From positions 992,001 through 1,056,000 of the forward strand of contig NZ_BJOR01000001.1 in the NCBI RefSeq assembly GCF_006540305.1: 64,000 nucleotides of DNA, in the 5' to 3' direction. The DNA is from Streptomyces sp. 6-11-2 (lineage in GTDB: Bacteria; Actinomycetota; Actinomycetes; Streptomycetales; Streptomycetaceae). Of this stretch, positions 1 through 64,000 are shown piece by piece. Positions within the stretch are counted from its first letter, which is position 1; each line of letters starts with the position of its first letter. The notes beneath the pieces were generated by a model, which saw only the letters and a program-made list of their open reading frames with translations, was not told the origin of the DNA and searched no databases. Made by a program: the position numbers and the translations under genes.

Positions 1-3000
1 GCCGGCGTCGTCGATCATGTCCTGGACGGACATGGCGAGCACCGGGTGGGAGCTGACCTCGATGAAAGCACGGTGGTCGGCGGCGATCAGGTCACGGATG
101 GCGTCCGCGAACAGCACCCGGCCGCGCAGGCTGCGGTACCAGTACGCGGCGTCCATGACGGTGGTGTCGAGCCAGTCGCCGGTGACGGTCGAGAAGAACG
201 GGATCTCGGACGTCCGCGGCGCGACCTCGGCCAGCAGCGCGAGGATCTCGTCGTGCAGGTCCTCGACATGGGGGGAGTGCGAGGCGTAGTCCACGGCGAT
301 CCGGCGGGCCCGGATCTCCTCGGCGGTGAGCTGCGCGTGCAGTTCGTCCAGGGCCTCCGGCTCGCCCGCGACGACGGAGGAGCGGGGGCCGTTCTCGGCG
401 GCGACGGACACCCGTCCCTCGAACGCCTCCAGACGGGCCTCCACATCGGCGACGGGGAGCGCCACCGACATCATCCCGCCGCGCCCGGCGAGGCTGCGGC
501 CGATGGCCTGGCTGCGCAGCGTCACGACCCGGGCGCCGTCACGCAGCGACAGGGCGCCGGAGACCACGGCAGCGGCGATCTCGCCCTGCGAGTGGCCGAC
601 CACCGCGTCCGGCTCCACACCCTGCGCACGCCACACGGCGGCCAGGGACACCATCACGGCGAACGAGGCGGGCTGGACGACGTCGACGCGCTCCAGCGTC
701 GGGGCGCCCTCGGCGCCCCGCAGGACGTCGATGAGATTCCAGTCGGTGAACTCGGCGAGGGCGGCGGCGCATTCGGCGATGCGCTCGGCGAACACCGGTG
801 ATTCGTCGAGGAGTCGGGCACCCATGCCCACCCACTGGGAGCCCTGGCCGGGGAAGACGAAGACGGTGCGGCCCGCGACGTCCGCGACACCGCGGGCGAC
901 GACGCCCGAGGGCCCGTCGGCGGCGACGGCGCGCAGCGCCTCCAGCGGGTCGGTGCCGGCGGACGGCACGACCACGGCGCGGTGCTCGAAGAGGGCGCGG
1001 GAGGTGGCGAGGGACAGTCCGATGTCGATCGGGCGGGCCGCCGGGACGGCGGTCACGAGGTGGGTGAGGAGACGGTCGGCCTGCTCGCGCAGTGCGGCGG
1101 CGCCACGGGCGGACAAAACCCATGGCACGACGCCGGCGGCGACCGGCACGGGCGCCACGGTGGGCTGCTCGTCGTCGACGGCGGGCGCCTCGGTCTCCTG
1201 CTCCAGGATGATGTGGGCGTTCGTACCGCTGATGCCGAACGAGGACACGGCGGCCCGGCGCGGACGGCCGGTCTCCGGCCAGTCGGTGTTCTCGCCGAGC
1301 AGCCGCACGGTGCCGGGGCTCCAGTCGACGTGGCTGGAGGGCTCGTCGGCGTGCAGGGTCCGCGGCATCACACCGTGGCGCAGCGCCATGACCATCTTGA
1401 TGATGCTCGCGACACCGGCGGCGGACTGGGTGTGGCCGATGTTCGACTTCACCGAGCCGAGCAGCAGCGCGGTCTCGGGCGTACGGGTGCGGCCGTAGGT
1501 GGCGAACAGGGCCTGCGCCTCGATGGGGTCGCCGAGCGGGGTGCCGGTGCCGTGGGCCTCCAGGAGGTCGATCTCGCCGGGGGTGACGCGGGCGTTGGCG
1601 AGGGCCTGGCGGATGACCCGCTGCTGGGAGGGGCCGTTGGGGGCGCTGAGGCCGTTGGAGGCGCCGTCCTGGTTGATGGCGGAGCCGCGGATCACGGCGA
1701 GCACCGGGTGGCCGTTGCGGCGTGCGTCGGAGAGCCGCTCGACGAGGACGATGCCGACGCCCTCGGCGAGGGTCATGCCGTCGGCGCTCTCGGAGAACGC
1801 CTTGCAGCGGCCGTCCTGGGCGAGGGCCCGCTGCCGGCTGAAGGCCACGAACGCGTTGGGGGTGGTCATGACCGTGGCGCCGCCGGCGACCGCGAGGTCG
1901 CTCTCGCCGTTGCGCAGCGCCTGGCAGGCCAGGTGCAGCGCGACCAGCGAGGACGAGCAGGCGGTGTCGACGGTGACCGCCGGACCTTCGAGGCCGAAGA
2001 CGTAGGCGAGGCGGCCGGAGAGCACGCTGGGGCTGGTGCCGGTGACCAGGTGGCCCTCGGTGCCTTCGCCGGCGCCCATTCCGTATTCCTGGTAGCTGGA
2101 GCCGATGAAGGTGCCGGTCAGGCTGCCGCGGAGGGTGTCGGGGGTGAGTCCTGCACGCTCGAAGGCCTCCCAGGTGGTCTCCAGGAGGAGCCGCTGCTGC
2201 GGGTCCATGACGAGCGCCTCGCGGGGCGAGATGCCGAAGAACATGGGGTCGAACTCGTCGGCCTCGTGCAGGAAGCCGCCCTGGGTGGAGTAGGTGGTGC
2301 CGGGGTGGTCGGGGTCCGGGTCGTAGAGCCCGGCGGTGTTCCAGCCGCGGTTGACCGGGAAGTCGCTGATCGCGTCGGTGCCGGAGAGCACCAGGTCCCA
2401 CAGCTGCTCCGGGGAGCCGACACCGCCCGGGTAGCGGCAGCTCATGCCGATGATGGCGATGGGCTCGTCGTCGGCGCCGCCGGTGGCGACGGGGCCCGCG
2501 ACCTCCAGCACGGAGCCGACCATCTCGGCCCGCAGGTACTGGGCCAGCTCCAGCGGGGTCGGGTAGTCGAACACCATGGTGCTCGGCAGGGAGAGGCCGG
2601 TGGCCGCGCCGAGGTGCTTGCGCAGTTCGACGGCGGTCAGCGAGTCGAAGCCGATGTCGCGGAAGGCACGGCCCTCCGGCACGGCGTCGGCGGAGGCGTG
2701 ACCGAGTACCGTCGCGGCCTCGGTGCGCACCAGCTCGGTGAGCAGGCGCAGTTGCTCCGGCTCGGACAGCGAGCGGACCCGCCGCACGACTTCGGAGGCG
2801 TCGCCGGTGTCGGCGGGGGTGTTCTCGGCGGCCAGGGCGCGGACCTCGGGCAGGTCACCGATGAGGGCGCTGGGCCGCGCGGAGGTGAACAGCGGGGCGT
2901 AGCGGGTCCAGTCGACGTCCGCGACGGCGACGGCGACGTCCTGGCGGAGGACGGCGCGGCGCATCTCGGTGAGGGCGGGCGCCGGGTCGAGCAGGCGCAG

Positions 3001-6000
3001 GCCCTGGCGGCGCAGGGTGCCGGAGACGGCGTCGTCGGCGGCCATCCCGGTGCCGCCCCACGGACCCCAGGCGATGGAGGTCGCGGCGAGGCCGCGGGCG
3101 CGGCGGGCCAGGGCGAGGGCGTCGAGGTAGGCGTTGGCGGCGCCGTAGGCGCTCTGGTCGCCGCTGCCCCAGACGCCGGCGATGGAGCCGAACAGGATGA
3201 AGAAGTCCAGTTCGCGGACGCCGAGGAGGTCGTCGAGGTGGGCGGCGCCGGCCAGCTTCGCGGCGGTGAGGGCGGCGAACTCGGCGGGCGTCAGCCCGTC
3301 CAGCGGACCGTAGTGGCCGACGCCGGCGGTGTGGACGACACCGGTGAGGGGCTGGTCGGCGGGCAGTCCGTCGAGGACGGCGGCGAGGGCGTCGCGGTCG
3401 GCGACGTCGCAGGCCACGAGGGAGACGCTTGCGCCCAACTGCTCCAGTTCGGCGCGGAGTTCGGCGGCGCCGGGGGCATCGGGGCCGCGGCGGCTGGTGA
3501 GGACGAGATGGTCCGCGCCGGAGCGGGCCAGCCAGCGGGCGGTCTCGGCGCCGAGGCCGCCGGTGCCGCCGGTGATCAGCACGCTTCCGGAGGCGGTGAA
3601 CCGGTCGGCGGAGGGCAGCTCGTCGACGGTGTGGCGGACCAGGCGGCGGCCGTGCACACCGGTGGCGCGCAGGGCGACCTGGTCCTCCCCGTCGGGGGCG
3701 TCCTTGACCGCGAGGACCTCGGCGAGGCGCTGTCCGGCGCGGCGGTCGAACTCGGCCGGGAGGTCGACGAGTCCGCCCCACAGGCGGGGGTGCTCCAGGG
3801 CGACACCGCGGCCCATGCCCCAGGCGGTGGCCTGGGCGGGGCGGGTGACCGGGTCGGCGGGGCCGGTGGAGACGGCGCCGCAGGTGGCGGTCCACAGCCG
3901 GCCCCGGGCGCCGGTGTCGGCGAGGGCCTGGACGAGGGCGATGGTCAGGGCGAGGCCCTGGGTGAAGCCGGCGGGCCCGTCGGTGGGGCGCTCGTCGAGC
4001 GGCAGCACGGACAGCACATGGGCGGTGGCGTCGACGTCCTCGGTGCCGGCGAGGCGGGCACCGAGCACGGCCCGGTCGGCGCAGTCGGCGTCCAGGACGA
4101 GGCGGCGGACCCGGGCGCCGTGCGCGCCGAGCGCCTCGGCGAGGCCGTCCAGCAGTTCGTTCTCGTCGTCGGCGGTGGCGTCGGAGGAGACGAGCAGCCA
4201 GGTGCCGTCGAGGACGGGCGCGGCGGGCTTGCCCAGCCGGGTCCACTCGACGCGGTAGCGCAGCGTGTCGAGGAGCGCCTTCTCCTGGTTGCCGCGGCGC
4301 CAGGAGGTGAGCGCGGGCAGCAGGGAGTCGAGCGGGGTGAGGCTGTCCTCGTCGAGGCCGAGGACGGCGGCGAGTTCGGCGGCGTCGCCGCGTTCGACGG
4401 CGGCCCACAGCTTCTGGTCGGCGGGGTCGCCGGCCGAGGAGGGCGCGGCGGAGGGCAGCTGGGGCCAGTAGTGGGCGTGCTGGAAGGCGTAGGTCGGCAG
4501 GTCGGTGCGGCGGGCGCCGGTGCCGGCGAGGTACGCGGTCCAGTCGAGGTCGACGCCGTGGATCTGGAGGCGGGCGGCGGCGGTGGCGGCGGCGGTCTCC
4601 TCGGGACGGCCGGCGCGCAGCAGCGGGACGAGCACTGTGTTGTGATCGTGGCGATCGTCGCGCTCGTCGCGCTCGTCGCGCTCGTCGCCGATGGTGTCCT
4701 CGGCCATGGCGGTCAGCAGTCCGTCGGGGCCGAGTTCGAGGAAGAGGGTGGCGCCGGCGTCGCGCAGGGTGCGCACGCAGTCGGCGAACCGGACGGCCTC
4801 GCGGACGTGGCGCACCCAGTAGTCGGCGGTGCGCACCTCGGCCTCGTCGGCCCTGCGGCCCGTCAGGTCGGAGACCAGCGGGATGCGTGGGGCGGCGTAG
4901 GACAGCGTCTCGGCGACCGTGCGGAACGCGTCGAGCATGGCGTCCATGTGGGGCGAGTGGAAGGCATGGCTCACCCGCAGACGCCTGGTGCGGCGCCCAC
5001 GGCCGGAGAACTCGGCGGCGAGTTCCACGGCGGCGTCCTCGTCACCGGAGACGACGACGGAGGTGGGGCCGTTGACGGCGGCGACGGACAGGCGGTCGCC
5101 GAGCAGCGGGGCGACCTCGTCCTCGGTTGCCTGGACGGCGATCATGGCGCCGCCGGACGGCAGCGCCTCCATGAGGGTGGCGCGGGCGGCGACCAGGCGG
5201 GCGGCGTCCTGAAGGGTGAACACCCCGGCGACGTGTGCGGCGGCGATCTCACCGATGGAGTGGCCGGTGACGAAGTCGGCGCGGACGCCCCAGCTCTCGA
5301 CGAGGCGGTAGAGGGCGACCTCGACGGCGAACAGCGCGGGCTGGGTCCAGCCGGTGCGGTCGAGCAGGGCGGCCTCGTCGGTGCCCTCGGCGGCGAACAC
5401 GACCTCGCGCAGCGGCCGGTCGAGCAGCGGGTCGAGGGCGGCGCACACCTCGTCGAACGCGGCGGCGAACCGGGGCTGGGTCTCGTACAGTTCGCGGCCC
5501 ATGGCGGCACGCTGGCTGCCCTGGCCGGAGAACATGACGGCGATCCGGGCACGCCCCGCGGCCTCGCCCTCGACGACGGCCGGGTCGGGGCGGCCGGCGG
5601 CGAGGGCGCCGAGGGAGGCGAGCAGTCCGTCGCGGTCCTGCGCGATCACCGCGGCGCGGCGCTCGAAGCGGGAGCGGGTGGTGGCCAGGGAGTGGCCGAG
5701 GTCGGCGAGGGACGGCTCGGGGTGGTTCTGGAGGTGGCTGAGCAGGCGGGCGGCCTGGGCGCGCAGGGCGTCGCGGGTCCGGCCGGACAGCAGCAGCGGG
5801 ACGGCGCCGGCGGTGCGCTCGGGGGCGGCCGGGGCGGGCGCGGCGGTGGCGGGCGCCTGCTCGAGGACGGTGTGGACGTTGGTGCCGCTGATACCGAAGG
5901 AGGAGACGGCGGCGCGGCGCGGGCGGCCGGTCTCGGGCCACGCGGTGTGCTCGGTGAGCAGTTCGACGGCGCCTTCGGTCCAGTCGACGTGCGAGGACGG

Positions 6001-9000
6001 AGCGTCCACGTGCAGGGTGCGCGGCAGCACACCATGGCGCATCGCCATGACCATCTTCATGACACCGGCGACACCGGCCGCGGCCTGCGTGTGACCGATG
6101 TTCGACTTCACCGAACCCAGCAGCAGCGGCTGCTCCGGATCACGGTCACGGCCGTAAGTGGCCAGCAGTGCCTGCGCCTCGATCGGGTCACCCAACGTCG
6201 TGCCCGTACCGTGCGCCTCGACGACATCGACGTCACCCGCCGACAGCCCACCACTCGCCAGCGCCTGACGGATCACCCTCTGCTGGGACGGGCCGTTGGG
6301 GGCCGTCAGACCGTTGGAAGCACCGTCCTGGTTGACGGCCGAGCCACGGACGACCGCGAGGATCTGGTGACCGTTGCGGATCGCGTCGGACTGCCGCTCA
6401 AGGACCAGCATGCCGACACCCTCGGACCAGCCGACACCGTCCGCCGAGTCCGAGAACGCCTTGCACCGGCCGTCGGGCGACAGACCCCGCTGACGCGCGA
6501 AGTCGACGAACACGGCAGGCGTGGACATCACGGTCACACCACCGGCCAGCGCGAGCGAGATCTCACCCGACCGCAGCGCCTGCATCGCCCAGTGCATCGC
6601 CACCAGCGACGACGAGCACGCCGTGTCCACCGTGACCGCAGGACCCTCCAGGCCCAGCGTGTAGGAGACACGGCCCGAGGCGAGGCTCGGTGAACTGCCG
6701 CTGCCCTGGAAGCCCTCGAACTCCGGGCTGCCCAGCATCGCGCTGTAGTCGCTGTACATCACACCGGCGAACACACCGGTCGCACTGCCCCGCAGACCGA
6801 CCGGGTCGATGCCGGCCCGCTCGATCGCCTCCCACGACGCCTCAAGCAGCAGCCGCTGCTGCGAGTCCGTCGCCAGCGCCTCACGCGGGCTCATCCCGAA
6901 GAAGCCCGGGTCGAACTCCCCCGCCTCATGCAGGAATCCACCGGACCGGGTGTAGGCGGTGCCAGGATGGTCGGGGTCCGGGTGATACAGGTTCTCCACG
7001 TCCCAGCCACGATTGGTGGGGAAGCCGGAGACAGCGTCCGTGCCCTCGGTGACCAGGCGCCACAGATCCTCGGGCGAGGCGACCCCGCCCGGATAGCGGC
7101 AGGCCATGCCCACGATCACGATCGGATCGTCCGCCACGGCCGCCGTGCGCTGTACGGCCTCCGCCTCGACCTCGGTGCCGAGGAGTTCGTCCAGGATGTA
7201 CGAGGCGAGGTGGCTGACCGTCGGGTAGTCGAAGACGAGGGTGGCGGGCAGGCGCAGTCCGGTGACCGTGTTGAGGCGGTTGCGCAGCTCGACGGCGGTG
7301 AGGGAGTCGAAGCCCAGCTCGCGGAAGGCGCGGCCGGCGTCGATGTCGGCGCCGGTGGCGTGGCCGAGCACCAGGGCGACCTGGCCGCGGACGAGGTCGA
7401 GGACCAGTTCGTCGCGGCTCTCGCGGTCCAGGCGGGCCAGGCGCTGGGCGAGGCCGCCGGCGGTGGCGGACCCGGCGACGGCGGCGCGGCGGGAGCGACC
7501 GCGGATGAGGGAGCGCAGCAGGGGCGGTACATCGCCCGCGGCGCGCAGGACGGAGAGGTCCAGGCGGACGGGGGTGAGCGCGGCGTCGTCGCCGTCGAGG
7601 GCGGCGTCGAAGAGAGCGAGGCCCTGCTCGACGGTGAGGGCGGGGGTGCCGATGCGGGCCAGGCGGCGCAGGTCGTCCTCGGAGAGGTCGCCGGTCATGC
7701 CACCGGTCCGCTCCCAGGGGCCCCAGGCCAGCGACAGACCCGGCAGACCGGCCGCACGGCGGTGCTCCATCAGGGCATCCAGGAAAGCGTTGCCCGCCGC
7801 GTAGTTGGCCTGACCCGCATTGCCGAAGACACCGGCGACCGACGAGAACACCACGAAGGCCTTCAGATCCAGGTCGCGCGTCGCCTCGTGCAGGTTCCAG
7901 GCCGCGTCCACCTTCGGACGCAGCACGGCGGACAACCGCTCCGCAGTAAGAGACGCGACCATACCGTCGTCCAGCACACCCGCCGAATGCACCACCGCCG
8001 ACACCGGATACGCGGCCACCAGCTCGGCCACCGCCCCACGATCCGTCACATCACACGCCACCACCGTCGCCCGCGCACCCGACTCCGCCAACTCCGCCAC
8101 CAGCTCGGCCGCACCCACGGCCTCACCACCACGACGACTGACCAGAACCAGCTCACGCACCCCGTACCCGGCCACCAGATGACGCGCCACCACCGCACCC
8201 AGACCACCAGTACCACCCGTCACCAACACCGCACCCTCCCCACCGAACACCCGAACGGCCTCGGCAGTGGGAGCGGGACGACGGACCAGACGGGCGGCAC
8301 GGAGCTCGTCACCGCGCACGGCGAGCTGTGGCTCATCGGAGGTGAGCGCGGCGGCCGGGAGAGTGAGCAGGTCCTGCTCGGCGTCGAGGTCGACGAGGAG
8401 GAAGCGGCCGGGGTTCTCGGACTGCGCGGAACGCACCAGGCCCCAGACCACGGCGGCGGCCGGGTCGTGGCCGGTGGTCGCGCCCCGGGTGACCAGGACG
8501 AGCCGGGAGGCGGCGAACCGCTCGTCCTGCTCGAGCCAGGTCTGTACGGCGGCGAGGGCGTCGGTGGCGGCGCGGTGTGCGGCGGTGACGGGGTCGGCGT
8601 CCGGGCCGGTGCCGGTGAGCGGCAGCAGCACGGTGTCCGGGACGGCGCCGTCGGCGGCGGCGAGGGCCGCGAGGTCCGGATGGACGGCGAGTTCGCCGAA
8701 CTGGGGCAGGGCGCGCAGGCCGAAGGGGTCCTCGCCGACGAGGGCGGCGGTGCCGGAGGCGGCGGCGACCGCCGTGACGGGCACCCAGTCGAGGCGGAAC
8801 AGGGCGTCGCGGACCAGTGCGGCGGCTGCGTCGATCTCGCGGGCCGCGACCGCGCGCAGGATCAGCGAGTCGGCGGACAGGACGAGCTGTCCCGCGTCGT
8901 CGGCGACGGCGATCGCGACGGCGTCGCCGGCCGCCGGAGCGAGCCGCACCCGCAGCGTGGTGGCGCCGCTCGCGTGCAGGCTGACGCCTTCCCAGGAGAA

Positions 9001-12000
9001 GGGCAGCCCACCGGCGGCGCGCTCGTCGAGGTCGACGAACGACGCCGCGTGCAGGGCGGAGTCGAGGAGCGCGGGGTGCAGGCCGAAGGACTGGGCGTCG
9101 GTGTGGCCGGACTCGGGCAGGACGACCTCGGCGAACACCTCGTCGCCGCGGCGCCAGGCGGCCCGCAGGCCCTGGAAGAGCGGGCCGTAGCCGAAGCCGC
9201 CCTCGGCGAGCCGGTCGTAGAGGCCGTCCACGGGGAGGGCCTCGGCACCGGCCGGGGGCCAGACGGTGGCGTCGAAGTCGGTGGCGGCGCGGGAGGGCGA
9301 GAGCACACCGGTGGCGTGGGACGTCCAGGGGGCGTCCTCGTCGGCGTCGGGGCGGCCGTAGATCGTGACGCTGCGGCGGCCGGACTCGTCCGGGTTGCCG
9401 ATCCACAGCTGCACCTGGACGCCGCCCTGCTCGGGCAGGACGAGCGGTGCCGCCAGAGTCAGTTCGTCGACGCGGTCGCAACCGACCTCGTCGCCGGCGC
9501 GGACGGCCAGCTCCAGGAAGGCGGTGCCGGGCAGCAGGGTGGTGCCGCGGACGGTGTGGTCGGCGAGCCACGGGTGGCTGAGCAGGGAGATCCGGCCGGT
9601 CAGCAGGGCGCCCTCGGAGTCGGCGAGGGAGACCGCGGCGGACAGCAGCGGGTGGTGGGCGGCTCCGAGTCCGACGGAGCGCAGGTCGGCGGCGCCGCCC
9701 TGGACGGCGCGCGGCCAGTAGCGGCGGTGCTGGAAGGTGTACGTCGGCAGGTCGGTGCGGCGGGCTCCGGTGCCGGTGAAGCAGGCGTCCCAGCGCAGCG
9801 TGGTGCCGTGGGTGTGCAGCGCGGCGAGCGCGGCGGTGAAGGTGTGGTCCTCGGGGCGGCCCTCGCGCAGCGCGGGCACGGTGACGGCATCGGAGCCGGC
9901 GGCGTCCAGGCAGTTCTGTGCCAGGGCGGACAGCACGCTGTCGGGGCCGAGTTCGAGGAAGGCGGTGACGTCGTGCCGGGCGAGCCAGTCGATGCCGTCG
10001 GCGAAGCGGACGGCGTGGCGAACGTGGTCGACCCAGTAGTCGGGCGAGGTGAGCTGGGCGACGGTGGCCGGCTCACCGGTGACGTTGGAGACGACGGGCA
10101 GCAGCGGGCTGTGCAGCGTGAGGCCTTCGACGACGCTACGGAACTCGTCGACCATCGGTGCCATGAGCGGCGAGTGGAAGGCGTGCGAGACGCGCAGCCT
10201 GCTCGTCCTGCGTCCGTCGGCGGCCAGGCGGGCCGCCAGCTCGGTGACGGTGGTCTCGTCGCCGGAGAGGACGACGGCGGAGGGCCCGTTGACGGCGGCG
10301 AGGGACACCAGGTCCTCGTGGCCGGCGAGCAGCGGGGCGACCTCCTCCTCGCTCGCCTGCACGGCGACCATCGCGCCGCCCTCGGGCAGCGCCTGCATGA
10401 GACGGCCGCGGGCGGCCACCAGGGTGGCCGCGTCGTCGAGGGAGAGCACGCCGGCGACGTGCGCGGCGGCGATCTCGCCCACGGAGTGGCCGGCCAGGTG
10501 GTCCGGCTTGACCTCGAAGGACTCCAGCAGACGGTAGAGGGCGACCTCGACGGCGAACAGCGCGGGCTGCGCGTACTCGGTGCGGTCGAGGCGGGCGGCG
10601 TCCTCGCCCCACAGCACCTCGCGCAGCGGCACGTCCAGGTGGGGGGTGAAGGCGTCGAGGGCGGCGTCCAGGGCGGCGGCGAACACCGGGAAGCGGGCGG
10701 CGAGTTCGCGGCCGGCGCCGAGGCGCTGGGCGCCCTGTCCGGTGAACAGGACGGCGAGGCGGGTCTCGGTGCGGGCGGTGCCGGTGACGGTGTCGGCCAG
10801 GGCGGCCGGGTCGGTGCCGTCGGCGATCGCGGTCAGCCGCTCGGTGAGGCCGGGCGGGCTCGCGGCGAGCAGGACGACCCGGTGCTCGAACGCGGTGCGG
10901 GTGGTGGCGAGCGAGTAGGCGGTGTCCGTCAGCGCGGGCGGGGTGCCGGTGCCGAGGGTGGTGAGCAGGGCGGCGGCCTGGGCGCGCAGCACCTCGGGAC
11001 CGCGGCCGGAGAGCAGCACGGGCACCACGCCGGTGACGGCGGCCGAGGTGCCCGGGGTGTCGTCCTCGGTGTCGGCGGGCTCCGGCTCGGGGGCCTGCTC
11101 GACGATGGTGTGGGCGTTGGTGCCGCTGATACCGAAGGAGGAGACGGCCGCGCGGCGGGGGGCGCCGGTGGCGGGCCATTCGGTGTTCTCGGTGAGGACG
11201 CGGACGGCGCCCTGCGACCAGTCGACGTGGCGGGTGGGCTCGTCGGCGAGGAGGGTGCGGGGCAGCACGCCGTGCCGCATCGCCATGACCATCTTGATGA
11301 CACCGGCGACACCGGCGGCGGCCTGGGTGTGGCTGATGTTGGACTTCACCGAGCCGAGCAGCAGCGGCTTGTCCTCGTCACGGTTCTGCCCGTAGGTGGC
11401 GAGCACCGCCTGTGCCTCGACGGGGTCGCCGAGGGTGGTGCCGGTGCCGTGCGCCTCGACGACGTCGATGTCGCCCGCGGAGAGCCGGGCGTTGACGAGG
11501 GCCTGCTCGATGACCGCCTGCTGCGAGGGGCCGTTGGGCGCGGTGAGGCCGTTGGAGGCACCGTCCTGGTTGACGGCGGTGCCGCGGACCACGGCGAGGA
11601 TCTCGCGGCCGTTGCGGATCGCGTCGGAGAGGCGTTCCAGGACGAGGATGCCGACGCCCTCGGCCCAGCCGGTGCCGTCGGCGGTGTCGCCGAAGGAGCG
11701 GCAGCGGCCGTCGGCCGACAGTCCGCCCTGGCGGCCCATCTCGATGAAGGTGCCGGGGCCGGACATGACGGTGACGCCGCCCGCGAGGGCGAGGGTGCAC
11801 TCGCCCGCGCGCAGCGCCTGGGTGGCGAGGTGGAGGGCGACCAGGGAGGAGGAGCAGGCGGTGTCGACGGTGACAGCGGGACCGACCGTGCCGAAGGTGT
11901 ACGAGATGCGGCCGGACAGCACGCTGCCGGTGTTGCCGGTGAGCTGGAAGCCATCGGCGCCGTCGGCGGGGCCGACCCGGTAGTCCTGGGCCATGGCGCC

Positions 12001-12438
12001 GATGAAGACGCCGGTGCGGCTGCCCTTGACCGAGGTGGGGTCGATGCCGGCCCGCTCGAACGCCTCCCAGGCGGACTCCAGGACGACCCGCTGCTGCGGG
12101 TCCATGGCGACCGCCTCGCGCGGTGAGATGCCGAAGAAGTCCGCGTCGAAGTCCGGTGCGTCGTGCAGGAATCCACCGCGGGAGGTCGGCGAAGAGGCGA
12201 GCGCCTCCATGTCCCAGCCGCGGTCGGCGGGGAACGGGGTGACGCCGTTCTCGCCGGCCTCCACCATCCGCCACAGGTCCTCGGGGCTGCTGACGCCACC
12301 GGGGTAGCGACAGGTCATGCCGACGATGGCGATCGGTTCCTGGGCCGACGACTCCAGCTCGCTCACACGCCGCCGCGCGCGTCGCAGATCGGCGGTCGCC
12401 AGCTTGAGGTAATCCCGGAGCTTCTGTTCGTTGTCCAT
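1..12438 (-). CDS. Polyene-type modular polyketide synthase subunit (NysI/AmphI-like), C-terminus cut by the window edge
   Basis: Type I PKS that extends an ACP-bound chain through at least three modules. The frame is the same at 12438, 7140, 2460 and base 1, giving 4146 codons without the end. ATG 12438 opens a helical docking peptide (residues 1-33). Module A: KS (Cys195, His330, His370), AT (Ser652 in GHSVG, HAFH 752-755: malonyl), DH (His961 of HxxxGxxxxP, Asp1126), KR (TGGTGGLG 1407, LDD 1489-1491, Tyr1546: B-type), ACP (Ser1712). Module B: KS (Cys1941, His2076, His2116), AT (Ser2394, HAFH 2491: malonyl), KR (TGGTGGLG 2956, Trp3090, Tyr3098, no LDD: A-type), ACP (Ser3266), and no DH. Module C: KS (Cys3494, His3629), then AT (Ser3950 in GHSQG, YASH 4051: methylmalonyl) running off the end. 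Inferred output: a double bond, then a hydroxyl, then a methyl-branched unit. A methylmalonyl third module is the known layout of NysI/AmphI (module 11) and PimS2 (module 7). Confidence 0.95.
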
Positions 12439-12568
12439 CTCAACCCATCCCGACGGCCGACGGCCGTACACGCATCGCCGAAATCTCTGCGCCGTGCTGC
12501 AGAACACCGACTCGCCACATGGCTCTCCTCTGCAGGAGAAGCCATGAGGCGAGTGTGGAGGGAGGCCC

Positions 12569-12584
12569 GGCAGGAAATCCCTAG
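12569..12584 (-). promoter_or_regulatory. Candidate PimM-type (PAS-LuxR) operator upstream of the PKS gene
   Basis: Read on the minus strand this is CTAGGGATTTCCTGCC. The first twelve bases fit the published PimM consensus CTVGGGAWWTCCCBAG; the distal half-site is degenerate. It lies about 130 bases upstream of the PKS start, in the 168-base gap between the PKS and the dehydratase gene. It is weaker than the copy at 13781. Confidence 0.5.
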
Positions 12585-12606
12585 AACTTGGAGGGGCTTT
12601 CGCCCG

Positions 12607-13641
12607 TTACCAGCTGTGCGCCAGCAGAAGGTCGTCGAGTTCGTTCTGCCGGGAAACGAGCGCAAGGTCGGCGTCGACCATCATCCGCATGAGTTCCGGG
12701 AAATCGACACTCGGCTTCCAGCCCAGCTGGGCCTGCGCCTTGGAGCTGTCGGCGCACAGCACCTCGACCTCGGCGGGCCGCACGAGGTCGGGGTCGATGA
12801 CGACGTGGTCCTCCCAGTCGAGGCCCACGTGCTCGAAGGCGTAGCGGACCGCGTCGCGCACGGTGTGCATCTCTCCCGTGCCGATCACGTAGTCGTCGCC
12901 GGCGTCCTGCTGGAGCATCAGGTGCATGGCGCGGACGTAGTCGCCCGCGTAGCCCCAGTCACGGACCGCGTCCATGTTGCCGAGGGCCAGTTTGTCCTGG
13001 AGCCCCAGCTTGATGCGCGCGACCGCGAGAGAGATCTTGCGGGTCACGAACTCCTGGCCACGACGGGGCGATTCGTGGTTGAACAGCATTCCGGAGACCG
13101 CGTACATACCGAACGACTCGCGGTAGTTGCGGGTGATGAAGTGCCCGTACGCCTTGGCCGCGCCGTAGGGACTGCGCGGGTGGAAGAGCGTGGTCTCCCG
13201 CTGCGGCGTCTCGGCGACCTTGCCGAACATCTCCGAGGAGGACGCCTGGTAGAAGCGGATCTGGCCCTCGGGACCCGCGGTGCGGGACATGCTCAGTCCG
13301 CTCACCATGCGGATGGCCTCGAGGACGCGCAGCACGCCCATGCCGTTCACCTCGGTGACCAGCTCGGCCTGCTGCCAGGACATCGGCACGAACGAGATCG
13401 CGCCGAGGTTGTACACCTCGTCCGGCTGTACTCTGTCGACCGCCGAGACCAGGCTGGCCTGGTCCATGAGGTCGCCGTCCACGAAGGACAGTTCCGAAAC
13501 GAGCCGGCTCACCCGGGACTTGCGGGGGTTGGCCTGGCCACGGATGAGACCCCACACCTGGTACCCCTGCGACAGCAGGTGCTCCGCCAGATAGGACCCG
13601 TCCTGGCCGGTAATTCCGGTGATCAGTGCGCGCTTGGGCAT
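12607..13641 (-). CDS. gmd: GDP-mannose 4,6-dehydratase (mycosamine pathway; NysDIII/AmphDIII-like)
   Basis: Converts GDP-mannose to GDP-4-keto-6-deoxymannose, the first step toward GDP-mycosamine for polyene macrolides. It is a 344-residue extended short-chain dehydrogenase, full length for the family. Visible motifs are the NAD(P)-binding GITGQDG (9-15), the SSSE segment (134-137) and the YxxxK pair Tyr159/Lys163 in SPYGAAK. The start ATG 13641 follows a GGGAATGA-type ribosome site. The gene sits directly upstream of the PKS on the same strand, with 168 bases between them, and divergent from the exporter genes. The aminotransferase (DII) and mycosaminyltransferase (DI) that should act next are not in this window and presumably lie beyond its left end. 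A generic GDP-rhamnose or GDP-fucose role is possible from sequence alone, but the PKS context favours mycosamine. Confidence 0.93.
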   Translation of the reverse strand: MPKRALITGITGQDGSYLAEHLLSQGYQVWGLIRGQANPRKSRVSRLVSELSFVDGDLMDQASLVSAVDRVQPDEVYNLGAISFVPMSWQQAELVTEVNGMGVLRVLEAIRMVSGLSMSRTAGPEGQIRFYQASSSEMFGKVAETPQRETTLFHPRSPYGAAKAYGHFITRNYRESFGMYAVSGMLFNHESPRRGQEFVTRKISLAVARIKLGLQDKLALGNMDAVRDWGYAGDYVRAMHLMLQQDAGDDYVIGTGEMHTVRDAVRYAFEHVGLDWEDHVVIDPDLVRPAEVEVLCADSSKAQAQLGWKPSVDFPELMRMMVDADLALVSRQNELDDLLLAHSW

Positions 13642-13780
13642 TTCATTCCCATCTCAACCGCAAAGAGACCGTCCAAACGCTGCGCTCGGTCGACGACCTG
13701 GCCTCGAGAAAGCTGTCCGGACGATAGACACCGGCACGTTCCCAAGCGGCGGAAGTCAATGTCAACGCTTCTCGAACTTA

Positions 13781-13796
13781 CTAGGGAATTCCCGGG
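13781..13796. promoter_or_regulatory. PimM-type (PAS-LuxR) operator, near-perfect copy
   Basis: CTAGGGAATTCCCGGG matches the known PimM/AmphRIV-type consensus CTVGGGAWWTCCCBAG at 15 of 16 positions and is a near-perfect palindrome. It lies in the 286-base divergent promoter region between the dehydratase (starts 13641) and the first exporter gene (starts 13928), placed to control either or both. The cognate PAS-LuxR regulator is not in this window. Confidence 0.75.
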
Positions 13797-13821
13797 TGGG
13801 CCGATGCGGCCGGGGCGAACA

Positions 13822-13837
13822 CTAGGGAAATCCGGGT
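13822..13837 (+). promoter_or_regulatory. Second, weaker PimM-type operator
   Basis: CTAGGGAAATCCGGGT repeats the left half of the site at 13781 (CTAGGGAAWTCC) 41 bases further on, with a degraded right half. It lies about 90 bases before the first exporter gene, so the divergent promoter region carries a strong and a weak copy. Confidence 0.55.
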
Positions 13838-13927
13838 GCGGTGCGGGATCCAATGACCGGGTCGGCGTGCCGGCCGACTCCGTTCCAACGGGCGGCTCCT
13901 GGCCGCCGTCAACCGGGGTGTCATTCC

Positions 13928-15676
13928 GTGCTGTTGAGACTCATGCGCACACGACTGCGCCCCTACGCGGGTTCCGTCGTCGCTCTGGTCGCCCTGCATC
14001 TGGTGCAGATCCTCGGCACGCTGCTGCTGCCGACGCTGGGCGCCGCGCTCATCGACGAGGGAGTCGTCCGCGAGGACAGCGATCGCATCGACGCCATCGG
14101 CGCGGCGATGGCGGTGGTGGCGCTGGTGCAGATCGCCGCGGCGCTGGGTGCCGCGGCCCTGGGCGCGCGCACCTCCACCGCCCTCGGGCGGGACCTGCGC
14201 TCCGCGGTCTTCCGCCGCGTGCTGGACTTCTCCGCCCGTGAGATCGGCCGCTTCGGCACCCCGTCCCTGCTGACCCGCTCGGTGAACGACGTGCAGCAGG
14301 TGCAGAACCTCGCCCAGTCCGGGCTCGGCATCTTCGTCGCGGCCCCGCTGATGTGCCTGGGCAGTGTGGTGCTCGCGCTGCGCCAGGACGTGCCGCTGGC
14401 CCTGATCCTCGTCCCGATGGTGCTGGTGGTGGGCGTCTGCTTCGGTTTCCTTTTGGCCCGTATGGCCGCGCTGTACGCCCGGCTGCAGCGGACGCTGGAC
14501 CGTCTGGGGCGGCTGCTGCGGGAGCGGATCACCGGGGTGCGCGTGGTGCGTTCCTTCGCCCGGGACTCCTACGAGAGCGAGCGTTTCACCCGCACCAACG
14601 AGAAGCTCTTCGGCCTGTCCCTGGGGGTGGGCCGGCTCATCGCGGTGATGCTGCCGTCGGTTCTGCTGCTGATGAACCTCTTCACCCTGGCGCTGCTGTG
14701 GGTGGGGGCGCGGCGGATCGACGCGGGCAGCATGCAGATCGGCTCGCTCAGCGCCTTCCTCAGCTATCTGTCGCTCATCCTGATGTCCGTGGTGATGCTC
14801 GCCTTCGTGTTCCTGAACGTGCCGCGGGCCCGGGTGTGCGCGGAGCGGATCACGGAGGTCCTGGACGCGGAGACCGACGTCGTCCCGCCCACCGCGCCGC
14901 GGCCCATGACGGGTCCCGCCGGGCAGGTCGAACTGCTGGACGCCGAGTTCCGCTACCCGGGCGCCGAGAACGCCGTGCTCCGGGACCTGTCGCTGACGCT
15001 GAAGCCCGGTGAGCGGGTCGCGGTCCTCGGCAGCACCGGCTCCGGCAAGACCACGCTGCTGCACCTGATCCTGCGGCTGGTCGACGCGACCGCGGGCGAG
15101 GTGCGGATCGGCGGCACGGACGTGCGCGAACTGGACCCGTCGGTGCTGGCCGGCGCCGTGGGCTACGTGCCGCAGCGGCCGTACCTGTTCGCCGGGACCG
15201 TCGCGACCAATCTGCGCTTCGGCCGGCCGGACGCCACGGACGAGGAGCTGTGGGAGGTGCTGCGGGTCGCCCAGGCGGACGACTTCGTGGCCCGGCTCGG
15301 CGGCCTCGGCGCGGAGATCGCCCAGGGCGGCACCACCGTCTCCGGCGGCCAGCGCCAGCGGCTGGCGATCGCACGGGCGCTGCTGCGCCGCCCCGCCGTC
15401 TATCTCTTCGACGACTCCTTCTCCGCGCTCGACCAGAGCACGGAGGCGGCGCTGCGGGAGGCCCTGGTCCCCCACACGGCGGGCGCCACCGTGATCACCG
15501 TGGCGCAGCGCGTGGCCTCCGTGCGCGACTCCGACCGGATCGTCGTCCTGGACCAGGGCGGCATCGCCGCCACCGGCACCCATGACGCGCTGCTGCGCGA
15601 CAGTCCCACGTACCGCGAGATCGCGCTCTCGCAGCGCACCCGAGAGGAAACCGCTCATGGCGCCGGACGTTCCTGA
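13928..15676 (+). CDS. ABC exporter half-transporter, degenerate-site subunit (NysH/AmphH-like)
   Basis: Membrane-ATPase half-transporter of 582 residues, probably pairing with the next gene to export the polyene or confer self-resistance. An N-terminal six-helix transmembrane domain (about residues 15-310) is followed by a nucleotide-binding domain with Walker A GSTGSGKTT (368-376) and the canonical signature SGGQ (472). Walker B reads LFDDS, so Asp stands where the catalytic Glu is expected. That is the degenerate-site signature of heterodimeric exporters of the TM287/288 kind. GTG 13928 is chosen because the protein then begins LLRLMRTRLRPY, typical of the family; an upstream in-frame ATG at 13841 would add 29 unlikely residues. 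It overlaps the next gene by 20 bases. Confidence 0.9.
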   Translation: MLLRLMRTRLRPYAGSVVALVALHLVQILGTLLLPTLGAALIDEGVVREDSDRIDAIGAAMAVVALVQIAAALGAAALGARTSTALGRDLRSAVFRRVLDFSAREIGRFGTPSLLTRSVNDVQQVQNLAQSGLGIFVAAPLMCLGSVVLALRQDVPLALILVPMVLVVGVCFGFLLARMAALYARLQRTLDRLGRLLRERITGVRVVRSFARDSYESERFTRTNEKLFGLSLGVGRLIAVMLPSVLLLMNLFTLALLWVGARRIDAGSMQIGSLSAFLSYLSLILMSVVMLAFVFLNVPRARVCAERITEVLDAETDVVPPTAPRPMTGPAGQVELLDAEFRYPGAENAVLRDLSLTLKPGERVAVLGSTGSGKTTLLHLILRLVDATAGEVRIGGTDVRELDPSVLAGAVGYVPQRPYLFAGTVATNLRFGRPDATDEELWEVLRVAQADDFVARLGGLGAEIAQGGTTVSGGQRQRLAIARALLRRPAVYLFDDSFSALDQSTEAALREALVPHTAGATVITVAQRVASVRDSDRIVVLDQGGIAATGTHDALLRDSPTYREIALSQRTREETAHGAGRS

Positions 15677-17507
15677 GGAGCACGAAGAAGCGCGAGAGGA
15701 GGCGGCGCGAGAGGAGGAGGCGCGTGAATCGGACCGGCCGGTCCGCCGGCTCGCCGGTCTGCTGCGCCCGCACCGCCGGTCCGTGGGCCTCGCCCTGGCG
15801 GCGGGTGTCGTCGGCATCCTCCTCAACGCGTTCGGTCCGCTGCTGCTGGGCCGCGTCACCGACCTGATCGCCGACGGCGTCCTCGGACACGGCGGACCGG
15901 CCCCGGGCGTCGACTTCGGGGCGCTCGGCAGGCTGCTGCAGATCCTGCTGGTTCTGTACGTGACGGCGTCGGTGTTCATGCTGGTGCAGAACTGGCTGGT
16001 GGCCTCGGTGGTCCGCCTGCTCATCCACGACCTGCGGCACCGGGCGCAGGAGAAACTGGCGCGGCTGCCGCTGCGCCACTTCGACCGTCAGCCGGCGGGC
16101 GAGACCCTCAGCCGCAGCACGGACGACGTCGACAACCTCCAGCAGACCCTCCAGCAGACCCTGACCGATCTGATCAGCTCCGTGTTCTCGCTGGTCATCA
16201 TGCTGTCCCTGATGCTGATCATCTCGCCTTCGCTGGCCGGGGTGATGCTGCTGAGCGTCCCGGTGTCGGGGCTGCTCGCCGCCTGGATCGCCAAGCGGGC
16301 CCAGCCGCGGTACGCCGCCCAGTGGGCCGCGAGCGGCACACTGACCGCGCACGTCGAGGAGATGTGCGCCGGGCACGCGCTGGTGAAGGCCTTCGACCGG
16401 CGGGCGGAGGCCGAGCGGCGCTTCGACGAGCGCAACGAGGCGGTGTACCGGGCGGGTTCGGGGGCACAGTTCGCGTCCGGCGCGATCGAGCCCGTGATGA
16501 TGTTCGTCGCCAACCTCGGCTATGTCGCGGTCGCCGTCGTCGGTGCCTGGAAGGTCGTGGACGGCTCGCTGACGCTGGGCGATGTGCAGGCGTTCATCCT
16601 GTACGCACGGCAGTTCAGCCAGCCGATCGTGGAGATCGCCTCGGTCGCCGGCCGCCTGCAGTCCGGGGTGGCCTCCGCGCAGCGGGTGTTCACGCTGCTC
16701 GACGCGCCGGAGCAGGATCCCGAACCGCGCCGCCCGCTCGCTGTGGAACGTGCCGAGGGCCGGGTGGAGTTCCAGGACGTGTCGTTCCGCTACTCCCCCG
16801 ACGTGCCGCTCATCGAGGGGCTGTCACTGTCCGTGGAACCCGGCAGCACGGTGGCGATCGTCGGCCCGAGCGGCGCCGGCAAGACCACGGTCGCCAACCT
16901 GCTGATGCGCTTCTACGAGATCGACTCGGGCCGCATCCTCCTGGACGGCACCGACATCGCCGCGATGAACCGCGACGACCTGCGCTCCCGCTTCGGCCTC
17001 GTCCTCCAGGACACCTGGCTGTTCAAGGGAACCATCGCCGAGAACATCGCCTACGGGACCCCGGGCGCCACCCGTGCGGACGTGGTGGAGGCGGCCCGCG
17101 CGACCTGCGCCGACCGCTTCATCCGCACCCTGTCGCAGGGGTACGACACGGTCCTGGACGACGAGTCCGGCGGTGTCAGCGCCGGGGAGAAGCAGCTGAT
17201 CACGGTCGCGCGGGCGTTCCTCGCCCGGCCCGCCGTACTCGTCCTGGACGAGGCGACCAGTTCCGTGGACACCCGCACCGAGCTGCTGATCCAGCGGGCC
17301 ATGAACACCCTGCGGGCGGGCCGGACGAGCTTCGTGATCGCGCACCGCCTGTCCACCATCCGGGACGCCGACGTCATCGTCGTGATGGACTCCGGCCGCA
17401 TCGTGGAACAGGGCACCCACGACCAACTCCTCGCGGCCCAGGGCGCGTACGCCCGCCTCCACGCGTCCCGCGCGAACGCCCCGACGGCCGAGGTGACGGC
17501 CGGCTGA
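15657..17507 (+). CDS. ABC exporter half-transporter, catalytic subunit (NysG/AmphG-like)
   Basis: Second half-transporter, 616 residues, translationally coupled to the first. It begins with a charged Glu/Ala/Arg stretch (about residues 5-30), followed by the transmembrane domain (about 40-340) and the ATPase domain. Walker A is GPSGAGKTT (403-411), the signature is the non-canonical SAGEKQ (508), and Walker B ends in a normal LDEATS. The canonical Walker B here pairs with the canonical SGGQ of the partner, while the partner's DD Walker B would face this SAGE signature. The two genes therefore predict one active and one degenerate ATP site. ATG 15657 follows GAGAGG at 15642. A short hairpin follows the stop codon. 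Confidence 0.9.
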   Translation: MAPDVPEEHEEAREEAAREEEARESDRPVRRLAGLLRPHRRSVGLALAAGVVGILLNAFGPLLLGRVTDLIADGVLGHGGPAPGVDFGALGRLLQILLVLYVTASVFMLVQNWLVASVVRLLIHDLRHRAQEKLARLPLRHFDRQPAGETLSRSTDDVDNLQQTLQQTLTDLISSVFSLVIMLSLMLIISPSLAGVMLLSVPVSGLLAAWIAKRAQPRYAAQWAASGTLTAHVEEMCAGHALVKAFDRRAEAERRFDERNEAVYRAGSGAQFASGAIEPVMMFVANLGYVAVAVVGAWKVVDGSLTLGDVQAFILYARQFSQPIVEIASVAGRLQSGVASAQRVFTLLDAPEQDPEPRRPLAVERAEGRVEFQDVSFRYSPDVPLIEGLSLSVEPGSTVAIVGPSGAGKTTVANLLMRFYEIDSGRILLDGTDIAAMNRDDLRSRFGLVLQDTWLFKGTIAENIAYGTPGATRADVVEAARATCADRFIRTLSQGYDTVLDDESGGVSAGEKQLITVARAFLARPAVLVLDEATSSVDTRTELLIQRAMNTLRAGRTSFVIAHRLSTIRDADVIVVMDSGRIVEQGTHDQLLAAQGAYARLHASRANAPTAEVTAG

Positions 17508-17515
17508 CCGGCCCG

Positions 17516-21695
<4,180 letters not shown>

Positions 21696-22187
21696 CTCGA
21701 ACTACCTCCCCCGGATGTTCAGTTGATCCATTGATTATGACCGCTGCCACCACGTGGCGAACAAACCTCGCCGCCCCCGATGCTCAAGTTCAATCGCTCC
21801 GACCCGGGCAGGGTCGGCAGAGGCGTGTGCGGGCGACAGCCGTCGGGCTGTCAGCAGGGAAACCTCCCCAGTAAGAGACGGAGACCACGGGGGTCATGGA
21901 TACAAGGACGACGGAGTCCACGAATCCGGTGGATGCCGAGCACGGCGATCCGGCAGGTGTGGCGATCTCGAGAGTGCCAAGGTTCAGTGAACGTCCGACC
22001 GAAGGCGAGGAGCGGTCAGCTTCCTCGGCGCGTCGCTTCCCGTATCCGTACCAACCGAGTCGTCGACGCCGTGGCCGAGGGCCGAGGCACCACGGCGGCG
22101 AAGGTGGCTGCCGATGCCTGCAAGGACGGGCAGGGGATTTCACCCCGAACCGCGAGCACGAGATTTCGGATGCATGGAGGTGTACGG
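21696..22187. other. 492-base divergent region with no confident gene
   Basis: Lies between the start of the STAND gene and the start of the TIR-like/S1 gene. Open plus-strand frames run through it, including ATG 21780 in frame with the downstream gene and ATG 21896 in another frame. Their products are Arg/Pro-rich, resemble nothing I recognise, and lack a well-placed ribosome site. It must contain both divergent promoters. Part of it may be an unrecognised short gene. Confidence 0.4.
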
Positions 22188-23504
22188 ATGCTGGAGCAGC
22201 TCAGGCGGCGTGAACAGGCCGCTGACGAGGACCTCGTCTTCTTCGCGATGCCGTACGGCAGAAAGACGATGCCGGATGGCTACGAACAGAACTTCGATGT
22301 CCTCTACCGGGACTATTTCGCCGAGGCCGTAAAACTCATGGGCCTCAAGCCCGACCGTGCCGACAAGATCCCGGGGACGACCGAGAGTCCGCTTCAGGCG
22401 GCGTGGGACGGGATCGACCGTGCCGGCGTGGTGGTAGTGGACCTGTCGGCCACGTCCACCTCGGTGGCCATGGAGCTCGGATGGGCCATGTGCCTGCACA
22501 AGCGCCTGGTAGTGCTCCACTATGAGGGAGCGGAGGTGCCCACCAACATCCAGGGCCAGATCAGGGCCATCACCTACAGGTGCGACATGAGCGGCCTCCC
22601 GGAGATGAGCCGCGCAATCCGCGCTGCCATCGAGGAGGTTCGGAAGCCGGGATCGCCGGAGATGGACCTCCGCCCGCGCACTGGGCTCCGCGACGTGGAC
22701 GCGGTCGCCGAAGTGGTGTGGGCCACCGCGGACCGCATCTTCGTCCGTGACGTGCAGAACGAGTTGCGCACAGGTGAGATGCGCAGGACCGACGTGAACT
22801 ACGGTGACACCGTCCCTGAGGACATGGCGAAGCGTTATCACCAGGGCAGCAAGATCAGCGGCACCTTCGTGACCGACGAAAACGGAACCCGGTTCTCGCA
22901 GAGGTATGGCCAGGTCAACCCGTGGCCACGGCTGCAGGCTGAATACGCACGCGGCCAGGTGACCACCGCCAGGGTGTCGGACCTGAACCGCGGCGGCTGC
23001 TTTGTCGAGCTCGCATCCGGCGGCAAGTCCCGAATTCCCACCCATCAGGCCAACGCGGCTGGACTCCTGCTCGGCTCTGAAGTGCAGGTCAGAGTCCTCC
23101 ACGTGGACCCTGTCCGGCAGCGCATCGACGTTGCCCTGGCGCACCATGCGGTGGCCTCCGCCGCGCCTCCCTCAATGGACGCGTATCCCCGGACGGGTGA
23201 GCGTCTGGCGGCGACGGTCAGGACGGTCGTGGCGGAACACGGGTTCGTCCTGGTGGAACTCGACGGCTACCCGGGCATGGCGAAGCCGGCGTTGCTACAC
23301 GTCTCGGAAATGGCTCCGGCAACGCGGGACGGCGTGGAAGCGGGCTCCGTGGTGCACGGCGAGCGGGTCTTCGTCGAAGTGATCGAAGTGCGCCCGTCGC
23401 GAAGGGACCCAGGACTCCTCGACGTGCGGGTTCGCGAGGTCGACAGCGGAGTCGGAAAGACCGCCGATCCGGCGGAGCCGGTGGTCGCCGAATCAGCGGC
23501 ATGA
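22188..23504 (+). CDS. TIR/nucleoside-deoxyribosyltransferase-like domain fused to two S1 RNA-binding domains
   Basis: Cytoplasmic protein of 438 residues, function unknown. Residues 15-125 have the Rossmann-like layout of the TIR/STIR/nucleoside 2-deoxyribosyltransferase group: a first strand VFFAMPYG, then VVVVDLSATS, then AMELGWA with the conserved Glu96 where these folds carry the catalytic acid. A helical linker (130-250) is followed by two S1-like barrels (about 255-320 and 337-418; the first contains RVSDLNRGGCFVEL, the second LLHVSEMAP). ATG 22188 is chosen over upstream in-frame starts because GGAGGTG lies five bases before it. The last four bases overlap the next gene (ATGA), so the two are coupled. 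A nucleotide- or NAD-handling head on an RNA-binding tail would suit a translation- or RNA-sensing effector; that is inference. Confidence 0.75.
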   Translation: MLEQLRRREQAADEDLVFFAMPYGRKTMPDGYEQNFDVLYRDYFAEAVKLMGLKPDRADKIPGTTESPLQAAWDGIDRAGVVVVDLSATSTSVAMELGWAMCLHKRLVVLHYEGAEVPTNIQGQIRAITYRCDMSGLPEMSRAIRAAIEEVRKPGSPEMDLRPRTGLRDVDAVAEVVWATADRIFVRDVQNELRTGEMRRTDVNYGDTVPEDMAKRYHQGSKISGTFVTDENGTRFSQRYGQVNPWPRLQAEYARGQVTTARVSDLNRGGCFVELASGGKSRIPTHQANAAGLLLGSEVQVRVLHVDPVRQRIDVALAHHAVASAAPPSMDAYPRTGERLAATVRTVVAEHGFVLVELDGYPGMAKPALLHVSEMAPATRDGVEAGSVVHGERVFVEVIEVRPSRRDPGLLDVRVREVDSGVGKTADPAEPVVAESAA

Positions 23505-24046
23505 CCGAGCCGGGAGCGCGCAGCACCGTGCCAGACCTCGCTCACCGCCTGTGGAACAGCGCAGTTCGCTCCGAGCACTATGCGAGGCCAGGGGGAGAGC
23601 AGTACCAGGCCGCAGTCCTCGAGCAGTACAAACTGTGCGTCGAAATGGCGGACCGGGTCAGCGCCCGGCGCAGCCTGACGAACACCTTCTTCCTCACGTT
23701 GAACTCTGCCGAACTCACCGCCGCTGGTGCGCTCAGCGGTCCCATCGGCCGGACCGTGCCGACCTGGGGCGTGGCCTCGATCGGGTTCGTGGCGCTGTTC
23801 CAATGCGTTGCCTGGTTTCTCCTGATTCGCTCCTACAGGCAGCTCAACGCGGCAAAGTACAAGGTGATCGGCGAGCTTGAGAAGCGCCTGCCGGCGCTCC
23901 CCTACTCCGACGCAGAGTGGGCGGAGCTCGGCGAAGGGAAGTCGTCCACCTCGTACCTTCCCTTGACCCATGTCGAACTCTGGGTACCTGGAGGCTTTGC
24001 CACCCTGTACCTGATCGCGCTGGCTACCGTGGCCGTCACCGGGTGA
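23501..24046 (+). CDS. Small membrane protein of the RipA-like family
   Basis: A 181-residue protein with a soluble amphipathic N-terminal region (about 1-55) and hydrophobic helices at about 62-82, 88-110 and 160-180, separated by a charged loop with YRQLNAAKYKVI and LPLTHVE segments. These segments are what I remember from proteins named RipA-family octameric membrane proteins. The topology also resembles SLATT two-helix effectors of nucleotide-signalling conflict systems. It overlaps the preceding TIR-like/S1 gene by four bases and ends 34 bases before a strong terminator, so the pair forms a complete two-gene transcript. Proposed role: membrane effector or anchor for the upstream sensor. 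Family assignment is from memory and moderate in certainty. Confidence 0.65.
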   Translation: MTEPGARSTVPDLAHRLWNSAVRSEHYARPGGEQYQAAVLEQYKLCVEMADRVSARRSLTNTFFLTLNSAELTAAGALSGPIGRTVPTWGVASIGFVALFQCVAWFLLIRSYRQLNAAKYKVIGELEKRLPALPYSDAEWAELGEGKSSTSYLPLTHVELWVPGGFATLYLIALATVAVTG

Positions 24047-24080
24047 CAGGTTGACAGCGCAGCTGACCTCGGTTGGCATG

Positions 24081-24108
24081 AGGGCCCGTCAGCTTGCTGA
24101 CGGGCCCT
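24081..24108 (+). terminator. Strong terminator of the two-gene TIR-like/RipA-like operon
   Basis: Perfect 12-base stem AGGGCCCGTCAG / CTGACGGGCCCT with a CTTG loop, then CTCTCTGTTTCC. The remaining 218 bases to 24326 show no supported gene. Confidence 0.85.
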
Positions 24109-24326
24109 CTCTGTTTCCGGGCCGCTCCGTGCAGGGGCGGGTTGCGCAGGCCAGCAGCCCGCGTGGCACGGATGCGGTCCTCAGCTCTGGTCGGCTGGCG
24201 GCGCCGCAGCTCCAAAGCGGTGCGTTCGCGGTCACCGGCCGGGAAGCCGCCGGCTCCACGCATACCCAGGCCGCCATGCCGGTGTACTCCGCGGGCCGGG
24301 CCGGCGGGCTTCGGGGCCAGTGGTCC

Positions 24327-25313
24327 CTACACCGTCGCTCTCACCTCCGTGCCCAGTTCGCGTCGGGCGCGGGCGGCGGCGCCGACCGGGACGGCGTCGG
24401 AGGACAGGGCGGCCCGGACCAGGCGGACGGGGTGGCCGCTGACCGGGGGTTCGACGGCGAGGGCAGACAGGATGACGGGCTCCAGGAGGGGCCAGGCGCG
24501 GCTGACTCCGCCGCCGACGACCACCGTGGTGATATCGACGACGCCCGCCGTGATCACGATCGCGCGGGCGATGCCCGCTCCCGCGGCGCGGTACACCGCG
24601 AGAGCGTCCTCGTCGCCGTGGGCAGCGGCCTCGGCGACTTCGCGGGCGGTGAGGCGGTGGCCGGTGCGGTCGGCGTAACGAGCCCCGATGGAGCGGCCGG
24701 AGGCCAGCGTCTCCAGGTGGCCGCGCCCGCCGCAGGAGCAGTGCAGGTCGCCGAAGCCGGGGATGTGCCCGATCTCGCCGGCCGCGCCGTGCGGACCCGC
24801 GTACAGGGCGCCGTTGGTCCACAGAGCGCCGCCGACGCCGGTCCCCAGGGTCATGCCGAGGACATCGGCCTCGCCGCGCACCGCTCCGCCGCAGACCTCC
24901 CCGTAGAGGAATGCGTTGACGTCGTTGTCCAGGAAGGCCGGGACGCCGAGGGCCTCCTCGACGGCGGCGGTGACGGCGAAGCCGGCCCAGCCGCGGAAGG
25001 AGTCGCTTGCGACCAGGATGCGGCCGTTCGCGGAGTCCACCACCCCGGCGGCGCCGATTCCGGCGCCCACCAGGCGGCCCGGGGTGCGGGCCAGCAGCGG
25101 GGCGAGCGCGTCGAGCGCGGCGTCCACCATGGCCCGGCCGCCCTCGAGCGCCGGGGTGGCGGTCTCCGCGCGGTCGAGGACGGTCAGGTCGTCCGAGCAG
25201 AGCACCACCTGGGTGGTGGTGCCGCCGATGTCGATGCCGGCGAACAGTGGCCGGAGGGTGTTGGGAATGGCAGGGTCCTGCGGGGTGTAGGGAAAGAGAA
25301 GAGGTCCGGTCAC
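24327..25313 (-). CDS. ROK-family sugar kinase
   Basis: Cytoplasmic kinase of 328 residues, probably phosphorylating a hexose or amino sugar delivered by the adjacent ABC importer. The ATP motif GIDIGGTTT lies near residue 27 and the catalytic DND/GEIGH segments follow. The zinc motif reads CSCGGRGHLE, with His where most ROK proteins have the third Cys. There is no N-terminal winged helix, so it is an enzyme and not a repressor. The start is GTG 25313, overlapping the stop of the ABC ATPase gene by four bases (GTGA). Glucokinase, N-acetylglucosamine kinase and N-acetylmannosamine kinase are all possible; the sequence does not decide. Confidence 0.85.
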   Translation of the reverse strand: MTGPLLFPYTPQDPAIPNTLRPLFAGIDIGGTTTQVVLCSDDLTVLDRAETATPALEGGRAMVDAALDALAPLLARTPGRLVGAGIGAAGVVDSANGRILVASDSFRGWAGFAVTAAVEEALGVPAFLDNDVNAFLYGEVCGGAVRGEADVLGMTLGTGVGGALWTNGALYAGPHGAAGEIGHIPGFGDLHCSCGGRGHLETLASGRSIGARYADRTGHRLTAREVAEAAAHGDEDALAVYRAAGAGIARAIVITAGVVDITTVVVGGGVSRAWPLLEPVILSALAVEPPVSGHPVRLVRAALSSDAVPVGAAARARRELGTEVRATV

Positions 25314-27088
25314 GCCTGGGCCTCCGTACGGCCGGCCGCGAGGGTGGCCAGGCGTTCGGCCCTGCGGCCCCGCTGCACCACCGGGTCGGGCACCGGCACG
25401 GCGGCCAGCAGACGGCGGGTGTAGTCGGTCTCCGGACGCAGCAGGGTCGTCCCGGTGGAGCCCTGCTCCTCGATGCGGCCGGCGCGCATCACGACGACGC
25501 GCTGCGCGAAGTGCTGCACGACGGCGAGGTCATGGGAGACGAACAGGCAGGCGAAGCCGAGTTCGCCCTGGAGTTCGGTGATGACCTCCAGGACCGCTTC
25601 CTGCACGCTCACGTCGAGGGCACTGGTGGGTTCGTCGGCGACCAGCAGCCGGGGTTCCAGGATCAGGGCTCGGGCCAGGCTGACCCGCTGGCGTTGTCCG
25701 CCGGAGAGTTCGCGGGGCGCGCGCCGGGCGAGTTCGCGTGGCAGCCGAACCCGGTCGAGGACGGCGGCGACCTTGGCCTGCCGGTCCTTGGCGGACAGGC
25801 CGCGACGGTGGACCCGGAGGGGTTCGGCGATGCACTCGCCGACGGTCATCCGAGCGTCGAGGGAGGCCACCGGATCCTGGAGGACGACACCGATACCGGC
25901 CCGCAGGGCGCGGCGGCCCCGGGCGCGGGTGCGGCCGAGGTCGGCGCCGAACAGGGAGACGGTGCCGGAGGTGGGCGGGATCAGGCCGAGCGCGACCCGG
26001 GCGGCGGTGGACTTGCCGGAGCCGGACTCGCCGACCAGGCCCAGGGTCTCCGCCGACCCGACCCGGAACGACACTCCGTCGAGGGCGCGTATGGCGGCCT
26101 TTCCGCGGCCGAACACCACGTTGATGTCACGCAGTTCGACCACCGCTTCGCCCTCGGGGCCGCCGGGCCCGGCAGGCGAGGCCGACGGCTCGGCCGCGGA
26201 ACGGTTCGTCTGGGCCGGCACGGACGCGGCAAGCCGGCCGGTGCCGTCCGCGGCCTCGGCGACGGACAGCCGGGGCACCGCGGCCAGCAGGCGCCGGGTG
26301 TAGTCGTGGGCGGGGCGCAGCAGGACGTCCTCGACCGATCCGGTCTCCACGATCTCGCCCTGGTACATGACGGCGACCCGGTCCGCGAAGTCGGCGACGA
26401 CGCCCATGTTGTGGGTGACGAGCAGCACGCCGGTGCCGGTCTCGACGGCGAGCCGGCGCAGCAGGTCGAGGATCTCGGCCTGCACGGTCACGTCGAGGGC
26501 GGTGGTCGGCTCGTCGGCGATGAGCAGGCCTGGCTCGTTGGCGATGGCCATGGCGATCACGACCCGCTGGCGCTGTCCGCCGGAGAGCTGGAACGGGTAG
26601 GCGTGGGCGCGCTTCTCCGGTTCGGGGATGCCGACCCGGCGCAGCAGTTCGACGGCCTCGACGGCGGCGTCCTTGGCGGACACCTCGCGGTGGTTGCGGA
26701 TCACCTCGGCGATCTGCTTCCCGATCCGGGTGAGCGGGTCGAGCGCGGTGGCCGGCTCCTGGAACACCATGGAGACGGTCTTGCCGCGCAACGCCGCGAG
26801 GCCGTTCTCCGAGGCGCCGACGATCTGGGTGCCGGCGATGACGGCGCTGCCGGTGGCGCGGGCGTTCCCGGCGAGCAGGCCCATCGCGGCGAGCGCGATG
26901 GTCGACTTGCCGGAGCCGGACTCGCCGACCAGGGCCAGCGTCTCGCCCGGCTGGACCTGGAGGGACACGCCCCTGACCGCGGGTACGTCGCCGGTCTCGG
27001 TGGTGAAGACGACGCCGAGGTCGTCGAGTTCGAGGATCGGGCCGGACGCCGCGGTGCGGGCGGCGGAGCCCTTGGTGGTGGCGGTCAT
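25310..27088 (-). CDS. Fused DppD-DppF-type ABC ATPase
   Basis: Both ATPase subunits of a peptide/opine/nickel-type importer fused in one 592-residue protein. Each half has a Walker [10 protein letters not shown], a signature LSGGQRQRV and a Walker B LIADEPT or LVADEPT, so both sites look active. The halves are joined by a Pro/Ala/Ser-rich linker near residues 285-315. ATG 27088 overlaps the permease stop by four bases; the open frame extends further upstream but only through the permease gene. It energises the two permeases encoded just before it. Confidence 0.92.
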
Positions 27089-27984
27089 CCGCGTCCCCTC
27101 ACATCGAATGCGTCGCGGAGTCCGTCCCCGATCGCGTTGAACGCCCACACCACCAGGATGATGGCCAGGCCGGGCGGCAGGATGAGCCACCAGTAGCCGG
27201 AGTAGGCGGCGGTGAGACCTGCGGAGAGCATGCCGCCCCAGTCGGTCTGCGGCGGCCGGACTCCCATGCCCAGATAGGAGACGTAGGCGACCAGCAGGAT
27301 GGCGTCGGCGACCTGGAAGGTCGCGGCGACGATGATGGTGGAGACCGAGTTCGGCAGGATGTGCCGCAGGATCGCCCGGGCGTGCGTGCCGCCGATGGCG
27401 CGCAGGGTCAGGACGTAGTCCCGGTTCTTCAGGGTCAGCGTCTCGGCGCGGACCAGCCGGGACGGCACCAGCCAGGACACCAGGCCCAGGATGAGGACGA
27501 GACCGGTCAGGCCGGGCGTGGTGATGGCGGAGACCACGAGCAGGATGAACAGCGCGGGGATGGCGATGCCGGCGTCGACGATCCGCATCATCACGGCATC
27601 GATCCAGCCGCCCGCGTAGCCGGCGGCGGCGCCCCACAGCGTGCCGATGACGGTGGCGAGGACGCCCGCGGCGAGGCCGACGATCAGGGAGACCCTGCCG
27701 CCGTACATCAGCCGGCCCAGCTCGTCGTGGCCGACGGCGTCGGTGCCGAGCCAGTGCGCGCCGCTGGGGGCGAGGTTGACCTGCTGGAGCATGGTGTGGG
27801 TCTGGTCGGTGGAGTACACCAGCGGACCGGCGAAGCAGAACAGGAAGAAGAGGACCACGACGGCGAGTCCGACGACGGCCAGCTTGTTGCGCAGGAAGCG
27901 GCGGACGGCGAGTCGTGCGCCGGAGGCCTCGCGCGGCTCGGCGGCCTTCGTCGGGGCCATGTCCGGCTGGATGACGGCGCTCAT
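27085..27984 (-). CDS. ABC permease, DppC-type
   Basis: Inner-membrane permease of 299 residues with the DppC/OppC N-terminal segment (RRFLRNKLAVVGL), a periplasmic domain ending HWLGTDAVGHDELGRL, and five further hydrophobic helices. The cytoplasmic EAA-type coupling loop is RAIGGTHARAILRHILPN. ATG 27984 overlaps the stop of the DppB-type gene by four bases. It forms the channel with the next permease for the substrate captured by the lipoprotein encoded at 29129. Confidence 0.92.
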   Translation of the reverse strand: MSAVIQPDMAPTKAAEPREASGARLAVRRFLRNKLAVVGLAVVVLFFLFCFAGPLVYSTDQTHTMLQQVNLAPSGAHWLGTDAVGHDELGRLMYGGRVSLIVGLAAGVLATVIGTLWGAAAGYAGGWIDAVMMRIVDAGIAIPALFILLVVSAITTPGLTGLVLILGLVSWLVPSRLVRAETLTLKNRDYVLTLRAIGGTHARAILRHILPNSVSTIIVAATFQVADAILLVAYVSYLGMGVRPPQTDWGGMLSAGLTAAYSGYWWLILPPGLAIILVVWAFNAIGDGLRDAFDVRGRG

Positions 27985-28940
27985 GCCCGGCCTGCCTTCA
28001 CTCGGGGGTCGATGATCCGCTGGACGATGTCGGCGAGCAGGGTGCCGACGACGGTGGCGACGGCGATCACCAGGACGCAGCCCAGCAGGACCGGGTAGTC
28101 GGAGGACTGCGCGGCGGTCCAGAACAGCAGCCCCATGCCGGGGTAGTTGAAGAGCTGCTCGACGACCAGGGCGCCGCCGAAGAGCACCGGCACGTAGTAG
28201 CCGAGCATGGCGACCACGGGCGTCAGCGAGTTGCGGAACACGTGCCGCCACAGGATGGCGCGGGCGCGGGAGCCGCCCGCCCTGGCCGTGCGGACATAGT
28301 CCTCGGAGAGGTTCTCCAGGGTGGCCGCCCGCATGTAGCGGCTGAACACCGCGACCATGGAGGCCGCGCCCGCGACCACCGGCAGTACCAGGGCCTGCGG
28401 TTCGGAGAACACCTGGCCCAGCGTCTCGCCCTGCGGAGCCTGCGACGGGAACCACGCCAGCGCCTGGCTGAAGACCAGCACCAGGATCAGCCCGAGGAAG
28501 TACACGGGCGTGGAGTAGGCGATGAAGCTCAGCGTGGTGATGACGTAGTCCACCGGCTTGTTGCGGCGCACGGCCTGCCACATGCCCATCGGGATGGCGA
28601 GGACGAGGCCGACGAGAGCCGACAGCACGGTGAGGACCAGGGTCTTCGGCAGCCGCTCGGTGATGAGCTGGGAGACCGGCTCGTTGAGGGTGTACGAGGT
28701 CCCGAGGTCCCCGTGCAGCAGTTGGCCGAGGTAGTAGAAGTACTGCACGGGCAGGGGCTTGTCGAGACCCTGTTCGTGGTTGAAGTGGGCGATCTGCTGT
28801 GCGGTGGCCTGCGGCCCGAGGATCCCGCGCGCGGGGCCTCCGGGCAGGGCGTGCAGCAGGCCGAAGACGACGATCGTCACGATGACGATCACCGCGACGG
28901 CCTGGAGGACACGTCTGATCAGGTACGAGGAAGTACTCAT
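27981..28940 (-). CDS. ABC permease, DppB-type
   Basis: Inner-membrane permease of 319 residues with the usual DppB start (YLIRRVLQAVAVIVIVTIVVF), six hydrophobic helices and the EAA loop RTARAGGSRARAILWRHVFRN. It is the first permease after the binding-protein gene, separated from it by 188 bases that show no gene. Its stop overlaps the DppC-type start. Together these genes make a family-5 binding-protein-dependent importer. Confidence 0.92.
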   Translation of the reverse strand: MSTSSYLIRRVLQAVAVIVIVTIVVFGLLHALPGGPARGILGPQATAQQIAHFNHEQGLDKPLPVQYFYYLGQLLHGDLGTSYTLNEPVSQLITERLPKTLVLTVLSALVGLVLAIPMGMWQAVRRNKPVDYVITTLSFIAYSTPVYFLGLILVLVFSQALAWFPSQAPQGETLGQVFSEPQALVLPVVAGAASMVAVFSRYMRAATLENLSEDYVRTARAGGSRARAILWRHVFRNSLTPVVAMLGYYVPVLFGGALVVEQLFNYPGMGLLFWTAAQSSDYPVLLGCVLVIAVATVVGTLLADIVQRIIDPRVKAGRA

Positions 28941-29128
28941 GTGTTTTCCGGTCGCTTCGTGTCTGTGGCGCGCGCGGGCGTCACCTGGACATGGACGTCA
29001 CTGGGACGTGGGTGCCGGCGTGGCGGGTGCCGGTGTGGCGCCGGCGCGCGAGGGGTGCGCGCGGGTCCCGGGGCGGCCCGGCCGGGTGGCCGGGCGGCTC
29101 CACAGGCCCGCGCGGGCACCGACCGGGC

Positions 29129-30943
29129 TTACTTGGTCCACTTCCACATGGCGGGGTGGAAGTTGGCGAGGGAGTCCTGGGCGAAGCCGCCGAGGCCGTC
29201 CCTGACCACGGAGATCTGGTAGTCGGGCTCCGGCAGCCAGACCACGGGGAGGTCCTTGGCGAGCGCGGCGCTGTACTTCTGCACCGCCTCGTTCGAGGAG
29301 GACGTGGTGGTCTCGGTGATCAGCTTGTCGACCTCGGCGTTGGAGTAGTTGCCGAAGTTGGAGCCGCCGCCGGTGGCGAACAGCGAGTCACCGCTCGGGT
29401 AGGCGGGGAAGTACCAGCTGCCGGCGGTGCCGAAGAAGGACAGCTGCCACTTGCAGCTCGACTGGTCGGCGGTGCACTGGCCGGCCTGCGACAGGACGGA
29501 GTTGACGGGGGCGGTCTTGATGCCGAACTTGATGCCGGTCTTCGCGAACGACGACTGCAGCGCGCTCATCATGTTGTCGGTCACGGTGGAGCCGGACTGG
29601 GACAGCACCTCCATCTCGAACTTGGTGCCCTTGTCGACGCCCGTGCCGCACTGGTTGTCGCCGGTGCCGGGGCTGGTGCACACCATGGTGCCGCCCTGCT
29701 CGGTCCAACCGTGGTCGGTGAGCAGCTTCTTCGCCTTGGCGGTGTCGAAGGGGTACGGGTTGTTCTTCTGCTCCGGGGAGACGAAGGACGAGTCCTGGCC
29801 CTGTGGGATCGGGCCGTAGGTGGAGACGGCGGTGCCGTTGAAGACCACCTTGGAGAGCGTGGTCTGGTCCACCGACATCTGGATCGCCTGGCGGGCGTAC
29901 AGCTGCTTGAACACCGGGCCCATGGTGGGGTTGTTGAAGTTGTACGGCAGATAGGTGATCGCCCAGCCGGTCCACGGCTTCACCGAGTAGCCCTTGGCCT
30001 TGAAGGACGACTCCTGGCTCAGGTCGGTGGCGTTGATGTAGCCGTAGTCGACGGTGCCGGCGCGGAGGGCGTTCACCTCGGCCTCGGTGGTGGTGAACGG
30101 CAGCAGGTTGACGTTCTTGATGTTGGCCTTGCCGCCGCCGTCGTACTTCGTGTTGGCGGTCAGCTCGACCTTGCCCGCGGTGGAGAACGACTTGATGGTG
30201 TATGGGCCGCTGACCGTCTTCCACAGCGGGTCGGTCGCGTAGCCGGAGATCTTCTTGGCGACGTTGTTGAGGTACGTCCAGACCTTCTTGGCCCCGGCGG
30301 CGGTGCGGTCCAGGTCGGAGACGGCGCCGGAGTCGCTGGTCTTGTCCCAGACGTGCTGCGGCATCGTGCGGATCATGCTCAGCTCGTTGGCGAGCATCCA
30401 CTCCTGGTTGTACGCCTTGTCGAAGGTGATCGTGAAGTGCGTGTCGTCGATGGTCTTGAAGGAGGTCCAGTTGTCCGGCGCCTTGCCCGGGCTGTAGCTT
30501 GCCCAGTCCGCCTTGTTGGCCTTGACCAGGTTGAACCAGAACTCCACGTCGCGCGAGGTGATCTGCTTGCCGTCGCTCCAGTGACGATCGCCGAGGGTGA
30601 TCGTCACGCTCTTGCTGTCCGCGGCGAACTTCGCGTCGGTGGCCAGCGAGTTGTCCTTGTTCCAGCCGACCTTGCCGGTGGAACCGTCGTACGCGATCAG
30701 CGGCTCCCAGACGGCCTGGGATATGGAGGAGTTGTTGGTGTTCAGGTGCGAGGCGGTGCCGACCGGGAGGATCCAGTTCGGCGTGAAGTTCGCCGGGAGG
30801 GCGTAGTTGATGGTGTCCGACGACGCCGAGCCCGAGGACGAGTTACCACCGCCGGAACAGCCGGTGAGCAGCGCGCCGGTGGTGACGGCGGCACCCGCGA
30901 CGAGGGCCCAGCGGCGGCCGGCCGCCGTATGAGCAAGGAACAT
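29129..30943 (-). CDS. Family-5 extracellular solute-binding lipoprotein
   Basis: Substrate receptor of the importer, 604 residues. The N-terminus is a lipoprotein signal ending LLTGC (lipidated Cys near residue 29) and a Gly/Ser spacer. The body has the SBP_bac_5 features: a KVGWNKDNSLA start, a DRHWSDGKQITSRDV segment and an RQAIQMSVDQ segment. ATG 30943 is chosen because GAGGAG precedes it and it places the signal peptide at the N-terminus. Peptides, oligosaccharides and muropeptides are all carried by members of this family. The linked ROK kinase and ROK repressor favour a sugar-containing substrate, as inference. Confidence 0.9.
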   Translation of the reverse strand: MFLAHTAAGRRWALVAGAAVTTGALLTGCSGGGNSSSGSASSDTINYALPANFTPNWILPVGTASHLNTNNSSISQAVWEPLIAYDGSTGKVGWNKDNSLATDAKFAADSKSVTITLGDRHWSDGKQITSRDVEFWFNLVKANKADWASYSPGKAPDNWTSFKTIDDTHFTITFDKAYNQEWMLANELSMIRTMPQHVWDKTSDSGAVSDLDRTAAGAKKVWTYLNNVAKKISGYATDPLWKTVSGPYTIKSFSTAGKVELTANTKYDGGGKANIKNVNLLPFTTTEAEVNALRAGTVDYGYINATDLSQESSFKAKGYSVKPWTGWAITYLPYNFNNPTMGPVFKQLYARQAIQMSVDQTTLSKVVFNGTAVSTYGPIPQGQDSSFVSPEQKNNPYPFDTAKAKKLLTDHGWTEQGGTMVCTSPGTGDNQCGTGVDKGTKFEMEVLSQSGSTVTDNMMSALQSSFAKTGIKFGIKTAPVNSVLSQAGQCTADQSSCKWQLSFFGTAGSWYFPAYPSGDSLFATGGGSNFGNYSNAEVDKLITETTTSSSNEAVQKYSAALAKDLPVVWLPEPDYQISVVRDGLGGFAQDSLANFHPAMWKWTK

Positions 30944-31253
30944 GGCTCTCCTCAGAGTGAAAGGACCCGTCCCGGGAGACCGGGTCGGCGCCGCGGGGTC
31001 GGCGCTGTGTACGGCGACAGTCAACGACGGACGAGCCAAACAAACAAACAAGAATTAGTAAAAAGTAAGGTCCTGCGGACTCGATAAAAGTCACATCCAT
31101 CCACTCCAGACGCCTCAGCCGATGCCAATGTGTCAATTTGAGCCGATTTCACCTGCGTCAACACTCTCCACTTTCTCCATGGAGCTGTTCCCCGCCCACC
31201 TGATCGGGCGTACTGTCTCCGTCACACCCATCGTTGCGGAAGTTACTTCGTAC
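30944..31253. promoter_or_regulatory. AT-rich divergent control region of the importer and its ROK repressor
   Basis: This 310-base gap is unusually AT-rich for the window. It contains four near-tandem CAAA units at 31037-31051 followed by AGAATTAGTAAAAAGTAA, and an 11-base palindrome GAAGT-T-ACTTC at 31239-31249 just before the repressor start. The palindrome is a candidate autoregulatory operator and the CAAA tract may belong to the importer promoter. No gene is seen. Confidence 0.5.
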
Positions 31254-32504
31254 ATGACTGAAATAAGTGCACGGGACCGCAAGACCACCAAGGGCGTGTC
31301 CCCGAAGGGCACGACCGCCCTCGCCACGCGGGTCCTCGAACTCGTCGCCTCGGGCCAGGCGTCGTCCCGCGCCGAACTCGCGGAACTCCTCGGCACGGCC
31401 GCCTCCACCATCTCCTTGACCGTGGCTCAGTTGGTCGAGCGCGGGCTCATCGCCGAGGAGGGCACCCAGTCCTCCACCGGCGGCCGCCCCCGCAGGGTCC
31501 TCAGGGTGGGCAGCAACGACGAGTACGCCGTCGCCGCCGACGTCGGCGGCCGCCATGCTCGGATCGGTGTGGTGCTCCCTGGCGGCGGTGTCCGTGATGT
31601 CGCCAACGTCCCGTTCGAGGTCGCCGACGGTCCCGAGGCCGCCCTGCCGAGGCTCGTCGAGCACCTGGAGTCCCTCGTCGAGCAGCGTGGACGCGACGGG
31701 CTCCGGGGCGTCGGGCTCTCCCTGCCCGGGCCGGTGGACGTCGCCTCCGGCGCCGTCGTCCTGCCGTCCCGGATGCTCGGCTGGAACCGCTTCCCGGTCG
31801 CCGCTTGGCTGGAGGAGCGCTTCGGGGTCCCGGCCGCCGTCGACAACGACGCCAACTGCATGGCGGTCGGCGAGCAGAGCGTCAGGCCCGCCGAACACCG
31901 GCAGTCGATCATGGTGAAGATCGGCTCGGCGATCGGTGCCGGCGTCATCGCCGACGGTCGCCTCTACCGGGGCGCCACCGGAGCCGCCGGCGACATCACC
32001 CACATCCGCATCGACGGCGGCGCCGACATCCCCTGCTCCTGCGGCAACACCGGCTGCCTGGAGACGGTGGCGTCCGGCGCCGCGCTCGTCCGCATCCTGC
32101 GCGAACGCGGTCTCGACGTCGCCGGCCTGGAGGACGTGGTACGGCTCGCCACCGACGCCGACCCGGAAGCCACCCGCGCCGTCCGCAGGGCAGGCGACCA
32201 CCTCGGCCAGGTGCTCGCCGCCAACGTCAACTTCTTCAACCCGGACGCCGTCTACCTCGGCGGCATCCTCTCCACCCTCGAACCGTTCGTCGCCGCGGTG
32301 CGCAGCAAGCTCTACGAGAGCTGCCACCCGCTGGTGACCCAACACCTCACCATCGAGCGGGCCAGTCTCGGCGCCGACGCCGGCCTGGTCGGCGCCGGAC
32401 TCTTCGCCCTGCAGCGTGCCCTGACCCGCGCCCTCGGCGACATCGGCCGCACCACCCCCGGCGCCGACCGGCAGCACACCGCCGCGGGCCGCGGAGGGAT
32501 CTGA
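31254..32504 (+). CDS. ROK-family transcriptional repressor
   Basis: DNA-binding sugar sensor of 416 residues. An N-terminal winged helix (about 10-75: SRAELAELLGTAASTISLTV) is followed by a ROK sugar-binding domain with DVGGRHARIG, a GEQSV/DND segment and the zinc motif CSCGNTGCLE. ATG 31254 is used because the longer frame from 31122 adds residues without family resemblance. It is divergent from the ABC importer genes and upstream of the M81 peptidase, as expected for the local regulator. The inducer is unknown. Confidence 0.87.
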   Translation: MTEISARDRKTTKGVSPKGTTALATRVLELVASGQASSRAELAELLGTAASTISLTVAQLVERGLIAEEGTQSSTGGRPRRVLRVGSNDEYAVAADVGGRHARIGVVLPGGGVRDVANVPFEVADGPEAALPRLVEHLESLVEQRGRDGLRGVGLSLPGPVDVASGAVVLPSRMLGWNRFPVAAWLEERFGVPAAVDNDANCMAVGEQSVRPAEHRQSIMVKIGSAIGAGVIADGRLYRGATGAAGDITHIRIDGGADIPCSCGNTGCLETVASGAALVRILRERGLDVAGLEDVVRLATDADPEATRAVRRAGDHLGQVLAANVNFFNPDAVYLGGILSTLEPFVAAVRSKLYESCHPLVTQHLTIERASLGADAGLVGAGLFALQRALTRALGDIGRTTPGADRQHTAAGRGGI

Positions 32505-32747
32505 CGCCACTGCAAAAAGCCTGACAGTCACGGAAATTACTCCGCGCACGCGGCGACATACCTGCCCGGGAACCGCGGCCCGTACTCCGGCTCCCGGGCG
32601 ATCCCCCGGTCCCGGCCCCCGAGCCCTGAAACCCAGGGACCTGTCCCGGGGAGTCCCCGCACCCGCTTGGATACCGACGTCCGCGGCACGCCCCCTCGTG
32701 GCGGGCCGCGCAACGAGCCTCACGCACCACACCCCGTCCGAGGAGCC

Positions 32748-34271
32748 ATGTCGCACACCCGCACCCCCGCCGCCCGCCCGGTCATCGCCGTCGCCGGGCT
32801 CGGCATCGAGTCCTCCACCTTCTCCCCCGCCCGCACCGAGGCCCCCGCCTTCCACCCCTCGCGCGGCGCCGAGATCTTCGACCGGTACCCCTTCCTCGCC
32901 CCTGGCGAGGAACTGCGTGAGGCCGCCGAATGGCACGGCGCTCTGGTCGGCAAGTCGCTGCCCGGCGGCACCGTCACCGCCGCCGCCTGGACCGCGCTCA
33001 CCGAGGAGCTCATCGAACGCCTCGCCGCGCTGCCCCGGTTGGACGGCCTCTGGTACGACATCCACGGCGCCATGACCGTGGAGGGAATCGACGACGCCGA
33101 GGCCGCGCTGCTGGAGCGGATCCGCGCCACCGTCGGCCCCGACGTGATCGTCTCCACCTCGATGGACCTGCACGGCAACGTCTCCCGCGAACTCGCCCAC
33201 CGCAGCGACCTGATCACCTGTTACAGGATGGCCCCGCACGAGGACCACATGGAGACCAAGGAGCGTGCCGTCCGCAACCTGGTCGACCTGCTGGCGTCCG
33301 GCGCCCCCCGCCCGGTCAAGGCGTGGGTCCCGGTCCCGGTGCTGCTGGCCGGCGAGCAGACCTCCACCCGAATCGAACCCGCGAAGAGCGTGTACGCGGC
33401 GGTCGACGAGGTCGAGGCCGCCGACGGCGTGACGGACGCCGCCGTCTGGGTCGGCTACGCCTGGGCCGACGAACCCCGCAACCGCGCCGTCGTGGTCGTC
33501 ACCGGCGACGACACGGCGGCGGTCTCGGCCGGGGCCGAACGACTCGCCCGGGGCTTCTGGAACGCCCGCCACGACTTCGACTTCGTGGCCCCGACCGGCA
33601 CCTACGACGAACTCCTCGACGAGGCCCTCGCCTCCGACCAGCGGCCGTACTTCATCAGCGACACCGGCGACAACCCCACCGCGGGCGGCGCCGGTGACGT
33701 CACCTGGGGCCTGACCCGGCTGCTGGAGCGCCCCGAGTTCCAGAAGGAGGACGGGCCGACCGTCATCTACGCCTCGGTACCCGGCCCTGCCGCGATCGAG
33801 ACCGCCGTCGCCGCCGGGGTCGGCGCCACCGTCACCGTCAGCGCCGGCGCCGAGGTCGACGACCGGCACGCCGGTCCCGTCACCCTCACCGGCGTGGTCC
33901 ACGCGATCCGGCACGGCGACCGGGACGCCGGGACCGAGGTCGTCATCCGGGCCGGCAGCGTGTACGCGATCCTCACCGGGCTGCGCAAGCCGTACCACCA
34001 CGAGCACGACTTCACCGACCTCGACCTCGACCCGCGCTCCGCCGACATCGTGATCGTCAAGATCGGCTACCTGGAGCCCGAGCTGTTCGACATGTCGGTC
34101 GGCTGGAAGATGGCCCTCACCCCCGGCGGAGTCGACCAGGACCTGGTACGCCTCGGCCACCGCCGCATCCGCCGCCCGATGTTCCCCTTCGACCGCGACA
34201 TGGCCGACCCGGACCTGACGGCCCGTATCATCCCGGCCTCCGACCAGCCGCTCACCGGGGACGACGAATGA
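32748..34271 (+). CDS. M81-family (microcystinase C / MlrC-like) metallopeptidase
   Basis: Putative zinc hydrolase of 507 residues, usual length for M81/DUF1485 proteins. The family start IAVAGLGIESSTFSP is followed by metal-binding candidates DLHGN (140-144) and HEDH (164-167), then the C-terminal MlrC domain (about 300-490). ATG 32748 follows GAGGAG closely. The gene overlaps the CutC-family gene by four bases. It lies behind the ROK repressor, separated by 243 bases without a recognisable gene. MlrC cleaves a linear peptide; here the substrate may be a peptide or glycopeptide brought in by the divergent importer, which is inference. Confidence 0.85.
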   Translation: MSHTRTPAARPVIAVAGLGIESSTFSPARTEAPAFHPSRGAEIFDRYPFLAPGEELREAAEWHGALVGKSLPGGTVTAAAWTALTEELIERLAALPRLDGLWYDIHGAMTVEGIDDAEAALLERIRATVGPDVIVSTSMDLHGNVSRELAHRSDLITCYRMAPHEDHMETKERAVRNLVDLLASGAPRPVKAWVPVPVLLAGEQTSTRIEPAKSVYAAVDEVEAADGVTDAAVWVGYAWADEPRNRAVVVVTGDDTAAVSAGAERLARGFWNARHDFDFVAPTGTYDELLDEALASDQRPYFISDTGDNPTAGGAGDVTWGLTRLLERPEFQKEDGPTVIYASVPGPAAIETAVAAGVGATVTVSAGAEVDDRHAGPVTLTGVVHAIRHGDRDAGTEVVIRAGSVYAILTGLRKPYHHEHDFTDLDLDPRSADIVIVKIGYLEPELFDMSVGWKMALTPGGVDQDLVRLGHRRIRRPMFPFDRDMADPDLTARIIPASDQPLTGDDE

Positions 34272-35038
34272 CCGACCACACCATCCGGCCAGCATTGGAG
34301 ATCGCCGTCACCTCACCGGCCGGTGCCCGTGTCGCCCTCGACCACGGAGCCGACCGCGTCGAACTCTGCACCGGCCTGGAACTGGGCGGTCTGACCCCGT
34401 CGGCCGCCCTCGTCGAGGCGGTCGCCGCCGTAGGCCTGCCGGTGCAGGTCCTGGTCCGCTGCCGGCCGGGCGACTTCGTCCACGACGCCGACGAGATCGC
34501 CCTGATGGTCGCCGAGGCGCGGTCCGTGATCGCCTCCGGCGCCGCCGGCGTGGTCGTCGGCGCGCTCACCGCCGACGGCGGCCTCGACACCGACGCCGTC
34601 ACGCGCCTCGCCGCGGCGGCTCATGACGCGGGCCGCCCCGTCGAGGTGACCCTGCACCGCGCGATCGACCTGTCCGCGGACCCGGTCGCCACCGCCGCGC
34701 TGTTGCCCGACCTGGGGCTCACCCGGGTGCTCACCTCCGGCGGCGCCCCGGCCGCCGGAGAGGGACTCGCCGCGCTCGCCGCCATGGTCGAGGCCGCACC
34801 CGGCGTGCAGGTCATGGCCGGCGGCGGGGTGCGCCCCGCCGACATCCCGGCCCTGACCGCCGCCGGTGTCGCCGCCGTCCACCTCTCCGCGAAGCGCCGC
34901 GCCGAACCCCGGCGCGGGGGTGCGTGGATCCCCCTCGGCGCCTCCAGCGCCTCCGCCGAGCAGGACACATACTTCGTCACCGACCCAGCGGTGGTCGCCG
35001 AGGCCAGGAGAATGCTGGAATCCCGGGCAACGGGCTGA
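34268..35038 (+). CDS. cutC: CutC-family TIM-barrel protein
   Basis: A 256-residue protein of the CutC family, named for copper homeostasis although that role is disputed for many members. The sequence starts LEIAVTSPAGARVALDHGADRVELC and continues with the family segments GLTPSAALVEA, RPVEVTLHRAID and VQVMAGGGVRPADIP. It is co-translated with the M81 peptidase (ATGA overlap) and followed by a strong terminator. Placement in a peptide/sugar-uptake locus, with no copper gene nearby, argues for an enzymatic role in the local pathway. Confidence 0.85.
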   Translation: MTDHTIRPALEIAVTSPAGARVALDHGADRVELCTGLELGGLTPSAALVEAVAAVGLPVQVLVRCRPGDFVHDADEIALMVAEARSVIASGAAGVVVGALTADGGLDTDAVTRLAAAAHDAGRPVEVTLHRAIDLSADPVATAALLPDLGLTRVLTSGGAPAAGEGLAALAAMVEAAPGVQVMAGGGVRPADIPALTAAGVAAVHLSAKRRAEPRRGGAWIPLGASSASAEQDTYFVTDPAVVAEARRMLESRATG

Positions 35039-35067
35039 CCGGCCGTGCGCCCGCCTGCCGGAGCACG

Positions 35068-35115
35068 CCGCCCCGAGAGTCTGCGGTTCGCGTCGGACCG
35101 CGGACTCTCGGGGCG
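35068..35115. terminator. Strong terminator after the CutC-family gene
   Basis: Long stem in which CCGCCCCGAGAGTC pairs with GACTCTCGGGGCGG, extended inward by GCGG / CCGC with one bulge. It starts 29 bases after the stop at 35038 and closes the ROK-M81-CutC transcript. Confidence 0.8.
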
Positions 35116-35170
35116 GGTCATTCCGACCGATCCGTTCAGAGCCTCTGTCGTCTGAGTTTGCGTCCGCACC

Positions 35171-35515
35171 GCACTGGTGGTCGCAGAACAGACCTGCCTC
35201 GCCCGCCACGGGGCCGCCCTCACCCCCGGGGCCGGCCCCGCCATCGTCACCCAGTGGATCAACGAAGCCCAGAACGAGAAATGAACCGCCCTGGCCAAGC
35301 TCAAGGAAACCGAGGCGCAACCGAGCAGCGCGCCGGAGGAGGAGCCACTCGCCAAAAAGGAGATCCTCAAGCTCGCGAAGAACCTCCACGAGGTCGCACA
35401 GCGCCTCCAGAGCGCCGATCCGAGCACGAACGCCTCACTCTACGAAGCCCTCGGCATCACAATCAGCTACGAAAACGCCACGAGGACCGCGACCGTTAGG
35501 TCGAGGCCCTCGATT
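35171..35515 (+). pseudogene. 3' remnant of a serine recombinase (integrase) with an in-frame stop
   Basis: The frame from 35171 reads a C-terminal serine-recombinase segment (IVTQWINEAQNEK, TGA at 35282, TALAKLKETE, then NLHEVAQRLQSAD and LYEALGITISYENATRTATVRSRPS). The TGA sits where the family has a charged residue such as Arg, so it looks like a nonsense mutation. The catalytic N-terminal domain and most of the gene are missing, and there is no start codon. The remnant runs to within 20 bases of tRNA-Leu, a typical place for an integrated element. Identification is by remembered family pattern. Confidence 0.7.
35469..35512 (-). terminator. Intrinsic terminator of tRNA-Leu, nearly identical to 19146-19189
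   Basis: Read on the minus strand: a 14-base imperfect stem with a TAAC loop, then GCGTTTTCGT, starting 22 bases after the tRNA 3' end. It matches the terminator of the STAND gene at 41 of 44 positions. On the plus strand the same bases are the last codons of the recombinase remnant. Confidence 0.75.
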
Positions 35516-35533
35516 CCGTATCGCTATAGCGAG

Positions 35534-35618
35534 TGTCCGAGGGGGGACTTGAACCCCCACGCCCGATAAAGGGCACTAGCACCTCAAGCTAGCGCGTCTG
35601 CCATTCCGCCACCCGGAC
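35534..35618 (-). tRNA. tRNA-Leu (anticodon GAG)
   Basis: An 85-base class II tRNA. Acceptor stem GTCCGGG pairs with CTCGGAC (one G-T), the discriminator is A, and CCA is not encoded. The anticodon stem CTAGC / GCTAG encloses the loop TTGAGGT, giving GAG at 35583-35585. A long variable arm and a GGTTCAAGTCC T-arm are present. It reads CUC/CUU leucine codons. Confidence 0.95.
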
Positions 35619-35740
35619 CAGGTGCCTGCCGCCTGACCGGGGGTTTTCCCCGCGGCGACATGGACAACAATACCAAGGTTTCGGGGTGCGTTTCACCTGC
35701 GTATCCGCCCCCGGGAGGGGCCCCCGGGGGCGCGACGGGA

Positions 35741-36871
35741 TCATGCTCCTCGGGCCGGCTCCGCGGCGCGGCTCGCGGCGGTGTCCATGGTGGCGGCCTG
35801 TTCGAGCAGGGGGTGGGCGCGCTCGTCGAGGATCGCGCGGCCGCGGGCCGCGTTGTTGCCGTCGAGGCGTACGACCAGCGGTCGGGTGAGCCGGACGGTG
35901 TCCAGGGCCTGGACGATGCCCTCGGCGACGGTGTCGCACGCGGTGATCCCGCCGAAGACGTTGACGAGGACCGACCGCACGGACGGGTCGGAGAGGACGA
36001 CGGACAGCCCGTCGGCCATGCGCCGCGCGGAGGCCCCGCCTCCGATGTCCAGGAAGTTGGCGGGGCGGGCGCCACGGTCGGCGACCATGTCCAGTGTGGA
36101 CATGACCAGGCCGGCGCCGTTGCCGATGACGCCGACCTCGCCGTCCAGCTTGACGCAGGTGAGGCCGCGGGCCGCGGCCGCCGCCTCCAGCGGGTCGTCG
36201 TGCTCGGTGTGCTCCACCCCCCAGCGGGCCTGGCGGAACCGGGCGTTGCGGTCGAGGGTGATCCTGCCGCCGAGGGCAACGATCCGGCCCTGCCTCGTGC
36301 GTACCAGCGGGTCGACCTCCACCAGCAGGGCGTCCTCGCGGACCAGGACCCGCCAGAGCCGGACCAGGGTGTCCACGGCCTGCGGAGGCAGGCCCGCCGC
36401 CGCGGCGATCCCGGCCGCCTTCGACGAGGTGACGCCCTCGGTCGGGTCGACGGGGACGCGCGCCACCGCCTCGGGTCGGCTCGCGCCCGCCTCCTCGGTC
36501 TCCGTGCCGCCCCGGGCCGAGGCGATGGCGAGGAAGCCGCCCGTCGAACGGTCGAGGGCGTAGGAGACGCGGAACTCCTCGGCGGTGTCGACCGGTTCGG
36601 CCACCATCACCGTGCGGACCCGGTGACCCTTGATGTCCATGCCGAGGATCTGGCGAGCCGTCAGTTCGGTGGCCGCGGGGTCGGCGGCGAGTTTCACTCC
36701 GCCCGCCCTGCCCCGCCCGCCCGTCTTCACCTGGGCCTTGACGACGACCCGGCCGCCGAACCTGCGGGCGATCTCACGGGCCTTCTTGGAGGAGTCGGTG
36801 ACCTCGGCTCGTGGCACCACGATGCCGTACTCCTCGAAGAGTTGTCTTGCCTGGTGTTCGTAGAGGTCCAT
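35741..36871 (-). CDS. Succinate-CoA ligase beta-subunit homologue (SucC-like), divergent
   Basis: A 376-residue ATP-grasp protein with the SucC layout: MDLYEHQARQLF start, VKAQVKTGGRGRAGGVK, GNGAGLVMSTLDM, FLDIGGGA and NVFGGITACD. ATG 36871 follows GGGGGAG; the longer frame adds 27 unrelated residues. Two features are odd. The alpha subunit (sucD), normally immediately downstream, is absent: a tRNA follows instead. The metal-site segment reads VEVDPL...ALGGR, so the Asn and Asp that coordinate Mg in E. coli SucC (N199, D213) are Asp187 and Gly201. It may be a paralogue with an altered substrate or partner, or partly inactive. An operator-like palindrome lies in its promoter region. Confidence 0.82.
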   Translation of the reverse strand: MDLYEHQARQLFEEYGIVVPRAEVTDSSKKAREIARRFGGRVVVKAQVKTGGRGRAGGVKLAADPAATELTARQILGMDIKGHRVRTVMVAEPVDTAEEFRVSYALDRSTGGFLAIASARGGTETEEAGASRPEAVARVPVDPTEGVTSSKAAGIAAAAGLPPQAVDTLVRLWRVLVREDALLVEVDPLVRTRQGRIVALGGRITLDRNARFRQARWGVEHTEHDDPLEAAAAARGLTCVKLDGEVGVIGNGAGLVMSTLDMVADRGARPANFLDIGGGASARRMADGLSVVLSDPSVRSVLVNVFGGITACDTVAEGIVQALDTVRLTRPLVVRLDGNNAARGRAILDERAHPLLEQAATMDTAASRAAEPARGA

Positions 36872-36956
36872 TCCGGCTCCCCCGCGGGACGGCTCCTGGC
36901 TGAGAAGTGCTGCGCAACCCCTGGACACCTTTGGCGGGATGCGGGATAACAAACTT

Positions 36957-36980
36957 CATACAGTATTCGTCGACTGTATG
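36957..36980. promoter_or_regulatory. GntR-type operator candidate in the sucC-like/MFS divergent promoter
   Basis: Perfect 8-base inverted repeat CATACAGT - 8 bases - ACTGTATG. The core TCGTCGACTGTAT (36967-36979) recurs with one mismatch at 61181-61193 and, on the minus strand, with two mismatches at 59903-59915 before the GntR gene. The rest of the 311-base gap 36872-37182 shows no gene. Confidence 0.6.
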
Positions 36981-37182
36981 CAATGACCGGGTCGGCGAGC
37001 AGATCGAGTCCGGGAACGGCCGGTGGTGGGCGCGGGCCGTCCCTGGACCGTACGCGCGACCGCACAGGCTGCACCGGACCCGCCCCGCGCCGTACCGGCG
37101 CTGCTCCGCAAGACTCCGGGCCGATCGAACGCCCGGCGCATCGTCCCCGATCCCCACCGACACGGCGAGGAGATGGCCAGAC

Positions 37183-38604
37183 ATGACCGCGGATCCCCTA
37201 TCGACCAGAAGTACGCCGGGCGACACCCGCACGGCGCACGGCTCGTATCGCGAAGTGACCGACTCCCGGGGGCGGGTCTACCGCATCGGTGAGACCGACA
37301 GCGACATCATGGGGCGTCGCCGCAGGTGGATGGTCATCCTCCCCTGGGTGGGCATGATGGGCATCAGCTCCGCCGAATACGCGTTCACCTCGGCGGAGGA
37401 GACGCTCCACAAGGCCCACCTGTGGAGCAGTGGGCACATCTTCTGGCTGATGGGCGTCTGGGTGTTCTTCCAGGCGGCCGTGGCCTTCCCGGCCGGACAA
37501 CTGCGGGAGAGCGGCAGGCTGCCCGCCCGTTCGGCCATGCTGCTCGGCGCGGTCGGCACACTGCTGGGCTATCTGTCGCTGGCGTACGCGCCGCACGTGA
37601 TCGTGGCGTACTTCGGCTTCGGGATGTGCAGCGGCATCGGCGCCGGTCTGGTGTACGCGACCTGCGTGAACATGGTCGGCAAGTGGTACCCGGAGCGCAA
37701 GGGCGGCAAGACGGGCTTCGTCAACGGCGGATTCGCCTACGGCTCCGTGCCGTTCGTGTTCCTTTTCACCTCGTTCATGGACCTGAGCAACTACCGGACG
37801 GTGCTCGCCTGCGTCGGTGCCGGACTGTGCCTCATGGTGGCGACGGCCGGCTGGTTCTTCCGGGACCCCCCGAAGAACTGGTGGCCCGCTCACGTCGACC
37901 CGCTGAAGCAGACCGACGACCCCAAGATCCGCCGGGCGCTGGCGAAGAACCCGCCGGCGGTCAAGCAGTACACGCCGGGCGAGGCCGCCCGTACGCCCGT
38001 CATGTGGATGATGTGGTTCTGTCTGCTGTGCACGGCCGGCATCAACATCTTCGGCATCGCCTTCCAGGTGCCGTTCGGCAAGGACATGGGGTTCGCGGGC
38101 GGGATCGTGGCGACCGCGATGTCCCTGAAGGCGATCGTCAACGGCACCGGGCGCGGTGTCATCGGCTGGATCTCCGACCAGTGCGGGCGGCGCAGCACCC
38201 TGATCATCGTGTGTCTGGTGCTCGGCACGGCGCAGTTCGGTGTGCTGGTGTCCGGGCAGATGGGCAGCATGCCGTTCTTCCTGTTCTGCTCCATGGTGTC
38301 CGGGTTCGGCGGCGGAGCGATCTTCCCGCTGTTCGCGGCCATGACGGCCGACTACTTCGGGGAGAACCACAACGCCGCCAACTACGGCATCGTCTACAGC
38401 TCGAAGCTGATCTCCGGGCTCGTCGGTTCGGGTCTCGGGGCGGTCGTCGTCGCGGCCTGGGACTACAAGGGCGCGTTCCTCCTGGCGGGTTCGATCGGGT
38501 TGGCCTCCGCGGTGCTGGCGCTGTTCCTGAAGGCTCCGGGCAGGCCGCAGCCCCGGCGCGGTGTCGCCGCCAACCCCCGGCCCCTGGGCGAGGACATGGC
38601 GTGA
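37183..38604 (+). CDS. MFS transporter of the oxalate/formate antiporter (OFA) family
   Basis: Twelve-helix inner-membrane carrier of 473 residues. The family start is WMVILPWVGMMGISSAEYAFTSAEETL; the central segment GIGAGLVYATCVNMVGKWYPERKGGKTGFVNGG includes the MFS loop, with a second-half counterpart at ISDQCGRRST. A soluble N-terminal extension of about 50 residues (STPGDTRTAHGSYREVTDSRGRVYR) precedes helix 1. ATG 37183 has GGCGAGGAG ten bases upstream. It is divergent from the SucC-like gene. Substrate is unproven: family members carry oxalate, formate or other small carboxylates. Confidence 0.85.
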   Translation: MTADPLSTRSTPGDTRTAHGSYREVTDSRGRVYRIGETDSDIMGRRRRWMVILPWVGMMGISSAEYAFTSAEETLHKAHLWSSGHIFWLMGVWVFFQAAVAFPAGQLRESGRLPARSAMLLGAVGTLLGYLSLAYAPHVIVAYFGFGMCSGIGAGLVYATCVNMVGKWYPERKGGKTGFVNGGFAYGSVPFVFLFTSFMDLSNYRTVLACVGAGLCLMVATAGWFFRDPPKNWWPAHVDPLKQTDDPKIRRALAKNPPAVKQYTPGEAARTPVMWMMWFCLLCTAGINIFGIAFQVPFGKDMGFAGGIVATAMSLKAIVNGTGRGVIGWISDQCGRRSTLIIVCLVLGTAQFGVLVSGQMGSMPFFLFCSMVSGFGGGAIFPLFAAMTADYFGENHNAANYGIVYSSKLISGLVGSGLGAVVVAAWDYKGAFLLAGSIGLASAVLALFLKAPGRPQPRRGVAANPRPLGEDMA

Positions 38605-38620
38605 GCGTGTGAACCGCGTG

Positions 38621-38658
38621 CCGAGGGCCTCCCCGTGGATCTCCGGGGAGGCCCTCGG
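38621..38658. terminator. Bidirectional terminator between the MFS gene and the ebo-like operon
   Basis: Perfect 15-base stem CCGAGGGCCTCCCCG / CGGGGAGGCCCTCGG with an eight-base loop. It serves the MFS gene on the plus strand and the ebo-like operon on the minus strand. Confidence 0.85.
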
Positions 38659-38668
38659 CGGGTGTGCG

Positions 38669-39826
38669 TTACTTGCGGCGCAGCGCGGCCATGTTCCGGC
38701 AGCCGATCCGCGCGTGCTCCAGCGACTGGCCCGGGTCGGTGGAGCTCGGGGCGTTGTCCTGCTCGACCATCGGGTTGTGGTAGTTCGGACTGCCGACCCG
38801 GGAGAAGAAGGTGGTGTAGTCGATGACACCGGTGCCGAACGGGACCATGTCGTAGCCCTGTCCGTTGGTGTTGTTGATGACGCCGTCCTTGGCGTGGAAC
38901 AGCGGGTAGCGCTTGTCGTGGCGGGTGACGAGGCCGGCCGGGTCGAAGATGTTCTGCCGGGTGGCGCCGTCGTGGTCGGTGTAGGTGCGGAACTTGTACT
39001 GGGCCACGTGCGCCCAGAAGATGTCCATCTCCAGCCAGATCAGCTTGGGGTCGGTGATGGACAGGAAGTACTCCAGCTTGCGGATGCCGGAGCTGCGGGT
39101 CGGGCGGCCCTGGGCGTCGAGCGGGCCGCCGTCGAGCAGGAAGCCGTAGGCCGCGTCGTGGTTGTGGGTGTAGAGCTTGATCCCGGCTCTGCGGGCGATC
39201 TCGCCGAGGACGTGCCACTTCTCGGCGGCGACGTCCCAGTCGGCCTTGTAGTTGCTGCCGGTGGGGTCGTTGCCGGTCCCCATGTGCTGCATGCCGAGGA
39301 TGTTGGCGATCTCCAGGTGCTTCTTGAAGGTGTCCAGGTCCCCGGTGGTCAGCGGCCACGAGCCCGGGATGAAGCCGTGGTTGCCCTGCGCCCGCAGCCC
39401 GTACTCGTCCAGCCAGCCGCGCAGCAGCCGGGCGCCCTCGACGGACTCCAGGTTGGCGCCGCCGGGGGCGTTGGCGTGCTGGCCGTACCCCGCGAACTCG
39501 ACCTGCCGGTAGCCGAATCGGGCCAGTTGCTCGAACACGGCACGGAAGCCGGAGGGCAGGCTGGTGGAGAACGGGTCGCGGCCGGTGGCGTCGCGCACCG
39601 TGTAGAGGATGATGCCGCGCTTGTCCTCGGGGACGAGCAGGTGGCCCTTGGCCTTGCCGTTGGACTCGGCGGGGGCCGCCTGCACCGGGGCCGCGCCGAG
39701 GACGGGAGCGGCGATCGCCCCGGCCGCGACGGCGGTGCAGGTGCTGAGGAAGCCGCGGCGGCCGATGCCCAGGCTGCGGCGCAGCAGTTCGTCGGTGCCG
39801 TGGTCGGTTGCTTGGATGTCGTTCAC
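38669..39826 (-). CDS. Tat-exported sugar-phosphate isomerase/epimerase-like TIM-barrel protein (last gene of the ebo-like operon)
   Basis: A 385-residue xylose-isomerase-like (AP endonuclease 2 fold) protein. A twin-arginine signal (GRRGFLSTC near residues 22-30, cleavage near PVQAAP) implies folded export. The barrel follows, with metal-site segments YTHNHD, WLEMDIFW and LFHAKDG. GTG 39826 has GAGAGGC upstream and overlaps the preceding stop by four bases (GTGA). An exported barrel enzyme at the end of a metabolite-traffic operon suggests that the product is finished outside the membrane. Substrate unknown. Confidence 0.85.
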   Translation of the reverse strand: MNDIQATDHGTDELLRRSLGIGRRGFLSTCTAVAAGAIAAPVLGAAPVQAAPAESNGKAKGHLLVPEDKRGIILYTVRDATGRDPFSTSLPSGFRAVFEQLARFGYRQVEFAGYGQHANAPGGANLESVEGARLLRGWLDEYGLRAQGNHGFIPGSWPLTTGDLDTFKKHLEIANILGMQHMGTGNDPTGSNYKADWDVAAEKWHVLGEIARRAGIKLYTHNHDAAYGFLLDGGPLDAQGRPTRSSGIRKLEYFLSITDPKLIWLEMDIFWAHVAQYKFRTYTDHDGATRQNIFDPAGLVTRHDKRYPLFHAKDGVINNTNGQGYDMVPFGTGVIDYTTFFSRVGSPNYHNPMVEQDNAPSSTDPGQSLEHARIGCRNMAALRRK

Positions 39827-41244
39827 GGGTGCCTCTCTTCGGGCTTGTGGTCTGCGTGGCCGAGACCGGCGAGGTGGAGCAGGAGGGACTTCACGTCGGT
39901 GGCCGCGATGCGGTCGCCGACGGCACGGGGGGTGGAGCACAGGAGGAGCGGACCGTCGTCGTCGCTCGCGGGCAGGCGGCCGTGGCTGCCGCGGATGGGT
40001 GAGGCGTCGAGGGGTACGACCGCCATGCGGTAGCGCATCCCGAGTTTCTTCCGGGCCACCGCCGTCGCCGCCTTGACCTTCACATAGGGGTCGTGCGGGT
40101 CCATGAAGAGCTCGACCGGGTCGTAACCGGGTTTGCGGTGGATCTCGACCAGCTGCGCGAAGTCGGGCGCGCGCTCGTCGTCGAGCCAGTAGTAGTACGT
40201 GAACCAGGCGTCCGGTTCGGCGACGGCGACGAGTTCGCCGGAGCGCGGGTGGTCGAGGTGGTGGGCCTTCTTGCCCTCGTCGTCGAGGAGTCGCTCGATG
40301 CCGGGCAGTCCGTCGAGGGCGACCCTGGTCGCGTCCATGTCCTCGGGGCGGCGCACGTAGACGTGGGCGATCTGGTGGTCGGCGACGGCGAAGGCGCGCG
40401 AGGCCATCGGGTCGAGGTACTCCATGCCGTCCTGGGTGTGCACTTCGAGCAGGCCGGCCCGGCGCAGGGCGCGGTTGATGTCGACGGGCCGGTCGGCGCG
40501 GGTGATGCCGTACTCGGACAGCGCGACGACGGTACGGCCCTCTGCGCGCGCGTCGTCCAGGAGCGGGGCCATGGCGGCGTCGAGGTCGGCCGCCGCTTGC
40601 AGGGAGCGCGGGTCGTCGGGGCCGTAGCGTTGCAGGTCGTAGTCGAGGTGGGGCAGGTAGCAGAGCGTCAGGTCGGGTCGGCGGGTGCGCTGGATGTGGC
40701 GGGTGGCGTCGATGATCCACTGGCTGGAGACGAGGTCGGCGCCGGGCCCCCAGAAGTGGAACAGGGGGAACGTGCCGAGTTTCTCGGTGAGTTCGTCGTG
40801 CAGGGCCGGGGGGCGGGTGTAGCAGTCGGGTTCCTTGCGGCCGTCGGCGTAGTAGACGGGCCGCGGGGTGACGGTGATGTCGGTGTCGGCGCCCATGGCG
40901 TACCACCAGCAGATGTTGGCGACCGTGTAGCCGGGGTGGGCGCGGCGGGCGGCGTCCCACAGCTTGTCGCCGGTGACGAGGCCGTTGTGCTGCCGCCACA
41001 GCAGGACGTCGCCGAGTTCGCGGAAGTACCAGCCGTTGCCGACGATTCCGTGCTCGGAGGGCATGGTGCCGGTGAGGAAGGTGGACTGGGCGGCGCAGGT
41101 GACGGCGGGCAGGACGGTGCCGAGCGCGGCACGGGAGCCCGACTGGCCGAGGGCCTTGAGGCGGGGCATGTGGTCGAGGATGCGCGGGGTGAGACCGACG
41201 ACGTCCAGGACGAGCAGGGGTGTCGGTCCCTGGGGCCGGGTCAT
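39823..41244 (-). CDS. Alkaline phosphatase-superfamily nucleotide pyrophosphatase/phosphodiesterase (EboF-like)
   Basis: A 473-residue hydrolase of the NPP/alkaline-phosphatase superfamily. Metal and nucleophile segments are visible: LVLDVVGL at the start (metal Asp), TCAAQSTFLTG (nucleophile Thr/Ser), MPSEHGIVGNGWYF, YLPHLDYDLQRYG and LSEYGI. No signal peptide is seen, so the protein is predicted to be cytoplasmic. It starts at ATG 41244 with a four-base overlap on the EboE-like stop. In ebo clusters the phosphatase-superfamily member is called EboF; assignment here rests on fold and context. Confidence 0.82.
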   Translation of the reverse strand: MTRPQGPTPLLVLDVVGLTPRILDHMPRLKALGQSGSRAALGTVLPAVTCAAQSTFLTGTMPSEHGIVGNGWYFRELGDVLLWRQHNGLVTGDKLWDAARRAHPGYTVANICWWYAMGADTDITVTPRPVYYADGRKEPDCYTRPPALHDELTEKLGTFPLFHFWGPGADLVSSQWIIDATRHIQRTRRPDLTLCYLPHLDYDLQRYGPDDPRSLQAAADLDAAMAPLLDDARAEGRTVVALSEYGITRADRPVDINRALRRAGLLEVHTQDGMEYLDPMASRAFAVADHQIAHVYVRRPEDMDATRVALDGLPGIERLLDDEGKKAHHLDHPRSGELVAVAEPDAWFTYYYWLDDERAPDFAQLVEIHRKPGYDPVELFMDPHDPYVKVKAATAVARKKLGMRYRMAVVPLDASPIRGSHGRLPASDDDGPLLLCSTPRAVGDRIAATDVKSLLLHLAGLGHADHKPEERHP

Positions 41245-42410
41245 GGCAGTTCCTTCAGTCCGAGGTCGGTCAGCAGGTCGCGGGTGAGGGCGAGTTCGGC
41301 GGCGATGCCGTCGGCGAGCCGGCCGCGGTCACGGGGGCGCAGCTCGGACGGGAGCGCCTGCCAGGTGTAGGTCTCGACCTCCAGGTGGCGGGTGAGCGGC
41401 CGCGGGCCGCCGACGAGCCGGGTCAGGGCGGCCTTGAGGACCGGGAGGGTGGAGGTGAGGGGCTCGGCGGGGGCCGCGTGCAGGGGGACGTGGAAGTGGG
41501 CGCGCCAGGGCGCGGCGTCGGGCAGGACGTCTCCGCCCAGTGCTTCCCCGAGGTCGTCGGTGCCGCGCAGGCCGGCGGCGGTGACGGTACGGGTCTGGTG
41601 CAGGAAGCGGGGTTCGTCGAAGGCGGCGAGGGCGTCGCGGACGTCGGGCAGGTGGGGGTGCTCGGCGTGCAGGGCGGCCGACAGCTGGGACTTGACGATG
41701 GGGACGCCGGCCTCGGCGAGGGCGTCCAGGGCGGTGTGCGGGTCCTCGAAGGAGGTGGCGAGGTGGCACGTGTCGACGCAGATGCCGATGCGGTCGTGGG
41801 CGATCGCGGTCAGCGGGGCGATGGCGTCGTGCGTGGTCTCGACGACACAGCCGGGTTCGGGTTCCAGGCCCACCCGGATGGAGCGGCCCGTCAACTCCTC
41901 CAGCGCGTCGAGGCGTTCGGCGAGGGTGCGCAGGGCGGTACGGGCCCGCTCGGCGCGGGAGTCGTCGTACGCGGTGCGCCAGGCCAGGGGCAGGGTGGAG
42001 ACGCTGCCCTCGCCGACGTCGTCCGGGAGGAGGCCGGCGAGGATGCGGGCGAGCGCGGTGGTGTGGTCGAGGCGTTCGGCGTCGGCCCAGTCCGGCTTGT
42101 AGACGCGGTACTTGACCTCTTCGGCGCCGAAGCCCTGGTAGGGGAAGCCGTTGAGGGTGACCACCTCCAGGCCGTGCCGGTCGAGTTCGGCGCGCAGGGC
42201 GCGCAGTGCTGACGGGTCGGTGTCGAGGGTGCGGGCGGCGTCCCGGGCGAGCCACAGGCCGACGCCGAGGCGGTCTCGGCCCAGGCGGCGGCGGACGGGC
42301 TCGCAGTGGTCGCGCAGTTGGGCCACGACGCCGTCGAGGGTCTCGGCGGGGTGGACGTTGGTGCAGTAGGCGAGGTGGACAGTGGAGCCGTCGGGGTGCC
42401 GGAAGCGCAT
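41241..42410 (-). CDS. eboE: EboE-like metabolite-traffic protein (TIM barrel)
   Basis: A 389-residue barrel protein with the EboE pattern: YCTNVHPAETLDGVVAQL near the N-terminus, LGVGLWLARDAARTL, TLNGFPYQGF, GLEPEPGC and ICVDTCHLAT. The His and Glu residues are arranged as in xylose-isomerase-fold enzymes. It starts at ATG 42410, three bases after the TatD-like stop, and overlaps the phosphatase gene by four bases. EboE proteins belong to operons needed to move or finish secondary metabolites across the membrane (scytonemin monomer in cyanobacteria); the chemical step is not known. Confidence 0.82.
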   Translation of the reverse strand: MRFRHPDGSTVHLAYCTNVHPAETLDGVVAQLRDHCEPVRRRLGRDRLGVGLWLARDAARTLDTDPSALRALRAELDRHGLEVVTLNGFPYQGFGAEEVKYRVYKPDWADAERLDHTTALARILAGLLPDDVGEGSVSTLPLAWRTAYDDSRAERARTALRTLAERLDALEELTGRSIRVGLEPEPGCVVETTHDAIAPLTAIAHDRIGICVDTCHLATSFEDPHTALDALAEAGVPIVKSQLSAALHAEHPHLPDVRDALAAFDEPRFLHQTRTVTAAGLRGTDDLGEALGGDVLPDAAPWRAHFHVPLHAAPAEPLTSTLPVLKAALTRLVGGPRPLTRHLEVETYTWQALPSELRPRDRGRLADGIAAELALTRDLLTDLGLKELP

Positions 42411-42413
42411 CGA

Positions 42414-43262
42414 TCACTCCCCGCCGCGCAGGATGCTGTTGCCCTCGTGGGTGGCGCCGGTCGCGGCGACGTCGAGGCTCAGCCGGCCGCTGAGACCGTA
42501 GAACTCGACGGGGTTGCGCCACAGCACGCGGTCCACCTCGTCCTCGGTGAAGCCCTCGGCGAGCATGAGGTCGGCCACCTTGCGGGTCTTGAGGGGGTCG
42601 CTTCTGCCCCAGTCGGCGGCGGAGTTGACCAGGACCCGTTCGGGGCCGTGGGCGCGCAGGATCGCGACCATCCGCTCCTCGTCCATCTTGGTGTCGGGGT
42701 AGACGGAGAAGCCGAGCCAGCAGCCGCTGTCCTTGGCCTCCTTGACGGTGGTCTCGTTGAGGTGGTCGACCAGGACGCGGTCCATGGCCAGCGCCGACTC
42801 CCGTACGACGTCGAGGGTGCGGCGCAGCCCGGTGAGCTTGTCGCGGTGCGGGGTGTGGACGAGGGCGGGCAGCCCGTGGTCGGCGGCGAGCTGCAACTGG
42901 GCGGAGAGGGCCGTGTCCTCTTCGGGGGTCATCGAGTCGTAGCCGATCTCGCCCACGGCGACGACCTGGTCCTTGACGAGGTAGCGGGGCAGTTCGTCGA
43001 GGACGGGCAGGCAGCGCGGGTCGTTGGCCTCCTTGGGGTTCAGGGCGATGGTGCAGTGGTGGGCGATGCCGTACTGGGCGGCGCGGAAGGGTTCCCAGCC
43101 GATCAGGGAGTCGAAGTAGTCGAGGAAGGAGGCGGCCGAGGTGCGGGGCTGACCGAGCCAGAAGGCCGGTTCCACGACGGCGCGGACGCCGGCGGCGTAC
43201 ATGGCCTCGTAGTCGTCGGTGGTCCTGGACGTCATGTGGATGTGGGGATCGAAGATGCGCAT
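42414..43262 (-). CDS. TatD-family metal hydrolase (EboB-like)
   Basis: A 282-residue amidohydrolase-fold protein with the TatD metal ligands in order: FDPHIH (HxH at 8-10), VAVGEIGYDS (Glu), LVHTPH (His), LVDHLNE (His) and LVNSAADWG (Asp). ATG 43262 shares one base with the EboA stop (TGATG), and three bases separate its own stop from the EboE start. TatD-type proteins are the EboB component of ebo clusters. Nuclease activity is possible by family, but a small-molecule substrate fits the operon better. Confidence 0.82.
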   Translation of the reverse strand: MRIFDPHIHMTSRTTDDYEAMYAAGVRAVVEPAFWLGQPRTSAASFLDYFDSLIGWEPFRAAQYGIAHHCTIALNPKEANDPRCLPVLDELPRYLVKDQVVAVGEIGYDSMTPEEDTALSAQLQLAADHGLPALVHTPHRDKLTGLRRTLDVVRESALAMDRVLVDHLNETTVKEAKDSGCWLGFSVYPDTKMDEERMVAILRAHGPERVLVNSAADWGRSDPLKTRKVADLMLAEGFTEDEVDRVLWRNPVEFYGLSGRLSLDVAATGATHEGNSILRGGE

Positions 43263-43966
43263 CAGGACTCCTTGCCGTGGGGGTCGACCGGGCCGTGCGG
43301 CGCGGTGTCGGGCTCGGACAGGGCCAGGACGCGGTGCAGGTCCTCGGGGACCTGGCGGCCCGCGGCGGTGCGTTCGGCGGCGTAGTCGCCGAGCATGCGG
43401 GCGAGTTCGGTGTCGCCGCGGGCGCGGCGGCCCAGGTCCGCGACGCTGTCCACGGGCACGCCGGTGAACAGGCACTTCAGCACGGCGTGGCGCCATGCGT
43501 GAGCAGCCAGGTGCCCGGCGGCGTACGGGCCCACGGCGGCGGCGAGCAGCCGGGTGTCGTTGGTGCGCAGCGCGTCCTCGACGAGCGGAAGGGCGTCGGG
43601 GCCGGCCACGAGGTGGGGCAGGGCGTGCAGGACGGCGCGGCGTTCGTCGGCGGTGCCCTGGCGGTAGACCCGGGTGAGGGCGTCGAGGTCGGCGCGGGCC
43701 GCGTGCAGGATGAGGACGCGGGCGGCGTCGGCGTGGGCGGGGCCGCAGCGGCGGCCCGCCTCGGCCAGGCGCAGCTCCCACACGGAGATCGGCCCGTGGG
43801 TGCCGGGGTGGGCGGCGGCCTCGTCGAGCGCCTGGTCGAGCCAGGCCCGTGCGGCCGGTGTGAGGCCGGTGTCCGTACGGGCGCGCAGCTCGTCCGTCGG
43901 GGTCGGAGCGGGGGCGGTGCCGGCCGCGGGGGTGCCCGCGGTGCCGGTGCCGTGCGGGTGGGTCAT
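43262..43966 (-). CDS. eboA: EboA-domain protein
   Basis: A 234-residue all-helical protein rich in Ala, Arg and Leu, with the EboA pattern WLDQALDEAAAH, WELRLAEAGRRCG, LTRVYRQGTADERRAVLHALPHL and LKCLFTGVPV. It resembles HEAT-like scaffolds and shows no catalytic motif. ATG 43966 overlaps the preceding stop by four bases. EboA is the marker protein of the ebo operon, and its presence between the TatD and barrel genes is the main reason for naming the cluster. Confidence 0.8.
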   Translation of the reverse strand: MTHPHGTGTAGTPAAGTAPAPTPTDELRARTDTGLTPAARAWLDQALDEAAAHPGTHGPISVWELRLAEAGRRCGPAHADAARVLILHAARADLDALTRVYRQGTADERRAVLHALPHLVAGPDALPLVEDALRTNDTRLLAAAVGPYAAGHLAAHAWRHAVLKCLFTGVPVDSVADLGRRARGDTELARMLGDYAAERTAAGRQVPEDLHRVLALSEPDTAPHGPVDPHGKES

Positions 43967-44925
43967 CGGGTGCTCCCTTCTGGGGTGACCGGATGCTCGG
44001 GGGCTGGACGCGCGGGGGCGGGAGGCGCGGGGGCCGCGGGAGCCGGGGGCTCGCCCGTGGACGCGGCGGCGGTGGCCGCTCGGCGGAGGAAGGGCAGGGA
44101 GAGCTCGGCGTGGTGCGGGCCGGCGTGGGAGTGCCGGGGCAGTTCCACGACGGTCAGGCCCTCATAGCCGGTGGCGGCCAGGGCCGCGAGGACGGGCGGG
44201 AAGTCGATCTCGCCGTCCCCGAACGGGAGGTGTTCGTGGACGCCGCGGCGCATGTCCTCGATCTGGACGTGCCGCAGCCAGGGCGCGGCGGCGCGGACGC
44301 ACTCGGCCGGAGGGAGGGGTTCGAGGCACTGGCAGTGGCCGATGTCGAGGGTGAGGCCCAGGTTCTCCGGGTCGCCGAGGGTGCGGCGCAGGTGGTGGAA
44401 GTCGGCGAGGGTGGCGAGGAGGTGGCCGGGTTCGGGCTCCACGGCGAGGGGGACGCCGGCGGCGGTGGCGGCCTCCAGGACGGGGCCCAGGGACTCGGCG
44501 AGCCGCTTCCACGCCGTGTCCCGGTCGGTGCCGGGCGGGGTGATGCCGCTGAAGCAGTGCACGGCGTGGGCGCCGAGGTCGGCGGCCACCCGTACGGCCC
44601 GCAGCAGCAGGTCGGCGCGGCGGGCGCGGTCCGCCGGGTCCGCGTCCAGGAGGGAGGGGCCGTGCTTGCGCCGCGGGTCGAGCACGTAACGGGCGCCCGT
44701 CTCCACCGTCACCCCGAGGCCCAGCGCGTCCAGCCGGTGCGCGACCCGGCGGGTGCGGGCGGCCAGGTCGGGGGCGAGCGGGTCGAGGTGCATGTGGTCG
44801 AGGGTCAGTCCCACGCCGTCGTAGCCGAGGTCGGCGAGCAGGCCGAGGGCGTCGTCGAGGCGCAGGTCCGCGAGGCCGTTGGTGCCGTAGCCGAAGCGCG
44901 GGGCCGCGGCGGGGTCGGGGCTCAT
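43963..44925 (-). CDS. Cytoplasmic sugar-phosphate isomerase/epimerase-like protein
   Basis: A 320-residue xylose-isomerase-like TIM barrel without a signal peptide. Metal-site segments are LAVEPEPGH, LTLDIGHCQ, HVQIEDM and LTVVELPRHSH. The last 40 residues are Pro/Ala-rich. ATG 44925 overlaps the prenyltransferase stop by four bases; the longer open frame upstream is a shadow of that gene. It is one of three barrel enzymes in this operon, and substrate specificity cannot be read. Confidence 0.82.
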   Translation of the reverse strand: MSPDPAAAPRFGYGTNGLADLRLDDALGLLADLGYDGVGLTLDHMHLDPLAPDLAARTRRVAHRLDALGLGVTVETGARYVLDPRRKHGPSLLDADPADRARRADLLLRAVRVAADLGAHAVHCFSGITPPGTDRDTAWKRLAESLGPVLEAATAAGVPLAVEPEPGHLLATLADFHHLRRTLGDPENLGLTLDIGHCQCLEPLPPAECVRAAAPWLRHVQIEDMRRGVHEHLPFGDGEIDFPPVLAALAATGYEGLTVVELPRHSHAGPHHAELSLPFLRRAATAAASTGEPPAPAAPAPPAPARPAPEHPVTPEGSTR

Positions 44926-46217
44926 GTCACGCTCACCTTCCTCGCGAACCTTCGGGCCAGCGGGGCCAGGGCGGCCGTGCACAGGGCGGTGAGCGGTGCG
45001 CCCGCGCGGGCGGACAGCGCTGCCTGGAGCGGGATCATGGCGCGGATGCCGCCGCCGACGGCCCTCTGGGTGAGCGGGGGCGAGGAGTTGAGGACGGCGT
45101 GGGCGAGGGGGCGGGCGACGGTGGCGGCGTAGCCGAGCGCGAGTGCCGCACGGAGCGCATCGACCGGTGCGGGGGTGAGGCCCGGCGGACCGAGGGGGGC
45201 TGCTCCACCTCGGTCCGCCGGGAGTCTGAGGGCCACGGCGGGCGGGGTCAGTGCGTACGCGACGCCGGAGGTGACCGCGAGGGCCGCGAGCGGGACGGCG
45301 GTGGAGCCGCCCTGGGTCTCGCGGCGCGATACGGCGGTGACGGCCAGGGTGTGGGCGCCGAGGGCGGCGGCGGACGGTACGGCGTCGCGGACCCGGCCGC
45401 CGCTCGCGGCGGCGCCGAGCACGAGGTCGAGGCTCCGGGCCGCCGCCATCACCGGCGGTCCCGCCCAGTTCCGCTTCAGACCGAGGTCGTACGCCCAGAC
45501 CGTGGCGGCGAGCGGTACGGCGACGGTGAGCGCGGGCCGCCCGGCGCGGGCGGCGAGCGCGAGGCCCAGGGCGGTGAGCGCGCCGGCCGCGGCGAGCGCG
45601 GCGCCGGGGGCGATCCGCCCGGACGGGAGCGGCCGGTGCGGGCGCTCCACGGCGTCCTCGGCACGGTCCGCCCAGTCGTTGAGCGCCATGCCCGCCTGGT
45701 AGAGGCACAGGGACGAGCCGATGGCCAGGAGGGTACGGGTCCCGGGGGCCCGCCCGGCCACCGCGGCCCCGGCGAGGGCGTCGCCGGGGACGGTGAACAG
45801 GGCGGGCAGCCGCAGCAGTTCGACCCAGTCGGCGGGGGTGCCGAGGGCTGGGCGGCGGGGTGGGTGCGGGGTGGAGGTGGGCGCGGGGGCCGGGTCCGTG
45901 GCGGTGGAGGCGACGGGATCGCCATCCGCCCGCGCCGGCCGGGGACCGCCCTCCGACGGCCCGGCCCCCGCCGGCTGTCCGGCGAAAGCCACGGGCGCGG
46001 CGGGGGTTGCCGTGGGGCCCTCCCCCGCCGGGCCGGTCGGATCCGCGGATCCGGCGGGTCTTGCGTCCGACCGCGTCCCCTGCTCCGCCCGCGGCGGTGG
46101 TGACGCGTGGTCCTCCTCCCGGCGCGGGCGGCCGCGGGACGCGGATCCGCGCGCTCCGACGACGGCGGCGACGGTCACCGCCAGGGCGATGGCCACCAGA
46201 CCGTGGCGGGTCGTCAC
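44922..46217 (-). CDS. UbiA-family prenyltransferase (EboC-like) with a Pro-rich N-terminal extension
   Basis: Integral-membrane prenyltransferase of 431 residues. The UbiA core (about 130-425) has the first Asp-rich motif NDWADRAEDAVERPHRP, which binds prenyl diphosphate through Mg, and several hydrophobic helices. The second Asp motif is weak (YDLGLKRNW, SLDLVLG). Ahead of the core lie an extra N-terminal hydrophobic helix (8-23) and about 95 residues of Pro/Ala/Gly low-complexity sequence, absent from ordinary UbiA proteins. ATG 46217 overlaps the inositol-phosphate-synthase-like stop by four bases. It would attach a prenyl chain to the operon's product, perhaps the cyclitol made by the next enzyme. 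Confidence 0.83.
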   Translation of the reverse strand: MTTRHGLVAIALAVTVAAVVGARGSASRGRPRREEDHASPPPRAEQGTRSDARPAGSADPTGPAGEGPTATPAAPVAFAGQPAGAGPSEGGPRPARADGDPVASTATDPAPAPTSTPHPPRRPALGTPADWVELLRLPALFTVPGDALAGAAVAGRAPGTRTLLAIGSSLCLYQAGMALNDWADRAEDAVERPHRPLPSGRIAPGAALAAAGALTALGLALAARAGRPALTVAVPLAATVWAYDLGLKRNWAGPPVMAAARSLDLVLGAAASGGRVRDAVPSAAALGAHTLAVTAVSRRETQGGSTAVPLAALAVTSGVAYALTPPAVALRLPADRGGAAPLGPPGLTPAPVDALRAALALGYAATVARPLAHAVLNSSPPLTQRAVGGGIRAMIPLQAALSARAGAPLTALCTAALAPLARRFARKVSVT

Positions 46218-47338
46218 TGGTCCCCCAGCCGTCGGCCGAAGTCCAGGAGCGCCGCGTACTGCTCCCCCAGCGCGGCGGAGGCGCCCGGGTCGGGATCCTT
46301 GAAGTAGAAGCCGAGTTCGGGGCGCGGCCCGGTCAGTCCGCGTTCGTGGGCGCGGGCCAGCAGCCGGGCCAGGTCGAGGACCAGGGGCGCGGCGAGCGCC
46401 GAGTCGCAGCCCTGCCAGGTGGTCTGGAGGGTCATCCGGGAGCCGAGGAAGCCGTCGAAGGCGATGTGGTCCCAGGCGGTCTTCCAGTCGCCGAGCGCGG
46501 GCACGTCGTCGATGTGCACCTCTCCCTGGGGAACCGTGCCCAGGGTGTCGGCGAGGACCCGTTCCTTGCCGGAGTTCTTCGCCGCGGCGGCGGCGGGGTC
46601 GGCGAGGGCGGCGCCGTCACCGCCGCCGAGGAGGTTCGTTCCGGACCAGGCCAGCACCCGCAGCGCCCGCTGCGTGAACATCGGGCCGAGCACGGACCGC
46701 AGCAGGGTCTGCCCGGTCTTGCCGTCGCGGCCCGCGTACGGCAGGGCGGCCGTCTCGGCCTCGGCGGCGAGCGCGGGGTGGTGCAGCCCGGTCGACGGGG
46801 TGAAGTTGACGTACGGGCAGCCCGCCCGCAGGGCCGCTGCCGCGTAGAGCGAGCTGGCGGGCAGGGCGGTGCCCTCGGGGGCCGGTTCGGTGGAGGCGAC
46901 GTTGACGACGACGGTGCGGGCGAGGTTGTGGCTGCGGGTGAAGTCTCGGATGTCATCGGCGAGGGCGTCGATGAGAACGTCCTCGCTCCGGGTGTCTCCG
47001 GGCAGCGGACCGCCTGGCCTGATCTCCCCGTCGGCGGAGGCGAGTTCACTGTGGACCGCGGACGGCAGGCCGTGCGGCAGGACACCGCCGGCGGCAAGGC
47101 TCTCGGCCCGTTTGGGCAGCGGGCAGTCCACGGTGTCGTGCCCGCCGAAGACGAGGGAGGACAGGGCGGGCAGGCCGCTCGCGGCGAAGGGCTCCGTCTC
47201 GGTGACGAGGCCGGCGGCGGGATGCAGTCCGGCGGCGACGGCGGCGCATCCGGTGATGGCGGTGGTGGCGACGGAGCCTCTCGCGCCGATCAGCCAGACG
47301 CCGGTGCGGGAGGGGGAAGCGGAAGGTTCGGCGGACAT
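46214..47338 (-). CDS. Inositol-3-phosphate synthase-like NAD-dependent cyclase (first gene of the ebo-like operon)
   Basis: A 374-residue member of the myo-inositol-phosphate synthase superfamily, which cyclises glucose 6-phosphate. Visible family segments are the NAD-binding GVWLIGARGSVATT, VNVASTEP, PYVNFTPSTG, GRDGKTGQTLLRS, NLLGGGDG and NSGKERV. ATG 47338 has AAGGAGG six bases upstream. It is the promoter-proximal gene of an eight-gene overlapped operon. Canonical ebo clusters encode a dehydroquinate-synthase-like cyclase (EboD); here this different NAD-dependent sugar-phosphate cyclase takes that position. It is probably not the sole housekeeping inositol synthase, given its dedicated context. 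Confidence 0.85.
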   Translation of the reverse strand: MSAEPSASPSRTGVWLIGARGSVATTAITGCAAVAAGLHPAAGLVTETEPFAASGLPALSSLVFGGHDTVDCPLPKRAESLAAGGVLPHGLPSAVHSELASADGEIRPGGPLPGDTRSEDVLIDALADDIRDFTRSHNLARTVVVNVASTEPAPEGTALPASSLYAAAALRAGCPYVNFTPSTGLHHPALAAEAETAALPYAGRDGKTGQTLLRSVLGPMFTQRALRVLAWSGTNLLGGGDGAALADPAAAAAKNSGKERVLADTLGTVPQGEVHIDDVPALGDWKTAWDHIAFDGFLGSRMTLQTTWQGCDSALAAPLVLDLARLLARAHERGLTGPRPELGFYFKDPDPGASAALGEQYAALLDFGRRLGDQ

Positions 47339-47844
47339 GGGCAGCCTCCTTGTCGTACGCGAACCGGAAGCCGGACGGGTGGTCGGGCGCCGGGCGGCCT
47401 CCGGAATACCGCCGCGGGTACCTGCACCGGGTCTCCGGCCGGGCAAGGTCCCGACCTGAGCCGAAACCAAGCCCGGGACCGGATCCAGGACCTGGTCCCT
47501 GGGCCGGAGCCGGGACCGGATCCCGGCCCGGACCCGGAGCCCGGAGCGGACTCGCGGCCGGAATCGGGATCCGGAACCGGAACCGGGATCCGAGACCGGA
47601 GTTGGAACAGGGATCCGAGACCGGAGTTGGAGCAGGGGTCCGGCGCCGCCGGCTCCGCCTTCCCGCCCCAGGTCGGGTTTCGGCCTGGGCCGGGGGCGGG
47701 GTGCCGGCGAGGGTGGGCCGGGGGTCGTCGCGCCCCCGATCGGGGGCCCGGGCCGGCCCGGTTGGGTCGGGGACGGCGGGCGGGAGTCCGGCGTCTCCCG
47801 CCCGCCGCCGTCTCAGGCACCCTCGGCGGGCGGCTCTCCTTGGA
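47339..47844. repeat. GC-rich repetitive intergenic region with a 25-base tandem duplication
   Basis: A 506-base gap between the ebo-like operon and the ThuA-domain gene. It is full of GGATCC/CCGG-type direct repeats (47480-47640), including two tandem 25-base copies at 47585-47609 and 47610-47634 that differ at one base. It should contain the operon promoter near 47340-47400. No convincing gene is seen. Confidence 0.6.
47775..47806 (-). terminator. Terminator of the ThuA-domain gene
   Basis: A 12-base perfect stem GGCGGGCGGGAG / CTCCCGCCCGCC with an eight-base loop, 38 bases downstream of the stop on the minus strand. Confidence 0.7.
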
Positions 47845-50800
47845 TCAGGCGGTGCGCGGCTTGCAGTCGGCCTTCTCCTGGCCGGTGACGTACTTCAGCC
47901 CACCGAGCAGGTGACTGCGGAAGCCGTCCTCGGCGTAGGACTCCTTCGTGTGGCCGAGGCCGGTGTAGAAGGAGCGCCCGCCCTGGTAGGCCTGGCACCA
48001 GGCGATCGGGTGGTCGCCGTTCATCGTGCCGCCCTGGTAGGTGCTCTCGTCCAGGGTGGCCAGGACGCGGGCGTGGTCACGCGGGTTGGAGCGGTAGTTG
48101 TACCACTCGTCCGTGCGGTCCCACGCGTCGTCGAGGCCCTTGGTGGCCGGGTGGTCGTGCTCGGGGACCCGGACGGTGGCCTTCTGGATCTGCGGGTGCG
48201 AGTCGAAGTACGCGCCGACCAGGCCGCCGTAGAACGGCCACTCGTACTCGGTGTCGGCGGCCGCGTGGATGCCCATGTAACCGCCGCCGCCGGCGATGTA
48301 CTTCTCGAACGCCTGCTTCTGGTCGGCGTTCAGGACGGTGCCGGTGGTGGAGAGGAAGACGACGGCGTCGTAGCGGGCGAGGTTGGCGGTGGTGAACTGC
48401 TTGGCCTCCTCGGTGGAGTCGACGGTGATGCCGCTCGGCCCGCCGAGGTCCTTCAGGGCCTGGACGCCGGTCTCGATGGAGTCGTGGCGGAAGCCGGCCG
48501 TCTTGGAGAAGACGAGGACCCGCTTGGCGTTCTTCGCCGGCTTCTTGTCCGAGATCATGAAGTCGTCGACGTCGTAGAGCGCTCCGTCACCGCCCTTGAA
48601 GACCAGGTACAGCTCGGTGGTCTTCTTCGGCAGCTTGCTGAGCGGGATGTCGATGTTCTGGAAGGTCTCCCAGCCGCCGGTCACCGGGACGACCCCGGAG
48701 CCGTGCAGGGTGCCGTTCGGCCCTCCGGTGCGAACCTCCAGGTACCCGCCGGCGCCGCCGGAGGAGACCCGGGCGGTGAGCGTCTGGGCGCCTTCGAGGT
48801 TGTACGGCTTGAACGAGATCCAGTCACCGTTGTCGATGTCGCCGACGGTCTTGCCGCCGTGCGCCTCGGTCTTGTCGTAGGTGCGGATGCCGCTCTGGGC
48901 GTTGAAGTGCTCGGCCTGCCGGTGGCGGGGCTGGAGCACGATCCGGGCGTGGGTGGTCAGTGCTTCCTGGCCACCACCGCCGTTGTCGGTGTACTCGGCG
49001 TCGAGGACCCCGAAGATGTTGGCGTTGGGGTCGTGCTCGCCGTCGGCCGGCACGGCGAGGGTGCCCTCGCAGCCGTTGGCCGAGGTGATCGGGTGACCGT
49101 GGCTGTCGTGGCCGAGGATGTAGCGGACGGTGACCTTGGAGCAGTCGATCTTCTTGTCCTCGGCGTCGGTGACCTTCACCTTGAACGGGATGGTGTCACC
49201 GAACTCGAACAGGGCGCCGTCCGCCGGGTTCTGGAAGGTGACGATGGGCGCGGTGTTGCCGACGACCACATGGACGTTGGCGGTGGCGGTGTAGCCGCTC
49301 GGGTCCGTCACGGTGACGGTGGCGGTGTACGTGCCGTTGGCGCGGTAGGTGTGCTGCGGCTTCGCGCCGGTGCCGGTGGTGCCGTCACCGAAGTCCCAGC
49401 TGTAGGTGAGCGCGTCACCGTCGGCATCCTCGCCGGTCGCGGAGAAGGACACCTTCAGGGGCGCCTTGCCGGAGGTCTTGTCCGACGTGGCGGTCACGGT
49501 CGGCGCGTGGCCGTTGGTGACGTTCTCGATGCGGTAGAGCGCGGAGTTCTCGTCGCCGCCGAACCAGGACAGGCCGTAGTCCAGGACGTAGAGGGCGCCG
49601 TCCGGGCCGAAGGCCATGTCCATCACCTGGGTGCCGGACCAGGGGAAGGGGTTGATGGACTTGACGGTGCCGTCGTCGTCCTGCTCGATCCGCTTGATCC
49701 ACCGGCGGCCGAACTCACCGGCGAAGAAGTCCCCGTCGTAGGCCTCGGGGAACTTCGCGGCGGAGTTCAGGTCGGGGTCGTAGCGGTAGACCGGGCCGCC
49801 CATCGGGGACTCGGAGCCGGTGCCGAACTCGGGAATGGAGCCGCCGTCGTAGTCGATCCAGGCCGGCTGGGCCGGCGGGAGGTCGACCAGGCCTGTGTTG
49901 TTCGGCGAGGTGTTCTTCGGCGCCGAGCAGTCGAAGGCCGCGCCGGACTGCTTGGTGGCGAAGTCGTACTTGATGTACGCCTCGTTCTTGCCGACGCAGT
50001 AGGGCCAGCCGTAGTTGCCGGGCTTGGTCACGCGGTTGAACTCGACCATGCCGGCGGGGCCGCGGTTGGCGTTGGCGGAGCCGGCGTCCGGGCCGTACTC
50101 GCCGATGTAGATGGCGCCGGTGGGCTTGTCGATGCTGAACCGGAACGGGTTGCGGAAGCCCATCGCGTAGATCTCGGGACGGGTCTTCGGGGTTCCCGGG
50201 GCGAAGAGGTTGCCCTCGGGGATGTCGTAGGAGCCGTCCGGCTTGACCTTGATCCGCAGGATCTTGCCCCGCAGGTCGTTGGTGTTGCCCGAGGTGCGCT
50301 GGGCGTCGAACGCCGGGTTCCGGGTCGACCGCTCGTCGATCGGGGTGTAGCCGTCGGAGGCGAACGGGTTGGAGTCGTCGCCGGTCGAAAGGTAGAGGTT
50401 GCCGTCCTTGTCGAAGTCGATGTCGCCGCCGACGTGGCAGCACATGCCGCGGGACGTCTTGACCTCGAGGACGTTCTTCTCGCTGGCCGTGTCGAGGGTG
50501 CCGTCCTGCTTCAGGACGAAGCGGGAGAGCCGGTTGACGCCGTCGAAGGGGGCGAAGTCGGCGGCGGTGCCGTTCTCGGGGGCGTCGCCGGCCGGGGTGT
50601 TCAGCGGCGGCGCGTAGTAGAGGTAGACGAAGCGGTTCTCGGCGAAGTCGGGGTCGATCCCGATGCCCTGGAGCCCTTCCTCGTCGTGGTCGTAGACGGC
50701 CAGCTTGCCCGCGACGGACGTGGTGCCCTGCGCGTCGGTCAGGCGCAGGGTGCCGTCGCGGGAGGTGTGCAGCACGCTGCGGTCCGGGAGGACGGCCAGC

Positions 50801-51000
50801 GACATCGGCTCGCCGACCTCGGGGGCGCCCTTGGCGAGAGTGATCTGCTGGAAGTCCTCGGCGGCCGCGGCGGCCGGCTTGGCGGCGCCGGGGTCGGAGG
50901 CGCTCGCCGGCGGCGCGGCGAGCGCGAGCGAGCTGCCCGCGAGGAGTGAACCGGTAAGAAGCGCGAGTGCCTTGTGGAATCTGGGACGTTTCCTGTGCAC
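47845..51000 (-). CDS. Secreted multidomain protein: glucose/sorbosone dehydrogenase-like, PKD, CBM6-like, ThuA
   Basis: A large exported protein of 1051 residues. A signal peptide (1-33, ending ASA) is followed by a six-bladed glucose/sorbosone dehydrogenase-like domain (about 50-440; LQGIGIDPDF, GMCCHVGGDIDFDKDGNLYLSTGD). A PKD domain (about 500-590; YSWDFGDG, ANGTYTATVTVTD), a Cys-containing linker with a GHPITSANGCEG segment, a CBM6-like carbohydrate-binding domain (about 690-830; GDIDNGDWISF) and a C-terminal ThuA-like domain (about 840-1051; VLVFSKTAGFRHDS, GGGYMGIHAAAD, FYTGLGHTKESY) follow. GTG 51000 has GGAGGG upstream and starts the signal peptide. ThuA proteins act in 3-keto-disaccharide metabolism. 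Oxidation plus carbohydrate binding suggests an extracellular sugar-oxidising enzyme feeding the adjacent importer. Confidence 0.88.
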   Translation of the reverse strand: MHRKRPRFHKALALLTGSLLAGSSLALAAPPASASDPGAAKPAAAAAEDFQQITLAKGAPEVGEPMSLAVLPDRSVLHTSRDGTLRLTDAQGTTSVAGKLAVYDHDEEGLQGIGIDPDFAENRFVYLYYAPPLNTPAGDAPENGTAADFAPFDGVNRLSRFVLKQDGTLDTASEKNVLEVKTSRGMCCHVGGDIDFDKDGNLYLSTGDDSNPFASDGYTPIDERSTRNPAFDAQRTSGNTNDLRGKILRIKVKPDGSYDIPEGNLFAPGTPKTRPEIYAMGFRNPFRFSIDKPTGAIYIGEYGPDAGSANANRGPAGMVEFNRVTKPGNYGWPYCVGKNEAYIKYDFATKQSGAAFDCSAPKNTSPNNTGLVDLPPAQPAWIDYDGGSIPEFGTGSESPMGGPVYRYDPDLNSAAKFPEAYDGDFFAGEFGRRWIKRIEQDDDGTVKSINPFPWSGTQVMDMAFGPDGALYVLDYGLSWFGGDENSALYRIENVTNGHAPTVTATSDKTSGKAPLKVSFSATGEDADGDALTYSWDFGDGTTGTGAKPQHTYRANGTYTATVTVTDPSGYTATANVHVVVGNTAPIVTFQNPADGALFEFGDTIPFKVKVTDAEDKKIDCSKVTVRYILGHDSHGHPITSANGCEGTLAVPADGEHDPNANIFGVLDAEYTDNGGGGQEALTTHARIVLQPRHRQAEHFNAQSGIRTYDKTEAHGGKTVGDIDNGDWISFKPYNLEGAQTLTARVSSGGAGGYLEVRTGGPNGTLHGSGVVPVTGGWETFQNIDIPLSKLPKKTTELYLVFKGGDGALYDVDDFMISDKKPAKNAKRVLVFSKTAGFRHDSIETGVQALKDLGGPSGITVDSTEEAKQFTTANLARYDAVVFLSTTGTVLNADQKQAFEKYIAGGGGYMGIHAAADTEYEWPFYGGLVGAYFDSHPQIQKATVRVPEHDHPATKGLDDAWDRTDEWYNYRSNPRDHARVLATLDESTYQGGTMNGDHPIAWCQAYQGGRSFYTGLGHTKESYAEDGFRSHLLGGLKYVTGQEKADCKPRTA

Positions 51001-51319
51001 GAAGATCCCTCCGGGAGGGTGGGGGTCGTACGGGGCGGTTGCGATGTGCCGGGGCGCGCCGTCACCCCGGAGATGTGCGTGACCTGTACAACTCCGGGAC
51101 CGTAGCTGGCTTTGTCGGAGTCGGATAGCCCTTGCACAACAGAGAAGTTGAACTTTTTCCAGCGTGAGGACAAAGCGGTTTCCGGGCATGCCGAACCGAC
51201 GGGTGGCGCCCCGCGCCACCCCCGAGGGGGCGCGGGGAACTGCGCGACCAGCCACAACGGACCCGCAGCCGCCGACGGACAAAGCCCGAAACAGCGCTCC
51301 GCTCCGCCGGCCGGCGGAG
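51001..51319. promoter_or_regulatory. Control region of the ThuA gene, with a dispersed Streptomyces intergenic repeat
   Basis: This 319-base gap has two notable parts. The palindrome AAGTT-G-AACTT (51145-51155), about 145 bases upstream of the ThuA-domain start, echoes motifs near the ROK gene at 59007. A block at 51207-51268 pairs GGCGCCCCGCGCC with GGGCGCGGGG and continues into AACTGCGCGACCAGCCACAA, wording I remember from many Streptomyces intergenic regions. No gene is seen. Confidence 0.5.
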
Positions 51320-52321
51320 CTAATCGCTGCCGAAAGCCGCGTCGAACGACGCGCTCGGCGGGTCGAAGTCGAACTCCCTGAGCCTCCGCAGCGCCTCGGG
51401 GGCGCCCTGGAGCCGGTCCATGCCGGCGTCCTCCCACTCCACCGAGACGGGGCCGGTGTAGTCGATGGACCGGAGCATGCGGAAGACGTCCTCCCACGGG
51501 ACGTCACCGTGCCCGGCGGAGACGAAGTCCCAGCCGCGCCGGGGATCGCCCCACGGCAGGTGCGAGCCGAGGCGGCCGTTGCGCCCGTCGAGGCGCTTGC
51601 GGGCCTCCTTGCAGTCCACGTGGTAGATCCGGTCCCGGAAGTCGTACAGGAAGCCGACCGGGTCGAGGTCCTGCCAGACGAAGTGGCTCGGGTCGAAGTT
51701 CAGCCCGAACGCGGGCCGGTTGTCCACCGCGTCCAGGGCCTGCCGGGTGGTCCAGTAGTCGTACGCGATCTCGCCGGGGTGCACCTCGTGCGCGAAGCGG
51801 ACGCCCTCGGCGTCGAACACGTCGAGGATCGGGTTCCACCGGTCGGCGAAGTCCTGGTAGCCGCGTTCGATCATGCCCGGCGGCACCGGCGGGAACATCG
51901 CGACCAGGTGCCAGATCGAGGAGCCGGTGAACCCGATGACGGTGTCGACGCCGAACGCCGCCGCCGCCCGCGCCGTGTCCTTGAGCTCGGCGGCGGCCCG
52001 CTGCCGTACGCCCTCGGGCTCCCCGTCGCCCCAGATCCGGGCCGGCAGGATGCCGCGGTGGCGCTCGTCGATCGGGTGGTCGCAGACCCCCTGGCCGACC
52101 AAGTGGTTGGAGATGGCCCAGCACTTGAGGCCGTACTTGTCGAGCAGCGCGCGCCGCCCGTCGAGGTAGGCCGGGTCGGCCAGCGCCTTGTCGACTTCGA
52201 AATGGTCTCCCCAGCAGGCCAGTTCGAGTCCGTCGTAGCCGAAGTCGCGGGCCAGCCGGCAGACCTCCTCCAGCGGGAGGTCGGCCCACTGGCCGGTGAA
52301 CAGGGTGAACGAGCGTGACAT
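51320..52321 (-). CDS. Sugar-phosphate isomerase/epimerase-like TIM-barrel protein
   Basis: A 333-residue xylose-isomerase-fold protein of the IolE/epimerase group, cytoplasmic. It starts [37 protein letters not shown] and has metal-site segments [22 protein letters not shown] and VEWEDAG. ATG 52321 lies 12 bases after the stop of the Gfo/Idh/MocA gene, so the two are one transcript. Together they fit oxidation followed by isomerisation or hydrolysis of an imported sugar or cyclitol. The exact substrate is not determined. Confidence 0.88.
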
Positions 52322-52333
52322 GACCGGGCCTCC

Positions 52334-53554
52334 CTAGACCGGGACGGGCGTGTAGAGGGAATTCTTCGCCGCGCTCTCCTCGACGGCGGCCAGGACCCGC
52401 TGGACCTGGAGCCCGTCGGCGAAGGACGGTTCGGGCGCGGTGCCCGCGGCGATCGCGAGCACCAGGTCGCGGGCCTGGTGGACGAAGCTGTGCTCGTAGC
52501 CGAGTCCGTGGCCCGGCGGCCACCAGGCCTCGAGGTAGGGGTGGTCGGGTTCGGTGACGAGGATTCGCCGGAAGCCGGCGCTGACCCCGGGTTCGGTGTG
52601 GTCGTGGTACGAGAGCTCGTTGAGCCGTTCCAGGTCGAACGCGAGCGAGCCCTGGGCCCCGTTGAGTTCGATGCGCAGCGCGTTCTTGCGGCCGGAGGCG
52701 AACCGGGTCGCCTCGAAGGAGGCGAGCGCGCCCGAGCCGAACCGGGCGGTGAACAGGGCCGCGTCGTCGACGGTGACCTCCCCCCGGCCGCTGCCGCCGA
52801 TGCCGCTGAGCCCGGCCGCCGCCCCGGCCGGCAGCGGACGCTCCCGGACGAAGGTCTCGGTGACCGCGGACACCCCCGTGATCGGCTCGCCCGCGAGGTA
52901 CTGGGCGAGGTCGACGATGTGGGCGCCCAGGTCGCCGAGGGCACCGGAGCCCGCCGAGTCCTTGCGCAGCCGCCAGGTCAGCGGGAACTCCGGGTCGACG
53001 AGCCAGTCCTGGAGGTAACTGACCCGTACGTGCCGCAGGGTGCCGAGGCGGCCCTCGGCGACCATGCGGCGGGCCAGGGCGGTCGCGGGCAGCCGCCGGT
53101 AGTTGAAGCCGACCATGGCGACCTGACCGCGGGCCCGCGCCCGCTCGGCCGCCTCGGTCATCTCCCGTGCCTCCTCGACCGAGTTGGCGAGGGGCTTCTC
53201 GCAGAGCACGTGCTTGCCCGCCTCCAGGGCGGCCACGGCGATCTCCGCGTGGCTGTCGCCCGGGGTGCAGATGTCGACGATGTCGACGTCGTCGCGGGCG
53301 ATCAGAGCGCGCCAGTCGGTCTCGGCGTCGGCCCAGCCGAGCCGGGCGGCCGCGCCTCGCACGGCCGCCCCGTCACGTCCGGCGACGACGGCCAGTACGG
53401 GCCGGTGCGGCAGGTCGAAGACGCGGCCCACGGTGCGCCATCCCTGGGAGTGGGCGGCGCCCATGAAGGCGTAGCCGACCATGCCGACACGCAGCGGAGG
53501 CTTTCCGGCCGCGGGCTCGCTCTCGGCCTGCTCCGACTGTCCCTTCAGGCCCAT
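52334..53554 (-). CDS. Gfo/Idh/MocA-family NAD(P)-dependent dehydrogenase
   Basis: A 406-residue oxidoreductase. The N-terminal Rossmann domain has VGMVGYAFMGAAHSQGW, DICTPGDSHAEIA and the cofactor/substrate motif CEKPLANS; the C-terminal alpha/beta domain contains DLGAHIVDLAQYL with the usual catalytic Asp/His pattern. ATG 53554 is preceded by GAAGGAG. It lies between the sugar-binding protein gene (79-base gap) and the isomerase gene. The family includes inositol 2-dehydrogenases and glucoside 3-dehydrogenases, and either fits here. Confidence 0.9.
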   Translation of the reverse strand: MGLKGQSEQAESEPAAGKPPLRVGMVGYAFMGAAHSQGWRTVGRVFDLPHRPVLAVVAGRDGAAVRGAAARLGWADAETDWRALIARDDVDIVDICTPGDSHAEIAVAALEAGKHVLCEKPLANSVEEAREMTEAAERARARGQVAMVGFNYRRLPATALARRMVAEGRLGTLRHVRVSYLQDWLVDPEFPLTWRLRKDSAGSGALGDLGAHIVDLAQYLAGEPITGVSAVTETFVRERPLPAGAAAGLSGIGGSGRGEVTVDDAALFTARFGSGALASFEATRFASGRKNALRIELNGAQGSLAFDLERLNELSYHDHTEPGVSAGFRRILVTEPDHPYLEAWWPPGHGLGYEHSFVHQARDLVLAIAAGTAPEPSFADGLQVQRVLAAVEESAAKNSLYTPVPV

Positions 53555-53633
53555 ACCGATAACTCCTTCTCGTAAACGTTCGCAGCGGCGTTCCCGACGC
53601 CGTGATTGCGATGTGGGGGGTTGGCAGCGCCCA

Positions 53634-54674
53634 TCACTTGAAGCCGGTGGGCATGTACTGGTCGACGTTGGTCTTGTCGACCACGGCCGAGTACAACGTG
53701 ATGGACGCCGGGATCTCGAACTCCGCCATGCCGGACACGCCCTTGCCCTGGCCCAGCGCCCGGGCCAGGTCGATCGCGGACGCGGCCATGGTGGGCGGGT
53801 ACAGCACGGTGGCCTTCAGAACGCCCTTGTCCTGCTTGATCTCTTCGAACGCGGAGAGCGCGCCGGCGCCGCCGACCATGAGGAACTCGTCGCGCCCGGC
53901 CTGCTCGATGGCGCGCAGCGCGCCGACGCCCTGGTCGTCGTCGTGGTTCCACAGCGCGTCGATCTGCTTCTGCGCCTGGAGGAGCTGGGCCATCTTCGAC
54001 TGGCCGGACTCGACGGTGAACTCGGCGGCCTGGCGGGCCACCTTGGTGATGTTGGAGTAGTTCTTCAGCGCGTCGTCGAAGCCCTGGGTGCGCTGCTTGG
54101 TCAGCTCCAGGTTGTCGAGGCCGGCGAGTTCGACGACCTTCGCGTTCGACTTGCCCTTGAGCTTCTCGCCGATGTACTGCCCGGCGTTGAAGCCCATCCC
54201 GTAGTTGTCGCCGCCGATCCAGCAGCGGTACGCCTGCGGGGAGTTGAAGACCCGGTCGAGGTTGACGACGGGGATGCCCGCGCGCATCGCCTTCAGACCG
54301 ACCTGGGTGAGTGCCTTGCCGTCGGCGGGCAGGATCACCAGGACGTCGACCTTCTTGTTGATGAGGGTCTCGATCTGCCCGATCTGCGCGGCCGTGTCGT
54401 TGGAGCCCTCGGTGATCTCCAGGGTGACGTCGGAGTACGTCTTGGCGCGGCTCTTGGCGTTCTCGTTGATCGCGTTGAGCCAGCCGTGGTCGGCCTGCGG
54501 GCCGGCGAAGCCGATGGTGACGGCCTTGCCGGGCGTGTTGTCGGCGGCGGGCTTGTCGTTCGCCGCGGGCTTGTCGTTCTTGGGCTCGTTGCTGGTGCAG
54601 GCGGCGAGGAAGGCGGTGGCGCCGACGGCGGCGCCGCCGAAGAGCAGACCTCTGCGGCTCGGTATCTGAGGCAT
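53634..54674 (-). CDS. Ribose/inositol-type ABC substrate-binding lipoprotein
   Basis: A 346-residue periplasmic-binding-protein type I receptor. The N-terminus combines a twin-arginine pair (SRRGLLF) with a lipobox (FLAAC), so it is probably an exported lipoprotein. A Lys/Asn/Asp-rich spacer (about 33-48) precedes the RbsB-like fold: VTIGFAGPQADHGWLNAIN, ILPADGKALTQVG, VVNLDRVF and DALWNHDDDQGVGALRA. ATG 54674 is chosen because it begins the signal. Substrates of this subfamily are pentoses, hexoses or inositol. Confidence 0.9.
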   Translation of the reverse strand: MPQIPSRRGLLFGGAAVGATAFLAACTSNEPKNDKPAANDKPAADNTPGKAVTIGFAGPQADHGWLNAINENAKSRAKTYSDVTLEITEGSNDTAAQIGQIETLINKKVDVLVILPADGKALTQVGLKAMRAGIPVVNLDRVFNSPQAYRCWIGGDNYGMGFNAGQYIGEKLKGKSNAKVVELAGLDNLELTKQRTQGFDDALKNYSNITKVARQAAEFTVESGQSKMAQLLQAQKQIDALWNHDDDQGVGALRAIEQAGRDEFLMVGGAGALSAFEEIKQDKGVLKATVLYPPTMAASAIDLARALGQGKGVSGMAEFEIPASITLYSAVVDKTNVDQYMPTGFK

Positions 54675-54724
54675 GGCGATGGCCTTTCCGTTGAGGGCCG
54701 TACGGAGCGGGCGGTTCGGCTGGG

Positions 54725-55771
54725 CTACGTGGTGGAGGCGGTGCGCCGCTGCACGAGGACGGCGGCGACGATGATGGCGCCCTTGGCGATCTGCTGGACG
54801 TCGCTCTGGAGGTTGTTCAGGGCGAAGATGTTGCTGATCGTGATGAAGATGAGGACGCCGAGGACGGAGCCGACGATGGTGCCCCGGCCGCCGCTCAGCA
54901 GGGTCCCGCCGATGATCGCGGCGGCGATGGCGTCGAGTTCGTACAGGTTGCCGTTGGTGTTCTGGCCGGAGCCGGCCAGGACGATCAGCAGGAAGGCCGC
55001 GATGCCGCAGCACAGTCCGGACAGCAGGTAGAGGTAGAGGCGCTGGCGGCGGACGTCGATGCCCGCCAGGCGGGCCGCCTCCGCGTTGCCGCCGACGGCG
55101 ACGGTGCGCCGCCCGAACGTGGTGCGGTTCAGCACGAGCCAGCCGATGACGGTGACGGCGGCAAAGACGAGGACCAGCGGCGGCACGCCGAGGACGTAGG
55201 AGTCGCGTTCGCCGAGGCTCAGGATGCCGTCGATGGTGACGATCTGGGTCTTGCCACCGGTGATCTGCAGGGCGAGTCCGCGCGCGGAGGCGAGCATGGC
55301 GAGGGTGGCGATGAAAGGGACCATGCCGCCGTACGCGATGAGGACGCCGTTGACGAGTCCGCAGCCGACGCCGACGAGCACCGCCGTGAACAGCACGCCC
55401 ACGAAGCCGTACTCCTGGGTGGCGACGGTGGTGGCCCACACGGAGGCGAGGCCGACGATCGCGCCGACGGACAGGTCGATGCCGCCGCTCATGATGACGA
55501 AGGTCATCCCGACGGTGACGACGCCGATGATGGACGCCTGGGTGAGCACCAGTTGCAGGTTGCGGGTGTCCAGGAACTGGTCGGGTTTGGTGATGCCGCC
55601 GATGAGGACGAGGACGGCGAGCACGCCGAGCAGCGACAGGGTGCGCACGTCGGCGCGCGCCCACAGGACGCGCAGCGGGCCGGCGCCGCCGGCCGGGGCG
55701 TCCGCGCGGGCGGTGGGGGGCGGCCCGGCGTCGGGTCCGCCCTGCTGGGCCGGGGTGGCGGGCTGCGTCAT
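54725..55771 (-). CDS. Ribose-type ABC sugar permease (RbsC-like)
   Basis: A 348-residue inner-membrane permease with about ten hydrophobic helices and RbsC-family segments: VGMTFVIMSGGIDLSVGAIVGL, GLVNGVLIAYGGMVPFIATLAML and AIIGGTLLSGGRGTIVGSVLG. The N-terminal 30 residues are Pro/Ala-rich. ATG 55771 overlaps the ATPase stop by four bases; the lipoprotein gene follows after 50 bases. Confidence 0.92.
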   Translation of the reverse strand: MTQPATPAQQGGPDAGPPPTARADAPAGGAGPLRVLWARADVRTLSLLGVLAVLVLIGGITKPDQFLDTRNLQLVLTQASIIGVVTVGMTFVIMSGGIDLSVGAIVGLASVWATTVATQEYGFVGVLFTAVLVGVGCGLVNGVLIAYGGMVPFIATLAMLASARGLALQITGGKTQIVTIDGILSLGERDSYVLGVPPLVLVFAAVTVIGWLVLNRTTFGRRTVAVGGNAEAARLAGIDVRRQRLYLYLLSGLCCGIAAFLLIVLAGSGQNTNGNLYELDAIAAAIIGGTLLSGGRGTIVGSVLGVLIFITISNIFALNNLQSDVQQIAKGAIIVAAVLVQRRTASTT

Positions 55772-57324
55772 GACGTCGCGCTCCCTTCCTCGGTTACGGA
55801 CTGCGTGGACACGGGGCTTCCTTCCATGACCAGGTCGAGTACGCGGTGTTCGTCCAGTTCCCGGGCGGGTGCCGTGTGGACGACGCGCCCTTCGCGGAGC
55901 ACCAGGACGCGGTCGGCGAGGCCGAGCACCTCGGGCACCTCGCTGGAGACCAGGAGGACGGCCAGGCCCTCGTCGGCGAGGCGGCGCACCACCGCGTACA
56001 GCTCGGCGCGGGCGCCGACGTCGACGCCGCGGGTGGGTTCGTCGAGGAGCAGGACGCGGCAGCCGCGCAGCAGCCAGCGGGCGAGGACCGCCTTCTGCTG
56101 GTTGCCGCCGGAGAGGGTGCGCACCGGGGCGTCGGGGTTGTCGGGGCGCAGGGAGAGTTCGCGGGTGGCCTGCCGGGCCGCGTTCCGTTCGGCGCGCCGG
56201 TCGAGCCAGCCGCCGCGGGCGAAGCGCGACAGCGTGGAGACGCTGACGTTGCGGGTGACGGACTCCAGCATCAGCAGGGCCTGGGCCTTGCGTTCCTCGG
56301 GGGCGAGCCCGAGTCCGGCGCGGACGGCGGAGCGCACGCTGCCGGGACGCAGCGGTGTGCCGTCGACGAGGACGCGGCCCGCGCTGGGCCTGCGGGCGCC
56401 GTAGATGGTCTCCAGGATCTCGGAGCGGCCGGAGCCGACGAGTCCGGCGAGGCCGACGATCTCGCCGGGCCGCAGTTCGAGGTCGAGGGGGGCGAACTCA
56501 CCGTCACGGGCGAGACCTTCGACGGTGAGGACGGGCGCGGGGTACTCGGTGGAGTACGCGGGACGCGGCGGGAAGACGTACTCGACGTTGCGGCCCGTCA
56601 TCAGGGAGACGATCTCGCGTGTCGGGGTGGATTCGGCGGGCAGGCCGCCGGCGACGGCGCGGCCGTCCTTGAGGACGGTGACCCGGTCGCCGATGCGGCG
56701 GATCTCCTCCAGGCGGTGGGAGATGTAGACGACGGCGACGCCGTCGGCGGTGAGGTCGCCGACGATGCGGAAGAGGTTGTCGACCTCGTCCGGGTCGAGG
56801 GCGGCGGACGGTTCGTCCATCACGATGAGCCGGACGTCGTGGGAGAGGGCCCGGGCCATGGAGACGACCTGCTGCTGGGCCGCGGAGAGGTCGCCGACGA
56901 GCCGGGCCGGGTCGATCTCGGGGTGGCCGAGCCGCTTGAGGAGGCCGGCGGTGGCGGAGCGGGCCTCGCGGCCGCGGACGACGAAGCCGGCGGTGACGGG
57001 TTCGTGGCCGAGGAAGACGTTCTCGGCCACGGACAGGTGTCCCACCAGGTCGAGTTCCTGGTAGATGGTGGCGATGCCCAGGCTCATGGCCGCGATCGGG
57101 GACTTCAGGGTGATGGGCTCGCCCCGCCAGGTGATCTTCCCGTCGTCGGGCTGGTGGGCCCCGGCGAGGACCTTGATGAGGGTGGACTTCCCGGCGCCGT
57201 TCTGGCCGAGCAGGCAGTGGACCTCTCCGGCCAGGACCTCCAGGTCGACTCCGTCCAGGGCACGGACTCCGGGGAACGACTTGGTGATGCCGGACATGCT
57301 GAGCAGGGGTGGTTCTGGGGCCAT
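55768..57324 (-). CDS. Ribose-type ABC sugar ATPase (RbsA-like, two ABC domains)
   Basis: A 518-residue ATPase with two ABC domains. The first has Walker A GQNGAGKST, signature LSAAQQQ and Walker B LIVMDEPSAALD. The second has a degenerate P-loop GLVGSGRSE, signature LSGGNQQK and LLLDEPTRGVD, exactly as in RbsA/XylG proteins. ATG 57324 follows GAGGGG. It is the first gene of the importer operon, downstream of the ROK gene on the same strand. Confidence 0.93.
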   Translation of the reverse strand: MAPEPPLLSMSGITKSFPGVRALDGVDLEVLAGEVHCLLGQNGAGKSTLIKVLAGAHQPDDGKITWRGEPITLKSPIAAMSLGIATIYQELDLVGHLSVAENVFLGHEPVTAGFVVRGREARSATAGLLKRLGHPEIDPARLVGDLSAAQQQVVSMARALSHDVRLIVMDEPSAALDPDEVDNLFRIVGDLTADGVAVVYISHRLEEIRRIGDRVTVLKDGRAVAGGLPAESTPTREIVSLMTGRNVEYVFPPRPAYSTEYPAPVLTVEGLARDGEFAPLDLELRPGEIVGLAGLVGSGRSEILETIYGARRPSAGRVLVDGTPLRPGSVRSAVRAGLGLAPEERKAQALLMLESVTRNVSVSTLSRFARGGWLDRRAERNAARQATRELSLRPDNPDAPVRTLSGGNQQKAVLARWLLRGCRVLLLDEPTRGVDVGARAELYAVVRRLADEGLAVLLVSSEVPEVLGLADRVLVLREGRVVHTAPARELDEHRVLDLVMEGSPVSTQSVTEEGSATS

Positions 57325-57698
57325 GGTGGTTCCCCTCGGCGGATACGGCCGGTCTCAGGGCAGGGCTGACGTACGCGGGGCGTACCGGTGCCGGTGCGCG
57401 GTACGCGGCGTGTGCTGGGGTGTCGGGGTACGGGGAGGTGCGGGTACTCGGGTGTGCGGGTACTCGGGGGTGTGCGGGGCTGGGGTACGCGGGGTGCGGG
57501 CGCGCCGGTCGACGTGATGCGTGCCGGTGCTCGGAACGTGCTGGTGGTGTGCGGACGTACGGGTGCGCGGACGTACTGTCCGCGGGACGTGCCGGTGGTG
57601 CCGAGGTGCGTGCTCTGGTGGTGCGGGACGTGCCGGTGGTGCCGTGCTGTGTGCCGGTGGTGCGGGACGTGCCGGTGGTGCGGGGTGGTGCGCGCCGG
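57325..57698. repeat. Low-complexity G-rich tandem repeats between the ROK gene and the importer operon
   Basis: This 374-base gap consists largely of imperfect direct repeats on the plus strand: GTGCGGGTACTCGG units around 57440-57480, and GGTGGTGCGGGACGTGCC units around 57615-57690. It should also hold the ATPase promoter near 57330-57380. The long open frames across it give Cys/Trp/Arg-rich or Thr/Pro-rich nonsense and are not annotated. Confidence 0.6.
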
Positions 57699-58889
57699 TC
57701 AGGCCGGCGAGAACAGGTGGTCGCTGATGAGCCGGGCCGCGCCGATGACTCCGGCGGCGGGCCCCAACTCGCCCAGGACGATGGGCAGGTTGCCGGTCGC
57801 CAGGGGCAGCGACTGGCGGTAGACCTGGGTACGGATCGCGGCGAGCAGGGTGTGGCCGAGGCCGGTGACCCCACCGCCGATCACCACCAGGCCGGGGTTG
57901 AAGAAGGAGACCAGTCCGGCGATGACCTGGCCGGTGCGGGTGCCGCCCTCCCGGATCAGGCCGAGCGAGGTGGCGTCGCCCGCGGCGGCCGCGGCGGCCA
58001 CGTCGGCGGCGCTGAGGGTGCCGTTCGTCTCCAGCCGGGCCGCCAGTTCGGCCGACAGGCCCTGCTGGGCCGCCTCCAGCGCGTCACGGGCCAGGGCCGC
58101 CCCGCTGAAGTGGGCCTCCAGGCAGCCCCGGTTGCCGCAGACACAGGGGCGTCCGTCGGGCACGGCCTGGATGTGCCCGATGTCGCCCGCGCTGCCGGTC
58201 GTTCCGCGGTGGACCTCGCCGCCGACGACGATGCCGCAGCCGATGCCGGTGCCGATCTTGACGCAGAGGAAGTCGCCCACGGAGCGGGCGACGCCCGCGT
58301 GCTGCTCCCCCATCGCCATGAGGTTCACGTCGTTGTCGACCATGACCGGGCAGCCGAGTTCCTGGCTGAGCGCCTCCCGTACGGGGAAGCCGTCCCAGCC
58401 CGGCATGATCGGGGGTGCCACGGGGACGCCCTGGGGGAAGCGGACGGGACCGGGGACGCCGATGCCGGCGCCGTCGTAGCCCTCCGCGAGCCCCGACATC
58501 CGCAACTTGGCTGCCATGGCGAGGACTTGCTCGAAGACCGCGACGGGTCCCTCGCGTACGTCCAGCGGCTGGTTGAGGTGTCCGAGCACTTCCAGTTCGG
58601 CGTTGGTGACCGCGACGTCGACCGAGGTCGCGCCGATGTCGACGCCCAGGAACCGCAGTTCGGGGGCGAGCCGGACGTTGTGGGAGCGGCGGCCGCCGCG
58701 CGAGGCGGCGAGTCCGTCGGCGACGACCAGTCCTGTCTCCAGGAGCCGGTCCACCTCCACGGCCATCTTCGACCGGGACAGCTCGACGCGGTCGCCGAGC
58801 TGTGCCCGGGAGCTGGGTCCCCCGTCGCGCAGCAGCTTCAGCAGCCGGGCCTGGTGTGTGTTGGCGGGTCGTGCCGTCATACGTCTCAC
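57699..58889 (-). CDS. ROK-family transcriptional repressor of the sugar-uptake locus
   Basis: A 396-residue regulator. The N-terminal winged helix (about 8-70: RLLKLLRDGGPSSRAQLGDRVELSRSKM) precedes the ROK domain with LGVDIGATSVDVAV, DNDVN, GTGIGCGIVV, AGDIGH and the zinc motif CVCGNRGCLE. GTG 58889 is preferred because GGGAGGGG stands at correct spacing; ATG 58880 is the alternative. It lies upstream of the importer ATPase on the same strand and is the obvious local repressor, probably sensing the imported sugar. Confidence 0.87.
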   Translation of the reverse strand: MRRMTARPANTHQARLLKLLRDGGPSSRAQLGDRVELSRSKMAVEVDRLLETGLVVADGLAASRGGRRSHNVRLAPELRFLGVDIGATSVDVAVTNAELEVLGHLNQPLDVREGPVAVFEQVLAMAAKLRMSGLAEGYDGAGIGVPGPVRFPQGVPVAPPIMPGWDGFPVREALSQELGCPVMVDNDVNLMAMGEQHAGVARSVGDFLCVKIGTGIGCGIVVGGEVHRGTTGSAGDIGHIQAVPDGRPCVCGNRGCLEAHFSGAALARDALEAAQQGLSAELAARLETNGTLSAADVAAAAAAGDATSLGLIREGGTRTGQVIAGLVSFFNPGLVVIGGGVTGLGHTLLAAIRTQVYRQSLPLATGNLPIVLGELGPAAGVIGAARLISDHLFSPA

Positions 58890-59006
58890 ATGCCCCTCCC
58901 CGCCTCAATTCGGCCTGTGCGCAAGGGATTCCGGCCACTTGACCGCTTGCTTGAGAGAGGAACGTAGCAGCGACTGCCGGAACTGGGAAGAAGTTGCGCA
59001 TGGATT

Positions 59007-59045
59007 GCCGCCAACTTTCCCCACCGACAGGACAAAGTTGGCGGC
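59007..59045. promoter_or_regulatory. 12-base perfect inverted repeat between the GntR and ROK genes
   Basis: GCCGCCAACTTT - 15 bases - AAAGTTGGCGGC. It lies 118 bases upstream of the ROK start and 94 bases past the GntR stop. It could be an operator (AAGTTG/CAACTTT half-sites recur at 51145) or the GntR terminator; no T-run follows on either strand. Confidence 0.55.
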
Positions 59046-59138
59046 GCCGAGCGGGACCCCGGGCCGGCCCTCATGAGGTCGGGGCGGGGCTCGTCGGGGC
59101 AGGGCACGGCCCGTGGGATCAGGGCTCGACGGGTGGGG

Positions 59139-59816
59139 TCAGGGCTTGGCCTGGCCGTGGTACGACCTGCGGGTGTGCTCCGTGTGCTCGCGCATTAGAC
59201 GGGTCGCGCGCTGCTCGTCGCGGTCGGCGATCGCCTCGATGAGCTCGCGGTGCTCGATCCAGGACTGGCGGCCGCGCTGCCGGGCCACCGGCGTGTAGTA
59301 CCAGCGCACCCGGCGGTCGACCTGGGCGGCCAGCTCGGCGAGCACCGCGTTGCCGGCCAGCTCCACGATCTTGGCGTGGAAGCGGGCGTTCAGGGCGACG
59401 GCCGTGTCCACGTCGTCGGCGGCGACGGCCTCGAACCCCTGCGCCACCAGCTCCTCCAGGGCGGTGACGCCGTCGCGGTCCGCGTTCGCGGCGGCGAGGC
59501 GGGCCGCCTCGGCCTCCAGGAGCATGCGCACACCGAGGAGTTGGTCGGCCTCCTCCTCCGTCGGCTCGTGCACGAAGGCGCCCTGGGCGGGCCGCAGATC
59601 GACCCACCCCTCGGTGTTCAGCCGCTGGAGCGCCTCGCGCACCGGCTGCCGGGAGACACCGAGGTGCCCGGCGAGTTCGCTCTCGACGAGGTGCCGTCCC
59701 GGCTGGAGGGCGCGGGTGGTGATGAGCTCCAGCAAGGCTTCGTAGACGCGCTCACGCAGTGGGCCGGGGCGCTCGAGCCTGGGCACCGCCCCCTGCGGCA
59801 GTCCTGTCGACAACAT
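59139..59816 (-). CDS. GntR-family (FCD/VanR-type) transcriptional regulator
   Basis: A 225-residue repressor. The N-terminal winged helix (about 20-85: LRERVYEALLELITTRALQPG, ESELAGHLGVSRQPVREAL) is followed by an all-helical FCD ligand domain (about 95-215) with metal-binding type residues in NARFHAKIVELAGN and IEHRELIEAI. ATG 59816 has GGAGGGG upstream. Its promoter region contains a motif at 59903-59915 shared with 36967-36979 and 61181-61193, so it may control itself, the sucC-like/MFS pair and the KASIII/FdhD pair. Ligands of this class are usually small carboxylic acids. Confidence 0.87.
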   Translation of the reverse strand: MLSTGLPQGAVPRLERPGPLRERVYEALLELITTRALQPGRHLVESELAGHLGVSRQPVREALQRLNTEGWVDLRPAQGAFVHEPTEEEADQLLGVRMLLEAEAARLAAANADRDGVTALEELVAQGFEAVAADDVDTAVALNARFHAKIVELAGNAVLAELAAQVDRRVRWYYTPVARQRGRQSWIEHRELIEAIADRDEQRATRLMREHTEHTRRSYHGQAKP

Positions 59817-59902
59817 CGCGGTCCCCTCCTCGGCCGGGCGCGCGCGCAGCGGGCGGACACCCGGGTCCTTGACACTCGGGCGGAGCATCGATCGCCGTTC
59901 GT

Positions 59903-59915
59903 CTACAGTCTACGA
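59903..59915 (-). promoter_or_regulatory. Candidate autoregulatory GntR operator
   Basis: Minus-strand TCGTAGACTGTAG matches the core TCGTCGACTGTAT at 11 of 13 positions. It lies about 85 bases before the GntR start. It is the weakest of the three copies. Confidence 0.45.
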
Positions 59916-59967
59916 TGCACAGTCGCCACGATCGGCGGATGTCGCGCGCGTCACCCCCACGCGCGAC

Positions 59968-60001
59968 GCACACACGCGCGTGAGGCACACACGCGCGTGA
60001 G
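59968..60001. repeat. Perfect 2 x 17-base tandem repeat
   Basis: GCACACACGCGCGTGAG occurs twice back to back, followed by a degraded third copy. It lies in the 236-base gap between the GntR start and the KASIII stop. The alternating purine-pyrimidine sequence could form Z-DNA or hairpins. No gene is seen in the gap. Confidence 0.7.
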
Positions 60002-60052
60002 GCCCGCGCGCGTGAACCCCTCCCACCCACCGGGCGAGGACGGGGTCGCCGT

Positions 60053-61000
60053 TCACGGGCAGCGCACGACCTGCCCGGCGTAGGACAGATTGCCGCCGAA
60101 GCCGAACAGCAGCACCGGGTCACCGGTGGTCACCTCGCCCCGTTCGACGAGCTTGGACAGGGCCAGCGGGATGCTCGCGGCCGAGGTGTTGCCGGACTCG
60201 CTGACGTCGCGGGCGACGACGGCGTTGACGGCCCCCAGCTTCGCGGCGAGCGGCTCGATGATGCGCAGGTTGGCCTGGTGCAGGACGACCGCGGCGAGTT
60301 CCTCGGGCGCGAATCCGGCCCGCTCGCAGGCCTGCCGGGCCAGTGGCGGCAGCTGCGTGGTGGCCCACCGGTAGACGCTCTGCCCCTCCTGCGCGAACCG
60401 CGGGGGCGTGCCCTCGATCCGCACCGCGTGCCCCATCTCGGGCACCGAGCCCCACAGCACCGGCCCGATCCCGGGCTCCTCGCCCGGCCGGCAGGCCTCG
60501 ACGACGACGGCCCCCGCCCCGTCGCCGACGAGCACGCAGGTCGTGCGGTCGGTCCAGTCGGTCACGTCGGTCATCTTGTCGGCCCCGATGACCAGGGCGC
60601 GGGTCGCGGCACCGGCGCGCACGGTGTGGTCGGCGGTGGCCAGGGCGTGGGTGAAGCCCGCGCACACGACGTTGACGTCCATCGCGGCCGGCCGCGGCAC
60701 GCCGAGCCGGGCGGCGACGCGGGCGGCGGTGTTCGGGGAGCGGTCCGTGGCCGTGGAGGTGGCGACCAGCACCAGGTCGATGTCGGCGGGCGCGAGGCCG
60801 GCCGCCGCGAGCGCCTTGGCGGCGGCGTGCGCGGCGAGCTCGTCGACCGGCTCGTCGGGCGCGGCGATGTGCCGGGTACGGATGCCCACCCGGCTCCTGA
60901 TCCACTCGTCGCTGGTCGCCACGATGCCCTCCAGGTCCTCGTTGGTGAGCACCTTGGCGGGCTGGTAGTGACCGACGGCGGTGATGCGCGAGCCGTTCAT
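60053..61000 (-). CDS. 3-oxoacyl-ACP synthase III (KASIII/FabH-like), orphan
   Basis: A 315-residue condensing enzyme that joins an acyl-CoA starter to malonyl-ACP. The full catalytic triad is present: Cys113 in VVCAGFTHA, His241 in VLHQANLRI and Asn271 in SGNTSAAS. ATG 61000 is preceded by AAGGGGG. No ACP, FabD, FabF or biosynthetic neighbours are present, so it is not the housekeeping fab operon; it may prime branched or unusual fatty acids. It lies behind the GntR-like motif at 61181. Confidence 0.9.
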   Translation of the reverse strand: MNGSRITAVGHYQPAKVLTNEDLEGIVATSDEWIRSRVGIRTRHIAAPDEPVDELAAHAAAKALAAAGLAPADIDLVLVATSTATDRSPNTAARVAARLGVPRPAAMDVNVVCAGFTHALATADHTVRAGAATRALVIGADKMTDVTDWTDRTTCVLVGDGAGAVVVEACRPGEEPGIGPVLWGSVPEMGHAVRIEGTPPRFAQEGQSVYRWATTQLPPLARQACERAGFAPEELAAVVLHQANLRIIEPLAAKLGAVNAVVARDVSESGNTSAASIPLALSKLVERGEVTTGDPVLLFGFGGNLSYAGQVVRCP

Positions 61001-61180
61001 GGGTGATCCCCCTTGTGGCCGTGGGTAGCGGGATTCACCAGTCTGATCAGTGACTCACGGGTAACGCGGCAGGTGAAGTCACAGGATTGACGGTCCCCGC
61101 TTGTCGGCTTCTGTCAGAGGGACGCCCGCCCTCACGGCCGGGGGCCCTTGCCCCGGTGGCGGCGTGCGGCAGACAATACA

Positions 61181-61193
61181 TCGTCGACAGTAT
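61181..61193 (+). promoter_or_regulatory. GntR-type operator candidate between KASIII and FdhD
   Basis: TCGTCGACAGTAT, one mismatch from the core at 36967, framed by AATAC / GTATT inverted arms (61175-61179 and 61190-61194). It lies in the 337-base divergent gap 61001-61337, which shows no gene. Confidence 0.55.
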
Positions 61194-61337
61194 TCAGGCG
61201 GCTCTTTGGAGAGGTCACGGCCGCCATGGGCGGGGGGCGGGGTTCTCCCGCCGAGATCCCCTGCCGCGCGTGCAGGACAATGAGATCGTCGGGGCCGCTT
61301 CGGCCGGAGAGCGCACAGAACCGGGGCTGATCAGGAC

Positions 61338-62186
61338 ATGGGACGAGTCACGGAACGACGCAAGGTGATCCGCATCCGGGACGGAGCCGTCTCGTCCCGT
61401 CCCGACACACTGGTCGCCGAGGAGCCGCTGGAGATCCGCCTGAACGGCAAGCCGCTCGCGATCACCATGCGCACACCGGGCGACGACTTCGCGCTGGCGG
61501 CCGGTTTCCTGGTGAGCGAGGGCGTGCTGGCCGCCACGTCCGACCTGGTGAACATCGTGTACTGCGCGGGCGCGACGGCGGACGGCTCGAACACGTACAA
61601 CGTGGTGGACGTGAAGACCGCGCCGGACGTCGTCCTGCCCGACATCACCCTCGAACGCAACGTGTACACGACCTCGTCGTGCGGCCTGTGCGGCAAGGCG
61701 AGCCTGGACGCGGTCCGTACGACGGCCCGCTGGCCGATCTCCGACACGCCTCCGCTGCGGGTCGGGCCCGAGCTGCTGGCGAGCCTGCCCGACCGGCTGC
61801 GGGCCGCCCAGCGCGTCTTCGACCGCACCGGCGGACTGCACGCGGCGGCCCTGTTCACCGAGGACGGCGAACTGCTGGACATACGGGAGGACGTGGGCCG
61901 GCACAACGCGGTCGACAAGCTGATCGGCCGCGCCCTGCAGAACGGCGACCTGCCCCTGTCCCGCAGGATCCTGCTGGTCTCCGGCCGCGCCTCCTTCGAG
62001 CTGGCCCAGAAGGCCGTCATGGCGGGTATCCCGGTGCTGGCGGCCGTCTCGGCGCCGTCGTCCCTGGCGGTGGACCTGGCCGCGGAGACGGGACTGACGC
62101 TGGTGGGCTTCCTGCGGGGCAGCTCCATGAACGTGTACGCGGGCGCGGAGAGGATAGCCCTGCGGGAGGCGGCCGCCCACGGCTGA
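61338..62186 (+). CDS. fdhD: Formate dehydrogenase accessory sulfurtransferase FdhD
   Basis: A 282-residue protein that transfers sulfur from a desulfurase to the molybdenum cofactor of formate dehydrogenases. Family features are VAEEPLEIRLNGKPL, MRTPGDDFALAAGFLVSEG, the essential CxxC pair Cys115/Cys118 in SSCGLCGKAS, EDVGRHNAVDKLIG, and SGRASFELAQKAVMAGIPVL. No formate dehydrogenase gene is in the window. A formate link with the OFA-family transporter at 37183 is possible because both promoters carry the same motif. Confidence 0.95.
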   Translation: MGRVTERRKVIRIRDGAVSSRPDTLVAEEPLEIRLNGKPLAITMRTPGDDFALAAGFLVSEGVLAATSDLVNIVYCAGATADGSNTYNVVDVKTAPDVVLPDITLERNVYTTSSCGLCGKASLDAVRTTARWPISDTPPLRVGPELLASLPDRLRAAQRVFDRTGGLHAAALFTEDGELLDIREDVGRHNAVDKLIGRALQNGDLPLSRRILLVSGRASFELAQKAVMAGIPVLAAVSAPSSLAVDLAAETGLTLVGFLRGSSMNVYAGAERIALREAAAHG

Positions 62187-62206
62187 GCCGCCCCGCGGTC
62201 GACAAC

Positions 62207-62248
62207 GGAGACCTGTCAACGGGAACCTGTCAACGAGGACCTGTCAAC
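62207..62248. repeat. Three tandem 14-base repeats between convergent genes
   Basis: Units GGAGACCTGTCAAC, GGGAACCTGTCAAC and GAGGACCTGTCAAC lie between the FdhD stop and the stop codon of the convergent carrier gene. The TCAA of the last unit contains the carrier's stop. Copy-number change here would alter that 3' end. Confidence 0.8.
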
Positions 62249-63380
62249 GAGGACGGGGCGCCGTGCCGACCGCGGTGCGTGACGCCGCCGACGGCGCCCG
62301 CTCGGCGCCCTCCTGCCGCGCCTCGGGGTCCCGCGCCCGGCGCTTGGCGATCACCGCGCACACCATGAGCTGCATCTGGTGGAAGAGCATCAGCGGCAGC
62401 ACGGCGAGCGAGGCATGGGCGCCGAACAGGACGCTCGCCATGGGCAGCCCGGAGGCCAGCGACTTCTTCGAGCCCGCGAACTGCACCGCGATGCGGTCCT
62501 CGCGGGAGAAGCCCAGCGCCCGTGTGCCGTACCAGGTCAGGGCGAGCATCACGGCGAGCAGCAGGGCCTCGACGACGAGCAGCCCGCCGAGCCGTACGGG
62601 ACTGACCTGGTGCCAGATGCCGCGCACCATGCCCTCGCTGAACGCAGTGTAGACGACGAGCAGGATCGAGCCGCGGTCGACCAGCCCGAGGACCTTCTTG
62701 TGCCGGGCGACGAAGCCTCCGATCCACGGCCTGAGGACCTGCCCGGCGACGAACGGCACGAGCAGTTGCACCACGATCGTGACCAGCGAGTGCCCGGAGA
62801 AGCCACCGCCGCTGTTGCCGAGCAGCGCCGCCGCGAGCAGCGGGGTCAGGATGATGCCGACCAGGGAGGAGAAGGAGCCGGCGCAGATCGCGGCGGGCAC
62901 GTTGCCGCGGGCGATGGAGGTGAACGCGATCGACGACTGGATGGTCGACGGGACCAGGGTGAGGAAGAGCAGGCCGTGGTAGAGCGGCTGGTTCAGCAGC
63001 ACCGGGACGAGTCCGCCGGCGGCGAGGCCGAGCAGCGGGAAGATCAGGAAGGTGCAGGCCAGGACCGTGACATGCAGCCGCCAGTGCTTCAGGCCGTCCA
63101 GCGCCTCACGGGTGGACAGCCGGACGCCGTAGAGGAAGAACAGCAGGGCGATCGCGGCGGTCGAGGCGCCCGAGGCCGCATGGGCGGCCGTGCCGCGGGC
63201 CGGGAGGAGTGCCGCGATGCCCACCGTCGCCAACAGCAGGACGATGTACGGGTCGATCGGCAGCCGGTTCGTCCTGCGCAGGCGTTTCACGGTGCTCCAC
63301 TTGCTCGTGCTGTTCGGTTCGGTACGGGCACCGTCGCGCCCGTGCGGCCCGTTTCGCAGGCCGACGGATCCCCTCTCCAT
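62244..63380 (-). CDS. Bile acid:sodium symporter (BASS)-family carrier
   Basis: A 378-residue membrane protein with about ten hydrophobic helices and the SBF-like pattern of the YfeH/DUF4137 group: LFFLYGVRLSTREAL, VPSTIQSSIAFTSIARGN and AVQFAGSKKSLASGLPMASVLF. The N-terminal 30 residues are soluble and basic, and the C-terminal tail (about 345-378) is charged. ATG 63380 follows GGAGGG; GTG at residue 31 is an alternative start. It is divergent from a LysR gene 86 bases away, which probably regulates it. Substrate unknown. Confidence 0.85.
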   Translation of the reverse strand: MERGSVGLRNGPHGRDGARTEPNSTSKWSTVKRLRRTNRLPIDPYIVLLLATVGIAALLPARGTAAHAASGASTAAIALLFFLYGVRLSTREALDGLKHWRLHVTVLACTFLIFPLLGLAAGGLVPVLLNQPLYHGLLFLTLVPSTIQSSIAFTSIARGNVPAAICAGSFSSLVGIILTPLLAAALLGNSGGGFSGHSLVTIVVQLLVPFVAGQVLRPWIGGFVARHKKVLGLVDRGSILLVVYTAFSEGMVRGIWHQVSPVRLGGLLVVEALLLAVMLALTWYGTRALGFSREDRIAVQFAGSKKSLASGLPMASVLFGAHASLAVLPLMLFHQMQLMVCAVIAKRRARDPEARQEGAERAPSAASRTAVGTAPRPR

Positions 63381-63446
63381 CGTGCTCCCTCCGAGATCGA
63401 TCGGGAATCCGTCATACCGCTCTGACTGTCATCGTGTTGCGCGATA

Positions 63447-63454
63447 ACCGCGGT
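63447..63454. promoter_or_regulatory. Palindrome in the LysR/carrier divergent promoter
   Basis: ACCGCGGT lies within ATAACCGCGGTAGGC, in the 86-base divergent gap and just before the LysR start. It is a candidate LysR-binding element; short and therefore tentative. Confidence 0.35.
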
Positions 63455-63466
63455 AGGCTGTGCCTC

Positions 63467-64000
63467 GTGTACGACCCCGCCCAGCTGCGCACCTTCCTGA
63501 CCGTGGCCCAGACCCTCAGCTTCACGGGGGCGGCCCGGCGGCTCGGGCTGCGCCAGTCGACCGTCAGCCAGCACGTGCGCCGTCTCGAGGACGCGACCGG
63601 CAGGCTGCTGTTCACCCGCGACACCCACTCGGTGGAGCTGACCGAGGACGGCGAGGCCATGCTGGGCTTCGCGCGCCGGATCCTCCAGGTGCACGAGCAG
63701 GCGACGGCGTTCTTCACCGGCGCCCGGGTGCGCGGCCGGCTGCGGTTCGGCGCGTCGGAGGACTTCGTGCTGACCCGGCTGCCGGAGATCCTGGAGGGCT
63801 TCCGCTACGAGCATCCCGAGGTCGACCTGGAGTTGACGGTGGAGCTGTCGGGCACCCTGCACGAGCAGCTCGCCGCCGGAAAGCTCGACCTGGTGCTGGC
63901 CAAGCGGCGCCCCGAGGACCCGCACGGCGAGCCGGTCTGGCGCGACCGCCTGGTCTGGATCGGCGCCGAGCGGCTGCGCCTGGACCCCGACCGCCCGGTG
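63467..64000 (+). CDS. LysR-family transcriptional regulator, C-terminus cut by the window edge
   Basis: The first 178 residues are visible. The N-terminal winged helix (LRTFLTVAQTLSFTGAARRLGLRQSTVSQHVRRLE) is followed by the start of the effector domain (GRLRFGASEDFVLTRLPEILEGF). GTG 63467 fits the family start. It is divergent from the BASS-family carrier, the usual arrangement for a LysR protein and its target. Confidence 0.92.
   Translation, partial: MYDPAQLRTFLTVAQTLSFTGAARRLGLRQSTVSQHVRRLEDATGRLLFTRDTHSVELTEDGEAMLGFARRILQVHEQATAFFTGARVRGRLRFGASEDFVLTRLPEILEGFRYEHPEVDLELTVELSGTLHEQLAAGKLDLVLAKRRPEDPHGEPVWRDRLVWIGAERLRLDPDRPV

Follow-up and report, generated by a model that had tools for sequence, protein, structure and literature searches.

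A cyclase of the MIPS (inositol phosphate synthase) type and a xylose-isomerase-like TIM barrel, TIM1, together stand in for EboD in a conserved, overlapped ebo operon, as comparison across loci shows. The operon that we describe lies in the window, the whole 64,000-nucleotide stretch of Streptomyces sp. 6-11-2 DNA that was analyzed.

Gene content of the operon

The preliminary description had called this locus an eight-gene overlapped ebo-like operon, and both the gene set and the seven junctions were reproduced to the base: a minus-strand run, 47338-38669, joined by overlaps of 4, 4, 4, 1, 4 and 4 bases and one 3-base gap. Third-position GC of 0.91-0.97 in the eight frames fits real coding sequence. 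Gene 1, at EboD's place, encodes the 374-aa MIPS-type cyclase (46214..47338). It is followed, with a 4-base overlap at each junction, by a UbiA-family prenyltransferase of the SCO3242 family at the EboC position (44922..46217, GTG start), by TIM1 (43963..44925) and by a 234-aa EboA-domain protein (43262..43966). The TatD-like metal hydrolase (EboB; 42414..43262) overlaps EboA by 1 base and precedes the EboE TIM barrel (41241..42410) by the 3-base gap; the NPP-fold protein EboF (39823..41244) and a Tat-exported TIM barrel (38669..39826, GTG start), the last overlapped gene, complete the run with 4-base overlaps. The window's genome holds one EboE, one EboA and one SCO3242-type UbiA over cut-off, so a second ebo operon there was rejected.

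Counts given out of 55 or 68 rest on 80 loci, of which 55 are at least 20 kb ("full-length") and 68 hold both cyclase and TIM1; several sit on short contigs that stop just past the cyclase. The loci are not independent, as most come from one genus and several are near-identical plasmids, a selection of which was examined. The 4-base cyclase-UbiA overlap recurs in all four of the annotated Streptomyces plasmid operons examined that have both genes.

The cyclase matched both MIPS-family domains (PF07994, 115 bits, cut-off 25; PF01658, 103 bits, cut-off 27). Its best PDB relative is Archaeoglobus fulgidus MIPS (1u1i, 198 bits), against 38.5 bits to Ari2 (6k96) and 35 bits to M. tuberculosis Ino1. 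It is not the housekeeping Ino1, a candidate rejected because it scored 30.5 of the 638 bits of the actinobacterial Ino1 model TIGR03450, short of the cut-off, and because the genome's sole other PF01658 protein is Ino1-like (C1:3510617). The Archaeoglobus residues D225, N255, K274, K278, K306, D332 and K367, which we take to be catalytic, are all retained, as they are in 26 of 26 aligned sequences (the window, 16 sample genomes, 3 Streptomyces plasmids, Gemmatirosa, 4 haloarchaea and 1 Methylobacterium). Glucose 6-phosphate is therefore a reasonable candidate substrate. The same residues occur in ten MIPS sequences unlinked to ebo (10 of 13, with L151, L155 and L163 outside that count) and in the genome's Ino1; being common to the family at large, they give no evidence of this branch's product. 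The AfMIPS mutants N255A, K278A and K367A are named among the structure matches. The MIPS tree was rooted on Ino1, whose branch of 4.6 makes the root unreliable.

In profile searches the three operon TIM barrels all matched PF01261, and UbiA matched PF01040. TIM1 matched the IolE dehydratase model weakly, and a TIM1-like protein from haloarchaea matched the IolE and QuiC models; the structural model of TIM1 was nearest ketose 3-epimerase-like folds, in a list most of which was nearly tied. EboA scored 164 bits on NF035938 (cut-off 50) and 62 of 320 on the narrower EboA_family model, which it did not reach; EboE scored 433 bits on NF035939 (cut-off 250). The TatD-like protein scored 52.8 bits on PF01026 (cut-off 27) and retains the HxH, E, H, H and D positions. 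EboF, which had been described as a phosphatase, is a clear member of the NPP fold (PF01663, 233 bits, cut-off 23), but several of the family's metal-ligand positions are replaced, here and in other aligned EboF: it has VVGL, DYDLQ and SEYG where the NPP structure 2gsn has IDGL, DEAGH and SDHG. Lacking the expected metal site, EboF leaves dephosphorylation with no obvious enzyme in the operon, a point against the pathway favored below.

Both extra TIM barrels noted earlier are present, but the conserved partner is the cytoplasmic TIM1. The Tat-exported one, whose twin-arginine signal (GRRGFLS) was seen by eye, occurs in its window form in 15 of the 55 full-length loci and as a 35%-identical type in 38; strong matches are confined to the window's genus, and loci L121, L123 and L194 give weak matches of 62-84 bits. 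It is a variable accessory outside the conserved core.

UbiA scored 385 bits on NF045897, "SCO3242 family prenyltransferase" (cut-off 260), and 122 bits on the EboC model NF035940, whose cut-off of 250 was not reached. It retains an NDxxDxxxDxxERPxRPxPSG motif and has SRRE at the site of a second Asp motif. Its N-terminal ~120 aa are a low-complexity, poorly conserved Pro/Ala/Gly-rich extension, and matches of relatives mostly begin near residue 116-131. Its place in the operon stands for the window but not for every locus. UbiA lies downstream of the cyclase in 45/55 full-length loci and 59/68 loci with cyclase and TIM1, counts that we take as more exact than the 37/55 obtained with a stricter position filter; in 8 of the 68 the interval between cyclase and TIM1 lacks it, which also weighs against the favored pathway. 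All eight of those genomes encode a UbiA elsewhere, one copy being split across two contigs, and the contigs carry no N at the site in the seven of eight checked; the loss may reflect either a true deletion or misassembly of DNA very rich in GC. In two further genomes, those of L021 and L040, no UbiA scored over 21 bits.

Upstream of the cyclase, on the same strand, lie three further genes, with conservation counts taken from a sequence scan of part of the loci. A secreted GSDH-PKD-CBM6-ThuA protein (47845..51000, with a probable start at ~51000; PF07995, PF18911, PF03422, PF06283) is encoded 506 bp away and is so placed in 53/55 full-length loci. The second cytoplasmic TIM barrel (51320..52321; PF01261, 153 bits; 39 of 290 on the IolE model) and a Gfo/Idh/MocA dehydrogenase (52334..53554) each have a same-strand upstream match of >60 bits in 55/55. 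The latter scored below cut-off on both the levoglucosan dehydrogenase (367 of 650) and inositol 2-dehydrogenase (115 of 355) models. Exported beta-propeller genes were also seen at related loci: Natronococcus has a GSDH/PQQ-type dehydrogenase that carries a cupredoxin domain, and ScyD/ScyE-family proteins adjoin two Streptomyces plasmid operons.

Replacement of EboD and distribution of the variant

No EboD was found in the operon or elsewhere in the window's genome; a separate EboD was what the preliminary description had named as speaking against its proposal. Two proteins matched PF01761, and a hidden EboD was rejected on their identity: one is AroB-like (179 of 333 bits on the EboD-type model NF004852, and 154 bits on a custom-built EboD profile that gave 640 for the EboD of genome G381), and the other is a glycerol-1-phosphate-dehydrogenase-like Fe-ADH.

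The substitution proposed earlier is genuine and recurs, and no locus seen combines it with EboD. Among 56 loci scanned, 26 with EboE carried MIPS, nine carried EboD and none carried both, and TIM1 was present in 26/26 of the MIPS type and 0/9 of the EboD type. Eight complete ebo operons retain TIM1 and UbiA without a local cyclase; the ring source may thus be separate in these, again contrary to the favored pathway. These comparisons give good support to the view that a non-homologous cyclase has replaced EboD.

We surveyed actinobacterial ebo operons for this substitution, as had been suggested, in 396 sampled Actinomycetota genomes; plasmid records made up the remainder of the sample. The MIPS-type cyclase occurred in at least 17 genomes and the EboD-type operon in one. 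EboE exceeded its cut-off in 18, and 17 of these were of the MIPS type, so among the actinobacteria sampled the substitution is the most frequent form and not an oddity. In 17/17 cyclase genomes, among the matches listed, the cyclase lay 3.1-4.1 kb from EboE (P 6e-28, a value that ignores kinship). Genomes G051, G075 and G097 each have a second MIPS, which is weaker and lies either at a distance from EboE or on a different contig.

The arrangement recurs outside the phylum. In Gemmatirosa, UbiA, MIPS and TIM1 stand in a row; in trees, TatD, EboE and EboF of this organism group with EboD-type operons, and its UbiA is not a member of the EboD-type clade, sitting on the branch that separates the EboD-type and actinobacterial clades. 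The position of this UbiA and the gene row suggest, without proving it, that cyclase and prenyltransferase may have switched jointly. Three haloarchaeal plasmids group MIPS, UbiA, TatD, an EboF-like gene and two TIM1-like genes.

A proposed pathway and its alternatives

We give about an even chance to a reading in which the MIPS-type ebo pathway yields a UbiA-prenylated, lipid-anchored cyclitol. The cyclase would convert glucose 6-phosphate, with NAD, to 1L-myo-inositol 1-phosphate or a keto-intermediate, and TIM1, as a metal-dependent, ketose-epimerase-like enzyme, would reshape the ring. UbiA would then attach a prenyl group to the acceptor formed from the cyclitol; that it prenylates the cyclase product is our best inference from sequence. 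EboA, TatD and EboE might modify the anchored cyclitol or pass it on, and the lipid might, more speculatively, aid passage of a metabolite across the membrane, a function proposed for the scytonemin precursor. This reading draws on the 17/17 co-location among the matches listed, the exclusivity of MIPS and EboD and the partition of TIM1 between the two types. It also draws on the Gemmatirosa row, the catalytic residues, the haloarchaeal sets, nearby isoprenoid genes (a polyprenyl synthase gene beside operon L106 and a type 2 IPP isomerase beside the EboD-type L110) and the likeness of EboC to DGGGP synthases. DGGGP synthases prenylate an alcohol, and aromatics are the substrates of most UbiA-family enzymes. 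We found no biochemistry of the MIPS-type set in the literature. The likeness comes from PMC6282210, whose excerpted text names DGGGP synthases and archaeal homologues of UbiA as the nearest relatives of EboC. In the excerpts of PMC9235831, tested EboC relatives farnesylate quinolines, phenols and catechols gave no product, and a cyclitol substrate, to the detriment of our reading, is not mentioned.

The usual preference of the family, the farnesylated quinolines, the IolE and QuiC matches of TIM1 and its haloarchaeal counterpart, and the membership of EboD in the dehydroquinate synthase superfamily would all fit a different outcome, in which TIM1 or EboE, acting like IolE or QuiC, dehydrates the cyclitol to an aromatic or quinol-like ring that UbiA converts to a prenylated phenol or quinone. 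We consider this rather unlikely: the fold of TIM1 is nearest epimerases and not dehydratases (in that nearly tied list), EboC relatives did not use phenols or catechols in the excerpted report, and the core operon has no aromatizing oxidase. The cyclase might instead form a non-MIPS ring, such as a five-membered cyclitol phosphate, or release an inosose; Ari2 of aristeromycin, an enzyme type for which PMC5350119, as excerpted, refers to Kudo et al. 2016, does belong to the MIPS family. This seems unlikely given the far lower score to Ari2 than to the Archaeoglobus enzyme, the retention of all the catalytic lysines, and a Foldseek ranking of MIPS chains above Ari2 (obtained with a model whose catalytic half has pLDDT mostly <50).

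Gfo/Idh/MocA, TIM-barrel and sugar ABC-transporter genes upstream in 55/55 full-length loci, together with the existence of ebo operons without a cyclase, would suit a cyclase that merely provides free inositol to the adjoining sugar-oxidation genes or to the cell, the ebo product being inositol-free. That is quite improbable, as the genome already has its Ino1-like protein, cyclase and EboD are mutually exclusive in the loci seen, and the four annotated Streptomyces plasmid operons keep cyclase and ebo together without flanking sugar genes. Least credible by far, and very improbable, is that the cyclase is a chance hitchhiker irrelevant to ebo: co-location was complete among the matches listed in a phylum-wide sample, the overlaps recur in the window and the plasmid operons, and Gemmatimonadota and haloarchaea share the arrangement. 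We regard as doubtful a bolder extension of the prenylated-cyclitol reading, in which the joint product of MIPS, TIM1 and UbiA is a cyclitol or quinol that is prenylated and has not been described before. Common to bacteria and haloarchaea, it would act in the membrane as a cofactor or carrier for exported beta-propeller sugar dehydrogenases, among them GSDH-ThuA in Streptomyces and the other beta-propeller proteins noted above, with EboD making an interchangeable ring in other bacteria. The ebo pathway would in that case lead to a C6 ring resembling inositol, not to one derived from sedoheptulose.

Comparison with known systems

The MIPS-cyclase operon represents a second form of the known ebo system. 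As excerpted, PMC5133447 and PMC6282210 place the eboA-F cluster in cyanobacteria, Bacteroidota and eustigmatophyte plastids; the latter reports that it is required for metabolite passage to the periplasm in Nostoc punctiforme, and the former proposes, from tree position, that EboD uses sedoheptulose 7-phosphate. The window's operon likewise combines an EboA domain, a TatD-like EboB, EboE, an NPP-fold EboF and a prenyltransferase of the UbiA family, but differs in having a MIPS-type cyclase for EboD, TIM1 before EboA, a terminal Tat TIM barrel and a UbiA that belongs to the SCO3242 family and scores too low for EboC. If a MIPS can replace EboD, the pathway may start from glucose 6-phosphate and build a ring like that of inositol. 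The operon would then exemplify the exchange of a ring-forming enzyme for one without homology to it, perhaps along with its prenyltransferase.

Among MIPS enzymes, A. fulgidus MIPS presumably serves ordinary inositol phosphate synthesis, and the window's cyclase shares its catalytic residues; Ari2, in the same family and matched at 38.5 bits, is a five-membered-cyclitol-phosphate synthase of secondary metabolism. A further parallel comes from Streptomyces coelicolor, where the excerpted PMC3610822 gives SCO3242 as a "putative transferase" and SCO3243 as a "myo-inositol phosphate synthase". As in the window, a transferase and a MIPS are adjacent, here by number, and the NCBI family of the window's UbiA is named after SCO3242; that source, in contrast, lists the pair simply as CDA-cluster genes, and the MIPS-type ebo operon offers a possible context for SCO3243.

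Operon of the window and spread of its form

Eight genes on the minus strand (47338-38669) encode, in order, a cyclase of the myo-inositol-1-phosphate synthase (MIPS) family, UbiA, a cytoplasmic xylose-isomerase-like TIM barrel (TIM1), EboA, TatD (EboB), EboE, an EboF of NPP fold and a Tat-exported TIM barrel. Six of the seven junctions are overlaps (4, 4, 4, 1, 4 and 4 bases) and the other is a 3-base gap. Matches to family models bear out the gene list of the preliminary description. The genome of this strain (8.7 Mb, three contigs) contains, over cut-off, one EboE, one EboA-domain protein and one UbiA of the SCO3242 type, along with two PF01658 proteins, the window's cyclase and one encoded elsewhere. 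A whole-genome search found no EboD, the dehydroquinate-synthase-like cyclase of standard ebo operons.

The MIPS-type ebo operon is a recurrent form. In a sample of 396 Actinomycetota genomes, searched with the EboE model and with the window's cyclase, EboE was matched in 19 genomes (18 above cut-off), and a window-type cyclase scored at least 218 bits in 17 genomes among the matches listed. In all 17 the cyclase lies 3.1-4.1 kb from EboE; five of these genomes are, per the sample listing, related to the window at phylum level only. The next seven cyclase matches listed, from 176 to 152 bits, comprise six in genomes without EboE and one in genome G279, on a different contig from its EboE, which is broken and has no cyclase nearby. 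A PF01761 search of the 19 EboE-match genomes placed a cyclase of that type near EboE in G381 only, where a dehydroquinate-synthase-type EboD adjoins EboE (locus L110); a type 2 isopentenyl-diphosphate isomerase gene (L110, 12622-13662) also adjoins this operon. By name, the best 80 cyclase loci of the species collection were 78 Streptomyces, one Kitasatospora and one given only as 'Actinobacteria bacterium'. Our literature searches found no paper describing the MIPS-type operon as such; in four Streptomyces plasmid operons, its genes already carry individual names in the NCBI annotation.

Probable exchange of the cyclase

We scanned 56 loci with profiles (the window, 19 from the phylum sample, 15 from plasmids and 21 further), counting matches above 60 bits. 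EboE was accompanied by MIPS at 26 loci and by EboD at nine (one actinobacterium, Mycetohabitans, Ketogulonicigenium, two Deinococcus, Salipiger, Roseivivax, Azospirillum and Aureibacter); none of the 56 had both cyclases. Eight further loci were complete ebo operons without a local cyclase, four had EboE partial, broken or alone (L124, L125, L237, L238), and nine lacked EboE: four haloarchaeal ebo-like sets, one lone haloarchaeal MIPS, and four with just UbiA, alone or alongside TIM1. TIM1 was present at 26/26 MIPS loci, 8/8 cyclase-less loci and 0/9 EboD loci. This comparison makes it very probable that EboD has been exchanged for MIPS together with TIM1. Yurchenko et al. mention, as data not shown, that in various Actinobacteria the EboA homologue is part of a fusion with a xylose-isomerase-like protein (PMC5133447), which fits the position of TIM1 directly before EboA.

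The eight cyclase-less operons (L107, L218, L219, L221, L222, L224, L226, L228) represent a second type of ebo operon in Streptomyces, with UbiA, TIM1, TatD, EboE, EboF and, by tblastn, EboA. A P450 adjoins seven of them, and CrtO-like oxidase, HisN/inositol-monophosphatase-like and gamma-glutamyltransferase-like proteins adjoin four.

Plasmids from three haloarchaea (Halobaculum, Natronococcus and Halocatena) carry, as one group, MIPS, UbiA, TatD, two TIM1-like genes and a gene resembling EboF; no EboE scored above 60 bits by profile at these loci, and EboA is absent from their annotation. The Halobaculum UbiA falls below the cut-offs of both the EboC model (178 bits against 250) and the SCO3242 family (170 against 260), and so belongs clearly to neither. 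The ebo-like set of Haladaptatus has no MIPS within the stretch examined, and in Halomarina sp. BND7 MIPS lies among glycosyltransferases, without ebo genes.

A Gemmatirosa kalamazoonensis (Gemmatimonadota) plasmid carries EboE on one strand and TatD, EboF, UbiA, MIPS and TIM1 on the other, with no match to EboD at the locus. FastTree places the TatD, EboF and EboE of this plasmid with EboD-type operons. The EboD-type clade of UbiA (support 1.000) does not include the Gemmatirosa protein, which sits on the branch linking that clade plus the haloarchaeal UbiAs to the actinobacterial MIPS-type UbiAs; the plasmid's TIM1 falls between haloarchaeal and actinobacterial TIM1. Pairwise scores of the Gemmatirosa UbiA, not corrected for composition, were 140 bits against the window's UbiA and 86 bits against Mycetohabitans EboC. 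The neighbouring UbiA, MIPS and TIM1 thus seem to have a history distinct from that of the remaining ebo genes, a hint that UbiA might prenylate the product of the cyclase.

Predicted activities and the placement of UbiA

The window's cyclase scored 198 bits against the MIPS of A. fulgidus, 38.5 against Ari2 and 35 against M. tuberculosis Ino1. Seven positions, to which we assign catalytic roles in MIPS, are kept in 26/26 aligned cyclases (from the window, ebo-linked operons, haloarchaea and Methylobacterium). Their presence in other MIPS as well makes them evidence for a functional MIPS-like enzyme rather than for one product. In a tree, the Methylobacterium sequence joins the 13 best-scoring Actinomycetota MIPS not located near EboE in a clade of their own (support 1.000). 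TIM1 retains an E, D, H/Q, E pattern, presumably typical of its metal site, and the folds closest to its predicted model are ketose 3-epimerase-like, by a narrow margin over most of the matches listed.

EboF departs from an NPP of known structure (2gsn) at IDGL (VVGL), DEAGH (DYDLQ) and SDHG (SEYG), positions that we take to be metal ligands of NPP phosphodiesterases. Across 32 aligned EboF proteins (18 MIPS-type, six cyclase-less, four EboD-type, four haloarchaeal), VGL and EYG are invariant in all ebo types sampled, and the histidine position of DEAGH is Q, except for L in three haloarchaeal proteins. Because these putative ligands are replaced, EboF is unlikely to be an ordinary phosphatase; perhaps it has a new active site or is not an enzyme.

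UbiA keeps its first Asp motif; where the second would stand, the window has SRRE and EboD-type operons have AKAE, AKTE, AKAR or AKQQ. In 68 loci a single contig holds both the cyclase and TIM1: UbiA lies between the two in 59, one has an insertion, and eight (L010, L011, L015, L022, L045, L046, L069, L081) keep both flanking genes around a gap of 87-456 nt without ubiA. All eight of these genomes have an SCO3242-type UbiA elsewhere (seven over cut-off, one split over contigs): six in a complete cyclase-less ebo operon, one with TIM1 only and one at a contig end. The genomes of two other loci, L021 and L040, had no SCO3242-type UbiA above 21 bits. For the explanation as a whole, that a MIPS-type ring would end as a prenylated lipid, we consider the chances evenly balanced.

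Neighbourhoods and known ebo systems

Upstream of the window's operon is a gene for a secreted GSDH-ThuA protein and, upstream of that (51320-57324), genes for a levoglucosan-dehydrogenase-like Gfo/Idh/MocA dehydrogenase, a TIM barrel and a sugar-type ABC transporter. Among the best 80 cyclase loci, the 55 of at least 20 kb all had the cyclase, 54 had EboE and 53 had GSDH-ThuA upstream; same-strand matches above 60 bits to Gfo/Idh/MocA, second TIM barrel and sugar ABC-transporter genes lay upstream in 55/55. The downstream Tat TIM barrel was of the window's type in 15 and of another type in 38. In the Natronococcus locus the next genes in line encode a TIM barrel and a sugar dehydrogenase of PQQ type, an arrangement similar to the flank in Streptomyces.

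Copies of the MIPS-type operon also occur in plasmid gene clusters with type II polyketide synthase or NRPS. A Streptomyces sp. AMCC400023 plasmid (L133) has the entire operon inside a type II polyketide cluster that includes glutamine synthetase, adenylosuccinate lyase and amidase genes, a set reminiscent of the kinamycin-like clusters that form diazo groups. Streptomyces sp. NBC_01244 (L125) has a similar cluster with a lone eboE only. At L106 a polyprenyl synthase gene (14996-16267) lies upstream of a MIPS-type operon.

On two Streptomyces plasmids, ScyD/ScyE-family genes (L126, 6026-7225; L196, 13686-14888) directly precede MIPS-type ebo operons, recalling the scytonemin genes that accompany cyanobacterial ebo. 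A transport role for the product of the MIPS-type operon would be borrowed by analogy from Nostoc, whose ebo cluster is reportedly required to bring scytonemin intermediates into the periplasm (PMC6282210).
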